A DNA stretch of 28,830 nt from positions 1 through 28,830 of IMG/VR virus record IMGVR_UViG_3300005831_000054; one strand, written 5' to 3'. The notes under the pieces are model-generated. The model was given only the letters and a program-made list of their open reading frames with translations, did not search any database and was not told the DNA's origin. The stretch is from a virus. Numbering within the stretch: the first letter of the stretch is position 1; every line of letters starts with the position of its first letter. The translations under genes and the position numbers were made by a program. This document shows positions 1 through 28,830 of the stretch, piece after piece.

Positions 1-24
1 AATCACTGAGGCAATCGAGCATTC

Positions 25-42
25 AATCATAAATAAATGATT
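25..42 (-). terminator. A/T-rich inverted repeat just past the last gene
   Basis: Arms AATCAT and ATGATT (6 bp) flank a 6-nt AAATAA loop, directly after the TAA at 43-45 of the last minus-strand gene. A short AT-only stem like this is a weak terminator at best. It may only be the end of the transcript or chance. Confidence 0.2.
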
Positions 43-564
43 TTAATGACGGATAAACGAAACGCGCATCTTATCGCGCTTAGAGTTGCAGTGGGGGAAC
101 AGGCCGTGGGCGTCTGAGTTGACCGCGAGCTGTATGTTGCGTGCTCGCTTGCGCATAGCCTCATGACTCTTGCCATACATCTTTGCGATCATACGCGATG
201 ACATACACCCGGGCAGACTGAGCGCCCAGCGGATGAGCTCGACGTGCCGGCGAAAAGCGAAGTCGTCGGACATAGCCAGGGCATCGATAAAGGCCTTTAG
301 CATAACGGCCACATGATCTCGAGCGATGAAGGCGTCGACCTCGACATGTTGCTCCCGTGCCGCGGCGAGCGAGTCTTGCATCCAACGGACGTGCTCGTCT
401 TTAATTTTGAAGACGTGCCGACTCTGGACCATCTCGCGATAAGGCAGGACGCCGGCGCTTCGCATCTTCTCCTGGTCCTTCTTGGATTGAGCGAGGAACC
501 AAGCGTCGAACGACTGAGCCTCTTTGGTTGGAGCCGTGAGGTCATTGATGAGAGCCTTCGTCAT
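43..564 (-). CDS. Hypothetical protein with C-terminal helix-turn-helix-like segment
   Basis: 173 aa, ATG start. I do not recognise the family. Residues about 121-145 (MSSRMIAKMYGKSHEAMRKR and following) have the spacing of a helix-turn-helix: a helix, a GKS turn and a basic recognition helix, like sigma-factor region 4 or a small transcriptional regulator. The N-terminal 100 residues are helical and charged, without membrane segments. It is the last gene of the minus-strand series and overlaps the preceding gene (542-958) by 23 nt, which points to coupled translation. A DNA-binding regulatory role is an inference from the HTH pattern alone. A shorter ORF in another frame starting at 545 has an ATGA overlap but encodes an Arg/Ser-rich, low-quality sequence, so I prefer this one. 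Confidence 0.7.
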   Translation of the reverse strand: MTKALINDLTAPTKEAQSFDAWFLAQSKKDQEKMRSAGVLPYREMVQSRHVFKIKDEHVRWMQDSLAAAREQHVEVDAFIARDHVAVMLKAFIDALAMSDDFAFRRHVELIRWALSLPGCMSSRMIAKMYGKSHEAMRKRARNIQLAVNSDAHGLFPHCNSKRDKMRVSFIRH

Positions 565-958
565 TCGCCTGTGAATCTGTTGAAGGTTTCGACTGGGGCA
601 ATGTGCAAAGGTTGCGCCAGGTATTGTCGGCAGGGACGTAGGCTATGACGCCGAGGGTGCGTAGCCGGCGGACTAGGGAATCTCTTTTCATTCGCCGCTT
701 TTTGCCCTTACGCTGATAAGGAAACATAAGCATGTGCTCGTCGAGCTGCGCCGGTGTCAGAATTGCCGGCCATTCCCTGACTGTGTCGATGATGATAGCA
801 TTTACATCCTCCCTGACCTCGATTGACTTCGCGGTGGCCTTAGCCTGTCCGATCTCCATCTTCGCCCGCTTGTGCTTCCAGAGCCATAGCCGGTCCTTTG
901 AGAGCTTACGTTTGAAGGCTAGGAAGGCCAGTTGTTTGGCGGTCAGTTTACGTTTCAT
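542..958 (-). CDS. Hypothetical basic protein
   Basis: 138 aa, ATG start. Not recognised. The first 40 residues are strongly basic (MKRKLTAKQLAFLAFKRKLS and on). A central block around residues 55-110 (VNAIIIDTVREWPAILTPAQ, then a KGKKRRMKRDSLVRRLRTLG region) looks like a small winged-helix or other nucleic-acid-binding fold: two helices, then a basic helix followed by a VIAYV strand. The C-terminal 25 residues are Ser/Gln rich and probably disordered. Its 3' end overlaps the next gene by 23 nt. A nucleic-acid-binding function is inferred only from charge and secondary-structure impression. Confidence 0.6.
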   Translation of the reverse strand: MKRKLTAKQLAFLAFKRKLSKDRLWLWKHKRAKMEIGQAKATAKSIEVREDVNAIIIDTVREWPAILTPAQLDEHMLMFPYQRKGKKRRMKRDSLVRRLRTLGVIAYVPADNTWRNLCTLPQSKPSTDSQANDEGSHQ

Positions 959-964
959 CCTGGG

Positions 965-1087
965 TTATCTCGGTAAGGTGGCCGACTTGAAACTATTTAT
1001 CTTCCCCCGTGCGCCAGCGAAGGGGGTAGAAGCATAAATAACTACCCTTGCGGTAGACGGAGTTGCATACCCTAGTGACGAGGTCAT
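965..1087 (-). CDS. Possible 40-aa small protein
   Basis: A short ATG-started reading frame (begins MTSSLGYATPSTARVVIYAS) fills most of the space between the helicase gene and the 138-aa gene. Its TAA lies 6 nt before the ATG at 958, the spacing typical of this genome. Length and composition carry no family signal, so it may simply be leader sequence. The same stretch contains a small hairpin (CTACC-GCAAG-GGTAG in transcript sense) followed by TTATTTAT, which could alternatively be a weak terminator. Confidence 0.25.
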   Translation of the reverse strand: MTSSLGYATPSTARVVIYASTPFAGARGKINSFKSATLPR

Positions 1088-1137
1088 GATTAGGCGGGAT
1101 GCGGGGGGTGTTTAGGGTTGAGGGAGGGTCTTCCCCC

Positions 1138-2442
1138 TCACATTGACTTCAAACGCCCCAGAGCCCCCTTGGCGGGTCTGGAATCGGTATGCTGGGGGGC
1201 TGACTCGGTACCGACTGGGGCATGCTCCCAGCGTAGCACCTTGTCCTCGGGCGAATGTTGCAGGTAGATGAAGCCCGACTTGGAGCGGTTGCCGTCAACA
1301 TCTTCGAGCCCGCAACGGGAGGCGCGCTTGGAGAAGCCGAATTTATACCGGGCGGGTTCGCCCTTGGTGCGATAAAGGAAGCCAGCGTCTCGCGAGTAGT
1401 TGACCCACTCAGCTGAGCCGGCGCCGAGGTAGGCCAGTTGGGAGGGGGTCATGCTGTCGAGGTCGTCGGCGGACTTCGGCTTCGTCGTGTGGTGCATGTA
1501 GATCATGGCGGCCTTCGTGCGCTTGAGGACGGGGTCGACTTGCGTGCGGAGCCATTCGGTGGTCAGGGACTGGTCTGCGATGTCGAAGCCAGCGTAAGCC
1601 AGGAGCGGGTCAATCCAGACGACCTCGGCCTGATGACGGACGATAAGGCTTTCGAGGAATTCAGGGAAGGCGCTGCCGATGTGCTTCGTGTCGCGGACAA
1701 TGGCGATATTCTGCTTTAGCCTGGTCTTCTCGCTCTCGGTCATCTTGCACGTCGAGCCCTGCCACGACTCGGCAATGTCGCCCCCGTCATTCTCGGCCTG
1801 AAGGATAAGGGTTCGTAGCCCACGCACGGGAGCCAGACCAAAGACGGACTGGCCAAGCGCCCACGAAGTCGCGATCTGCATCATCAGGGAAGACTTGCCG
1901 GTGCCGGAGAAGCCGACGATGGAAACGGCGTAGCCTTCGCAAAGCCAGCGCCGAGACTTGCCGACGAGGACTGTCTTGTCGTCGAGCGGGTTGAAGGCGT
2001 CAAGGGCATCGAGGTCGAACCACTCGCCCATATCCTTCTCGCGTTTGGTGGCCTTGCGCTGTTCGGACAGGCGGGCATAATGCTCGATGATTGAATCGGG
2101 ATTGGTTGCCCGTGATGCAATGTCGGCAGCCTGACGGAGTAGCGCTGCATTCGTAATCAGGTCAACGTGCTCAGACCGATATGGGTTGAAGCCGGCATCG
2201 GTGACCAGGAGCGAGACTGTGGCGGCCTCGACGGGAGACTTCATCTCTCGGAGCTTCTGGCTGACAGTGTGCTCGTCGGCTGCTATGCCGTCGACTGCTA
2301 GGGACAGCGCGGCCGCGTAAATGTCCAGATGTGTTGGGTCAAAGAAATCCGAAGACTTAAGGTCTGCGGGAAGAGGGAGTGCATCACGAAGCAGGACGCC
2401 GAGCAGGTGGCGTTCCGCGGCGACGTTATTCGGCGGGATCAT
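1138..2442 (-). CDS. Replicative helicase/ATPase, DnaB-N plus RepA-like RecA domain
   Basis: 434 aa from the ATG. The N-terminal part (AAERHLLGVLLRDA onward, roughly residues 5-110) resembles the DnaB N-terminal domain. The second half is a RecA/RepA-type P-loop ATPase (AAA_25-like): Walker A GFSGTGKSS at about 177-185, an AEND element after a LILQ strand at about 212-218, Walker B VVWIDPL at about 274-280, and an MHHTTKP sensor motif at about 316. It probably unwinds or loads at the phage origin. An upstream TTG at 2487 would add 15 residues, but the ATG at 2442 is preceded by the pyrimidine-rich leader typical of this phage's early genes, so I chose it. It follows the 96-aa gene with no promoter between. 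Confidence 0.85.
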   Translation of the reverse strand: MIPPNNVAAERHLLGVLLRDALPLPADLKSSDFFDPTHLDIYAAALSLAVDGIAADEHTVSQKLREMKSPVEAATVSLLVTDAGFNPYRSEHVDLITNAALLRQAADIASRATNPDSIIEHYARLSEQRKATKREKDMGEWFDLDALDAFNPLDDKTVLVGKSRRWLCEGYAVSIVGFSGTGKSSLMMQIATSWALGQSVFGLAPVRGLRTLILQAENDGGDIAESWQGSTCKMTESEKTRLKQNIAIVRDTKHIGSAFPEFLESLIVRHQAEVVWIDPLLAYAGFDIADQSLTTEWLRTQVDPVLKRTKAAMIYMHHTTKPKSADDLDSMTPSQLAYLGAGSAEWVNYSRDAGFLYRTKGEPARYKFGFSKRASRCGLEDVDGNRSKSGFIYLQHSPEDKVLRWEHAPVGTESAPQHTDSRPAKGALGRLKSM

Positions 2443-2492
2443 GGGAGAGAGGTTTGGAGGGATGGGGGCGTGGATGCCCTGCGTCAAATGTT

Positions 2493-2783
2493 TTAACGCC
2501 CTTTGGTTTTTGGCGGTGGGCCGAAGTGGTCGAGTAGGCGCATCCGTCCTTTCGTGATGACTCGGAAGCGTTTCTTGACGAGGACGCCAATCTTTACTGC
2601 CCGGTCAACATACAGGGAGGCCTGATGATTGGCGGCAAGGTTCCACTTCTTAGCCCATTCGCCACGGGTCAGGAAACCTTTGTCGGGCTGGACGGCTTGC
2701 ATATGGATGTCGGCCATGACGGCCTTGAGCACGGGGTCGGCGCCAATACGCGAGTAGAGAAGCTTCTGTCCTTTCTGGCTCAT
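2493..2783 (-). CDS. Hypothetical protein, winged-helix-like
   Basis: 96 aa, starting MSQKGQKLLYSRIGADPVLK. The start is fixed by an ATGA overlap with the stop of the metallophosphoesterase gene (2780-2783). The long reading frame continuing upstream is Pro/Arg/Gly-rich shadow sequence. Residues 38-85 (TRGEWAKKWNL, then SLYVDRAVKIGVL, then KKRFRVITKGRMRLLDHF) read as helix, recognition helix and wing, as in small winged-helix DNA-binding proteins. Lying directly before the helicase gene, it could be an accessory replication or loader protein. That is inference from position and predicted fold only. Confidence 0.7.
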   Translation of the reverse strand: MSQKGQKLLYSRIGADPVLKAVMADIHMQAVQPDKGFLTRGEWAKKWNLAANHQASLYVDRAVKIGVLVKKRFRVITKGRMRLLDHFGPPPKTKGR

Positions 2784-3544
2784 TTGCTCTTCGGGTTGAA
2801 GACCTTGAGGTCGGTTGTCCAGACCCATCGGCTGCCGACCCGGTGGACGAGCCAGACCTTCCAGTCCTTGCCGTCGACCCAGCCAGCAGCGAAGCCTGAG
2901 CCCCAGCGGCTTGTCGCCAGTCTGTGCGACGCGTAAGCCATAGCGTCCTTTTGGCATAGACACCCAGCGGAGAATGCGGCGCCGCCTTCGGCCTTGGTCA
3001 AGTTAACCTGGCTAAGGGTGTGGGTGTGCCCGTGGATCAGAGCGCCGCCCCGGTCTGCGTAGTGCTTGCCCTGCTCGGGCGTGGCGTTCAGGCCGTGAGC
3101 GTAGCCGTGGATAAAGGCGACCTGCCCAAGGCGGTAGACACCCTTCTCGGCGTGGTAGGGTAGGATGGTCTTGGCTCCGCAGCTCTTCGCGGTCGTACGG
3201 ATGCGGGCGTCGAGGTCGGCACAGTAGTCCCGTACCAGGGCGGAGGCCGAGGTTTGCTGGAGGGCTTCGGCGCGGTGCTCGTGATTTCCCATCAGGTAGA
3301 CAGTGGGCTTGGTGCGGGCTAGGAAGTCTTCGCCGGCCTCGACGTCAGCAATGAGGGACTCAGCGCCTTCGGCATCTTGGCCAGCGCCGCGACGGAGGGA
3401 ACGGAAGTCGAAGCAGTCGCCGAGGTGTACGCGGACGGACGGCTTGTAGTCCTTGATGAATTCGCAGAGAGCCTCGACGGCGTTCTCGTCGGCCATGTCG
3501 CCGTGATTGTCGCCGAAAGCGACGAAGCGGATTGGGGTGCTCAT
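2780..3544 (-). CDS. Metallophosphoesterase (calcineurin-like)
   Basis: 254 aa. All metallophosphoesterase motifs are visible in order: GDNHGD at 11-16 (D-x-H), GDCFD at 42-46, GNHE at 86-89, HGY at 146-148 and HGHTH at 171-175. The family uses two metal ions to hydrolyse phosphomonoesters or phosphodiesters. In phages such enzymes may process nucleotides or DNA ends. The ATG at 3544 lies one nucleotide after the preceding gene's TAA and immediately before the first beta strand, so it is preferred over an ATG at 3577. The stop overlaps the next start (ATGA). Substrate unknown. The neighbouring nucleotide kinase and recombination genes suggest nucleic-acid metabolism. Confidence 0.88.
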   Translation of the reverse strand: MSTPIRFVAFGDNHGDMADENAVEALCEFIKDYKPSVRVHLGDCFDFRSLRRGAGQDAEGAESLIADVEAGEDFLARTKPTVYLMGNHEHRAEALQQTSASALVRDYCADLDARIRTTAKSCGAKTILPYHAEKGVYRLGQVAFIHGYAHGLNATPEQGKHYADRGGALIHGHTHTLSQVNLTKAEGGAAFSAGCLCQKDAMAYASHRLATSRWGSGFAAGWVDGKDWKVWLVHRVGSRWVWTTDLKVFNPKSK

Positions 3545-3545
3545 G

Positions 3546-3872
3546 TTATTCGGTAGGAATGGGTAGGCCTTGGTCATAGGCCTTGAGCATTAGGTCGCGT
3601 CGACGGCGTGCGTTCTCAAGGTCGCCCCCGAGGTTCTGGAGAATGTCGGTCTTGCGGCGCCGTAAACGAAACCACCAACAGTCGCCGAGTTTCTGAAGGT
3701 GATGATTGGGGTTCTCGGCCTTGATGATTGGGTCGCGGCCGTCCCGACCTGCCCGGGTGTATTTCGGGCAAGCCAGCAGAAAGTCGATTCGCTCCTGGCT
3801 AAGACCTGCACGGCGAGCCCATTGGATACGCTCGTCTAGTGACAGGTATTCCTCCATGGTCAGAGTCGCCAT
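3546..3872 (-). CDS. Hypothetical protein (108 aa)
   Basis: Not recognised. The sequence is charged and mostly helical, with an acidic N-terminus (MEEYLSLDERIQWARRAG) and a C-terminal Arg-rich helix (ENARRRRDLMLKAYDQG). A central WWFRLRRRKTDI segment looks like a beta hairpin with basic character. The ATG at 3872 overlaps the dNMP kinase gene by 13 nt. An in-frame ATG at 3857, two nucleotides after the kinase stop codon, is an equally plausible start and would remove five residues. No membrane or signal sequence. Confidence 0.65.
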   Translation of the reverse strand: MATLTMEEYLSLDERIQWARRAGLSQERIDFLLACPKYTRAGRDGRDPIIKAENPNHHLQKLGDCWWFRLRRRKTDILQNLGGDLENARRRRDLMLKAYDQGLPIPTE

Positions 3873-4432
3873 GTCTTTGCGATGTAGCGGCCTTCCTGCA
3901 TGATGGCGTTACGAGAGTTAGGGGCAAAGGTCATCTCGAGGTCGAAGGCGTACCGCTCGCGGATCTCCATGATGCTGTCGAGCTCTTCGGAGTTGGCGGC
4001 CTCAACGCCAGAGGTCGAGACGTAGATTGTGCGCACCTTCCAGCCGAGGTCGTGCAGGATGGTCTGCGACACTTGCAGCTCGTTGAGATACCGCCAGTCA
4101 CTGCATACCACAGTTTCCGGCGCTTGCTCCCCTGGCGTCATTTGGATGGGGCAATAGTAAGCGAGGTTTTTAGCGAAGATGTCCTTGTCGATTGACCGGG
4201 CAAGCCGTCCAGCTGCGACAAGGAAGTCGCGGTTCTTAACCTTGAAGGCCTCGTTGTGAAAGTTGCCCTCGAGGTTGAGGCTCATCAGATAGTCATTGCC
4301 GGCGTCCTTGAGGTAGTCCGCAAAGTTCTGCTTGCGCGAAGGCCTTGTCGCCCATTCGAGGATGCCCGAGGCAAGGGTGTCCTTCCCGGCCCTGGCGTAG
4401 CCGCAGATCAGGACAAGAGTCGGCGCGGCCAT
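3860..4432 (-). CDS. Deoxynucleoside monophosphate kinase-like P-loop protein
   Basis: 190 aa from the ATG. A Walker A loop, GYARAGKD (residues 11-18), follows a hydrophobic strand (APTLVLICGY). A conserved-looking acidic strand VVCSDWRYLNEL and a C-terminal lid region rich in Arg/Glu follow, as in phage dNMP kinases (the T4 gp1-type family) and related adenylate-kinase-like folds. It would phosphorylate dNMPs to supply DNA synthesis. An in-frame GTG at 4453 would add seven residues, but the ATG at 4432 carries the CACCCACGCCC leader typical of early genes here, so I chose it. Lies between the SSB-like gene and a hypothetical gene, in one operon. Confidence 0.78.
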   Translation of the reverse strand: MAAPTLVLICGYARAGKDTLASGILEWATRPSRKQNFADYLKDAGNDYLMSLNLEGNFHNEAFKVKNRDFLVAAGRLARSIDKDIFAKNLAYYCPIQMTPGEQAPETVVCSDWRYLNELQVSQTILHDLGWKVRTIYVSTSGVEAANSEELDSIMEIRERYAFDLEMTFAPNSRNAIMQEGRYIAKTWRL

Positions 4433-4444
4433 GGGCGTGGGTGC
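4433..4444 (-). promoter_or_regulatory. Pyrimidine-rich start leader (dNMP kinase)
   Basis: Transcript-sense sequence GCACCCACGCCC abuts the ATG. It matches the CACCCAC core found before the starts at 5705, 9561, 9946 and 10086. It decides between the GTG and ATG starts of this gene. Confidence 0.4.
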
Positions 4445-4459
4445 TTCAGTCACGGCCGT

Positions 4460-4900
4460 TTAATAGGGGACGTCTTCGGGGTTCGGCAGGTCGTTGACGA
4501 CCGGCTTCTGGGAGCCCTTCGGAAACGAGAGCTTATATTTGTATTGGGCCTTGCCGTTGTATTCGCCATTGGCTTCGCACTCAACGCCGACGAGCAGGGT
4601 CTGGCCGCAAGCGGGTTCGAGGTATTGCAGGTACTCGGCAGGGGTGGCGTCCATACGAATTTCGCTGGTGAATTTGCCGGAGAATTTACCGACGAGCATG
4701 GCGAGCGCCTTGCCGTACTTGGTGGAGAAGTTCTTCGACAGGCAGAAGCCCTTGTCGTCGACGAAGAAGAGGCGGGCGGAGGCCGTGCCGTCTTCCCAGA
4801 CCTTGACCTTGTCGGTTCCCTTGGGGCGGATGAGTTTCAGTTTATAGGTTCCGTTGGTCGAGATGTTCGTCAGCGGGGGGCGTTCGTTGGTGGGTTCCAT
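4460..4900 (-). CDS. Probable single-stranded DNA-binding protein
   Basis: 146 aa, starting MEPTNERPPLTNISTNGTYK, four nucleotides after the exonuclease stop codon. The reading frame continuing upstream is Ser/Pro/Arg shadow sequence. The body looks all-beta (TYKLKLIRPKG, TASARLFFVDDKGF, QTLLVGVEC, KAQYKYKLSFP), compatible with an OB fold. The C-terminus, NPEDVPY, is an acidic tip ending in a hydrophobic pair and an aromatic, which resembles the DDIPF protein-interaction tip of bacterial SSB. It sits in the same operon as an exonuclease and an ERF annealing protein. SSB identity is inferred from fold impression, tip and context. I see no classical SSB signature. Confidence 0.6.
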   Translation of the reverse strand: MEPTNERPPLTNISTNGTYKLKLIRPKGTDKVKVWEDGTASARLFFVDDKGFCLSKNFSTKYGKALAMLVGKFSGKFTSEIRMDATPAEYLQYLEPACGQTLLVGVECEANGEYNGKAQYKYKLSFPKGSQKPVVNDLPNPEDVPY

Positions 4901-4904
4901 GGTA

Positions 4905-5705
4905 TTAGGCGAAGGTAATGGGGGTTGCGGTCGAGGTCGTCTTGACGTCGATGACTTGGATGTCGTCAGGGTAGGCTGGCCAGACGCCGGAGGCGGTGCA
5001 CTCGCGGTAAAGGGTGACGGCCTTCTCGAAGTCGGAGACTGCCCAGGACATGAGCTCGGGACCGATCTCGCAGACGGCCGTGGCAAAGGGCGGCTCCTTT
5101 TCAACGAAGAGGAATCGGAAGCCGAGAGGGCGCTTGCCCGTGGCGAGCTCATAAACGAGGCGATACCAATAGGCCTGTAATGCGTAGCGATAATTGCGGA
5201 TGCTCTTGAGCATGCCGGCGGGCGTTGCTTCGCCTAGGCCCGTGGTCTTGATGTCCCATAGGTAGTCGCCGGCCACCCCATCGATGGCGGCCTTGAGGGG
5301 GATGCCGTTATAGTCGACGTGGTACATCACTTCGGTCTCGTCGAATTCAACGCCGTGCACCTTGAGCGCGTGTCGAGCAGCCGAAGCCACGAGATGCCCC
5401 ATGGCAGACTCTTCCGAGTCGAGGATGGTCTTGCCGGCATTGTGTTCGCAGAAGTCGGACCACATAGCCTTACCCTCTTTTGTCCGGCGATCGCAATCTG
5501 GAGCGGTCGCATAGAGGTCGTCTAAGGTGTGGGGCTCGAGGATGGCAGAATGAACGAAGGTGCCGAAGCGCAAGGCCTTGGTCTCTTCGTGGGGCGTGTT
5601 GATGTAAGCCTGGTAATGGCTAGCGGAAACCAATAGGTGCTTTGCGGCGCTCTGGTTAAGCGCTGGGAAGGCTCGGTATTCTTTGCGGTCGTGGATTTGG
5701 GGCAT
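4905..5705 (-). CDS. PD-(D/E)XK exonuclease, RecE/DUF3799-like
   Basis: 266 aa, starting MPQIHDRKEYRAFPALNQSA. Diagnostic elements of the RecE-type/DUF3799 phage exonuclease are visible: GTFVHSAIL (51-His region near residue 52), KAAIDGV with the catalytic Asp near 142, DIKTT (Asp151/Lys153) and ALQAYWY (Gln177). The enzyme degrades duplex DNA 5' to 3' and leaves 3' single strands for the ERF annealing protein encoded upstream. Earlier in-frame codons give an Arg-rich artefact, and the chosen ATG is preceded by the TTTCCACCCACAC leader. Normal length for the family. It pairs functionally with ERF and the SSB-like protein. Confidence 0.88.
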   Translation of the reverse strand: MPQIHDRKEYRAFPALNQSAAKHLLVSASHYQAYINTPHEETKALRFGTFVHSAILEPHTLDDLYATAPDCDRRTKEGKAMWSDFCEHNAGKTILDSEESAMGHLVASAARHALKVHGVEFDETEVMYHVDYNGIPLKAAIDGVAGDYLWDIKTTGLGEATPAGMLKSIRNYRYALQAYWYRLVYELATGKRPLGFRFLFVEKEPPFATAVCEIGPELMSWAVSDFEKAVTLYRECTASGVWPAYPDDIQVIDVKTTSTATPITFA

Positions 5706-5725
5706 GTTTGTGTGGGTGGAAATTA
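5706..5725 (-). promoter_or_regulatory. Pyrimidine-rich start leader (exonuclease)
   Basis: Transcript-sense TAATTTCCACCCACACAAAC, where the TAA is the stop of the preceding gene. The block CTAATTTCCACCCACAC is identical to the leader of the 121-aa gene starting at 9946. Confidence 0.45.
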
Positions 5726-6079
5726 GAGGGCGGCGTCGTCGTCGCCGGGGTTGGCTTCTTCGACGTGCGCTGAGAGCAGATTGCAAAGGTCGATGGCGTT
5801 GTCGGCGGCTAGGGCTACGCGATCGAGCTGATTGCGGAGGACGCGTTCATGAGCGACGACGGCTTTTAGGCGGTCGTAGATCGGCTTGATGTGGTAAGCC
5901 TCTTCGATGTTATCGGCGTCGAGCAAATCAAGTTCGGCTGCGGCCGCGTTGATTGCGTTGTGCAGGTTGTTCAGATCGTCGGACTGTATGCCTCGAGAGT
6001 CATACAATGTAGGACGAAGGGCGGCGACTTCGCCGGCTAACTGGGTGAGGATGTTCCTCAGGTAATCGCGGTTGGTCAT
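5723..6079 (-). CDS. Hypothetical helical protein (118 aa)
   Basis: Not recognised. Almost entirely helical, with several amphipathic stretches (YLRNILTQLAGEVAALRPTL; LHNAINAAAAELDLLDADNI; RLKAVVAHERVLRNQLDRVA) and an acidic tail ending PGDDDAAL. The pattern suggests a coiled-coil or helical-bundle protein that oligomerises. The start overlaps the stop of the upstream gene (ATGA at 6076-6079). It lies between the exonuclease and ERF genes, so a helper in recombination is possible but unsupported by motif. Confidence 0.65.
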   Translation of the reverse strand: MTNRDYLRNILTQLAGEVAALRPTLYDSRGIQSDDLNNLHNAINAAAAELDLLDADNIEEAYHIKPIYDRLKAVVAHERVLRNQLDRVALAADNAIDLCNLLSAHVEEANPGDDDAAL

Positions 6080-6315
6080 CGGTTAAAGGTAAGTTCTTTA
6101 ATCTCTCCAGTGGGAGCGAGCGTAAAGAATCGGACTTGTGATCGGGCCAGGGACGGGTGCGTCTTGCGCTTCCACAGGCCGAGGTCGGAGAGGTAGTCGG
6201 CGTGCTTGCGGGCGGTCATCTCGACATAGGGGTAGCCGTCGAGGAGCAGAAGCAGGGCGTACTGGCCGGAGACAGTCCGGGCGATGCGTTCGATGCCGGC
6301 GGGGATGGGGGTCAT
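6076..6315 (-). CDS. Hypothetical protein (79 aa)
   Basis: Starts MTPIPAGIERIARTVSGQYA. The start is fixed by an ATGA overlap with the 51-aa gene upstream (6312-6315), and its own stop overlaps the next start (6076-6079). Mixed alpha/beta: a hydrophobic strand YALLLLLDGYPYVEM, then a helix-turn region TARKHADYLSDLGLWKRKTH, then strands VRFFTLAP and GEIKELTF. The middle reads like a small winged-helix fold (helix, recognition helix, wing). Not recognised. Confidence 0.6.
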   Translation of the reverse strand: MTPIPAGIERIARTVSGQYALLLLLDGYPYVEMTARKHADYLSDLGLWKRKTHPSLARSQVRFFTLAPTGEIKELTFNR

Positions 6316-6467
6316 TTGATGGGCTTCCAGACGTTGAGCGAGAAAAGGTATTCCCAGCGCTTGGCGTTGGAGAGTAGGCGGAGGTCGGTGCGTTTGGCTT
6401 CCCAAGGCGTCTGCAGCTTTAGCCCAGGGGTTGCCCGGGCTTCGGCTGCGGACTTGGCCTTAGCCAT
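6312..6467 (-). CDS. Small basic hypothetical protein (51 aa)
   Basis: A short gene supported by its joints. The ATG at 6467 overlaps the end of the 80-aa gene (TAA at 6460-6462), and its TGA overlaps the next ATG (ATGA at 6312-6315). It begins MAKAKSAAEARATPGLKLQT and ends with an aromatic/basic segment (KRWEYLFSLNVWKPIK). Ala/Lys-rich N-terminus, no membrane segment. Not recognised. Confidence 0.5.
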   Translation of the reverse strand: MAKAKSAAEARATPGLKLQTPWEAKRTDLRLLSNAKRWEYLFSLNVWKPIK

Positions 6468-6702
6468 GATTACGGGCTTCCTGCCAGCCATCGAGGGCTT
6501 CGACTAATTCGTCTGGGCCGATGGTCTGAGCGTGGCGGACGCAGTACCAGATGGCGTCGCCGGCCTCGCGCATGGCCTCAAGGCGACCTTCGAGCTGACG
6601 GATGCGGGCGTTGGCGGCCATCAGTTCGTTTTGAGCGTGGGCGTTGGCAATGGCGTTGTTGAGGAAGGCCATCGGGTCGAGGGGGTCGTTGGGGTTGCTC
6701 AT
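6460..6702 (-). CDS. Hypothetical coiled-coil protein (80 aa)
   Basis: Starts MSNPNDPLDPMAFLNNAIAN at an ATGA overlap with the ERF stop (6699-6702). A heptad-like helix covers residues about 15-48 (AHAQNELMAANARIRQLEGR and on), followed by a short C-terminal domain with AIWYCVRH and ELVEALDGWQEA. The upstream in-frame extension is Arg/Pro shadow sequence. Coupled to the ERF gene, it may act with it. Family unknown. Confidence 0.6.
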   Translation of the reverse strand: MSNPNDPLDPMAFLNNAIANAHAQNELMAANARIRQLEGRLEAMREAGDAIWYCVRHAQTIGPDELVEALDGWQEARNHG

Positions 6703-7181
6703 TTGGTCAGGGGGCGAGGGGTCGGGGAGAAGGCAGGGGCAGAGGCTCCGCCTAGGATAGACTGGGAAGAGGCCGCAGAGCGGAAGCCAGAGGCCGCCAC
6801 GGCCCCGTCGTCGTCGAGGTCTACGGAGATACCGCAAGCCGTCTGGATGGACTGACGGCGGATGTAGGTGATAGCGCCGCCAATCTTCTGGGCGTCCAGA
6901 CCCTCGGCCTTGACCATCAGGCGACCGAAGTCGAAGCGCTCACCCGAGGCGTGAAGGAAGGCGGTGTTGACGCCGACCTTGCCCTCTTCGGAGACGAGCG
7001 TCTGGATTAGAGCCAGGTTGTGCTCGAACAGGACGGGCTTGATGGCGTCGAGCAGCGCGTCGAGGGAGACGTAGCGGTTCTTAAAGCCGGGGTTTACTTT
7101 GTTGGCCTTGACGTTGTCGAGCTCAGAAAGCGCGGCGACTAGGTCGGCGGTGGGGGTTTGGGATTTGGGCGTGGTGCTCAT
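6699..7181 (-). CDS. erf: ERF-family single-strand annealing protein
   Basis: 160 aa. The ERF core is clear: NPGFKNRYVSLDALLDAIKP near residues 29-50, LALIQTLVSEEG, then GGAITYIRRQSIQTACGISV near 102-121, followed by the acidic DLDDDG. ERF proteins (P22 Erf type) form rings on single-stranded DNA and anneal complementary strands, which supports recombination, genome circularisation and recombination-dependent replication. The C-terminal 35 residues are Ser/Ala/Pro-rich linker, somewhat shorter than in P22 Erf. It sits in the same operon as the exonuclease, SSB-like protein and RuvC-like resolvase. Confidence 0.9.
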   Translation of the reverse strand: MSTTPKSQTPTADLVAALSELDNVKANKVNPGFKNRYVSLDALLDAIKPVLFEHNLALIQTLVSEEGKVGVNTAFLHASGERFDFGRLMVKAEGLDAQKIGGAITYIRRQSIQTACGISVDLDDDGAVAASGFRSAASSQSILGGASAPAFSPTPRPLTK

Positions 7182-7187
7182 GGGAGA

Positions 7188-7412
7188 TTACTTGTTGCCG
7201 ACTGTGGCCGGGTCGGCGCCGTCGATGATAGCCTTGATGGCCTCGAGCGTAAACTGACGGGTGCGGCCGTCGATGCGGAGGTTGTAGTTGTCGCCGGACG
7301 GGCGGATGGTCGGCGTCAAGAGGCGGGCGACCTTGTTATCCGGGAGAAGGATGTATTGCGTCTTCGGGATGACGCGGATCTCGGCGGTGGAAGTGGTGAT
7401 GTTCTTTTTCAT
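7188..7412 (-). CDS. Hypothetical protein (74 aa)
   Basis: Not recognised. Beta-rich and basic: strands around AEIRVIPKTQYILLP, DNKVARLLTPTIRP and NYNLRIDGRTRQFTLEAIKA, the last looking like a short recognition hairpin followed by a helix. ATG at 7412, with a short C-rich leader (CCCTTTCCCAACCT). Located between the RuvC-like and ERF genes. A DNA-binding role would fit but is speculation. Confidence 0.55.
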   Translation of the reverse strand: MKKNITTSTAEIRVIPKTQYILLPDNKVARLLTPTIRPSGDNYNLRIDGRTRQFTLEAIKAIIDGADPATVGNK

Positions 7413-7427
7413 AGGTTGGGAAAGGGA

Positions 7428-7892
7428 TTAGTTAATAGCACGGCGGGTTGCCGCGTCGAAGATAAGCAATGCGTCGGCAGACCAGAGCGTGACCGACTGC
7501 GTGGGGAAGAGCTCTTGAGCGCGGGCGCGGAGGTGTGCCTTCCATCCTTTGCCGTGGTCCTTCTTCTTGCCCAGGGAATGGGCGGCTTGCCACGCTTGTG
7601 GCTTAACGCGGTGAATGCGCCAACCCATAGCGACGGCAGCGCCGTAGAGGATGCCGTAGTTCTGGGCGAGTCGGGCGATGGATGCCGCAGGGATAAGCGG
7701 GCCGTAGCCGGCGACGGACGGCTCTTCGAGAAAGAGCTCTACGTCCTTTGCCTTGCAGCTGAGTTCCGCGATCAGTTGGCAGACCTCAACATCGGTGCCG
7801 GGCATCTTCTCGCAGGTGACAGGTTCGCCGTCAACCGACCACGCCAGTCCGCCACTTTGGCCGGGGTCGATAGCGACAATCAGGTGCGACAT
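7428..7892 (-). CDS. RuvC-like Holliday junction resolvase
   Basis: 154 aa, normal RuvC length. RNase H-like fold with acidic residues in place: Asp9 in the first strand (VAIDPGQSGGLAW), Glu56/Glu57 in ELFLEEPSV, and Asp140 (with Asp146) in the C-terminal helix SADALLIFDAATRR. A VKPQAW motif (97-101) before a basic segment (GKKKDHGKGWKAH) is typical of phage and bacterial RuvC. It would cut four-way junctions made during recombination or clear branches before packaging. Nine nucleotides separate it from the upstream transglycosylase gene, and the junction contains a TTTTAAC/GTCAAAA dyad. Confidence 0.82.
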   Translation of the reverse strand: MSHLIVAIDPGQSGGLAWSVDGEPVTCEKMPGTDVEVCQLIAELSCKAKDVELFLEEPSVAGYGPLIPAASIARLAQNYGILYGAAVAMGWRIHRVKPQAWQAAHSLGKKKDHGKGWKAHLRARAQELFPTQSVTLWSADALLIFDAATRRAIN

Positions 7893-7900
7893 GCCGAAAC

Positions 7901-7916
7901 TTTTAACGGGTCAAAA
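7901..7916. promoter_or_regulatory. Imperfect palindrome TTTTAAC-GG-GTCAAAA
   Basis: Sixteen bases with 6 of 7 arm pairs matching, spanning the stop of the transglycosylase gene and the leader of the RuvC-like gene. The GTCAAAA arm recurs at 10458-10465 (reverse), 10481-10488 and 10548-10555 (reverse). Possible regulator site. It could be chance at this length. Confidence 0.25.
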
Positions 7917-8349
7917 CCTTTTGCGAACGAAATAAATTGCCCACGCGGATGGCGTAATCGTTGGGGGCGAAGCGACGGGAGACGGAGGCCGACCATCCTA
8001 AGTTCCAGACGACGGCGATTTGCTCAGGGGTTGGGTCGGGCTTGCCGACGCGCACGAAGTTAGCCCTGATCCAGCGGAGGTGAGAGGCGGCGACCATATC
8101 CTGCGCTGTCGCGTCCCGCCACTTAGACCAGGGGAAGCGGTAATGGCCTTCGGCCTTGAGCCGTTCCTCGGCGTCCTTCCAAGCGGCTCGCCCGACCTGA
8201 TACATTCCGCGTTCGCCGGCCTTGCCGATGGCTTTGCGGTTCTGGCCTGACTCGACCATTGCAATGGACTCGAGAAGGGCGGCGTCGGAGGCCGCGGCGG
8301 CGTTGAAGCCGAGGAGCAGCAGGGCGACGATAGAGAAGGGGCGGGTCAT
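7903..8349 (-). CDS. Exported SLT-type transglycosylase/lysozyme-like protein
   Basis: 148 aa, starting MTRPFSIVALLLLGFNAAAA at an ATGA overlap with the preceding gene. Residues 1-20 form a signal peptide (short basic start, hydrophobic core, Ala-rich cleavage region). The mature part begins with the lytic-transglycosylase pattern: LLESIAMVESGQN, where Glu33 would be the catalytic residue, followed by GERGMYQV. Such enzymes cleave peptidoglycan glycan strands. This is a candidate endolysin exported by Sec or SAR-like means. It is unusual that the gene lies in the early/recombination block, 2.5 kb away from the holin. Confidence 0.72.
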   Translation of the reverse strand: MTRPFSIVALLLLGFNAAAASDAALLESIAMVESGQNRKAIGKAGERGMYQVGRAAWKDAEERLKAEGHYRFPWSKWRDATAQDMVAASHLRWIRANFVRVGKPDPTPEQIAVVWNLGWSASVSRRFAPNDYAIRVGNLFRSQKVLTR

Positions 8350-8669
8350 GGTTGCTTGCTTACGTTGTCGTCGTCCCATCCGTTTTTAGCGGCGTTCCAG
8401 TTTTGGACGGATTGCGGGATGCGGTCGGAGTCATTCAATGTTTCCTCAAACTGGAGCGTCGAAGCCATCGCATCTCCGGCCTTGACGATACGCTCGTATT
8501 GATGGGACGGGACGGCGGTGACAAAGGACGATGCGCGAAGCCGCTCGACCTCGGCCTTGAGGCGGGCGTTATCGGCTTCCATGCTTTTAATTTTATCGTT
8601 AAGGTCGGCAAACTTGGCGACAGGGATTAACATCGTCATGTTATGGGCATTGTATGGATACATGGTCAT
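8346..8669 (-). CDS. Hypothetical coiled-coil protein (107 aa)
   Basis: ATG at 8669 overlaps the upstream stop (ATGA at 8666-8669), and its stop overlaps the next start (8346-8349). Residues about 18-48 form a strong heptad coiled coil (ADLNDKIKSMEADNARLKAE and on). The C-terminus is polar and acidic (DDDNVSKQP). No membrane segment. Possibly a coiled-coil partner of the downstream muralytic enzyme or of a neighbouring small protein. Function unknown. Confidence 0.6.
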   Translation of the reverse strand: MTMYPYNAHNMTMLIPVAKFADLNDKIKSMEADNARLKAEVERLRASSFVTAVPSHQYERIVKAGDAMASTLQFEETLNDSDRIPQSVQNWNAAKNGWDDDNVSKQP

Positions 8670-8950
8670 ACGCGTCTTGGGACTTGTGATCCAGCGACCT
8701 CGAAGCCGTCGAGCTCATAGGAGTATTGGATGCCGACCCAGCCACCCGCCGCGACGTATGCCTGGAGCGATTCCTTCACGGCGCCGTCTTCGTGCAGGGC
8801 TTCGTGATAGTGGTTCAGTATCTTCTTCACGTTGGTCGACGCGAGGGCCGTCTTGGCCGAGCAAATGTCCCCGGTCATGATGCGTTCGTTGACCTCGTAG
8901 ATTTCGGCGAGGAGGTTACGCATACCCTCAAGGTGTGAGAAACTGCTCAT
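8666..8950 (-). CDS. Hypothetical protein (94 aa)
   Basis: Starts MSSFSHLEGMRNLLAEIYEV at an ATGA overlap with the 25-aa membrane peptide gene. Helical N-terminal two thirds (VNERIMTGDICSAKTALAST, then a His/Glu-rich helix), ending in strands GWVGIQYSYELDGFEV. A longer in-frame extension upstream is Pro/His-rich shadow sequence. Not recognised. Confidence 0.6.
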   Translation of the reverse strand: MSSFSHLEGMRNLLAEIYEVNERIMTGDICSAKTALASTNVKKILNHYHEALHEDGAVKESLQAYVAAGGWVGIQYSYELDGFEVAGSQVPRRV

Positions 8951-9024
8951 CGGATGAAGAGGGCGGTGGTGATGGCAAGGCCGACCGACAGGCCGACGAT
9001 AAACCAGACGATGCGGGGGCTCAT
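8947..9024 (-). CDS. 25-aa single-span membrane peptide
   Basis: A tiny gene supported by joints on both sides. Its ATG (9024) overlaps the upstream TGA as ATGA (9021-9024), and its own TGA overlaps the next ATG as ATGA (8947-8950). The product is MSPRIVWFIVGLSVGLAITT plus ALFIR: one transmembrane helix with Arg at both ends. Such peptides occur in phages as accessory membrane factors (holin-like or superinfection-related), but no specific role can be assigned. Confidence 0.55.
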   Translation of the reverse strand: MSPRIVWFIVGLSVGLAITTALFIR

Positions 9025-9278
9025 TCTTGGAAGGGGTGGGCGTCTGGGATGATGGCCTTCCCGGAGATGATGGCGTCATTCTGATCGGCGATGCGGGCCT
9101 TGAGCAGTCGGATGTCGGCGGCCTGCTGCTCGATGATACCGCGCTGGATGTCGAGCAGGTCGTCGAGGCGGTCGGCGTAAGCCTTCACGGCGTTGGCGGC
9201 CCGGTGCAGTTCGCAGGCGTAGGCCCAGGGGAAGAGCCACCAGAAGGGCGGCTTGGAGTTCGGTCGGATGATGGTCAT
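9021..9278 (-). CDS. Hypothetical coiled-coil protein with aromatic N-terminus
   Basis: 85 aa, starting MTIIRPNSKPPFWWLFPWAY. The aromatic segment FWWLFPWAYA looks membrane-interfacial. It is followed by a coiled coil covering about residues 30-70 (DRLDDLLDIQRGIIEQQAAD and on). The ATG at 9278 is preferred over one at 9311 because a C-rich leader (CCACCGCCCCTACACACCC) precedes it, as for neighbours. The 9311 start would add 11 residues and overlap the upstream gene. Not recognised. Probably membrane-associated. Confidence 0.55.
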   Translation of the reverse strand: MTIIRPNSKPPFWWLFPWAYACELHRAANAVKAYADRLDDLLDIQRGIIEQQAADIRLLKARIADQNDAIISGKAIIPDAHPFQE

Positions 9279-9303
9279 GGGTGTGTAGGGGCGGTGGGAT
9301 GGG

Positions 9304-9561
9304 TCAGGCATTGCGTTTGTATGGCCCGCGCTTGTTGAGGTTCGACCAGGGTATGGCGGCCAGCGTGATCCAGTTGCGGATGCAACCGACCGAGACGCCC
9401 ATGGCTTCCGCGGCGTCAGCCTGAGACTTGCCGGCGGTGTTCAGGGCGGTCAGCTGCGGGATGACCGAGACGAGCCGACGAGCGGCGTGGGGGAGGACGG
9501 GTCGGGACAGCGTGAGGACGCGATCGCCGGCCTTGATGAATGAGACGGAGGACTGGTTCAT
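9304..9561 (-). CDS. Small helix-turn-helix protein
   Basis: 85 aa, starting MNQSSVSFIKAGDRVLTLSR. A classic HTH lies at residues about 46-66: SQADAAEAMGVSVGCIRNWI (helix, G-V-S turn, recognition helix). It is flanked by a basic C-terminus (NKRGPYKRNA). Likely a DNA-binding regulator or a homeodomain-like/excisionase-type protein. A plausible binder of the repeat-rich region at 10.4 kb, but nothing shows this directly. Its ATG carries the TCTTCCACCCACAAAACAA leader. Confidence 0.7.
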   Translation of the reverse strand: MNQSSVSFIKAGDRVLTLSRPVLPHAARRLVSVIPQLTALNTAGKSQADAAEAMGVSVGCIRNWITLAAIPWSNLNKRGPYKRNA

Positions 9562-9583
9562 TTGTTTTGTGGGTGGAAGATTA
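9562..9583 (-). promoter_or_regulatory. Pyrimidine-rich start leader (HTH protein)
   Basis: Transcript-sense leader TAATCTTCCACCCACAAAAC(AA) directly before the ATG. It shares TTCCACCCACA with the leaders at 5706 and 9947. Confidence 0.42.
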
Positions 9584-9946
9584 GGAAAGAAAGGCAGACT
9601 GGGATTTTGGGCGATACCACTTGCAGACATACTTTGTCTTAGCGCAGCGCCAACGACCGACTTCGACTTCCCCAGATTCGACTGCGTCGTCAAGCAGCTT
9701 GCGAATCTGCGTTTCGCTGACATCAGGTTTTAGCTCAAAGTAATGATGAATCGGGAAGAAGCCTTCGGGCGCCTTAGGCTCTTCCTTTGCAGGGATTTGA
9801 CTCAGCAACTTCTCAAGGGCCGAAACCCTATTCTCAAGGGCTTCGATTTCCTTGCGGAGATTGGTGGTGATTGGTGTGCGGCGAAACTTACGAACAGCCT
9901 GGAGGGAGTTCAAAAGTGCCAGTGGGTTGGTGTGTGTTGTGCTCAT
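9581..9946 (-). CDS. Hypothetical protein, coiled coil plus winged-helix-like domain
   Basis: 121 aa, ATG start. Residues 25-52 form a coiled coil (TNLRKEIEALENRVSALEKL and on). The C-terminal half (FELKPDVSETQIRKLLDDAV, ESGEVEVGRWRC, KYVCKWYRP) reads as a helix-turn-helix with a beta wing. This resembles small dimeric DNA-binding proteins, dimerising through the coiled coil. Function is inferred from pattern only. Confidence 0.6.
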   Translation of the reverse strand: MSTTHTNPLALLNSLQAVRKFRRTPITTNLRKEIEALENRVSALEKLLSQIPAKEEPKAPEGFFPIHHYFELKPDVSETQIRKLLDDAVESGEVEVGRWRCAKTKYVCKWYRPKSQSAFLS

Positions 9947-9963
9947 GGTGTGGGTGGAAATTA
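9947..9963 (-). promoter_or_regulatory. Pyrimidine-rich start leader (121-aa gene)
   Basis: Transcript-sense TAATTTCCACCCACACC immediately before the ATG. The CTAATTTCCACCCACAC core is identical to the exonuclease leader 4.2 kb away. Confidence 0.45.
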
Positions 9964-10086
9964 GCGGTTGCGGTGAACCTTGGCCTTGACGGGCTCGGCG
10001 CCGTTGATGGCGCGGGCCAGTTCAGGACCGCAGAAGGTGACGACGGCGAGCCAGCCGAAGATGATGAGGGCGATGAGGGTTTTCAT
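9961..10086 (-). CDS. 41-aa small membrane or exported protein
   Basis: Starts MKTLIALIIFGWLAVVTFCG, a single hydrophobic helix that could be a transmembrane anchor or signal peptide, followed by a basic polar tail (ELARAINGAEPVKAKVHRNR). ATG at 10086 has the CTCCACCCACGCAC leader, which supports it as a real start. The longer upstream in-frame extension is Ser/Pro shadow sequence. No function assignable. Confidence 0.55.
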   Translation of the reverse strand: MKTLIALIIFGWLAVVTFCGPELARAINGAEPVKAKVHRNR

Positions 10087-10108
10087 GTGCGTGGGTGGAG
10101 AGGGATTA
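10087..10108 (-). promoter_or_regulatory. Pyrimidine-rich start leader (41-aa gene)
   Basis: Transcript-sense TAATCCCTCTCCACCCACGC(AC) before the ATG. It shares TCCACCCACRC with the other leaders. The TAA is the stop of the upstream gene. Confidence 0.42.
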
Positions 10109-10393
10109 GTTATAGAATTTGGCGAAGCGGGCGACGATGACGCGGTGCTCATTGCTTACGCCGTCTACAGGAAGACCGGCCTTAAGGAAGGCCTTGTGAA
10201 CCTTACGACGCACGATGATGGAGGCCTCGCGCATGCAATGTTTGTATTCGTTGTTCCAAAACCAAGCGACGCCGATGTAGGCCTCGGTGCCGATCAGCTT
10301 CTCGTCGGTGAAGAGGATGGCGTCTTGGGCGATTGGCGAAAGGCCGATGAGGTTAATCGCGAAGGGCTTGGTACGGGTCTTGGTGGGCTTCAT
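10106..10393 (-). CDS. Hypothetical protein (95 aa), first gene after the 10.4-kb regulatory region
   Basis: ATG at 10393. Not recognised. Basic N-terminus (MKPTKTRTKPFAINLIGLSP), a central aromatic patch (IGVAWFWNNEYKHCMREASI) and a basic C-terminal half (RRKVHKAFLKAGLPVDG). It is the first gene of the early block, directly downstream of the only repeat-rich non-coding region in the middle of the genome. It would therefore be transcribed first from a promoter there. Confidence 0.6.
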   Translation of the reverse strand: MKPTKTRTKPFAINLIGLSPIAQDAILFTDEKLIGTEAYIGVAWFWNNEYKHCMREASIIVRRKVHKAFLKAGLPVDGVSNEHRVIVARFAKFYN

Positions 10394-10541
10394 GTTCTTG
10401 GTGGTGCCCGAACATCCTCTCTCACGGATTGCATTCCGTCAACATCCTTTACCAAAACTTTTGACGGGCTAGTTTAGGGGGTCAAAAGCCACCCATAGGT
10501 CGCCCATAGGGTACCCCTTTAAAGGCCTCTCCGTGCCCTTC
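10394..10541. promoter_or_regulatory. Repeat-rich intergenic region, probable operator/promoter
   Basis: 148 bp without a credible gene. Visible repeats: direct repeat AACATCCT at 10411-10418 and 10441-10448; between them an inverted repeat ACGGA-N6-TCCGT (10424-10439); an inverted repeat CTTTTGAC-N15-GTCAAAAG (10458-10488); direct repeat CCCATAGG at 10492-10499 and 10503-10510. On the minus strand TTGACG (a good -35 hexamer) is followed 17 nt later by GAGGAT, a poor -10, so promoter identity is uncertain. It separates the lysis genes from the early block. Confidence 0.5.
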
Positions 10542-10551
10542 CTAGGCCTTT
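10521..10551 (-). terminator. Stem-loop AAAGGCCT/AGGCCTTT at the end of the lysis cassette
   Basis: Eight-bp perfect arms (10521-10528 and 10544-10551) with a 15-nt loop span the stop codon of the 104-aa membrane protein gene. No U-run follows on the minus strand, so this is not a canonical intrinsic terminator. It may be an attenuator or mRNA-protecting stem. Confidence 0.3.
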
Positions 10552-10856
10552 TGACGGCGGGAGCGTAAGAAGACCGCCACCCCCACCCCTAGGCACCCCA
10601 CGGCCAACGCCCAACCTAGGTCGCGGACGGACTTTAGGGCTAGGGTCGCAGCTGAGAGCCCTTGCTCGACACTGACCGAGTCGGACTTGATGCCCGCATC
10701 CGTCACGATTATGACCAGGGCGTCCCGAGATTGGAGAATCTGGAGCACCTCTCCAGCGATGTAGGCAGAGGCAAGCGCCGTCAGGCCGGCGAAGCCCGTG
10801 ACAAGCGTAACCGCGAGGAGAAGATTACCCCCGTCGCTTTGCTTTGCCTTTGCCAT
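10542..10856 (-). CDS. Two-span membrane protein in lysis cassette
   Basis: 104 aa. Hydrophobic segments at about 11-34 (LLLAVTLVTGFAGLTALASA) and 80-97 (LGWALAVGCLGVGVAVFLRS), a polar loop between, and a basic C-terminal tail RSRRQKA. The start overlaps the LydA-like holin gene by 32 nt. Size, topology and position suit an antiholin or second holin, but no family motif is evident. It is the last gene before the 10.4-kb regulatory region. Confidence 0.55.
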   Translation of the reverse strand: MAKAKQSDGGNLLLAVTLVTGFAGLTALASAYIAGEVLQILQSRDALVIIVTDAGIKSDSVSVEQGLSAATLALKSVRDLGWALAVGCLGVGVAVFLRSRRQKA

Positions 10857-11181
10857 TGGGTTTGCCGGTGACCTTGGCCACTTCCTTCTCGCCGCGTGCT
10901 TTCACATATTTGAGAAGATAATCCAAGGCCTCCGGCGCGCAGTAGCCGCATGCGCCCACGGCTCCCATTTTCAGACCAGGGCTTTGGATATGGTCTTGGA
11001 TAGCGTAACCGACTAAGGCTGCGGTGATCGCGGCGGCAAAGACGCGACGGATTACCCATCCAATCGAGACGGGTTCGGTACTCAAAAGAAGACGGGCGAC
11101 CATGGCCAGACCTCCGAGCACTGCGGCGACCAGACCATCTTTGACTTCGTGAGGAATCTCCTCGGGGTTCATGGCGCTCAT
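10825..11181 (-). CDS. LydA-like holin
   Basis: 118 aa, starting MSAMNPEEIPHEVKDGLVAA. Three hydrophobic helices at about 16-34, 41-60 and 70-88, with a short polar N-terminus and a long Lys/Gly-rich basic tail (KARGEKEVAKVTGKPNGKGK and on), as in LydA/phage holin family 3 proteins. It would form lesions in the inner membrane that time lysis. The start is fixed by an ATGA overlap with the 55-aa gene (11178-11181). It sits in a cassette with several small membrane proteins and an HEXXH protein. Confidence 0.68.
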   Translation of the reverse strand: MSAMNPEEIPHEVKDGLVAAVLGGLAMVARLLLSTEPVSIGWVIRRVFAAAITAALVGYAIQDHIQSPGLKMGAVGACGYCAPEALDYLLKYVKARGEKEVAKVTGKPNGKGKAKRRG

Positions 11182-11345
11182 TTTCGGAGGAAGGTAGATA
11201 GCAAGGCGACGTTCGCAGTGGCGTAGCAAAACCAAACCAGACTCATAGCGTAATTGCGTACGCATAGGTTCGCCACGCCGGCGGAGAAGTACGCAAGGGA
11301 AGCGATGCCAGGGACGCAGACAGTCGTAAAGGTTTCGATGCTCAC
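11178..11345 (-). CDS. 55-aa two-span membrane protein with GTG start
   Basis: A hidden small gene defined by its joints. The GTG at 11345 overlaps the upstream TGA as GTGA (11342-11345), and its TGA overlaps the holin ATG as ATGA (11178-11181). The product starts MSIETFTTVCVPGIASLAYF and has two hydrophobic helices (about 8-26 and 32-50). The tail is TFLRK. A candidate holin partner or antiholin, because translation is coupled to the holin on one side and the HEXXH protein on the other. Confidence 0.55.
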   Translation of the reverse strand: MSIETFTTVCVPGIASLAYFSAGVANLCVRNYAMSLVWFCYATANVALLSTFLRK

Positions 11346-11665
11346 GAGATGCGGGGGGGCTTGGCGTTCTTATCCATCAGGACGCGGCGATAGTTCTGAG
11401 CCCAGAGCACCTTGCTAATCATCTTGCCCATGCGGTCGACCTTGGCTTCGCCCTTGCGATAGGCGGCACTCTTGACCGGGTGGTCGGTAAGTTCAGGCAA
11501 AGCGAGATGGCAAATTTCGTGCACTAGAGTCTCCAAGGCGCGCTTTGCACCAAGGCGCGGGTCTATCTCGATTAAATTCTTATCAGTCCATGCTTGGCCC
11601 CATGCGACCTCTCTTCCGAGGCGACGATGTACCACCTTGACGGGCTTAGACTTTCGGCGGGACAT
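11342..11665 (-). CDS. Small zincin-like metallopeptidase (HEICH)
   Basis: 107 aa, starting MSRRKSKPVKVVHRRLGREV. The zinc-binding helix ETLVHEICHLALPEL gives the HEXXH motif (His, Glu, His) with a downstream GEAKVDRM whose Glu may be the third ligand, as in minimal gluzincin/SprT-like domains. No signal peptide. The substrate is unknown. Embedded in the lysis cassette, it may act on the envelope, though cytoplasmic protein targets are equally possible. The start overlaps the lipoprotein gene by 20 nt. Upstream in-frame sequence is Ser/Pro shadow. Confidence 0.7.
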   Translation of the reverse strand: MSRRKSKPVKVVHRRLGREVAWGQAWTDKNLIEIDPRLGAKRALETLVHEICHLALPELTDHPVKSAAYRKGEAKVDRMGKMISKVLWAQNYRRVLMDKNAKPPRIS

Positions 11666-12368
11666 AGTCGGAGGCGTTGGCGGAGTCGCGTACCTTATCC
11701 CAAACCCAGTAGAGGCCAAGGCCCGAGGCGATGGCCGCCGTGCCGATAGCGAGCCAAAGGAACCAAGGCGAGTCGGCGAGATAGGGGATGCCTCCGCAGA
11801 AGGCGCCGCAGAGAAGCAAGGGGATGCCAAGACGCGGGCCGAGGAAGGCAGTCGTCAACGCACCGATGACGGCGAGACCGGCACCCGTGAGCGTCCAGAT
11901 GTTTTCGGCAGCGGACTTCTTCACGCGCTCGACCTCGGCGGTGAGTTCGACAATGCGGGCGTCCTTGAGCTGAGAGACCCGGGCGGCTTCGGCTTGGTTG
12001 GCTTCCAGTCTTTCCCAGGCTACGGAGACAGCCGCGGCGAGAGTACGCCCAAAAGCCATCTGCTTTTTATAATCAAGTTCGTCGCCCTTGGCTGCGCGAG
12101 CCATACTGAAGGCAACGTCGTTCTCTGGAACAGGGGGCAGATAAGACTGGGCTAGGCGAGACTCCGCGACGACCACCTTGGGTTTGTCGGCGTTACGCTC
12201 GATAGCGACGAGGGCGGCGCCTACCCGGTGATCTGTCTTGTCGAGGTCTTTGCCTAGGGTCGTGACGACGGCCTTGGAGGTCGGTGCGTCAGGCTGGACT
12301 GGCAGCGGGGGCGGTGACGAGGAACACCCAGCCAGGAGCGTGACGCAAATGGCTAGGGCGATACGCAC
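11646..12368 (-). CDS. Lipoprotein with coiled coil and three C-terminal membrane segments
   Basis: 240 aa from a GTG start that follows the preceding stop by three nucleotides; there is no nearby ATG. Residues 1-15 (MRIALAICVTLLAGC) are a lipoprotein signal with lipobox LAGC. A Pro-rich stretch follows. A helical/coiled-coil region spans about 110-153 (ARIVELTAEVERVKK). Hydrophobic segments lie at about 157-177, 180-198 and 202-224. Outer-membrane lipid anchor plus inner-membrane helices joined by a periplasmic helix recalls u-spanins (T1 gp11 type), but u-spanins have one C-terminal span, so this would be a variant. A simple membrane lipoprotein is the alternative. Confidence 0.6.
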   Translation of the reverse strand: MRIALAICVTLLAGCSSSPPPLPVQPDAPTSKAVVTTLGKDLDKTDHRVGAALVAIERNADKPKVVVAESRLAQSYLPPVPENDVAFSMARAAKGDELDYKKQMAFGRTLAAAVSVAWERLEANQAEAARVSQLKDARIVELTAEVERVKKSAAENIWTLTGAGLAVIGALTTAFLGPRLGIPLLLCGAFCGGIPYLADSPWFLWLAIGTAAIASGLGLYWVWDKVRDSANASDYVPPKV

Positions 12369-12371
12369 GGC

Positions 12372-12503
12372 TTACTTGCCCTTGAGGGCGTCGAGGGCTT
12401 GGCGGCCTTTGGCTTCGAGCGTGTCGGCCTTGGCCTTATGCTTGCGCATGATGAGGGCTCCGGCGACTAGGCCGATAAGCAGGGCTAGGATATGGGTAAT
12501 CAT
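12372..12503 (-). CDS. 43-aa single-span membrane protein
   Basis: Starts MITHILALLIGLVAGALIMR, one transmembrane helix, followed by a basic helical tail (KHKAKADTLEAKGRQALDAL and on). ATG lies three nucleotides after the preceding TAA, and its TAA lies three nucleotides before the lipoprotein GTG. Looks like a small cassette member, possibly an inner-membrane spanin-like or holin-accessory peptide. No family recognised. Confidence 0.55.
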   Translation of the reverse strand: MITHILALLIGLVAGALIMRKHKAKADTLEAKGRQALDALKGK

Positions 12504-12506
12504 GGG

Positions 12507-12710
12507 TTAGAGGTGAGAAGCGGGAGTCGGGATTATTTCAACCTTCACCAGCGGGCCAAGGTTAGCCGGTGACTGCGGGCTCGTGAAGGTATAGACGCCG
12601 ACATTGCCGGACACCAGAGAGGCGTGGCAGTTTGAGTCTACGCCGAATACGGAGTCGAATAGGCTAGGCCATTCAGGGATGAAGAGGGCCGTGATCTGGT
12701 AGGTGTACAT
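12507..12710 (-). CDS. Hypothetical protein (67 aa) between fibre and lysis genes
   Basis: Not recognised. Starts MYTYQITALFIPEWPSLFDS; beta-rich (VGVYTFTS, LVKVEIIP), no signal or membrane segment. It directly follows the long tail fibre gene with a three-nucleotide gap. It could be a fibre-associated chaperone or small tail protein, but this is inferred from position only. Confidence 0.6.
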   Translation of the reverse strand: MYTYQITALFIPEWPSLFDSVFGVDSNCHASLVSGNVGVYTFTSPQSPANLGPLVKVEIIPTPASHL

Positions 12711-12713
12711 GGA

Positions 12714-15700
12714 TTAAGAGCGGCTCCACCAGACCTTGACGGGGAAAGAATAGGCGTCCAAGCGGGTCGCCATGCTAGCGGTGGACTCAAAGGACTGGAA
12801 GAAGTAATTGAAGTTAACCGTGGCATCCGCCGGGCAGTTGATACCAGTGGCCACAAGGGCGTCGTTGACGTAAAGGTAGCAGTACGAGGTAGCCGGGTTT
12901 GCCGGGTTAGGAGCAGTCATGATTAGCCAGTCAAAAGATTGGTTTACGACTGGAGTGAAAGACGAAGTGGTCTCAGTGTTAACTACGGCAGAACCATTCC
13001 AGCCAAAGGTGATAAGTTTCAGGGCGGTTCCACCACCGACAAGTTTCCAGCCGATGCCTCGAAGATTCGTATTGCTAGGGTCTCCGGTGGTAATGGTGTT
13101 ACGTCCGCCAAGCATACAATACGCAGTGGTGTTCGCATCACCCATGGCGGTGAATGTATGCGTACCAGACATAAAGATACGCTTGCTGAAGTCCTGCGTA
13201 AAAGCGTTGTCTCCTCGTTTCGCTGCCATCACTCCCCATGAAGACTGCGTCGTGTCGTAAATCATCTGGCCGTATCCAGCAACTCCGACATTCGGCGTTC
13301 CGACATCAATCACGCGATCGTTCGTCAGCTTGTACGCCGTTGCACCGGCTCCGCTGGTGGCAAAGGTCGGCGAGGAGTTCTGCGTGTCGAAGGTCGCCCG
13401 ATTAATGATCATGCGGACCGCATCAAAGGGGCTCAGCACCTTTGTGGTCGAAGAGGGCGAGGCGATTTCAGCGGTCGTCGCAAAGCCAGGGACGGCGGCG
13501 GTGACGAAAGCCGTCGTGGCGACGGCGGTCGTGTTATTGCCAGCGGTCTGCGTCGTGGCAATCGTGCCAGTCGGGAGCGTAGGCGTGCCGGTGAAGCTAG
13601 GCGAGTTTAGGGCGGCCCTCGTGGTATCGGTCCCGTGAACGTGGTCAGCCCTGGCGTAGCGCAAGGACGTTCCCACTGAGGCAGTGCCGTTGACCAGTGG
13701 CGTGGCCGAGCCAGCCTGACCGACAACGAAGGCCGTGGTCGCTAGGGCGACGCTGTTCGTGTCAGCCGCGGCGGTGACGCCGTTCGTCGTGCCTTGAAGC
13801 GTGGTGGTGGAACCCGTAGTGTTGCCGATGGTCAGGGTGGTCGTGCTGCCAGCCGCGCCGCCCGTTGCAATGGCCACGGCCTTGGTCGAGCCAGAGACAG
13901 TCGCACCCGTGAAAAGGTTGAAGGTGGACGCGGCGGTTCCGTTGCCGAGCGTGATGTTGTTGATGGCTCCCGTAATCGGGCCGTTGAAATTAGTCGTGCC
14001 GTTCAGCGTGGTCGTAATCGTTCCCGACCCGCCACCGATATTGATGTTATTCGTCGAGCCAGCAGCCGAACCTGTGCCGATGGAAATCGTGCGGGTCGAG
14101 CCTGAGATAGTGGCACCAGTGCCGATGCCGATGGTCGAAGCCGCCGTCGTGTTCCCGAAGGTCAGCGTCGGGCCGGTGAAGGTGTTGTTGCCCGAGAAGG
14201 ACTGACCATCCGAGAGGGTGGCGAACTGGCGGTTTCCTCCGTTGATGCGCGCGAACAGACCGCCAGTCGTCGTCCAGATGTCGCCGTCCACGAAAGTCGT
14301 CGGAGCAGTGCCGTGCGGGATGTTGAAGCCAGCGGAGGCCGTAACAGCAGGAATGGTCGTGACCTTGCCGCTTGCGTTGATGAAGGAATAGGTCGTGTCG
14401 GAAGTGGCGTCCTTGAACTGGACCACATCGCCCGTGCCGTCCTGAGTGATGACCAGAGCAGGAGAGGTCGAGTTCGTCGTGATCGTGACGTTGCCGGTCA
14501 GGTCGGGGCTGGCTTTAGTAGCAAACCCGCTTGAAACCCAAGACCTGTAAGCGATGAACTCGCTAGTGCCCGAAAGGCTATACCTGATAACGCCGCTACT
14601 ATCTACCCAAATGTCTCCAGTGTTTGCGGTAGTTGGGTCATTTCCTGGGTAGATGTATAATGGAGCCAAGGACGTTGTAGACGTTGGCAGCAAAAGTTTC
14701 CCAGTCAAAGTCCCACCAGCCAATGGCAAGTAGGTTGTCGCCGCGTCAGCCGTCGTCAGGTACGAGGACATTCCCGCCAGCGTCTGGTAGGTGCTGGCCG
14801 CAGTCGAGCTGAGGAGGTACGGCGACAGCGCCGAGCTCGTGATATAGCCCTGATCCTTGACGAAGGCCGTCGTCGCGATGGACGTGTCATTGTCGCCGGT
14901 CGAAGGCGTGACCGACTGAGGGTTGCCTGTGAAGTGAGGCGAGTTAGTCGGGGCGTAGTCGAAGTCCTTGACCCATTCGGTCGTGGCAATCCGCGTAGAG
15001 TTCGTGCCGGGCGATGGAGTCGGGGCGGTCGGCGTACCCGTGAAGGCAGGCGAGGCTAGCGGTGCGTAAGCCGACAGGTTAACAGTAAGGTTCCCAGAGG
15101 CGACGGCCAAGGGCGCCGTGACGCTGGAGATAAAGTCGGGGGTGGTCGTAACCACTTCCCACGCGGCGTTCTTGCGGGCGTACTGCGAACCATCCGAAGG
15201 GGCGTCACCGATGAAGCCGTCTGGGTTGTTGATGCCGTAGAAGCTGGAATTGACGTAGGACAGCGTCGCGTAATTAGCGAGTTCAGAGGCAACCCATCCT
15301 TCGGTAGCGTAGCCCGTTAACGCGGCGGCCGTGATGAAACCAGCCGGATTGGTCTGGAGGTAGTACGTCGAAGCCGCGGCGCTGGTCGTGAGATACGAGC
15401 TCATTCCTGCCAGAGTCTGGTAAGTCGCCGCCGCCGTGGCCGCAGAGATGCCGGCCGAAGTCTGGAGGGTTAGATCAGGAAACTCTACGCCCGTGGGGAT
15501 GATGCTCGTTGCGCTGGTGACGTTAGCGACGGATACTCGGTCAAAGAGGACGTTTGTCTTAAGGTTAAGATTGCTTGCCGATGAAACCGAAAAGCCAAAC
15601 CCAGCCACTTCGCTTACCCTGTCGAGTGTCGCATCTTCCAGGGTGATAGTCGCGTCGACATCCATAGCGCCGCCGGCTAGGGGGAGGTAGTTAAGCGACA

Positions 15701-15917
15701 GGGCGGACCAGCCAGTAATGAAATCGGCGTTGGAGGTCTTGACCAGGTACTGACCCGTAAGGCCGCCAGCGGGAACGCCAACGCCAGGGGCTCCAGTGGC
15801 GCCAGTAGGACCAGTGGGACCAGTCGGGCCGGGCAAACCTTGCGGGCCCGGGGTGCCGAGGTCGATGGTAAGGGTCGCCGGAGCGATGCCCGTGAGAGTG
15901 ACAGCAAGGGTAGACAT
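12714..15917 (-). CDS. Tail fibre / receptor-binding protein with collagen-like repeat
   Basis: 1067 aa. Residues about 21-47 are Gly-X-Y collagen-like triplets (GPTGPTGPTGATG core), which form a trimeric rod. The middle is built from fibre repeats: TYQTLAGMSSYLTT occurs twice, LPLAGG twice, and [DS]TxxATTxxV-type segments at least four times. There are also two tandem copies of a Thr/Gly-rich unit around TGATxSGST and AAGST. A HVHGTD element resembles the His-x-His iron-binding motif of T4 gp37-type fibres. The last 200 residues are non-repetitive, beta-rich and end VWWSRS, and probably form the receptor-binding jelly-roll/LamG-like head. Start is TAAGATG-coupled to the 105-aa gene. Confidence 0.8.
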   Translation of the reverse strand: MSTLAVTLTGIAPATLTIDLGTPGPQGLPGPTGPTGPTGATGAPGVGVPAGGLTGQYLVKTSNADFITGWSALSLNYLPLAGGAMDVDATITLEDATLDRVSEVAGFGFSVSSASNLNLKTNVLFDRVSVANVTSATSIIPTGVEFPDLTLQTSAGISAATAAATYQTLAGMSSYLTTSAAASTYYLQTNPAGFITAAALTGYATEGWVASELANYATLSYVNSSFYGINNPDGFIGDAPSDGSQYARKNAAWEVVTTTPDFISSVTAPLAVASGNLTVNLSAYAPLASPAFTGTPTAPTPSPGTNSTRIATTEWVKDFDYAPTNSPHFTGNPQSVTPSTGDNDTSIATTAFVKDQGYITSSALSPYLLSSTAASTYQTLAGMSSYLTTADAATTYLPLAGGTLTGKLLLPTSTTSLAPLYIYPGNDPTTANTGDIWVDSSGVIRYSLSGTSEFIAYRSWVSSGFATKASPDLTGNVTITTNSTSPALVITQDGTGDVVQFKDATSDTTYSFINASGKVTTIPAVTASAGFNIPHGTAPTTFVDGDIWTTTGGLFARINGGNRQFATLSDGQSFSGNNTFTGPTLTFGNTTAASTIGIGTGATISGSTRTISIGTGSAAGSTNNINIGGGSGTITTTLNGTTNFNGPITGAINNITLGNGTAASTFNLFTGATVSGSTKAVAIATGGAAGSTTTLTIGNTTGSTTTLQGTTNGVTAAADTNSVALATTAFVVGQAGSATPLVNGTASVGTSLRYARADHVHGTDTTRAALNSPSFTGTPTLPTGTIATTQTAGNNTTAVATTAFVTAAVPGFATTAEIASPSSTTKVLSPFDAVRMIINRATFDTQNSSPTFATSGAGATAYKLTNDRVIDVGTPNVGVAGYGQMIYDTTQSSWGVMAAKRGDNAFTQDFSKRIFMSGTHTFTAMGDANTTAYCMLGGRNTITTGDPSNTNLRGIGWKLVGGGTALKLITFGWNGSAVVNTETTSSFTPVVNQSFDWLIMTAPNPANPATSYCYLYVNDALVATGINCPADATVNFNYFFQSFESTASMATRLDAYSFPVKVWWSRS
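13795..14165 (-). repeat. Tandem imperfect repeat inside the fibre gene
   Basis: Two copies (about 13795-13945 and 14010-14165) encode matching units TGATVSGST...TGGAAGST...GSTTTLQGTT and TGATISGST...TGSAAGST...TITTTLNGTT. Probably an internal duplication that lengthens the fibre shaft. Confidence 0.5.
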
Positions 15918-15918
15918 C

Positions 15919-16236
15919 TTAGGAGAGGGTCACCTGACCGATGACATTGAGGCGAAGGGTCACAGTGTAGAAGACGCTGCCGCCAAGGGAAAAGCGGATG
16001 TCCCAGCTGGCCGTGCCGGTCGACCAGGCTGAGGTGTCGTCGGGGTAGATGCCCGTGAAGGATAGGCCATCGTTAGCAATCGTGATGACCAGATCGTAAG
16101 AGCCGTGGGCCGAGTCGACGATGGTCGAGGTTACAGTCGTGCCGAGAAGGTTAGCCGGGGCGCCGGCCGAGGGGGCGTAAACGCAAGAGGCCGCGAAGGA
16201 CGTACCGCGCTTGAAGGTGACAGTGGTGCAGCTCAT
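15919..16236 (-). CDS. Baseplate/fibre-adaptor-like beta protein (105 aa)
   Basis: Starts MSCTTVTFKRGTSFAASCVY. All-beta pattern with an immunoglobulin/BppU-N-like layout: an initial strand with KRGTSF, a GAPANLLGTTVTSTIVDSAH segment, then TGIYPDDTSAWSTGTASWDIRFSL and a final strand VFYTVTLRLNV. In other phages, such small beta sandwiches link the baseplate to the fibre, which fits its place directly before the fibre gene. One of the six start-linked TTGCCAAT repeats lies upstream (16248-16264). The family assignment is tentative. Confidence 0.6.
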   Translation of the reverse strand: MSCTTVTFKRGTSFAASCVYAPSAGAPANLLGTTVTSTIVDSAHGSYDLVITIANDGLSFTGIYPDDTSAWSTGTASWDIRFSLGGSVFYTVTLRLNVIGQVTLS

Positions 16237-16247
16237 CGGGTCTTAAT

Positions 16248-16264
16248 CCTGCGAAGATTGGCAA
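16248..16264 (-). repeat. Start-linked repeat, copy A (TTGCCAAT-CTTC-GCAGG)
   Basis: Non-coding here. Followed by ATTAAGACCCG and then the ATG at 16236 (11 nt away). Confidence 0.7.
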
Positions 16265-16281
16265 GGGGGTGGGGGGAGGGG

Positions 16282-16779
16282 TCAGGGCAAGACGATTGAT
16301 GTGACAGGGTCACTAAATGCCGTAGCCTGTGCCACTCCGTTAAAGTTACCGCTTTCAGCTGTAATAGCAAAGTTCACGAATGAGCCGGAAGGAATGTCAA
16401 AGGCTGTCACTATTCCCCCGACTACTCCGAGGTTAAAATCGTCGAGGTCAACCCGAGCATAATCGAAGTTATCAGGGTCACCAAAAGCCCACGGCCCAAA
16501 GGTAAATCCACCATCCCCTGAAAGGTTAAACTGCGCTTGTAAATTGAACGGCTGCCAACACCTAAAAAGGTTCGCGCCAGTAGCGGAGGTTGCCAGCGTT
16601 ACTCCTGCCAGGGCATAGTCCGACGATGTTCCTGAAGGCTCATTGTATCGATACGCAGGCGTAAAGGTAACAGGCGAACGGAAATAACCCCAAGACGGCT
16701 GGCCTCCAGAGATAAGCGGAGTCTCGGCAGCGCTACCAACAACAAGGAAAGCGTTGGTATATACTGGGGGCGTCGGCAT
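16282..16779 (-). CDS. Hypothetical tail-region protein (165 aa)
   Basis: Not recognised. Beta-rich and low in charge: PVTFTPAYRYNEPSGTSSDY, FNLQAQFNLSGDGGFTFGPW, FVNFAITAESGNFN. The many Gly/Ser/Thr and aromatic residues are typical of distal tail or baseplate structural proteins. No signal or membrane segment. ATG at 16779, six nucleotides after the upstream stop. Confidence 0.65.
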   Translation of the reverse strand: MPTPPVYTNAFLVVGSAAETPLISGGQPSWGYFRSPVTFTPAYRYNEPSGTSSDYALAGVTLATSATGANLFRCWQPFNLQAQFNLSGDGGFTFGPWAFGDPDNFDYARVDLDDFNLGVVGGIVTAFDIPSGSFVNFAITAESGNFNGVAQATAFSDPVTSIVLP

Positions 16780-16785
16780 AGCGGC

Positions 16786-17376
16786 TTAGACGCTGGCGAA
16801 GTAATAGCGCGCAGTGAGGCTTGGAACCTTAATGCGATCCGTCCAGAGTGACTTGGTCACATCCTGCCAGACAGTAATCTCTTTGGTCGTCGGGTTTTGG
16901 TAGGCCGTAGCGAGGATGATATAGGAGTCGATGTCGCCAGTCGTCGGCATAAAGCTAAGAGAGTCCACAACAGGATAAGAAGGGCTTGCGCTGACGTGGG
17001 CCGTGTTGTCGTCAGGGTAGCGTGGGATTGTTGAGTCGTAGCCCAGTTTCATAACGATATAAGAGTAACCTGTCGTAACATTGAAATTCCACTTGTATAA
17101 AACAAACTCGTAATCGCTCACCGGCATATGTGTCATAAACCAAGCCGAGCCGCCAATCATCGGGTCGAGGTTGTTGACTAGACCAGGCTGGACTGTGAAC
17201 CAGTAACTTAAGTTACCGCCGACAACCTTCGGGCCGAGGTCGGTGACTTCAAACGGGTGCTTCGGCCTTGGCTCCGCCGGGTACGCGCACCAATCCGACC
17301 AAGCCTTCTGAATCGAAAAATTGTAGCCCTGGCTTGAGGCCGTGAAGGTATAGCCTGACCCGGGTTGAATGCTCAT
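16786..17376 (-). CDS. Hypothetical tail-region protein (196 aa)
   Basis: Not recognised. Starts MSIQPGSGYTFTASSQGYNF. Beta-rich with many aromatics (LSYWFTVQPG, YEFVLYKWNFNVTTGYSYIV, RYYFASV at the C-terminus). Resembles baseplate or adhesion structural modules in composition only. It lies between two other unrecognised tail genes in the stretch where distal tail and baseplate proteins are expected. Confidence 0.65.
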   Translation of the reverse strand: MSIQPGSGYTFTASSQGYNFSIQKAWSDWCAYPAEPRPKHPFEVTDLGPKVVGGNLSYWFTVQPGLVNNLDPMIGGSAWFMTHMPVSDYEFVLYKWNFNVTTGYSYIVMKLGYDSTIPRYPDDNTAHVSASPSYPVVDSLSFMPTTGDIDSYIILATAYQNPTTKEITVWQDVTKSLWTDRIKVPSLTARYYFASV

Positions 17377-17379
17377 CGC

Positions 17380-18243
17380 TTAGATGTTGATATAAACGTC
17401 AAGCGGCCAGCCTTCAGGAGAATAGCGGATTTCGTACATAACTTTATAGAGCGAGCCGAATTCCTCGACGTTGACTTGCGAAAGGAGATTCTTGTTTCCG
17501 TAGGTGGCCGTACCAGTCGGGCCCCACGCGGGGATCAGATTGAAGATGCCCCACGAACCCGTTGAGGTAGCCGTGCCAAGCAGGGCGTAGAGGGCTTGAA
17601 CATAGGCCTGAGAAGTCGTGTAGATCGTGCCCGAGTAGGTAGTCGTGCGGGCAAGGTACTGGGTCTTCCCGTAAAGGTCAGGATAGCCAGGGTCGACAAA
17701 ACCGATGAAGCGGCCGCCGGCGCCCGTCTCGAAGCACGCGCCGTTGTAGCCTACGGAGGAAGGTACGACCACGGGCTTCTGGGTGACGACGTTAAGCACA
17801 GTTACGGGAGGCCCAAGTGGCGAGTCAGTGTAAGCGCCGCCAAAGTCAGCAGGCAGGCCGGCGAGAGGAACGCCGCCGTAGCCAGTTGCCGCGGTGAAGA
17901 AGTTAGGGTGGGTCGTGATGTTCTCGGCAGTCAGGCCGTTCGCGACAGCCGTGTTGGCCTGAGTCATCACGCCGCCGCCGATGGTCGGGTCGATGCCAAC
18001 GTAGTCGACCTTGATGGTCATATATTCAAGCGCGTCGGTCGTGTGCGAAGACTTGTGGGCCTTCGTGTATGCGTACGGGGCTTGAGGGAACGCCGTGCCG
18101 CGGATTGAGATTGGGATGCCGGCGGTCTTGTCGACGCGGTAGGTGGCCGTGCCGGTGATGAGGCCGAAGCCGTCGGACTGGAAAGTGAAGCCAGGTTGCA
18201 GGACTTCGGAGCTCAGGACATTGCCTGTGGAGATAAGGGCCAT
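17380..18243 (-). CDS. Hypothetical distal tail/baseplate protein (287 aa)
   Basis: First gene after the tape-measure candidate, the position of distal tail (Dit)-like proteins in siphoviruses, but I see no Dit or Tal signature. The product starts MALISTGNVLSSEVLQPGFT and is rich in Gly, Thr and Tyr. A strand-rich C-terminus includes SLYKVMYEIRYSPEGWPLDVYINI split over two strands. The central region (residues about 115-200) is Pro/Gly-rich. Structural tail role inferred from position and composition. Confidence 0.6.
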   Translation of the reverse strand: MALISTGNVLSSEVLQPGFTFQSDGFGLITGTATYRVDKTAGIPISIRGTAFPQAPYAYTKAHKSSHTTDALEYMTIKVDYVGIDPTIGGGVMTQANTAVANGLTAENITTHPNFFTAATGYGGVPLAGLPADFGGAYTDSPLGPPVTVLNVVTQKPVVVPSSVGYNGACFETGAGGRFIGFVDPGYPDLYGKTQYLARTTTYSGTIYTTSQAYVQALYALLGTATSTGSWGIFNLIPAWGPTGTATYGNKNLLSQVNVEEFGSLYKVMYEIRYSPEGWPLDVYINI

Positions 18244-18247
18244 AAGA

Positions 18248-19027
18248 TTAAACGAGACCAGCCTTTTGCATGCTGACTGGGACGCGTTCGGTAAAGGGGT
18301 TGGGTACGCCGCCGCCGTTATTGATGTTCATATTCTGGAACAGGACGTCGCGGATCTCTTCGAGCAGCTCGTTCTGTTGAGTCATCTTTTCCATCACTGG
18401 GTTGGCGCCGACGCCGATCACGCTGCCAAAGCCCTCTGGGCCCTTGAACGTGCCGGCCTTTTGCTGGTCTGCGGCAAGTGATGCTTCGATTTCTTTACCT
18501 TTATCTGTGCTGTTAAAGTATTCCATGGCCATCCTCTGAACGTCTTTATTCTTGGATAGACTGTCGATGGTTTCACTGCCCTCGCGCAATTTGCGAACGT
18601 ACTCTTCGGGAAGATTAAAGTCCTTAAACTCTCCATCCTTATTCTCTAGAATTTGTTTGGCTACGTTTGCTCGGCCTGATTCGACAAGGTTCTTTTCATC
18701 TTCCATTTCCTTTTTTCGTTTAAAATAAGCGGCCGCACGCTTCTCTTCAGTGCTAACTAGTTTGCTGTCGCCAGCAGCCAAGAGGTCTAAGCCTTCCTTT
18801 GCCATTCGTTTTGTCTCTTCCATGGACTTAGAAAGAAATCCCATGATGCCCTGAATGAGAACCATAGGAGCGGCAAAGCCTAGGAAGATGTCTTTAAAGC
18901 CGGTTGAAAACTTCTTTTGAACGTCCTCAATCTGCTTGTTGAATCCGACCACAGCCGAGGACGCCTTGTTCATAGCCTGGGGGACGTCGGAGGTAGTCTT
19001 AATGTTTACTGTGAGGTCTTGGGCCAT
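18248..19027 (-). CDS. Tape measure protein candidate (unusually short)
   Basis: 259 aa. The N-terminus (MAQDLTVNIKTTSDVPQAMN) and the following helix with KASSAVVGFNKQIEDVQKKF match the look of tape-measure N-termini. A hydrophobic segment at about 48-66 (IFLGFAAPMVLIQGIMGFL) and long charged helices up to residue 190 follow. The C-terminus carries another helix (VMEKMTQQNELLEEIRDVLF). Tape measures usually exceed 500 residues in siphoviruses, so the tail would be very short (about 0.15 nm per residue gives under 40 nm). It follows a chaperone-like gene, as expected. Start-linked repeat copy B lies upstream. Confidence 0.6.
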   Translation of the reverse strand: MAQDLTVNIKTTSDVPQAMNKASSAVVGFNKQIEDVQKKFSTGFKDIFLGFAAPMVLIQGIMGFLSKSMEETKRMAKEGLDLLAAGDSKLVSTEEKRAAAYFKRKKEMEDEKNLVESGRANVAKQILENKDGEFKDFNLPEEYVRKLREGSETIDSLSKNKDVQRMAMEYFNSTDKGKEIEASLAADQQKAGTFKGPEGFGSVIGVGANPVMEKMTQQNELLEEIRDVLFQNMNINNGGGVPNPFTERVPVSMQKAGLV

Positions 19028-19038
19028 GTAGGTTTCCT

Positions 19039-19617
19039 TTAACCTGCTGGATTGGCAACGGAGGCCTTCGCCGCTTCGGCGTCTTTAAGCAGCTCTTCCT
19101 CGATGTAGGCCTCTTCCTCGGGCGACATGATCGCCACGTCCGCACCCTTGCGCATAGCAAAGGCCGCATTCAGCCAAATGGCCTGACACTCCGGCATCTC
19201 CCACGCCCGCTTCTCGTCAATGTTGTTGGCAATTAGGTTGGCGATAATGCTCTGCACCCAGGGCATGTTGCTCTTCCCGCCGGTCTTCTTGTTGTTCTGT
19301 TCCCAGAATTTCGGCCAGTTGTTTAAAAGGACGTAGCCGGCGAAGGCGTTTAAGAGGCTTTCAAACTTTTCAGGCCTTCGGACTAGGCTCATTATTCGCA
19401 TTTTATCCCAAAAGCCAATATGTCCAAGCGTTTCCTCAGCGCACACTTGGCAAGCAAAGATGAGATCGGCGGGAGTCACGCCGCGAGAGCCCGTGACCAG
19501 GGGCGAGTCAAACGCCATCAGACGCACGCGGTACTTGAGGCACCAAGGGTAGAGCGTTCGGCCTAGCAGCTTGAACGGGGCCGGGTCTACATGACTATTC
19601 AGGAAGCGGCGGTCCAC
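19039..19617 (-). CDS. Probable tail assembly chaperone
   Basis: 192 aa from a GTG at 19617; an in-frame TAG lies just upstream and no ATG is near. Helical, with a PADLIFACQVCAEE segment, an aromatic VLLNNWPKFWEQ segment and an acidic C-terminus (MSPEEEAYIEEELLKDAEAA). It lies between the tube-like protein and the tape-measure candidate, where gpG/GT-type chaperones sit. I see no -1 frameshift extension. Its last codons (SVANPAG, stop) are encoded by start-linked repeat copy B. Identity rests mainly on gene order. Confidence 0.5.
   Translation of the reverse strand: MDRRFLNSHVDPAPFKLLGRTLYPWCLKYRVRLMAFDSPLVTGSRGVTPADLIFACQVCAEETLGHIGFWDKMRIMSLVRRPEKFESLLNAFAGYVLLNNWPKFWEQNNKKTGGKSNMPWVQSIIANLIANNIDEKRAWEMPECQAIWLNAAFAMRKGADVAIMSPEEEAYIEEELLKDAEAAKASVANPAG
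19043..19058 (-). repeat. Start-linked repeat, copy B (TTGCCAAT-CCA-GCAGG)
   Basis: Lies inside the 3' end of the chaperone-like gene (encodes VANPAG) with a 3-nt rather than 4-nt spacer. Fifteen nucleotides later comes the ATG of the tape-measure candidate. Confidence 0.65.
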
Positions 19618-19650
19618 CCCTTTAGACTAACACCCCAACGGGGGAGTCAA

Positions 19651-20031
19651 TCAATAGGTGATGTCTTCAAACGACTCGGCAGTCACTGACACACTGACGA
19701 ACCCTTTTGAACTGCCGCGGTCGTCGACCTTGGTGATCACTCCTGAGAAGCTGACCGAAGCCACGCCGGCAGGATAAGCCGATGCGGTCTTAGCCGTGAA
19801 AGTTAAAGCGGCGCCGAGCTGCGGAACGCTGGTGGCCTTGGCCACGCCCTCGATGGTAATTTCCGAGCGGCGGTCGTCATAGCGAGCCGTGATCGTGCGG
19901 CCGCTTTCGTCAACGACCATGCCGGTGTTGTTGAAATTCGACGCCACAGAGTAGCTTTGAATTACGAGGTTGGCCTGTTGGCCGCTCCCAATTCCGTAAA
20001 GGCAGACTACGCCGGTATTGACTTCGCTCAT
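19651..20031 (-). CDS. Tail tube (major tail) protein candidate
   Basis: 126 aa, all-beta: VVCLYGIGSGQQANLVIQSY, TGMVVDESGRTITARYDDRR, SEITIEGVAKAT, VASVSFSGVITKVDDRGSSK, SVSVTAESF. The repeated strands with a central DDRRSEITIEG turn are typical of small tail-tube/major tail proteins of siphoviruses. Position after the tail-terminator-like gene and before the chaperone-like gene agrees. Start-linked repeat copy C immediately precedes the ATG, fitting a need for high expression. Confidence 0.6.
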   Translation of the reverse strand: MSEVNTGVVCLYGIGSGQQANLVIQSYSVASNFNNTGMVVDESGRTITARYDDRRSEITIEGVAKATSVPQLGAALTFTAKTASAYPAGVASVSFSGVITKVDDRGSSKGFVSVSVTAESFEDITY

Positions 20032-20037
20032 CTTAAA

Positions 20038-20054
20038 CCTGCTCTAATTGGCAA
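20038..20054 (-). repeat. Start-linked repeat, copy C (TTGCCAAT-TAGA-GCAGG)
   Basis: Intergenic. The site is followed by TTTAAG and the ATG at 20031. AGG is placed like a weak Shine-Dalgarno. An in-frame TAG inside the spacer shows that the repeat is not conserved for its peptide. Confidence 0.75.
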
Positions 20055-20057
20055 CCC

Positions 20058-20492
20058 TTAGACAGGGGGCAGGACAGTGAGGACATCATAGGCAAACGAG
20101 GTCGCCCAGGAGCGCTCGTCGATGCCCTCGTCTTCGGCCCTCGGGCTAACGTCATAGCAGGTCGCGTCTCCAGTGGCCACGAAGGCCGCTTGGATTGAGG
20201 CAAGGTCGTTCATATTGCCAGACAGGGATGCGCACCTGGCACGATGCTGGGCGAGCGTCGTGTCATCGGCGTTCGAGAAGAGGGTGATGCGGACCGAGCA
20301 GCTGAAGTTGCCAAGGCCTTCGGGGAGGTCGGACGGCGGGCTCGCCGAGTCGCAGAGGACCACGGCCTTGGGCAGGGTCTGCGTGGCGCTGCTGTCGCCC
20401 GTCAGTAATGCCACGCCGGCAAGGCCAGCCTGGGCGGAGAGATATGTCGCGAGAGTAGACTCAACGATATGCCGAATTGAACGTGTGCCCAT
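20058..20492 (-). CDS. Tail terminator / minor tail U-like protein candidate
   Basis: 144 aa, starting MGTRSIRHIVESTLATYLSA. The layout (an N-terminal helix, then AVVLCDSASPPSDLPEGLGN, a strand SCSVRITLFSNADD, a helix LAQHRARCASLSGNM and a C-terminal strand TSFAYDVLTVL) matches tail-terminator/lambda U-type alpha-beta proteins. Those cap the tail tube and join it to the head. It lies between the neck protein and the tube candidate. The leader is AT-rich (AACCAAAAATAAACCC) without SD. Confidence 0.55.
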   Translation of the reverse strand: MGTRSIRHIVESTLATYLSAQAGLAGVALLTGDSSATQTLPKAVVLCDSASPPSDLPEGLGNFSCSVRITLFSNADDTTLAQHRARCASLSGNMNDLASIQAAFVATGDATCYDVSPRAEDEGIDERSWATSFAYDVLTVLPPV

Positions 20493-20496
20493 GGGT

Positions 20497-21459
20497 TTAT
20501 TTTTGGTTAAATTTGTTGACCGGCTTTCGCATGCGATAGCGAAGCATTGAGGGCATTTGCTTGACGCGGTTGCCGTAGACGAGGCCGAGCGTGTCGGCTT
20601 GGTCGGCGATGCCGTTGATGTTTCCGATAGGGTTAGTCACAGAGACCTCCGCGATCTTGTCGGTGAAGGCGCTCTTATTGTAGCCAGGTACTCCAGAATG
20701 CAAGGTCACCCATGTGGCTTTCCGTAGCTCGGCGCCGGGTTCGCCCTGCTGGCCGTTGTTGTCCTTCGGCCGTGGGAGACTTGCCAGCGCCTTGGCCCAG
20801 CCAGACTTGACCATCCCGACCATCTTCTGGCGCTTTAGAATGTAGTCGTTTAGCTCGCCCTTGTCTTCGACGAGCAGCTTGGCCGAGACAGCCTTCTGGC
20901 CTTTACTGATGCGACCGCCGAAGCGACCTTTGACCTGGTCATGGATTGACCGCAGGTTGGTGACATACCCCTGCGTTCCGTACTCGTTCTTTACGGGGGT
21001 TGCCCGGTTGAGGAAATTCTTGGCCTTGGCAAAGGCTCGTGCCTTGTCGGTATCCTGCACAATCTTTGACAGAATGTTCTTACTGCTGATTTGACTGAGC
21101 GCCTTGCCCCCAGTTGTCAGACGGGTAAACGCCCCGATGTCGTTAGCCTTAACCGCAAAGGCAATCTGGTTGATGATAAGGCCAACGGCCGAGCGGTTGG
21201 TCGAGTCGTTTGCCGCGACGAAGATTTTGGAGATGTCGCCGGCTACGGCTTGGAGACCTGCATTGTGCGCTGCGTTGCTCAGGCCGTTGCCTCCGCCCTT
21301 GGTCATGGGAGGGGTAAACTTAGCCGCGTCCTGACAGGCCAACATGGCTTGCTCGAGGACGGCGTCCCGCATCGTGATCTGCATGCCAGCCGCAAACTGA
21401 CGACAGGACTCCACGAATTGAGCCAGGGACTTTGGCTCGATGGAGACCTTGGCCGGCAT
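20497..21459 (-). CDS. Neck / minor tail Z-like protein (320 aa)
   Basis: Starts MPAKVSIEPKSLAQFVESCR. The start is fixed by a TAATG overlap with the preceding gene (21457-21461). Helical N-terminus, a TPPMTKGGGNGLSNAAHNAG loop, Lys/Arg-rich middle (HDQVKGRFGGRISKGQKAVS) and a C-terminus rich in basic residues (MLRYRMRKPVNKFNQK). Gene order (head closure, this gene, tail terminator) matches HK97 gp10-like/gpZ minor tail proteins that bind DNA or the connector. Assignment from position and basic composition. Confidence 0.5.
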   Translation of the reverse strand: MPAKVSIEPKSLAQFVESCRQFAAGMQITMRDAVLEQAMLACQDAAKFTPPMTKGGGNGLSNAAHNAGLQAVAGDISKIFVAANDSTNRSAVGLIINQIAFAVKANDIGAFTRLTTGGKALSQISSKNILSKIVQDTDKARAFAKAKNFLNRATPVKNEYGTQGYVTNLRSIHDQVKGRFGGRISKGQKAVSAKLLVEDKGELNDYILKRQKMVGMVKSGWAKALASLPRPKDNNGQQGEPGAELRKATWVTLHSGVPGYNKSAFTDKIAEVSVTNPIGNINGIADQADTLGLVYGNRVKQMPSMLRYRMRKPVNKFNQK

Positions 21460-21836
21460 TACTGGTTGTCGTCGATGACGATGAGCGTGACCCACGCCGA
21501 GCCGGGCTTGTAGGTCTGGCTGGTAATGCGGACATTATTCCCGCCGGCGACAATCTTCTTACCTTGGGCAAGCGATGGGATGACGGCGCCTCCCGTGATA
21601 ATGGCCGTAGACGCCCCCGTAGAGCCGTCTGGCAGGGTCCAGGAGGCCGTTGCGGCGGGGAGCCTGACACTATACTGGGTCCGCTCCATGTACCCCCCTG
21701 CTTCGAGGACAGTCTGGATGGCAGGGTCGGAGATAAGGCAGGAGAAGGTAATCGCCCCAGAGTTAGCCGAGCCGGCCACGGGGAAGTCGGCCACCATCTC
21801 CTTCGCGTCTGGGAGGAATTCAGCAAAGAGGCTCAT
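21459..21836 (-). CDS. Head-closure or head-tail adaptor protein candidate
   Basis: 125 aa, starting MSLFAEFLPDAKEMVADFPV. Beta-rich with a small N-terminal helix; includes NSGAITFSCLISD, YSVRLPAATASWTL and a terminal strand WVTLIVIDDNQ. First gene after the capsid terminator and before the neck gene, the place of head-closure or stopper proteins. Sequence running upstream in frame is an Arg-rich artefact that crosses the terminator. Start-linked repeat copy D lies 6 nt before the ATG, so the gene probably has its own expression signal. Confidence 0.55.
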   Translation of the reverse strand: MSLFAEFLPDAKEMVADFPVAGSANSGAITFSCLISDPAIQTVLEAGGYMERTQYSVRLPAATASWTLPDGSTGASTAIITGGAVIPSLAQGKKIVAGGNNVRITSQTYKPGSAWVTLIVIDDNQ

Positions 21837-21842
21837 TCTAAA

Positions 21843-21859
21843 CCTGCGACCATTGGCAA
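21843..21859 (-). repeat. Start-linked repeat, copy D (TTGCCAAT-GGTC-GCAGG)
   Basis: Lies between the major capsid terminator and the head-closure ATG at 21836 (6 nt, TTTAGA). Because it follows a strong terminator, downstream genes need either read-through or a new promoter near here. Confidence 0.75.
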
Positions 21860-21867
21860 ACAGGCAC

Positions 21868-21894
21868 AAAAAAAGGGCCCCTTTCGGAGCCCTT
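21868..21894 (-). terminator. Rho-independent terminator after the major capsid gene
   Basis: In transcript sense: stem AAGGGCTCC / GGGGCCCTT (9 pairs including one G-T), a GAAA tetraloop, then seven T. It begins 19 nt after the capsid stop codon. A textbook intrinsic terminator, probably a partial one that raises capsid mRNA relative to the tail genes. Confidence 0.92.
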
Positions 21895-21913
21895 CGTTTT
21901 CTCGTCAGACCGC

Positions 21914-22792
21914 TTAGGCGGCGGTGACGTAGCGAACAGCGCTCGTTCCGCGGCCCTTGTTGGCGCCGATGAGGATCTGAGCGATGCAGCGGATGTTGCC
22001 CGTTTCGGCCTGACCGACGAGCACCTGGACGGAGAGACCAGACTCGGCAGTGGCGACGCTGGAATTGAAGCCAGCGATTTCGGACATAGGGACGCCCGTT
22101 GCGACGAGGAGCGAATCCGGGCCCATGGCCACGCCCGCGAGATTCTCGATGGCAGGGATTTGGTTCCACTGGTAGATGTCCATGCCGGCGACCTGACCGA
22201 TAGAGCCGGAGGTCACGACAGCGTTGGCACCAGGGTTGAGGGAGCCGTAGATCTTAGCGTCGTTGCGGAGACCCTTGAGGTAGCCGTTGCCCACGAGGAA
22301 CGAGCGGGGTTCGCCGGCCTTAGCGCCGTCGAGGAGGAACTGAGCCTGAACCACGTCGTCATAACCGAAATCATTTAGAGCGACGATTTCTTCGGTGGCG
22401 AAGTTGGCGGTCGTGAAAACGTCGCCGATTTCGAGCCAGCACTTGTCGACGATGGCCTGAGCAGCGGTCTTCGCGTAAGCGTTGATGAGGTACTGCATGC
22501 CGTACTCCTGGATGTCGAGGGGGGAGAATTCGTCGACGTACTTGAAGTGTTTGAGGGTCACGGAGCTGTTGCTCATCGTGGCGCCGTCAACGTCCGCAAG
22601 GGTGTTGGTCGTCTTGTTGAATTCCGAAGCGGTGCCGGCGCCCATGATCGGGACGAAGACAGTCTTACCAGCGCGGCCGACAGAGGCGGACAGGTTGGTC
22701 GAGATGTTGTTGAGGATGGGCAGCTTGCCGGCGACAGTCTGGACGATGTAGTCAGACAGGACAGCCGGAGCGGTAGGGAGGACAGTAGCCAT
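21914..22792 (-). CDS. Major capsid protein (HK97 fold)
   Basis: 292 aa, ATG start. Recognisable capsid features: an N-terminal arm (ATVLPTAPAVLSDYIVQTVA), FVPIMGAGTASEF, an E-loop-like stretch, a spine-helix region (NAYAKTAAQAIVDKCWLEIG), FLVGNGYLKGLRNDAKIYGS, the domain A segment VAGMDIYQWNQIPA, and a C-terminal QVLVGQAETGNIRCIAQILI. Typical of N4-gp56/P22-like or other HK97-fold coats of about 300 residues. It sits after the scaffold and before the terminator. Not a proteolysis-delta fusion: the scaffold is encoded separately. No SD before the ATG. Confidence 0.85.
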   Translation of the reverse strand: MATVLPTAPAVLSDYIVQTVAGKLPILNNISTNLSASVGRAGKTVFVPIMGAGTASEFNKTTNTLADVDGATMSNSSVTLKHFKYVDEFSPLDIQEYGMQYLINAYAKTAAQAIVDKCWLEIGDVFTTANFATEEIVALNDFGYDDVVQAQFLLDGAKAGEPRSFLVGNGYLKGLRNDAKIYGSLNPGANAVVTSGSIGQVAGMDIYQWNQIPAIENLAGVAMGPDSLLVATGVPMSEIAGFNSSVATAESGLSVQVLVGQAETGNIRCIAQILIGANKGRGTSAVRYVTAA

Positions 22793-22828
22793 AGGTATGT
22801 TTTAGGTAGGGTGAGGGTTGGGGGAAAG

Positions 22829-23257
22829 TTACTTGATGATCTCGGCCTTGTGGGCGTTGAAGAAGGCGATGCGGGCCTGACCGGCAGGAAGCGCCATGTA
22901 GGCGGTCTTCACTTCGTCGGAGCTCATCTTCTTGGGCGAGTCGCCTTTCGGCAGCTCGACGGGCTCGGTACCGAAGGACGCGACAATCTTCGCGGCTTCC
23001 TTCGAGGCGCTGGCCTTGACGGCTTCGAGCTCGGCGACCTTAGCCAGGGACTCGGCAAGGGCGGCTTCGGAAACCTTGAGGGCTTCGGAGAGGGAGGCGA
23101 TGGAAGTCTCGCGGGTAGCGGCTTCAACCTTGAGGGACTCGAGCTCGGCGGTGGCGCCGACAGTGAGTTTCTCGACAGTGGCACGGAGGTCGTCACGTTC
23201 GGCGGTGAGGCCGGTGAGCGAAGCCGCGGCGGAGACGAGCTGTTCTTCGATGGTCAT
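22829..23257 (-). CDS. Possible internally started scaffold protein (142 aa)
   Basis: Same frame as the HAD-scaffold gene, starting at Met146. The ATG at 23257 has repeat copy E nine nucleotides upstream, the same arrangement as five other gene starts. The product would be a pure coiled-coil scaffold, comparable to lambda Nu3 nested in gene C. The evidence is the repeat and the domain boundary. The second initiation is not shown experimentally. Confidence 0.5.
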   Translation of the reverse strand: MTIEEQLVSAAASLTGLTAERDDLRATVEKLTVGATAELESLKVEAATRETSIASLSEALKVSEAALAESLAKVAELEAVKASASKEAAKIVASFGTEPVELPKGDSPKKMSSDEVKTAYMALPAGQARIAFFNAHKAEIIK

Positions 23258-23692
23258 AGTCTTGAACCTGCGAGAATTGGCAACCTTCGCTTCCGGCGCT
23301 TCAGGGATGGGAACCTCCTCGACGTCATCTTCCTCGACCATCTCGGGAATGGCATCGGGGTCCATAACCTCAACGCCGAGGGCGGCGACGGCGTCACGGG
23401 TGTCGGAGCGGTTGTCGATAAACATGTCGACCGGGCGGCCGGCATCGAGCTCGGCCTTGATGACGCCAGACTTGAAAGCAGGGGCTTCGGCGCCGGAGTC
23501 ATTCATGATCAGGGCGTCGTACTCGAAGTCGACGGCGGCGAGGTCGGCGATGGTCTTCTCGCGGTCGGACTCGGGGCGGTTCGTCAAGACGACGACTTCC
23601 TCGGCGGTCTCGTCGATGTAATCGATGACGCGCTTGACGGGCTGGCCGTCCTTAAGGATGGTATCGTCAATGTCGGTGAAGATGCGGGGCAT
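22829..23692 (-). CDS. HAD-phosphatase / scaffold fusion protein
   Basis: 287 aa. Residues 1-112 are a HAD-superfamily phosphatase: motif I DIDDT (7-11), motif II VVVLTNR (33-39), Lys74 and motif IV FIDNRSDTRD (91-100). An acidic Pro/Glu linker covers 113-138. Residues 146-287 are a scaffold-like coiled coil (MTIEEQLVSAAASLTGLTAE and on) with a Lys-rich C-terminus (ARIAFFNAHKAEIIK) that would bind the coat. The position between prohead protease and coat supports a scaffold role. Start-linked repeat copy E sits inside the gene just before Met146, so two proteins may be made. What the HAD domain does is unknown; 5' or 3' phosphate trimming of nucleic acid is one possibility. Confidence 0.75.
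   Translation of the reverse strand: MPRIFTDIDDTILKDGQPVKRVIDYIDETAEEVVVLTNRPESDREKTIADLAAVDFEYDALIMNDSGAEAPAFKSGVIKAELDAGRPVDMFIDNRSDTRDAVAALGVEVMDPDAIPEMVEEDDVEEVPIPEAPEAKVANSRRFKTMTIEEQLVSAAASLTGLTAERDDLRATVEKLTVGATAELESLKVEAATRETSIASLSEALKVSEAALAESLAKVAELEAVKASASKEAAKIVASFGTEPVELPKGDSPKKMSSDEVKTAYMALPAGQARIAFFNAHKAEIIK
23267..23283 (-). repeat. Start-linked repeat, copy E (TTGCCAAT-TCTC-GCAGG)
   Basis: Inside the HAD-scaffold gene (encodes VANSRRFKT) and nine nucleotides before the in-frame ATG at 23257. Confidence 0.7.
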
Positions 23693-23693
23693 T

Positions 23694-24488
23694 TTAGAAA
23701 GAGGCTAATGCTTTGTTGAAGGAGTCGGCGAGGCCAGTGACCAAGCCCTGGGCGGCAGCCTGCTTGCCGGAGAAGACCTGACCGCGGAGGGCGGAGTCTG
23801 CGACCAGCGTGCGCTTGGAGCGGATGGCGGCTTTAAAGTCTTCGTGAATCGAGTCGACGCCAGACTGGAGGTCGGCGACTTGTTCGTCAGAGAGAGACGT
23901 GCCTTCGATGCCGGCGCCTTTTAGGGGGGAGCCAGTCGACTTGATGACTACCATGCGGACGCCAGAGTCTTCGTAGAGTTTGGACATATCGGGGACGGCC
24001 ATGTAGACGCCCACGCTGCCGACAGTAGCCGAAGGGGAGGCGACGACGCGGTCGGCCTGAGAGCCAAGCCAGTAAGCAGCCGAAGCCATCTCGGAGTCAG
24101 TGTAAGCCATGGTCGGCTTCTCGAGGTCGCGAATCTTGTTGGCCAGCTCTTCGACGCCCGTGACAGTGCCGCCAGGGGATGAGACGTTGAAGGCAATCTT
24201 CTCAACCGCAGGGTCGGAAGCGAAGAGGTCGACGGCCATTGACAGGTCGTTGACGTCGACGGCGCCCATCATCTTCTCAATTGGGCTTAGGTTCTTACCG
24301 ATCACGCCAGCAATCGGGATAACGCCCACGCCGTTCTGAACGTAGGGCACGGGGGCCACGCCGAAGAATTGGGCGAGCATGTCAGTGAAGCCGAATTTCT
24401 CGGCCATGACTGAGAAGTCTTGGGCTTTGGCCGGGTCGATGAGCATTGGCTCACGGCCCTTGAGGGCATGGGATAAGAATCGGGACAT
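23694..24488 (-). CDS. S49-family prohead protease (SppA/lambda C-like)
   Basis: 264 aa, starting MSRFLSHALKGREPMLIDPA, one nucleotide after the portal stop. Core S49 features: IPIAGVIGKNLSP (57-69), NVSSPGGTVTG (oxyanion/nucleophile region, 101-111), catalytic Ser136 in DSEMASAAYWLGSQADRVVA, SPSATVGSVGVY (151-162) and the Lys190 region (KSTGSPLKGAG) that would complete the Ser-Lys dyad. These proteases cleave scaffold and head proteins during maturation. Order portal, protease, scaffold, coat is standard for lambda-type heads. No scaffold domain of its own: that is in the next gene. Confidence 0.88.
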   Translation of the reverse strand: MSRFLSHALKGREPMLIDPAKAQDFSVMAEKFGFTDMLAQFFGVAPVPYVQNGVGVIPIAGVIGKNLSPIEKMMGAVDVNDLSMAVDLFASDPAVEKIAFNVSSPGGTVTGVEELANKIRDLEKPTMAYTDSEMASAAYWLGSQADRVVASPSATVGSVGVYMAVPDMSKLYEDSGVRMVVIKSTGSPLKGAGIEGTSLSDEQVADLQSGVDSIHEDFKAAIRSKRTLVADSALRGQVFSGKQAAAQGLVTGLADSFNKALASF

Positions 24489-24489
24489 G

Positions 24490-26001
24490 TTATTTGTTAA
24501 GGTTGGTACCGGGTAGGGGTTCAGCCTGGTCGACTTGTGCGACTGTGCCAAGGGGAGTGTTAGTCGGACGGAAGAGCAGCTCGAATGGGATGCCGTACGT
24601 CTTCGAGAGGTTCTGGATGTAGGCCATATCCTTGGCCCGTAATTCCATTTCAGTGGAGAAGTCGAGGCCGCGCTGCCCGTAGAGCTCGCTCACGGACATC
24701 AGGCCCATCTCAATGTCGGCGCGATCGTTGGCCGCGTCACGGCCAGCGTCGACAGTCACGCTCTTCGGGGTCGTCCAAGAGGTAGACCACCAGCGTGGGT
24801 CGTCAGGCAATTCGCCCTTAGCGATGCCGTCGGCAATTATGAATTCCCAAGTTGGTTGGCAGAAGGTCTCCAGAAGCACATTTTGATATTTACCGAAAAC
24901 CCGTGCGGCCTTGGCGGTCACCAACCTTACCCCAGCTCCGCCGGCCGAAGTTACGTCCTTTACGAATTCGTAAGGGAGGATTGAGCAAATGTCTTTTTCG
25001 AGCGCCGCAAGGAATCCTACGAAGGTGCTGTTGGGGCGTTTTGACTCAAAACTTTCAAAAGAGTCTGAGCTCTCGAGCACGATGGCCTTTCCGCCCATCT
25101 GGCTTGCAAGGTTTTCGGCCGAGTTATTGTTAGACGAAATTTCAGAGGCCGCGTCTTCGTCGAGGAAGCCTGAGCCCTTCTTGATTACACGGGTCACGTC
25201 CCCGTTGTCTTTCACTGCGCGCCGCTCGAGCTCGAGGATTTCTTTGACGTCCTGAACTCCGCACAGGCTGGACTGAAGCACTGGAACGCCGCGAGAGCCG
25301 GAGGCCGTTTCCATGTCGACGATGTGCATGACCGACTGGGCCTCGACCTTGCGGGAGGAGCCGTCGGCTTGGTAAAGGTTGTAGTAGCGGACTTCGTTAT
25401 ACTTGCCGAAGCCAATGCCGTCCCAGCAATCTTCGGGGGTGTCGGCGTCGGTAGGATCGCCACATCGGTGAGCCTCGACGATTTGGATTTGAGCGCGGTC
25501 GCCGTTAACGACCTTGATGGCAAACGCATCGCCGTCACGGACCATTGCCCGAACGAGGATGGACTGGCACTGGGCAAACGACTTACCGGATACGTCAATG
25601 CGCTTAGACTCGCGGGCGAAGTATTCTTCGTACTGACGAGCCACGGCCGGGTCGGTTGCGTGGGACTGCGGCTTGATGCCGTCGCCCGAAACGTAGATGA
25701 CCAGGTCGTTCAGGATGCTACGGAAAAGGGAGGACTCGCGTTCGGCCCATCGGCACTTCTTGACCATCTCGTTGCGGTCCCAAGGGGACATGTCGCGGCG
25801 GAGGTCGTCGGGCTGCGGGGCGTAGATGACCCGGCGGGCGTAAGTCTGGACAGTGCTGCCCCACTGGTTCCCGCTGTATTGGTTATTAAAACCAGAGCGA
25901 GAGTTGCCGGCGGCCTGTGCCTTCGGCGTACCCTTGCGGGTAGTCGCCTTGGCTGGCTTCGTGCGTAGGCTAACAGTCGGGACTTTCTTGCGGGGGGCCA
26001 T
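24490..26001 (-). CDS. Portal protein (lambda family)
   Basis: 503 aa. Lambda/HK97-type portal features: a basic N-terminus, then DRNEMVKKCRWAERESSLFR, FRSILNDLVIYVSGDGIKP, a SILVRAMVRDGDAFAIKVVN wing region, FGKYNEVRYYNLYQADG, and MHIVDMETASGSRGVPVLQS followed by VQDVKEILELERRAVKDNGD, the stem helix region. C-terminal RAKDMAYIQNLSKTYGIPFE continues in the clip/barrel part. It forms the dodecameric DNA gate at the capsid vertex. It lies between gpW-like and protease genes, as in lambda. Normal length. Confidence 0.9.
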   Translation of the reverse strand: MAPRKKVPTVSLRTKPAKATTRKGTPKAQAAGNSRSGFNNQYSGNQWGSTVQTYARRVIYAPQPDDLRRDMSPWDRNEMVKKCRWAERESSLFRSILNDLVIYVSGDGIKPQSHATDPAVARQYEEYFARESKRIDVSGKSFAQCQSILVRAMVRDGDAFAIKVVNGDRAQIQIVEAHRCGDPTDADTPEDCWDGIGFGKYNEVRYYNLYQADGSSRKVEAQSVMHIVDMETASGSRGVPVLQSSLCGVQDVKEILELERRAVKDNGDVTRVIKKGSGFLDEDAASEISSNNNSAENLASQMGGKAIVLESSDSFESFESKRPNSTFVGFLAALEKDICSILPYEFVKDVTSAGGAGVRLVTAKAARVFGKYQNVLLETFCQPTWEFIIADGIAKGELPDDPRWWSTSWTTPKSVTVDAGRDAANDRADIEMGLMSVSELYGQRGLDFSTEMELRAKDMAYIQNLSKTYGIPFELLFRPTNTPLGTVAQVDQAEPLPGTNLNK

Positions 26002-26004
26002 AGA

Positions 26005-26259
26005 TTATTCGAAGCGATTGTCCCAGCGCGTGTTGATCATCGTACGGCGACGGCCATAGGTCGACGGGTCGAGACGGCTTAGGGCGAACATGGCTTCGTT
26101 AAGCATTTCTTTCGGGGGAAGGGCAAAAGCCTTCGTCGCCGAAGAGCCGGAATCGGCGTAGCTCATAAGGGTTTTGCCGTCCATGATGAGGGCCAAAGCC
26201 TTCGCCTTGAGGTCAAGCAATTCGCATTCAGTCAGGCCGATAAAGATTCCTTGAGCCAT
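26005..26259 (-). CDS. gpW-like head-tail joining protein
   Basis: 84 aa, starting MAQGIFIGLTECELLDLKAK. Two helices around residues 11-30 and 50-65 flank a short beta hairpin (MSYADSGSSATKAFAL), the gpW layout. The size and position between large terminase and portal match lambda W. A basic C-terminus (STYGRRRTMINTRWDNRFE) fits joining-protein function. The start at 26259 follows the 37-aa gene's TAA by one nucleotide. An in-frame extension to 26355 is rejected because it reads through the repeat and overlaps that small gene. Confidence 0.7.
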   Translation of the reverse strand: MAQGIFIGLTECELLDLKAKALALIMDGKTLMSYADSGSSATKAFALPPKEMLNEAMFALSRLDPSTYGRRRTMINTRWDNRFE

Positions 26260-26260
26260 T

Positions 26261-26374
26261 TTAACTGCGGGAATTGGCAACGATAGGGGCGGCGACGCCG
26301 ATGTCCACGCCGCGAGTCTCTTCCTTCCCGCAACCATCGGCGCCGCCGCTTGCATTCAGTCTCCCCGGGTTCAT
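26261..26374 (-). CDS. 37-aa small protein between large terminase and gpW-like gene
   Basis: Hidden small gene. Its ATG overlaps the terminase TGA as ATGA (26371-26374), and its TAA lies one nucleotide before the next ATG (26259). It reads MNPGRLNASGGADGCGKEET and RGVDIGVAAPIVANSRS. The C-terminal VANSRS is encoded by start-linked repeat copy F. Gly-rich and polar, no fold recognisable. It may be a true peptide or a coupling ORF that carries the ribosome to the gpW-like start. Confidence 0.45.
   Translation of the reverse strand: MNPGRLNASGGADGCGKEETRGVDIGVAAPIVANSRS
26265..26280 (-). repeat. Start-linked repeat, copy F (TTGCCAAT-TCCC-GCAG)
   Basis: Followed by TTAAA and the ATG at 26259. 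The second G of GCAGG is missing here. Overlaps the 3' end of the 37-aa gene. Confidence 0.65.
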
Positions 26375-28158
26375 GTGGAAGGCAAGTCGGTTTCGGTTGT
26401 TTCCTTGCCGACGATGCCCCAACGGACGGCTGCCAGCAAGCCAAGCAGCTCGCAGTCGAAGGCGTGATTGTCCTTCTTGCCCTGGGGAAGAATCCATTGG
26501 GGCTTACCCGACCGACGATCGCGGACGCGAACCTCGGCGTTCATTTGGTCGACGTAATCTTGGCCGGCATCGAGGGCATACGAAAAGGACTTTCTTGAGC
26601 GCAAGCCGTGCATCAAATCTTTACCCCCCAAATTCGACCAGACCAGGAGCACGGCGCGAGCCTGAAGACCGGGGACCATAATGGTCTGCTTATCCGAATA
26701 GAATCGGCGGGTCTGCTTCCCGTCCTTGGCCGTTACGCTGAAGTCTTCGTTACCAGAGCCCTTCGCACACTTCCAGCCACGCATCGCCGTCTGCCGATAG
26801 ACGTCTTGGGCTTGGTCTCCGGCATCGACCATTACAAGGGCCGGATGTACCGCGTGGAGTTTGACGAAGGCCTCGACGTCTTGCCAGGTGTCAATCTTGG
26901 CGAAGGCCTTGAGACGGCTATGCCCGGTCTTACTCCATCGGCGGACTACTCCAAAAAAGTGTCCTCGTTGTACGTCGATTCCAGCCGTTCGGAAAGGGAA
27001 TGAGCCATCGGGTGCTCCCTCTCGTTCGACAACCTTGCCCTTGGGAGTGATGACCGACTCGCCTTCCCAGTCGTCGGCGCAGTTATAGTTGGCGGCCGCG
27101 GCGATGTTCACGATCTCGCCGCCCTCTTCGGCCCATGCCAAAGCGAGCCTCTTCTGTTTGAAGATGCGGCGCTGTTCTTCGTCTCCGTAAATCTCGGCTT
27201 GTTCTTTGCTTTTAATCATCATCACGGCCAGCTCGCCCCAGCTCATTGACGCAAGACTGTTCCAGTGGAGGCCGACGTAACCGCTGTTAGTGCTCGACGC
27301 TGTAGCCACAAAGGCGCCGCGGCGGTTCGCTTCCAAGCGCGTGGCGTTGTTGTCGGGCAGTCGTTCCTGGCACGATGCGCACTCGTAAGTCGTGCCGTTC
27401 GTAACCTTGAGCAAATCCCATGAGCCAGTCAGTTTGGCGTCGTCTGGAAAACGAACCTGCTCCCAGACATAGGGCTGGAGCGCTTCACATTTTGGGCATC
27501 GAAAGTTCCAGTCGCGTTGGTCGGTCGTCTCATGGAGCTGATGGATCTCCTGACCGGCACGGCCGCCCTGACTCATAAACACTCGCTTACCCATCCAACC
27601 GAACGCCGTCACTCGAGCGCTTAATTCGGCAAGGTGGCCGGGAGGTGCTTGCCAACATTCGTCGGCAATCGTGAAGCGAAGCGATAGGCGTTGAAGGTTG
27701 GTCTCATTGTGGAGGCCGCGACAATAGAGCGTCATGCGGTCGAAGTCGGCAGTCGTCGAGCGGTCCAAGTCGTCGGCAGATAGCCGAGCCTTGACGGGCG
27801 GGCAGTTGTTCCAGACTGGGCGGAGGTAGCGCAGGGCAAAGTCCTTTGCCTCGCTGTCCGTAGCCTGCAGAAGCATGGTAGGTCCGGGCGTGTTCGCAAT
27901 GATGTGGCAGGTAAGCAGCCGAGCCAGGAGCGATTTGCCCGACTGGATGCTGGCGATAATGGTCGCCATGCGGACCTCGGGGTCGGCGATGATACGCAAG
28001 GCCTCCGCGATCCACGGCGTACGCTCCGACCGAAACGGCCCGGGCATCGGCGAGTCAGGGATGGCCAAAACATTCTCTTCGAGCCACTCGACGACGTCGC
28101 CCGAGTCAGAGGGACGCAAGACGTCTCGGCCGATTCGGAGCAGGTCGGCCTTATTCAT
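26371..28158 (-). CDS. terL: Terminase large subunit, GpA family
   Basis: 595 aa. ATPase: a Walker A-like SIQSGKS (70-76) and Walker B FTIADE (162-167). A zinc-ribbon pair CPKC (221-224) and CASC (260-263), characteristic of GpA-type large terminases, follows. Nuclease acidic residues appear as AGIDVQRG (Asp395), MVDAGDQ (Asp445) and DNHAFDCE (Asp563/Asp568). It cuts concatemers and pumps DNA through the portal. The GpA family suggests cos-type packaging, though this does not prove it. Start overlaps the small subunit stop by 8 nt. Confidence 0.94.
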   Translation of the reverse strand: MNKADLLRIGRDVLRPSDSGDVVEWLEENVLAIPDSPMPGPFRSERTPWIAEALRIIADPEVRMATIIASIQSGKSLLARLLTCHIIANTPGPTMLLQATDSEAKDFALRYLRPVWNNCPPVKARLSADDLDRSTTADFDRMTLYCRGLHNETNLQRLSLRFTIADECWQAPPGHLAELSARVTAFGWMGKRVFMSQGGRAGQEIHQLHETTDQRDWNFRCPKCEALQPYVWEQVRFPDDAKLTGSWDLLKVTNGTTYECASCQERLPDNNATRLEANRRGAFVATASSTNSGYVGLHWNSLASMSWGELAVMMIKSKEQAEIYGDEEQRRIFKQKRLALAWAEEGGEIVNIAAAANYNCADDWEGESVITPKGKVVEREGAPDGSFPFRTAGIDVQRGHFFGVVRRWSKTGHSRLKAFAKIDTWQDVEAFVKLHAVHPALVMVDAGDQAQDVYRQTAMRGWKCAKGSGNEDFSVTAKDGKQTRRFYSDKQTIMVPGLQARAVLLVWSNLGGKDLMHGLRSRKSFSYALDAGQDYVDQMNAEVRVRDRRSGKPQWILPQGKKDNHAFDCELLGLLAAVRWGIVGKETTETDLPST

Positions 28159-28708
28159 CGCTTGCGGATAGGTCGGCCTTCGTCCTGCGTATCCAGACCT
28201 CGAGCGCCTTCACGGCCTTGGCAGGATTCTCGGGGTTACACCCTTCGGCCACATCCAGCGCTAACTTGTCGAGGCGGTTGACGACCTCGCTCATCAGTTG
28301 CCGCATCGCCTCGCCGGCTTCCTTCGAGCTGATGTAGTCTTTAGCCAGGATCAAGCGGCGCTCTTGCTCTTCCTCGAGGGCGACCTGCGTCTTGAGCGAT
28401 TGGTTGTAAGCGGTTTGGTACTTCCCTTGATTGGGGTCGCCGCCATCCATCGATGCAAGCCAGACGCCGCGAGCCCGGGTGACCAGCGTGCGGTGCTCGG
28501 CGATCGTATCGGCCAGCGTGCCGTCGTCGAGGTTGGCCGGCGCGGCCTTCGGCGCCTTCGCCGTGCGGGCTACGTCTCGAGCTGCACGCCACGCCAGGGC
28601 GGACTCGATGCTATCCGTAGGCATTCCCTCGCGCTTGAGCACGGACACTCGTTGAGCGGTGATGTTCAACGCGGTTCCGATCTCGAGGTTGGTGAGTCTA
28701 TGCGTCAT
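28151..28708 (-). CDS. terS: Terminase small subunit (Nu1-like)
   Basis: 185 aa. The N-terminal helix-turn-helix NLEIGTALNITAQRVSVLKR (residues 7-26) with a KREG wing is Nu1-like and would bind the packaging site. An Ala/Lys linker, then two long helices (residues about 67-120, AYNQSLKTQVALEEEQERRL region), then a helical C-terminus VWIRRTKADLSASDE that would contact the large subunit. Position directly before the large subunit gene, overlapping by 8 nt, is diagnostic. The recognition site is probably the region 28709-28830. Confidence 0.85.
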   Translation of the reverse strand: MTHRLTNLEIGTALNITAQRVSVLKREGMPTDSIESALAWRAARDVARTAKAPKAAPANLDDGTLADTIAEHRTLVTRARGVWLASMDGGDPNQGKYQTAYNQSLKTQVALEEEQERRLILAKDYISSKEAGEAMRQLMSEVVNRLDKLALDVAEGCNPENPAKAVKALEVWIRRTKADLSASDE

Positions 28709-28764
28709 GGCCGAGTGCTGGAGTTCCCCCGTTTGCTGTTTTGGTCAAATCCGTCATTTGCCCC

Positions 28765-28793
28765 CGTATAAAAGAAGGGCAGGTGTCGCCCAA
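28765..28793 (-). promoter_or_regulatory. Possible promoter for the terminase genes
   Basis: On the minus strand TTGGGC and TATACG are separated by 17 nt, a weak sigma70-like match (3 of 6 and 4 of 6). The surrounding 28709-28830 is non-coding and has T-runs. A 4-bp hairpin GGGC/GCCC lies in the spacer. This is the only non-coding stretch in front of the packaging genes and could also hold the cos/pac site. Confidence 0.3.
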
Positions 28794-28830
28794 AAAAATA
28801 CATTTTGGAACATTACACTTTTTTGAGCCG

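Follow-up and report, generated by a model that had tools for sequence, protein, structure and literature searches.

The window analysed here is the whole 28,830-nt stretch of viral DNA (positions 1 to 28,830 of IMG/VR record IMGVR_UViG_3300005831_000054). The motif CACCCAC occurs in it six times (at 3020, 4437, 5712, 9569, 9950 and 10091), always on the minus strand, which is the coding one. Five of these six copies lie at most 25 nt upstream of a start, positions which make up 3.2% of the window (binomial p = 1.9e-7), while the count itself, 6 against 3.7 expected from dinucleotide shuffles, is not enriched. No tRNAs were found in the window, and sigma-70-type promoters were below shuffled expectation. 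The regions considered below are the following.

2443–2492, minus strand: 50-nt region from TAA 2493–2495 to ATG 2442 of a DnaB-like helicase gene, its last stretch C/T-rich and without G
4433–4459, minus strand: region with CACCCAC (4437–4443), more likely coding, within a gene that begins at GTG 4453
5706–5722, minus strand: leader TTTCCACCCACACAAAC between TAA 5723–5725 and ATG 5705 of an exonuclease VIII-type gene, holding one 17-mer copy (5710–5726)
7182–7187, minus strand: short leader TCTCCC before ATG 7181 of an Erf-like annealing gene
7413–7427, minus strand: leader TCCCTTTCCCAACCT before ATG 7412
9279–9311, minus strand: C-rich stretch that probably encodes MPDPSHRPYTP, a conserved N-terminus, with the gene start at ATG 9311
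9562–9580, minus strand: leader TCTTCCACCCACAAAACAA before ATG 9561 of a gene whose small product has a weak helix-turn-helix match
9947–9960, minus strand: leader TTTCCACCCACACC before ATG 9946 of a small gene without family match, with the second 17-mer copy (9948–9964)
10087–10105, minus strand: leader TCCCTCTCCACCCACGCAC before ATG 10086 of a 41-aa ORF
22793–22828, minus strand: leader without G upstream of the major head protein gene (ATG 22792)

Judged from the reading frames, the stretches before 5705, 9561, 9946, 10086, 7412 and 2442 can be kept as leaders outside coding sequence: within the main leader families, length does not stay constant modulo 3, and only a minority of rows, if any, contain an in-frame start further upstream. 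At 2442, an in-frame upstream ATG or GTG was found in none of 20 rows; at 10086 the window has an in-frame ATG at 10152, which is absent from other relatives. Two further candidates were rejected as leaders on the same type of evidence. Upstream of 4432, all 44 rows (window included) carry an in-frame ATG or GTG, typically 3 or 7 codons off, and the close relative L083 reads ATG ACC GAA GAA CCC ACG CCC ATG in this region, with an ATG at the GTG 4453 codon. CACCCAC at 4432 therefore probably represents codons of E-A-P-T-P, and GTG 4453 is the likelier start. Similarly, an in-frame start lies upstream of 9278 in 21 of 22 rows, and the rows printed display the conserved peptide MPDPSHRPYxP, which places the start at 9311; the C-rich stretch is thus probably coding. 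Of at least five early-block starts that the initial annotation had listed as preceded by CACCCAC, those at 5705, 9561, 9946 and 10086 stand and 4432 drops out. Among the three additional C-rich leaders it had proposed, 2442 and 7412 are retained as non-coding and 9278 is lost to the conserved N-terminus. The exact 17-nt block it had noticed before two unrelated genes, CTAATTTCCACCCACAC, is indeed present in exactly two copies in the window, one upstream of the exonuclease VIII-type gene and one upstream of the gene without family match.

The leaders are kept in related phages, with drift. At 5705, relatives retain a G-poor TTTCC[CA]AC-type sequence of variable length. CACCCAC itself is conserved before 9946 in relatives L161, L162 and L164, and before 9561 in 7 of 17 distinct upstream sequences, most of the others being G-poor variants. 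The short 7181 leader is replaced in relatives by TCTCTTCCCAC or TCTCCCACC. A restriction of the leader type to early genes was rejected, as the leader before 22792, where the major head protein is encoded, is also G-free.

We surveyed 227 leaders from about 160 related contigs, with gene starts set by a simple codon-score caller and orthology. Half of these leaders, which are not independent between related phages, lacked any G (116/227, compared to 1.5% of random windows). G makes up 9.7% of leader sequence against about 27% overall. CACCCAC was found in 27 of the 227 leaders versus 11.5 expected from dinucleotide shuffles, but its enrichment by gene family was marginal (8 families versus 5.1 expected, with a shuffle maximum of 8). 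A TTTCC[CA]AC-type core was instead present in 72 leaders versus 16.6 expected in dinucleotide-shuffled leaders (maximum 25 in 200 shuffles), and in 14 gene families versus 6.9 (shuffle maximum 11). CACCCAC was therefore rejected as the defining unit: it is one variant of a broader stop-anchored, G-poor element, of which the conserved unit is a core such as TTTCCCACC or TTTCCACCCAC. The earlier description of these leaders as start-linked and opposite to a Shine-Dalgarno (SD) sequence is supported, and strand composition fails to explain them. Of the two refuting conditions named with that description, a frequency no higher than composition predicts and a lack of conservation in relatives, neither was borne out. 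At the gene-family level, some core variants were only marginally above shuffles.

Within polycistronic stretches the element has a defined order: the upstream stop is followed directly by a pyrimidine core poor in G (about TTTCC[CA]AC), and then come a CA-rich spacer and the ATG. The core is anchored to the upstream stop and not to the ATG, with a mean offset from the stop codon of 1.8 nt compared to 7.7 under uniform placement (minimum 4.9) and a core-to-ATG distance ranging from 0 to 26 nt. Accordingly, the leaders are bipartite: the first 8 nt are 81% pyrimidine, and the last 8 nt are 40% A and 36% C. At position −3, 105 of the 227 leaders have A and 96 have C. The element is also strongly oriented, with 48 occurrences of TTTCCCAC on the coding strand versus 5 on the other, and 29 versus 0 for CACCCACAC. 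SD-like purine motifs are absent upstream of leader-type starts, and predicted folding from −30 to +20 is weak (−3.6 kcal/mol, compared to −11.7 for random windows and −7.2 for overlapping starts).

A pattern search for TAATTTCCACCCACAC followed by ATG retrieved 27 viral contigs, with most matches at starts of ORFs of at least 85 aa, compared to 1 contig for a scrambled control of the same composition. Phages sharing only 0–4 proteins with this one were also retrieved (L389, L392, L393), and the near-unrelated carriers include one at 49% GC. A second database pattern, TAACCTTTCCCACC followed by ATG, gave mostly unrelated matches which were not at real gene starts. Among openly accessible papers, none dealing with this phage group or with C-rich leaders was found.

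The host probably belongs to freshwater bacteria of the order Opitutales (Verrucomicrobiota). TerL relatives were found on MAG contigs of Opitutales (77%), Opitutae (73%) and Verrucomicrobiota (57%), and the nearest named phage is the distant Verrucomicrobia phage P8625; the assignment depends on this phage and on MAG binning, in which phage contigs could be misplaced. This probable host family has largely lost SD use. In most sampled members, 5–14% of the ribosomal-protein genes are preceded by SD-like motifs, and in a subgroup about 50%; the same method gives 22–100% in other members of the phylum and 90% in E. coli. In most sampled members, ribosomal-protein leaders are SD-less, G-poor and, in high-GC genomes, C-rich: their C content goes from 0.27 at 50% GC to 0.54 at 71% GC while G stays low throughout. 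SD-less, G-poor leaders are largely a property of the host lineage. The exact phage core, on the other hand, gave 8 matches in 7 of 79 host-family genomes versus 3 for a reversed-pattern control; being about as rare as this control, it is not simply the normal leader of the host. In host ribosomal-protein leaders, neither CACCCAC nor the loosest form of the core was enriched. TTTCCC (20 versus 6.7) and TTCCCAC (10 versus 2.0) were, apparently mostly because of the conserved rpsM leader.

As to the translation machinery, the anti-SD CCTCC, which Bacteroidota retain, is present in the sole 16S rRNA found for the family (L198 of G033), which comes from an SD-retaining genome (L291, SD 0.53); no 16S match was obtained in MAGs of SD-poor members. 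S1-domain proteins are encoded by the three host MAGs searched, as by 14 of 14 control genomes. Occlusion of the anti-SD by bS21/bS18 was considered and rejected: the sequences of these proteins do separate most SD-poor from SD-retaining members, but phylogeny confounds the comparison, and the SD-poor G023 and G007 carry the other bS21 type.

Taken together, these results favour, with a probability of roughly 0.6, the view that the leaders serve SD-independent initiation matched to an Opitutales family in which SD use is largely lost. Avoidance of G would prevent base pairing around the start site in an mRNA of 60% GC and remove SD-like purine runs. Either a 30S subunit or a post-termination ribosome could then bind the single-stranded pyrimidine/CA leader, most plausibly via ribosomal protein bS1, and move to the nearest AUG. 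The stop-linked core, enriched in phages, may aid re-initiation, as anchoring to the stop would favour retention of the ribosome between cistrons. In a more specific form, a dedicated RNA signal (UAA-UUUCC[CA]AC, CA-rich spacer, AUG) would have taken the place of the SD in the polycistronic mRNAs of phages with Opitutales-type hosts, holding the terminating ribosome or 30S, driving re-initiation at the next AUG and having spread or converged across unrelated phages; we put this forward tentatively, as a possibility on the doubtful side.

A purely compositional origin is one alternative. A host without SD would need only a G-free, unstructured leader, a C-rich coding strand would supply C-rich ones, and the motifs would be drifted inherited copies with no specific core recognised. 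The tracking of genome GC by leader base make-up across the host family, the predicted lack of structure and the modest family-level enrichment of some core variants are in line with this. Yet the core exceeds dinucleotide-shuffled leaders, sits at the stop and not anywhere, and recurs in near-unrelated phages where its scrambled version does not. Since shuffles, random windows and the scrambled database pattern leave the core unexplained, composition only was rejected for it and we hold this explanation to be rather unlikely.

The core might also be read by an RNA-binding protein distinct from S1, encoded by phage or host, that regulates a set of genes, in keeping with a phage-enriched element found in one orientation before unrelated genes and uncommon in the host. 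Such a protein would be expected to impose a tight site, unlike the free drift among C, T and A and the variable distance to the ATG seen here. Moreover, a shared phage-encoded reader is improbable for phages that have almost no genes in common, and overall this alternative appears quite unlikely. Still less credible is a site acting at the DNA level, either bound by a repressor like a stoperator or working in transcription, and located in these gaps as the only non-coding ones. In its favour, mycobacteriophage stoperators are likewise multiple short asymmetric sites across the genome (PMC9283540). A DNA-level site does not fit with anchoring to stop codons, exclusion of G from the whole leader, spacer included, or the extension of the SD-less, G-poor property to host ribosomal-protein genes. 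Finally, pairing of the CCTTCCCACC form with 16S rRNA GGTGGGAAGG (about nt 1180) in place of the SD is the most improbable, despite a perfect complement in the single available family 16S (L198 of G033) and a mean longest leader match of 7.6 versus 7.0 with mononucleotide-shuffled leaders as the only control: this 16S stretch is largely paired within the 30S head, TTTCCCA mismatches but is commoner (29 leaders) than the matching CTTCCCA (17), and the 16S comes from a member in which about half of the ribosomal-protein genes retain an SD.

Because the probable host family also largely lacks the usual signal, the occurrence of such leaders in these phages points to a poorly studied mode of translation start. 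How starts are found without SD pairing is an open question in several phyla, and A-rich leaders, as in Bacteroidota, are the best studied case. G-free, C/T/CA leaders appear to be the answer to the same problem in the GC-rich lineage and phages considered here. A family with both SD-retaining and SD-poor members offers a natural before-and-after comparison. For annotation, start prediction that expects an SD may misplace starts in a large environmental phage group.

Among known systems, the stoperators of Cluster A mycobacteriophages (PMC9283540), which are repressor-bound DNA sites that terminate transcription, resemble the leaders in being multiple short asymmetric sites spread over a phage genome, but nothing in the leaders points to DNA binding. 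In Cluster K mycobacteriophages, the Start-Associated Sequences (SAS) are restricted to the non-structural half of the genome and have a tight 13-bp consensus with the SD core AGGAG, 3–7 bp from the start (PMC3203893). SAS and the phage leaders are both short asymmetric repeats in one orientation, just upstream of the ATG of unrelated genes and nearly absent from the host genome. The phage leaders differ in having no SD/AGGAG, a loose consensus at variable distance from the ATG, and the upstream stop codon as anchor. In the phylum of the probable host, SD interactions are scarce in some Verrucomicrobia (Akkermansia, IMCC26134) while CCUCC is conserved (PMC10783764); that paper reports the scarcity, and neither the term C-rich nor phage leaders were found in it. 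In Flavobacterium johnsoniae (Bacteroidota), initiation is SD-independent and A-rich/Kozak-like (PMC6847099). The phage leaders share with it the absence of SD, low structure around the start and frequent A at −3. They are not, however, rich in A upstream of the start: they are C/T- then CA-rich, near G-free at 60% GC, associated with a different phylum and marked by a stop-anchored pyrimidine core.

Many starts in this phage and its relatives are preceded by leaders (stretches between the upstream stop codon and the ATG) that are Shine-Dalgarno (SD)-less, G-poor and unstructured, with a stop-anchored pyrimidine core, and this leader type is common to several phage lineages. About 160 related contigs supplied the set analysed, 227 distinct start sites whose gaps measure 8-34 nt. 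Leaders of 6-45 nt contained 9.7% G and 45% C, compared with 27% and 34% for the contigs overall, and 116 of the 227 carried no G, compared with 1.5% of length-matched random windows drawn from these contigs. The core T[TC]TCC[CA][AC]C was present in 72 leaders of 227, with 16.6 expected (maximum 25) in dinucleotide-shuffled leaders, and the leaders carrying it came from 14 gene families, where 6.9 were expected and the maximum was 11; these expectations take no account of kinship, and related phages are not independent. Strand composition, named in the initial annotation as a possible refutation, does not explain the zero-G and core counts; a purely compositional origin is less likely. CACCCAC, found in 27 leaders (11.5 expected), captures this element less strongly.

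The core is oriented and positioned. TTTCCCAC has 48 coding-strand copies and 5 on the opposite strand; for CACCCACAC the counts are 29 and 0. In leaders of at least 18 nt the core starts on average 1.8 nt past the stop codon; placed uniformly it would start 7.7 nt past it, and none of 2000 trials fell below 4.9. The spacing from core to ATG, in contrast, varies between 0 and 26 nt. Long leaders open with 8 nt that are 81% pyrimidine and close with 8 nt that are 76% A or C. As judged by computed folding energy, the region -30 to +20 is nearly unstructured (mean -3.6 kcal/mol, compared with -7.2 for overlapping starts and -11.7 for random windows).

Within the window, the proposed link of CACCCAC to starts was confirmed: all 6 copies, a number not in itself unusual, sit on the coding strand, and 5 of them precede a start by no more than 25 nt (binomial p = 1.9e-7). 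The 17-mer reported as shared by two leaders, CTAATTTCCACCCACAC, indeed has exactly 2 copies. Starts were assigned by a simple codon-score caller and orthology, and orthologous starts in relatives were used to sort real leaders from coding stretches. Of the C-rich leaders originally listed, those of 5705, 9561, 9946, 10086, 7412 and 2442 stood. Since an upstream in-frame start codon is absent or in a minority of relatives, and since leaders in the main families differ in length by amounts that are not always multiples of 3, these six are best read, from sequence, as non-coding. Two others did not stand. Upstream of 9278, an in-frame start is kept in 21/22 aligned rows and the printed rows have the peptide MPDPSHRPYxP in common; the stretch is therefore coding. 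At 4432, an in-frame upstream start is kept in 44/44 rows, usually at a distance of 3 or 7 codons, and the close phage relative L083 reads ATG at the position of the window's GTG 4453, so that CACCCAC is here probably part of codons.

The 28,830 bases are the entire IMG/VR virus record, possibly a fragment. No tRNA was found in the window, and the genes recognised in it are minus-strand genes:

Recognised genes of the window
Minus strand, terminase large subunit (TerL)
Minus strand, portal
Minus strand, major head protein
Minus strand, tail fibre-like protein
Minus strand, DnaB-like helicase
Minus strand, exonuclease VIII-type nuclease
Minus strand, Erf-like annealing protein
Minus strand, metallophosphoesterase
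Minus strand, Holliday junction resolvase

In the long gap that precedes the 10393 gene (10394-10541, minus strand), an inverted repeat, TTTTGAC ... GTCAAAA, lies near 10459-10487; a similar block, TTTTGACCCGTTAAAAG, well conserved in relatives, lies upstream of 7892. A promoter or operator is a possible reading. Following the major head protein gene, GGGCTCCGAAAGGGGCCCTTTTTTT (about 21868-21895, minus strand) looks like an intrinsic terminator.

TerL has 197 confirmed IMG/VR relatives. In GTDB genomes, the contigs that carry a TerL relative have been binned with an Opitutales bacterium (77% identity), an Opitutae bacterium (73%) and a Verrucomicrobiota bacterium (57%), and the closest named phage is Verrucomicrobia phage P8625 (24%), with a Puniceicoccales host. 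From this binning and the distant named relative, the host order is probably Opitutales.

The leader recurs beyond close relatives. Among the 2.9 million contigs of IMG/VR, TAATTTCCACCCACAC..ATG was found in 27, mostly at the start of an ORF of at least 85 aa; a scrambled core of equal composition matched a single contig, where the ORF that follows has just 6 codons. Of three such viral contigs, all bearing additional leaders of the same type, L389 has 4 proteins in common with the window phage, L392 has 2, and L393 (49% GC, different TerL family) has no shared proteins found and carries TAATTTCCACCCAGCACCTACGCAT-ATG twice.

This leader type sits on a host background with reduced SD use. Scored by one method throughout, an SD-like motif lies before 90% of the E. 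coli ribosomal-protein-region genes used and before 22-100% in 20 other phylum members. Within the probable host family the share is about 50% in one subgroup and 5-14% in most sampled members. Leaders of the SD-poor members contain 6-17% G, with C from 27% (50% GC genome) to 54% (71% GC genome); SD loss with G-poor leaders is therefore a property of the host lineage. Some Verrucomicrobia, including IMCC26134, have been listed as SD-scarce with CCUCC conserved (PMC10783764). The exact phage core was about as rare as its reversed control in 79 host-family genomes (8 and 3). Among host ribosomal-protein leaders, TTTCCCACC is prominent mainly before rpsM, whose leader, ...GTTCCGACCTCTTTCCCACCTTCCAAACAGCACGGACACC-ATG, is strongly conserved across the SD-poor host family (L206, L211, L283 and further loci) and includes TTTCCCACC, so that host and phage leaders have this core in common. 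The rpsU (bS21) leader of four family genomes (G012, G016, G020, G028), CCCCCTTTCCCTCC...CGCGCACACAC-ATG, closely resembles the phage leaders and may point to a nearer host group. bS21 (L312-L341) has ..YLRKKWDN in most SD-poor members and ..MLRQRYENM in SD-retaining ones, and bS18 (L342-L371) has ..NMITMK and ..NMLLMK, respectively; these differences, in a comparison confounded by phylogeny, could bear on anti-SD accessibility.

Initiation would depend on an accessible start and on the 30S binding single-stranded leader, with bS1 the most plausible agent; a scheme of this kind was discussed for Bacteroidota that lack SD (PMC6847099). Because the core adjoins the stop codon, a role in re-initiation is suggested. 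That an RNA-binding protein other than bS1 reads the core is less likely, as are a site acting at the DNA level and pairing of the leader with 16S rRNA near nt 1180. There, the 16S of G033 (L198), an SD-retaining genome and the sole family source, has TGGGTGGGAAGGTGGGG, the perfect complement of CCTTCCCACCCA, which is seen in a few phage leaders.

Compared with known systems, the phage leaders would work like SD-independent leaders, but do not fit the A-rich description of the Kozak-like leaders of Bacteroidota. Nor do they match the Start-Associated Sequences (SAS) of Cluster K mycobacteriophages, which contain an SD core (PMC3203893), although among the phage systems compared SAS come nearest as a precedent for start-linked repeats ahead of unrelated genes.

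Follow-up and report, generated by a model that had tools for sequence, protein, structure and literature searches.

What is the role of a short sequence that recurs directly before six virion-gene starts in the genome of an uncultivated phage? The window analysed here is a whole IMG/VR record (28,830 bases, 58.8% GC). Its minus strand carries six exact copies of TTGCCAAT and no further copy in the whole window, and all six lie on the coding strand, directly 5' of virion-gene starts. The first-pass annotation had listed the same six sites, and each was recovered at its minus-strand coordinates. None of 100 dinucleotide shuffles of the window attained six copies (shuffled mean 0.65, sd 0.80, versus 6 observed). 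A looser pattern allowing three mismatches was at chance level in the window, which places the signal in the exact core. The core is followed by a spacer of 3-4 nt and by GCAGG (GCAG in the gpW copy), with the ATG 5-15 nt further downstream. This anatomy had been described correctly, except that the motif had been ended too early. The unit runs further 3', through NTTA, and reads TTGCCAAT-N4-GCAGG-NTTA (~21 bp) in the clade of the window, clade A. A search of Rfam gave no match.

Genes preceded by the element

The copy at 26260..26280 (minus strand, as are all features given below for the window) precedes the gpW-position gene (26005..26259), which starts at ATG 26259 and not at the start of the longer open reading frame at 26355. 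The scaffold-position gene (22829..23257) begins at an internal start, ATG 23257, and its copy (23263..23283) lies within the fused HAD-scaffold frame. The head-closure-position gene (21459..21836) starts at ATG 21836, downstream of the copy at 21839..21859. Copies at 20034..20054 and 16244..16264 precede the tail-tube-position gene (19651..20031, ATG 20031) and the fibre-associated gene (15919..16236, ATG 16236), respectively. The copy at 19038..19058, before the tape-measure-position gene (18248..19027, ATG 19027), has a 3-nt spacer and overlaps with the last part of the preceding gene as well as with conserved coding residues. Its clade B counterpart has lost the NTTA end and departs from the pattern. 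This tape-measure copy may be less strong, or coding in part. The gene names gpW, tape measure and fibre adaptor, already used in the first-pass annotation, are taken from position and size; Pfam and PHROGs searches returned no firm match for the three proteins. For the capsid protein, tblastn found no relative among sequenced phages.

The frame around the scaffold start is fused in clade A, where a HAD-like phosphatase domain and the scaffold form a single frame (22829-23692 in the window) with the scaffold start inside. A stop codon lies between the two parts in clade B. The nested start is comparable to that of C/Nu3 in phage lambda.

Related phages were collected from IMG/VR in two TerL scans, which yielded 197 and 331 confirmed stretches. 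From each scan 80 loci were kept, and the comparison of the element spans ~200 related loci of uncultivated phages. Locus counts per gene include redundant contigs, while conservation figures refer to distinct sequences. With clade-specific forms allowed, the element was present at all orthologous starts of the gpW (131/131), head-closure (129/129) and tail-tube genes (112/112) and at 71 of 98 tape-measure starts. It also occurs at the scaffold and fibre starts of relatives. It was absent from the starts of the genes for portal (0/135), protease (0/145), capsid (0/136) and TerL (0/117) and of gene 19617 (0/105). Exact TTGCCAAT was found at orthologous starts of the six virion genes only and at none of 13 other genes. 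Every complete motif in clade A loci stands at one of the six starts, on the coding strand only. Early genes lack the element, and the restriction to virion genes suggested by the annotation is confirmed. At the in-frame scaffold site, 32 distinct sequences are free of synonymous changes in the codons GTT GCC AAT, and the neighbouring codons vary. Conservation thus exceeds that of the flanking codons and acts at the nucleic-acid level, as had been proposed.

Among sequenced phages, Verrucomicrobia phage P8625 is the nearest, with a TerL identity of 24%. Two genome-collection contigs carry TerL relatives, and since both belong to MAGs labelled Opitutales or Opitutae, the host is probably a member of the Opitutales, subject to binning error. 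In two Opitutales-labelled candidate host genomes, TTGCCAATNNNNGCAG was matched once and not at all, respectively; the element is not used as a signal by these genomes. Relative to the window, some of the related contigs (25-29 kb) show circular permutation. Many contigs end ~600-770 nt upstream of terL and others span the junction (28709-28830 plus 1-42 in the window), which suggests a packaging (cos-like) end between the open reading frame at 43..564 and terS.

An invariant 3' end and clade-specific forms

Site-averaged profiles gave TTGCCAAT at 100%, N4, GCAGG at 93-100% per position and then NTTA. The unit ends, at position 20, in an A that is shared by 163/163 distinct copies from three clades, and a pyrimidine precedes it in 137 of the 163. 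The ATG begins at offset 20 (14 copies), 21 (25), 22 (43), 23 (66) or 26-28 (14). It never begins earlier than offset 20, and hence no ATG precedes the invariant A. Most copies lie 12-25 nt from the ATG. In the tail-tube gene of L181, L193 and L166, an intact motif is found 45 nt from the ATG (31 nt further, by one shared insertion), and an intact motif in the clade C tape-measure gene is ~66 nt away. The description of the repeat as start-linked is therefore not strictly correct. The invariant A stands at a fixed distance from the motif, irrespective of where the ATG lies. This pattern is as expected if the A were the transcription start.

Clade B sites read TTCCAAT/TTCCATT-N4-GCAA/GCAT or a close variant, with GCAAG, GCATA or GCAAA in place of the GCAGG of clade A. 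In clade C, TTGCCAA-N4/5-GGGCAA or a close variant is found at the gpW, scaffold, head-closure and tail-tube genes, and the copies are near-palindromic (TTGCC-N6-GGCAA). The core of L057 is shifted or altered (GACAGG, GTCAG, ACAGG) at all five sites read. A Shine-Dalgarno function, with pairing to CCUCC of the 16S rRNA at a fixed distance to the ATG, does not fit the clade B forms or the variable distance, and the weak Shine-Dalgarno role considered in the annotation is abandoned on account of the sister phages. An RNA hairpin of TTGC with GCAR is broken in clade B and L057.

All sites within a clade change in concert between clades, which points to a shared trans-acting factor. The spacers differ among the copies of one genome; the copies have therefore not been homogenised by recombination. 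Selection by such a factor appears to be the simplest account of the concerted change.

Transcription, translation or processing

The first-pass annotation had offered translation, processing, regulation and recombination without choosing among them. The evidence favours a promoter or operator. The element is probably a phage-specific late promoter/operator that gives rise to leaderless or very-short-leader mRNAs, a reading to which a probability of about 0.6 is assigned from comparative sequence data. Transcription would start at the invariant A at the 3' end of the element. Late mRNAs would be leaderless or possess leaders of up to ~8 nt, except for a longer one at the tape-measure site. A separate late transcription unit would begin at each copy: gpW-portal-protease-HAD, scaffold-capsid as far as the terminator, head closure onward, and one unit each for tail tube, tape measure and fibre. 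The element would act on DNA, and a phage DNA-binding protein would direct the host RNA polymerase to it.

An intrinsic terminator (21872..21895) follows the major capsid gene, with a run of at least five T in 130/130 loci, and the head-closure copy of the element comes directly after it. The capsid gene (gap ~33 nt) and gene 19617 (gap ~34 nt) are uncoupled from their upstream neighbours and carry no element, as expected for genes inside a transcription unit. Gene 20492 varies among relatives. The element is missing where the gap to the upstream neighbour is at most 9 nt (0/97) and present where the gap is 21-23 or ~965 nt (24/24 loci). The large-gap loci examined contain an ATP-dependent DNA ligase gene in antisense orientation between gene 20492 and its upstream neighbour. 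Behind an antisense insert, a gene would be expected to depend on a promoter of its own, so the pattern supports a promoter; it does not prove one, as uncoupling alone could fit a translation signal. In several clade B phages (L189, L145, L124, L138) the ligase gene (~300 aa) interrupts the tail module in antisense orientation, between the orthologues of 20497-21453 and 20058-20492 of the window.

Counting against a promoter are the lack of a conserved -35 or -10 box, the lack of a recognised RNA polymerase or sigma factor in the window, the deviating tape-measure copy of clade B and the fact that presence at gene 20492 also tracks translational uncoupling. Nothing is conserved in the sequence upstream of the element, and a scan with the sigma-70 consensus revealed no excess of sites. 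A sigma-70 promoter with -35/-10 hexamers at 16-18 nt spacing was rejected, as no conserved boxes surround the motif. The main rival is a late translation-initiation signal in the RNA, read at uncoupled virion starts by a phage RNA-binding protein or a modified ribosome, a role that has been proposed for the start-associated sequences (SAS) of mycobacteriophages. It would explain why the copies mostly lie so near to the ATG and follow uncoupling at gene 20492, and it suits a window in which most genes lack Shine-Dalgarno sequences. It is considered rather unlikely, since the uncoupled capsid and 19617 genes and the early genes do without the element, the invariant A is tied to the motif instead of the ATG, distances of 45 and ~66 nt occur, and pairing with rRNA cannot account for the clade-specific forms.

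Cleavage of a long late transcript at the element by a nuclease would likewise produce near-leaderless mRNAs, and the fixed A and the missing promoter boxes fit such a processing site. It is an improbable explanation: one copy follows a terminator and another an antisense gene, the element has no conserved hairpin, and the window has no recognised nuclease of this kind. About as improbable is an operator or another DNA site that serves mainly for something other than initiation at that place, for instance late-gene repression or a boundary for module recombination. The near-palindromic clade C copies and an inverted repeat at the same place in P8625 speak for it. It leaves the invariant A and the absence of any ATG before the A unexplained, and full clade A copies stand on the coding strand only, before particular genes. 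The recombination boundary suggested in the annotation is disfavoured in particular, as neither spacers nor flanks are homogenised between the copies of a genome.

A candidate factor and comparison with known systems

The best candidate for a phage DNA-binding protein acting at the putative promoter is encoded by the open reading frame at 43..564 (173 aa, putative HTH). In contigs covering the junction it lies immediately upstream of terS, and it is a conserved gene of all three clades, with 62 distinct homologues. All distinct clade A proteins share EAMRKRARxIQ as the putative recognition helix, even those of L012/L018, in which the initial part of the HTH has diverged. Clade B proteins have a helix of the FWM-, FWT- or IWT-type, those of clade C have EQV. 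Helix type agrees with the type of the gpW motif wherever both were read on one contig. The agreement speaks for the promoter reading, but it rests on three clades and shared ancestry could explain it. Pfam and PHROGs returned only sub-threshold matches to the HTH region (Rha, anti-repressor, terS). Likeness to RinA/ArpU-type late regulators is confined to gene position, and membership in that family was rejected. A structure predicted from 12 sequences reached a pLDDT of 55.6 (42 for the single-sequence model). Foldseek found no significant hit with the 12-sequence model (best E 0.3), and several of its weak, non-significant matches are sigma factors. It is tentatively proposed that this protein of no known family might be a sigma-like or sigma-replacing factor that leads the host RNA polymerase to compact promoters spanning -20 to +1, devoid of -35 and -10 boxes, and so gives rise to leaderless late mRNAs in Opitutales.

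A second HTH protein (9304-9723) shows weak similarity to sigma-70 region 4 and is conserved in the family. It was matched in 12/16 searched records, with identities of 65% in the clade B genome G007 and 44% in the clade A genome G003. It is a poorer candidate because its divergence does not follow the motif clade. A basic protein (542-958) adjoins the open reading frame at 43..564 and has tblastn matches in clade A genomes only. Among the window proteins examined, neither an RNA polymerase nor a sigma factor was recognised.

Promoters of T7-type single-subunit RNA polymerases are compact and contiguous and include the start. The element resembles them as a contiguous unit of ~21-23 bp with a presumed start inside. 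Membership was rejected, as no open reading frame for a single-subunit RNA polymerase was recognised and the largest frames encode fibre, terminase and portal. The late promoter of phage AR9, AACA-N6-TA/G, has the transcription start as its last base (PMC5312081). AR9 and phiKZ late promoters thus share with the element a short sequence that ends at the start, putative in the present case, but they depend on multisubunit RNA polymerases of the phage, and no such enzyme was recognised in this window.

The start-associated sequences (SAS) of cluster K mycobacteriophages consist of GGGATAGGAGCCC with a Shine-Dalgarno core (AGGAG) and occur in the non-structural half of the genome (PMC3203893; see also PMC12699233). 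ESAS are SigA-like promoters with a consensus that differs by subcluster (PMC11373665). Like SAS/ESAS, the element is short, directional, repeated, phage-specific, within a few nt of start codons and rare in or absent from the host. The likeness drawn in the annotation holds for the anatomy, with a different sequence. In contrast to SAS, the element is found at virion genes only, lacks a Shine-Dalgarno core in the sister clades and possesses an invariant A fixed to the motif. It has neither the GGGATAGGAGCCC/AGGAG consensus nor the restriction to the non-structural half and is not assigned to the cluster K SAS.

Late-gene control in Verrucomicrobiota phages is undescribed in the literature searched, in which no description of this element was found either. 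The element yields six promoter candidates with a base-exact predicted start across ~200 environmental contigs, and a candidate regulator can be named. Promoters from -20 to +1 that operate with neither -10 and -35 boxes nor a phage polymerase, if confirmed, would represent a novel means by which host RNA polymerase is redirected. A possible role of the SAS-like sequences of mycobacteriophages in transcription is touched by the same question.

P8625 (NC_029047, L320) carries a start-linked repeat of its own, TTGMCA-N17-TATTGG/TATCTG-N7-ATG, with the inverted repeat GTATCC..GGATAC at about -22 to -4. The repeats (5412-5447, 9620-9655, 10736-10771, 15558-15593) precede the gpW-position gene, the gene after the capsid terminator, gp15 and a fibre gene. 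The -35-like TTGMCA lies 36 nt before the ATG, which implies that P8625 transcripts may start at the ATG and be leaderless; the -10-like hexamer is poor. The repeats share with the element the corresponding genes, the position directly before the ATG and the implied leaderless start, which speaks for the promoter reading, but differ in sequence and in their recognisable -35-like box. They were not found described in PMC4642752. For P8625 gp13, the annotated start (9620) is probably incorrect, ATG 9656 being the better fit.

Follow-up and report, generated by a model that had tools for sequence, protein, structure and literature searches.

A predicted HAD phosphatase fused to a phage scaffold, with a candidate internal start for the free scaffold behind a repeated gene-start element

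In a virus record of 28,830 bases, analysed here at its full length (the window), a HAD phosphatase domain and a coiled-coil scaffold share a single reading frame between the genes for the head maturation protease and the capsid protein. The locus raises the question of whether this frame gives one protein or two, and of what a phosphatase might do on a scaffold.

Domain organization and head-gene neighborhood

The coordinates that a sequence-only reading of the window had given for this frame were correct; the strand, which it had left unstated, is minus (Table 1). In the order of transcription, the fusion gene follows the genes for the small terminase, large terminase, a gpW-like protein, a lambda-family portal protein, and an S49 protease, and precedes that for the major capsid protein, the names of the small terminase and gpW-like genes being given from place and size only. 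The earlier statement that the prohead protease is a separate S49 gene upstream was borne out by profile matches to Peptidase_S49 and phrog_53. Capsid proteins of four relatives (G001, G006, G003, and G010) were 23 to 36% identical to that of the window, while their portal, protease, or scaffold proteins were more alike, as would follow from an exchange of the capsid gene.

Table 1. Positions of features in the window
Feature	Position	Strand	Remark
Copy of the element before the gpW-like gene (ATG at 26259)	26260..26280	-	
Lambda-family portal protein	24490..26001	-	
S49 head maturation protease, separate gene	23694..24488	-	Peptidase_S49 4.2e-23; phrog_53 2.5e-53
HAD-scaffold fusion ORF, 287 aa	22829..23692	-	Fusion retained in relatives down to 41% identity
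HAD phosphatase domain, residues 1-114	23351..23692	-	D7, D9, T37, K74, D93 invariant
Acidic disordered linker, residues 115-145	23258..23350	-	pLDDT <50 for 119-143
Boundary copy of the element, TTGCCAAT-N4-GCAGG-TTCAAGA	23260..23283	-	Synonymous constraint
Candidate internal start codon, Met146	23255..23257	-	Homologous Met starts stand-alone scaffolds L056, L060, L064, L069
Free scaffold ORF, 142 aa, long helix and C-terminal helices (residues 146-287)	22829..23257	-	
Major capsid protein	21914..22792	-	phrog_283 6e-11
Intrinsic-terminator-like hairpin 3' of capsid gene, right before next element copy	21872..21895	-	
Copy of the element before head-completion-like gene MSLFAEFLPD (ATG 21836; gene role guessed)	21837..21859	-	
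Copy of the element before gene 19651-20031	20032..20054	-	
Copy of the element before gene 18248-19027	19036..19058	-	
Copy of the element before gene 15919-16236	16241..16264	-	

The HAD motifs named in the sequence-only reading were present (DIDDT at residues 7 to 11, LTNR at 36 to 39, and FIDNRSD at 91 to 97), and D7, D9, T11, T37, K74, and D93 were invariant in 16 of 16 aligned relatives with identities down to 41%. Under the numbering of HAD motifs I to IV, the protein contains DxDxT of motif I, the threonine or serine of motif II, the lysine of motif III, and the aspartate of motif IV; with its catalytic residues intact, the phosphatase is active-looking. An AlphaFold2 model (16 aligned relatives) contained a compact HAD domain at residues 1 to 113 (pLDDT of about 92), a linker with pLDDT below 50 at residues 119 to 143, and a long helix from residue 148. 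The domain edge in this model agreed with that read from the letters, and the proposed fusion of a HAD domain to a coiled-coil scaffold held, with HAD at residues 1 to 114, the linker at 115 to 145, and a helical scaffold at 146 to 287.

The best structural matches of the modeled HAD domain spanned the whole phosphatase domain of T4 polynucleotide kinase/phosphatase (Pnkp) (Z of 15.6, rmsd of 2.1 A, 113 aligned residues). Other HAD phosphatases also matched well (Z of 10 to 14), and the best Foldseek E-value was that of a plant vegetative storage protein, followed by Pnkp1 and T4 Pnkp. The HAD profile matched Pnkp1 at 3.4e-5, and the Pfam matches of the window's protein fell under the curated cut-offs. 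As modeled, the fold appears closest to that of the 3'-phosphatase domain of T4 polynucleotide kinase: the phage domain has the fold of T4 Pnkp and Pnkp1 over its whole length and their DxDxT, K, and D motifs, but differs from them in having no kinase domain, in being fused to a scaffold, and in being only 14 to 21% identical. The C-terminal part is called a scaffold because it is helical, is encoded directly before the capsid gene, and adjoins the protease. The related scaffold in L077 matched phrog_4866 (head scaffolding protein) at 4.5e-4, and the window's own protein had no match to phrog_4866; distant Pfam and NCBIfam matches on the coiled coil were set aside as composition-driven.

In phage lambda, the scaffold gene Nu3 is nested in frame within C, and the genes are ordered portal, protease and scaffold, capsid. 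This order is found in the window as well, where the scaffold ORF forms the 3' part of a longer head gene and is read in the same frame, so that the long product and the free scaffold would have a common C-terminus. An overlap between C and Nu3 is stated in the title of a reference cited by PMC8508860. The likeness to C/Nu3 drawn in the sequence-only reading stood as one of layout; as that reading had noted, the N-terminal domain differs, being a protease in lambda and a HAD phosphatase here, with S49 encoded elsewhere; a further difference is that the internal start lies behind a repeated element.

Conservation of the domain boundary among relatives

The relatives compared were metagenome contigs, many of them close kin. 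After removal of duplicates by an identical 140-nt key, 72 distinct scaffold starts were retained (scaffolds without an MTIEE-like start, such as that of L054, were left out): 37 with HAD, 11 with WALWGG and HAD, 14 with WALWGG alone, 7 with no fused domain, and 3 cut at a contig edge. The strict form of the boundary element preceded 62 of these 72 starts (29 with HAD, 10 with WALWGG and HAD, 14 with WALWGG, 7 unfused, and 2 at a contig edge), and most of the 10 misses were clade-specific variants resembling other copies in the same genomes. The earlier proposal of an internal start was to be refuted, in part, by relatives that have neither the repeat at the boundary nor the internal ATG, and such relatives were not seen among them. 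Each of the 7 unfused scaffolds begins with the Met homologous to Met146 and has the element in front of it, and in the stand-alone cases the S49 stop codon lies a few codons ahead of the element and the scaffold ATG.

Removal of duplicates by an identical 180-nt key and of loci with less than 1 kb of upstream sequence left 68 distinct loci for a comparison of reading frames. HAD ran in frame and stop-free into the scaffold at 53 of 53 loci, so that the fusion suggested earlier as a thing to look for in related phages was indeed found there, and WALWGG did so at 22 of 22; 12 loci hold both modules and 5 of the 68 neither. Start-to-start lengths at the 53 HAD loci fell into eight classes, all multiples of 3. 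In the contigs read, HAD was present in a single copy per genome and always fused, contigs with WALWGG alone or with a free scaffold were without HAD, and no separate HAD gene was found in the HAD-less genomes. L041, which these filters kept out of both the 72-start and the 53-locus counts, has an interrupted HAD frame, followed by an element and a scaffold start that are both intact, and is either a case against a frame that is always intact or a sequencing error. No boundary element was recognizable in L054, the most distant fusion (41% identity).

Synonymous change was assessed in 36 sequences of at most 97% mutual identity, at same-amino-acid codons only and scaled per sequence pair. The minimum of 292 windows of codons was found at codons 141 to 147 (0.08 of expectation), next to codons 136 to 142 at 0.11, a value equal to that of an unexplained low at codons 17 to 23 (0.11). 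Codons at the boundary were conserved though partly rare (GTT in 36 of 36 sequences, with a usage of 0.19; AAT in 35 of 36, 0.22; AGG in 31 of 36, 0.07), unlike the stretch of codons 15 to 25, in which codons are mostly common. This second stretch of low synonymous change, at about 23618 to 23650 in the HAD domain, also holds a small GACGG/CCGTC inverted repeat. The element of the sister clade lies at a different frame offset from the ATG (27 nt, versus 23 or 26 nt) and encodes a different peptide; since the peptide differs between clades and the element is retained, DNA or RNA is what is kept. These sequence comparisons speak strongly for a start signal that acts at the nucleotide level within a fusion gene that is itself translated, and most likely both the HAD-scaffold fusion and a free scaffold are made. 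The start at Met146, apparent at first from the letters of one genome, is supported by a Met shared with unfused scaffolds, by the 53 intact frames, and by the constraint at codons 141 to 147.

The boundary element and its copies before other late genes

The repeat core TTGCCAATTCTCGCAGG (23283-23267) ends 9 nt short of the Met146 ATG (23257-23255), exactly where the sequence-only reading had placed a repeat copy at the domain boundary. TTGCCAAT occurred in 6 copies in the window versus 0.65 expected in shuffles, and the 24-nt form with at most 3 mismatches in 4 copies versus 0.01 expected; all 6 copies lie on the minus strand, 21 to 31 nt ahead of a gene ATG. Sequences upstream of 19 late genes were compared across 13 genomes or contigs, one of them the window. 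Wherever the gpW-like, scaffold, MSLYAEFLP, 19651-like, 18248-like, and 15919-like genes could be identified, they were preceded by the element, as such or as a clade variant, and none was present before HAD, portal, S49, or capsid starts in these 13. Its form is TTGCCAAT..GCAGG in the window's clade, TTGCCC..CCGCA in the sister clade, TTCC in G001 and G006, and TTGACC..CCAAGG in G002. Copies within one genome vary in step, before the same orthologous genes (window and L216 to L235). The rule is not strict, since in G013 (L235) one copy, that of the 19651-like gene, is at a considerable distance from the ATG. Family-wide, copies assigned to gene starts were 20 to 33 nt from the ATG, and the distance from GCAGG to the ATG was from 3 nt upward; some of the copies scored as lying elsewhere were true gene starts, the patterns used to recognize two of the genes having been too narrow.

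Several known signals were considered for the element and rejected. A distance of 20 to 33 nt is too variable for a plain Shine-Dalgarno site, for which a fixed purine-rich spacing of 5 to 9 nt is expected. By eye, a sigma-70 promoter lacked a -10 box at the right spacing, and spacing and order were unfit for sigma-54; hits of a sigma-70 consensus scan of positions 12000 to 28830 were not above shuffles. An RNA hairpin of UUGCC with GGCAA, present in G011 and to some extent in the main clade, is lost in the TTCC and TTGACC variants, which makes a linear motif more likely than an RNA hairpin.

A T-run follows the capsid gene in 13 of 13 genomes read. The terminator-like hairpin at this position in the window nearly abuts the next copy of the element, with an overlap of T-run and element in the sister clade. 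A terminator-like hairpin with an element copy immediately behind it fits a promoter role, and as a promoter the boundary copy would place scaffold and capsid in a single transcription unit; the element may alternatively be a translation signal. In either role, it would be a family-wide gene-start element of an uncharacterized kind. Apart from the element, most genomes have a conserved TTGAC-N15-TAG..T pattern around a small GC hairpin (about 19618 to 19662), upstream of a GTG at 19617, which is promoter-like but has a short spacer.

Exchange of N-terminal modules and the place of the phosphatase

Four architectures were found on one scaffold start, namely, scaffold alone, HAD, a WALWGG module, and WALWGG with HAD. 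A tree of 58 scaffolds, in which many forks are weak, required 13 changes of architecture versus a minimum of 3, and L152 and L186 have identical scaffolds with WALWGG absent from one and present in the other. WALWGG (phrog_2859), an alternative or extra N-terminal module on the same scaffold that is unrelated to HAD, was gained and lost at the scaffold N-terminus in L011, L014, L024, L077, L081, and others; its N-terminal part also occurs in proteins annotated as protease or capsid in cultured Pontimonas and Roseobacter phages. Among more distant relatives, in which proteases were named by eye from the sequence, the scaffold is free and preceded by a protease-like gene in L236 and L237; in L238 to L246, from uncultured phages, a scaffold with the C-terminal motif seen here (EQYAAITD..ER..FFNKHR) is fused to a ClpP-like protease. 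A capsid-like gene follows in most of the latter loci, which differ from the window in that the fused domain is a protease and HAD is lacking.

No match to the fusion was obtained in 50,697 records of isolated phages, and a HAD-scaffold fusion was not found in searches of the open-access literature. The only match in bacterial genomes was L154, a 28-kb contig in an Opitutae MAG and possibly a binned phage contig; it gives a weak hint of a verrucomicrobial host.

We consider it probable that this is a nested head gene with two products in one frame, the longer of which carries a phosphatase into the prohead. Translation from Met1, which adjoins the S49 stop codon, would give the 287-aa fusion, and translation from Met146, behind an element reused before five other late genes, would give the free 142-aa scaffold. 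The free scaffold would be the basic assembly tool. The fusion, presumably a minor product co-assembling with it, would enter the same scaffold lattice via the shared C-terminal part and bring in the Pnkp-type phosphatase, and the S49 protease would then clear the scaffold. Entry of HAD into the prohead is deduced from its fusion to the scaffold; once there, the phosphatase might act on DNA 3' ends or nucleotides, inside the head or delivered from it.

A disordered linker with a protease gene next to it would also suit a single primary fusion product that S49 cuts in the linker, the boundary element then being the promoter of the capsid gene and not a scaffold start. Given the hairpin after the capsid gene, such a promoter would define a scaffold-capsid unit, but this account is made improbable by the stand-alone scaffolds, which share the Met and the element with an S49 stop just upstream, and by the position of the copies assigned to gene starts, which are at most 33 nt from the ATG. 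Conservation of the boundary by shared descent and protein constraint only, with the internal start unused, might be expected where many loci are close relatives; it is hard to credit when the synonymous test was limited to same-amino-acid codons and scaled per sequence pair, when the DNA is kept under a peptide that differs between clades, and when the element recurs in the leaders of other genes.

Somewhat unlikely, though the most serious of these alternatives, is that both products are made and that the phosphatase acts in the cytoplasm or at the assembly complex and is no head cargo, the fusion only bringing it to the site of assembly. The placement of HAD inside heads is itself inferred, and HAD appears dispensable, being missing from the free-scaffold and WALWGG-only contigs read; on the other hand, the in-frame fusion at all 53 loci and the lack of a separate HAD gene in the genomes read argue that attachment to the scaffold is itself selected. 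In the preferred account, that of a nested gene with a phosphatase carried into the prohead, the scaffold would serve the phage as a means of bringing an enzyme into the head as it is built. By analogy with lambda, the layout would be the known one of C/Nu3, and the replacement of the protease by a phosphatase would be new.

A broader proposal, which we offer tentatively, is that the scaffold, also made free from an internal start, is a general cargo tag to whose N-terminus different modules can be fused for transport into the prohead (HAD phosphatase, WALWGG, the two together, or, in more distant relatives, a protease), that the phosphatase acts on genome ends in the head or is delivered into the host, and that the internal start is set by a phage-specific element for late gene starts, of an undescribed class, with a co-evolving trans factor. 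Engineered scaffold fusions are a known route for loading enzymes into phage shells. A natural scaffold-enzyme fusion with a conserved start for the free scaffold would mean that phages themselves load cargo by such a route and that modules can be exchanged at the N-terminal position of the scaffold, and it would raise the question of whether, and why, a phosphatase of the DNA-end type is part of the head.
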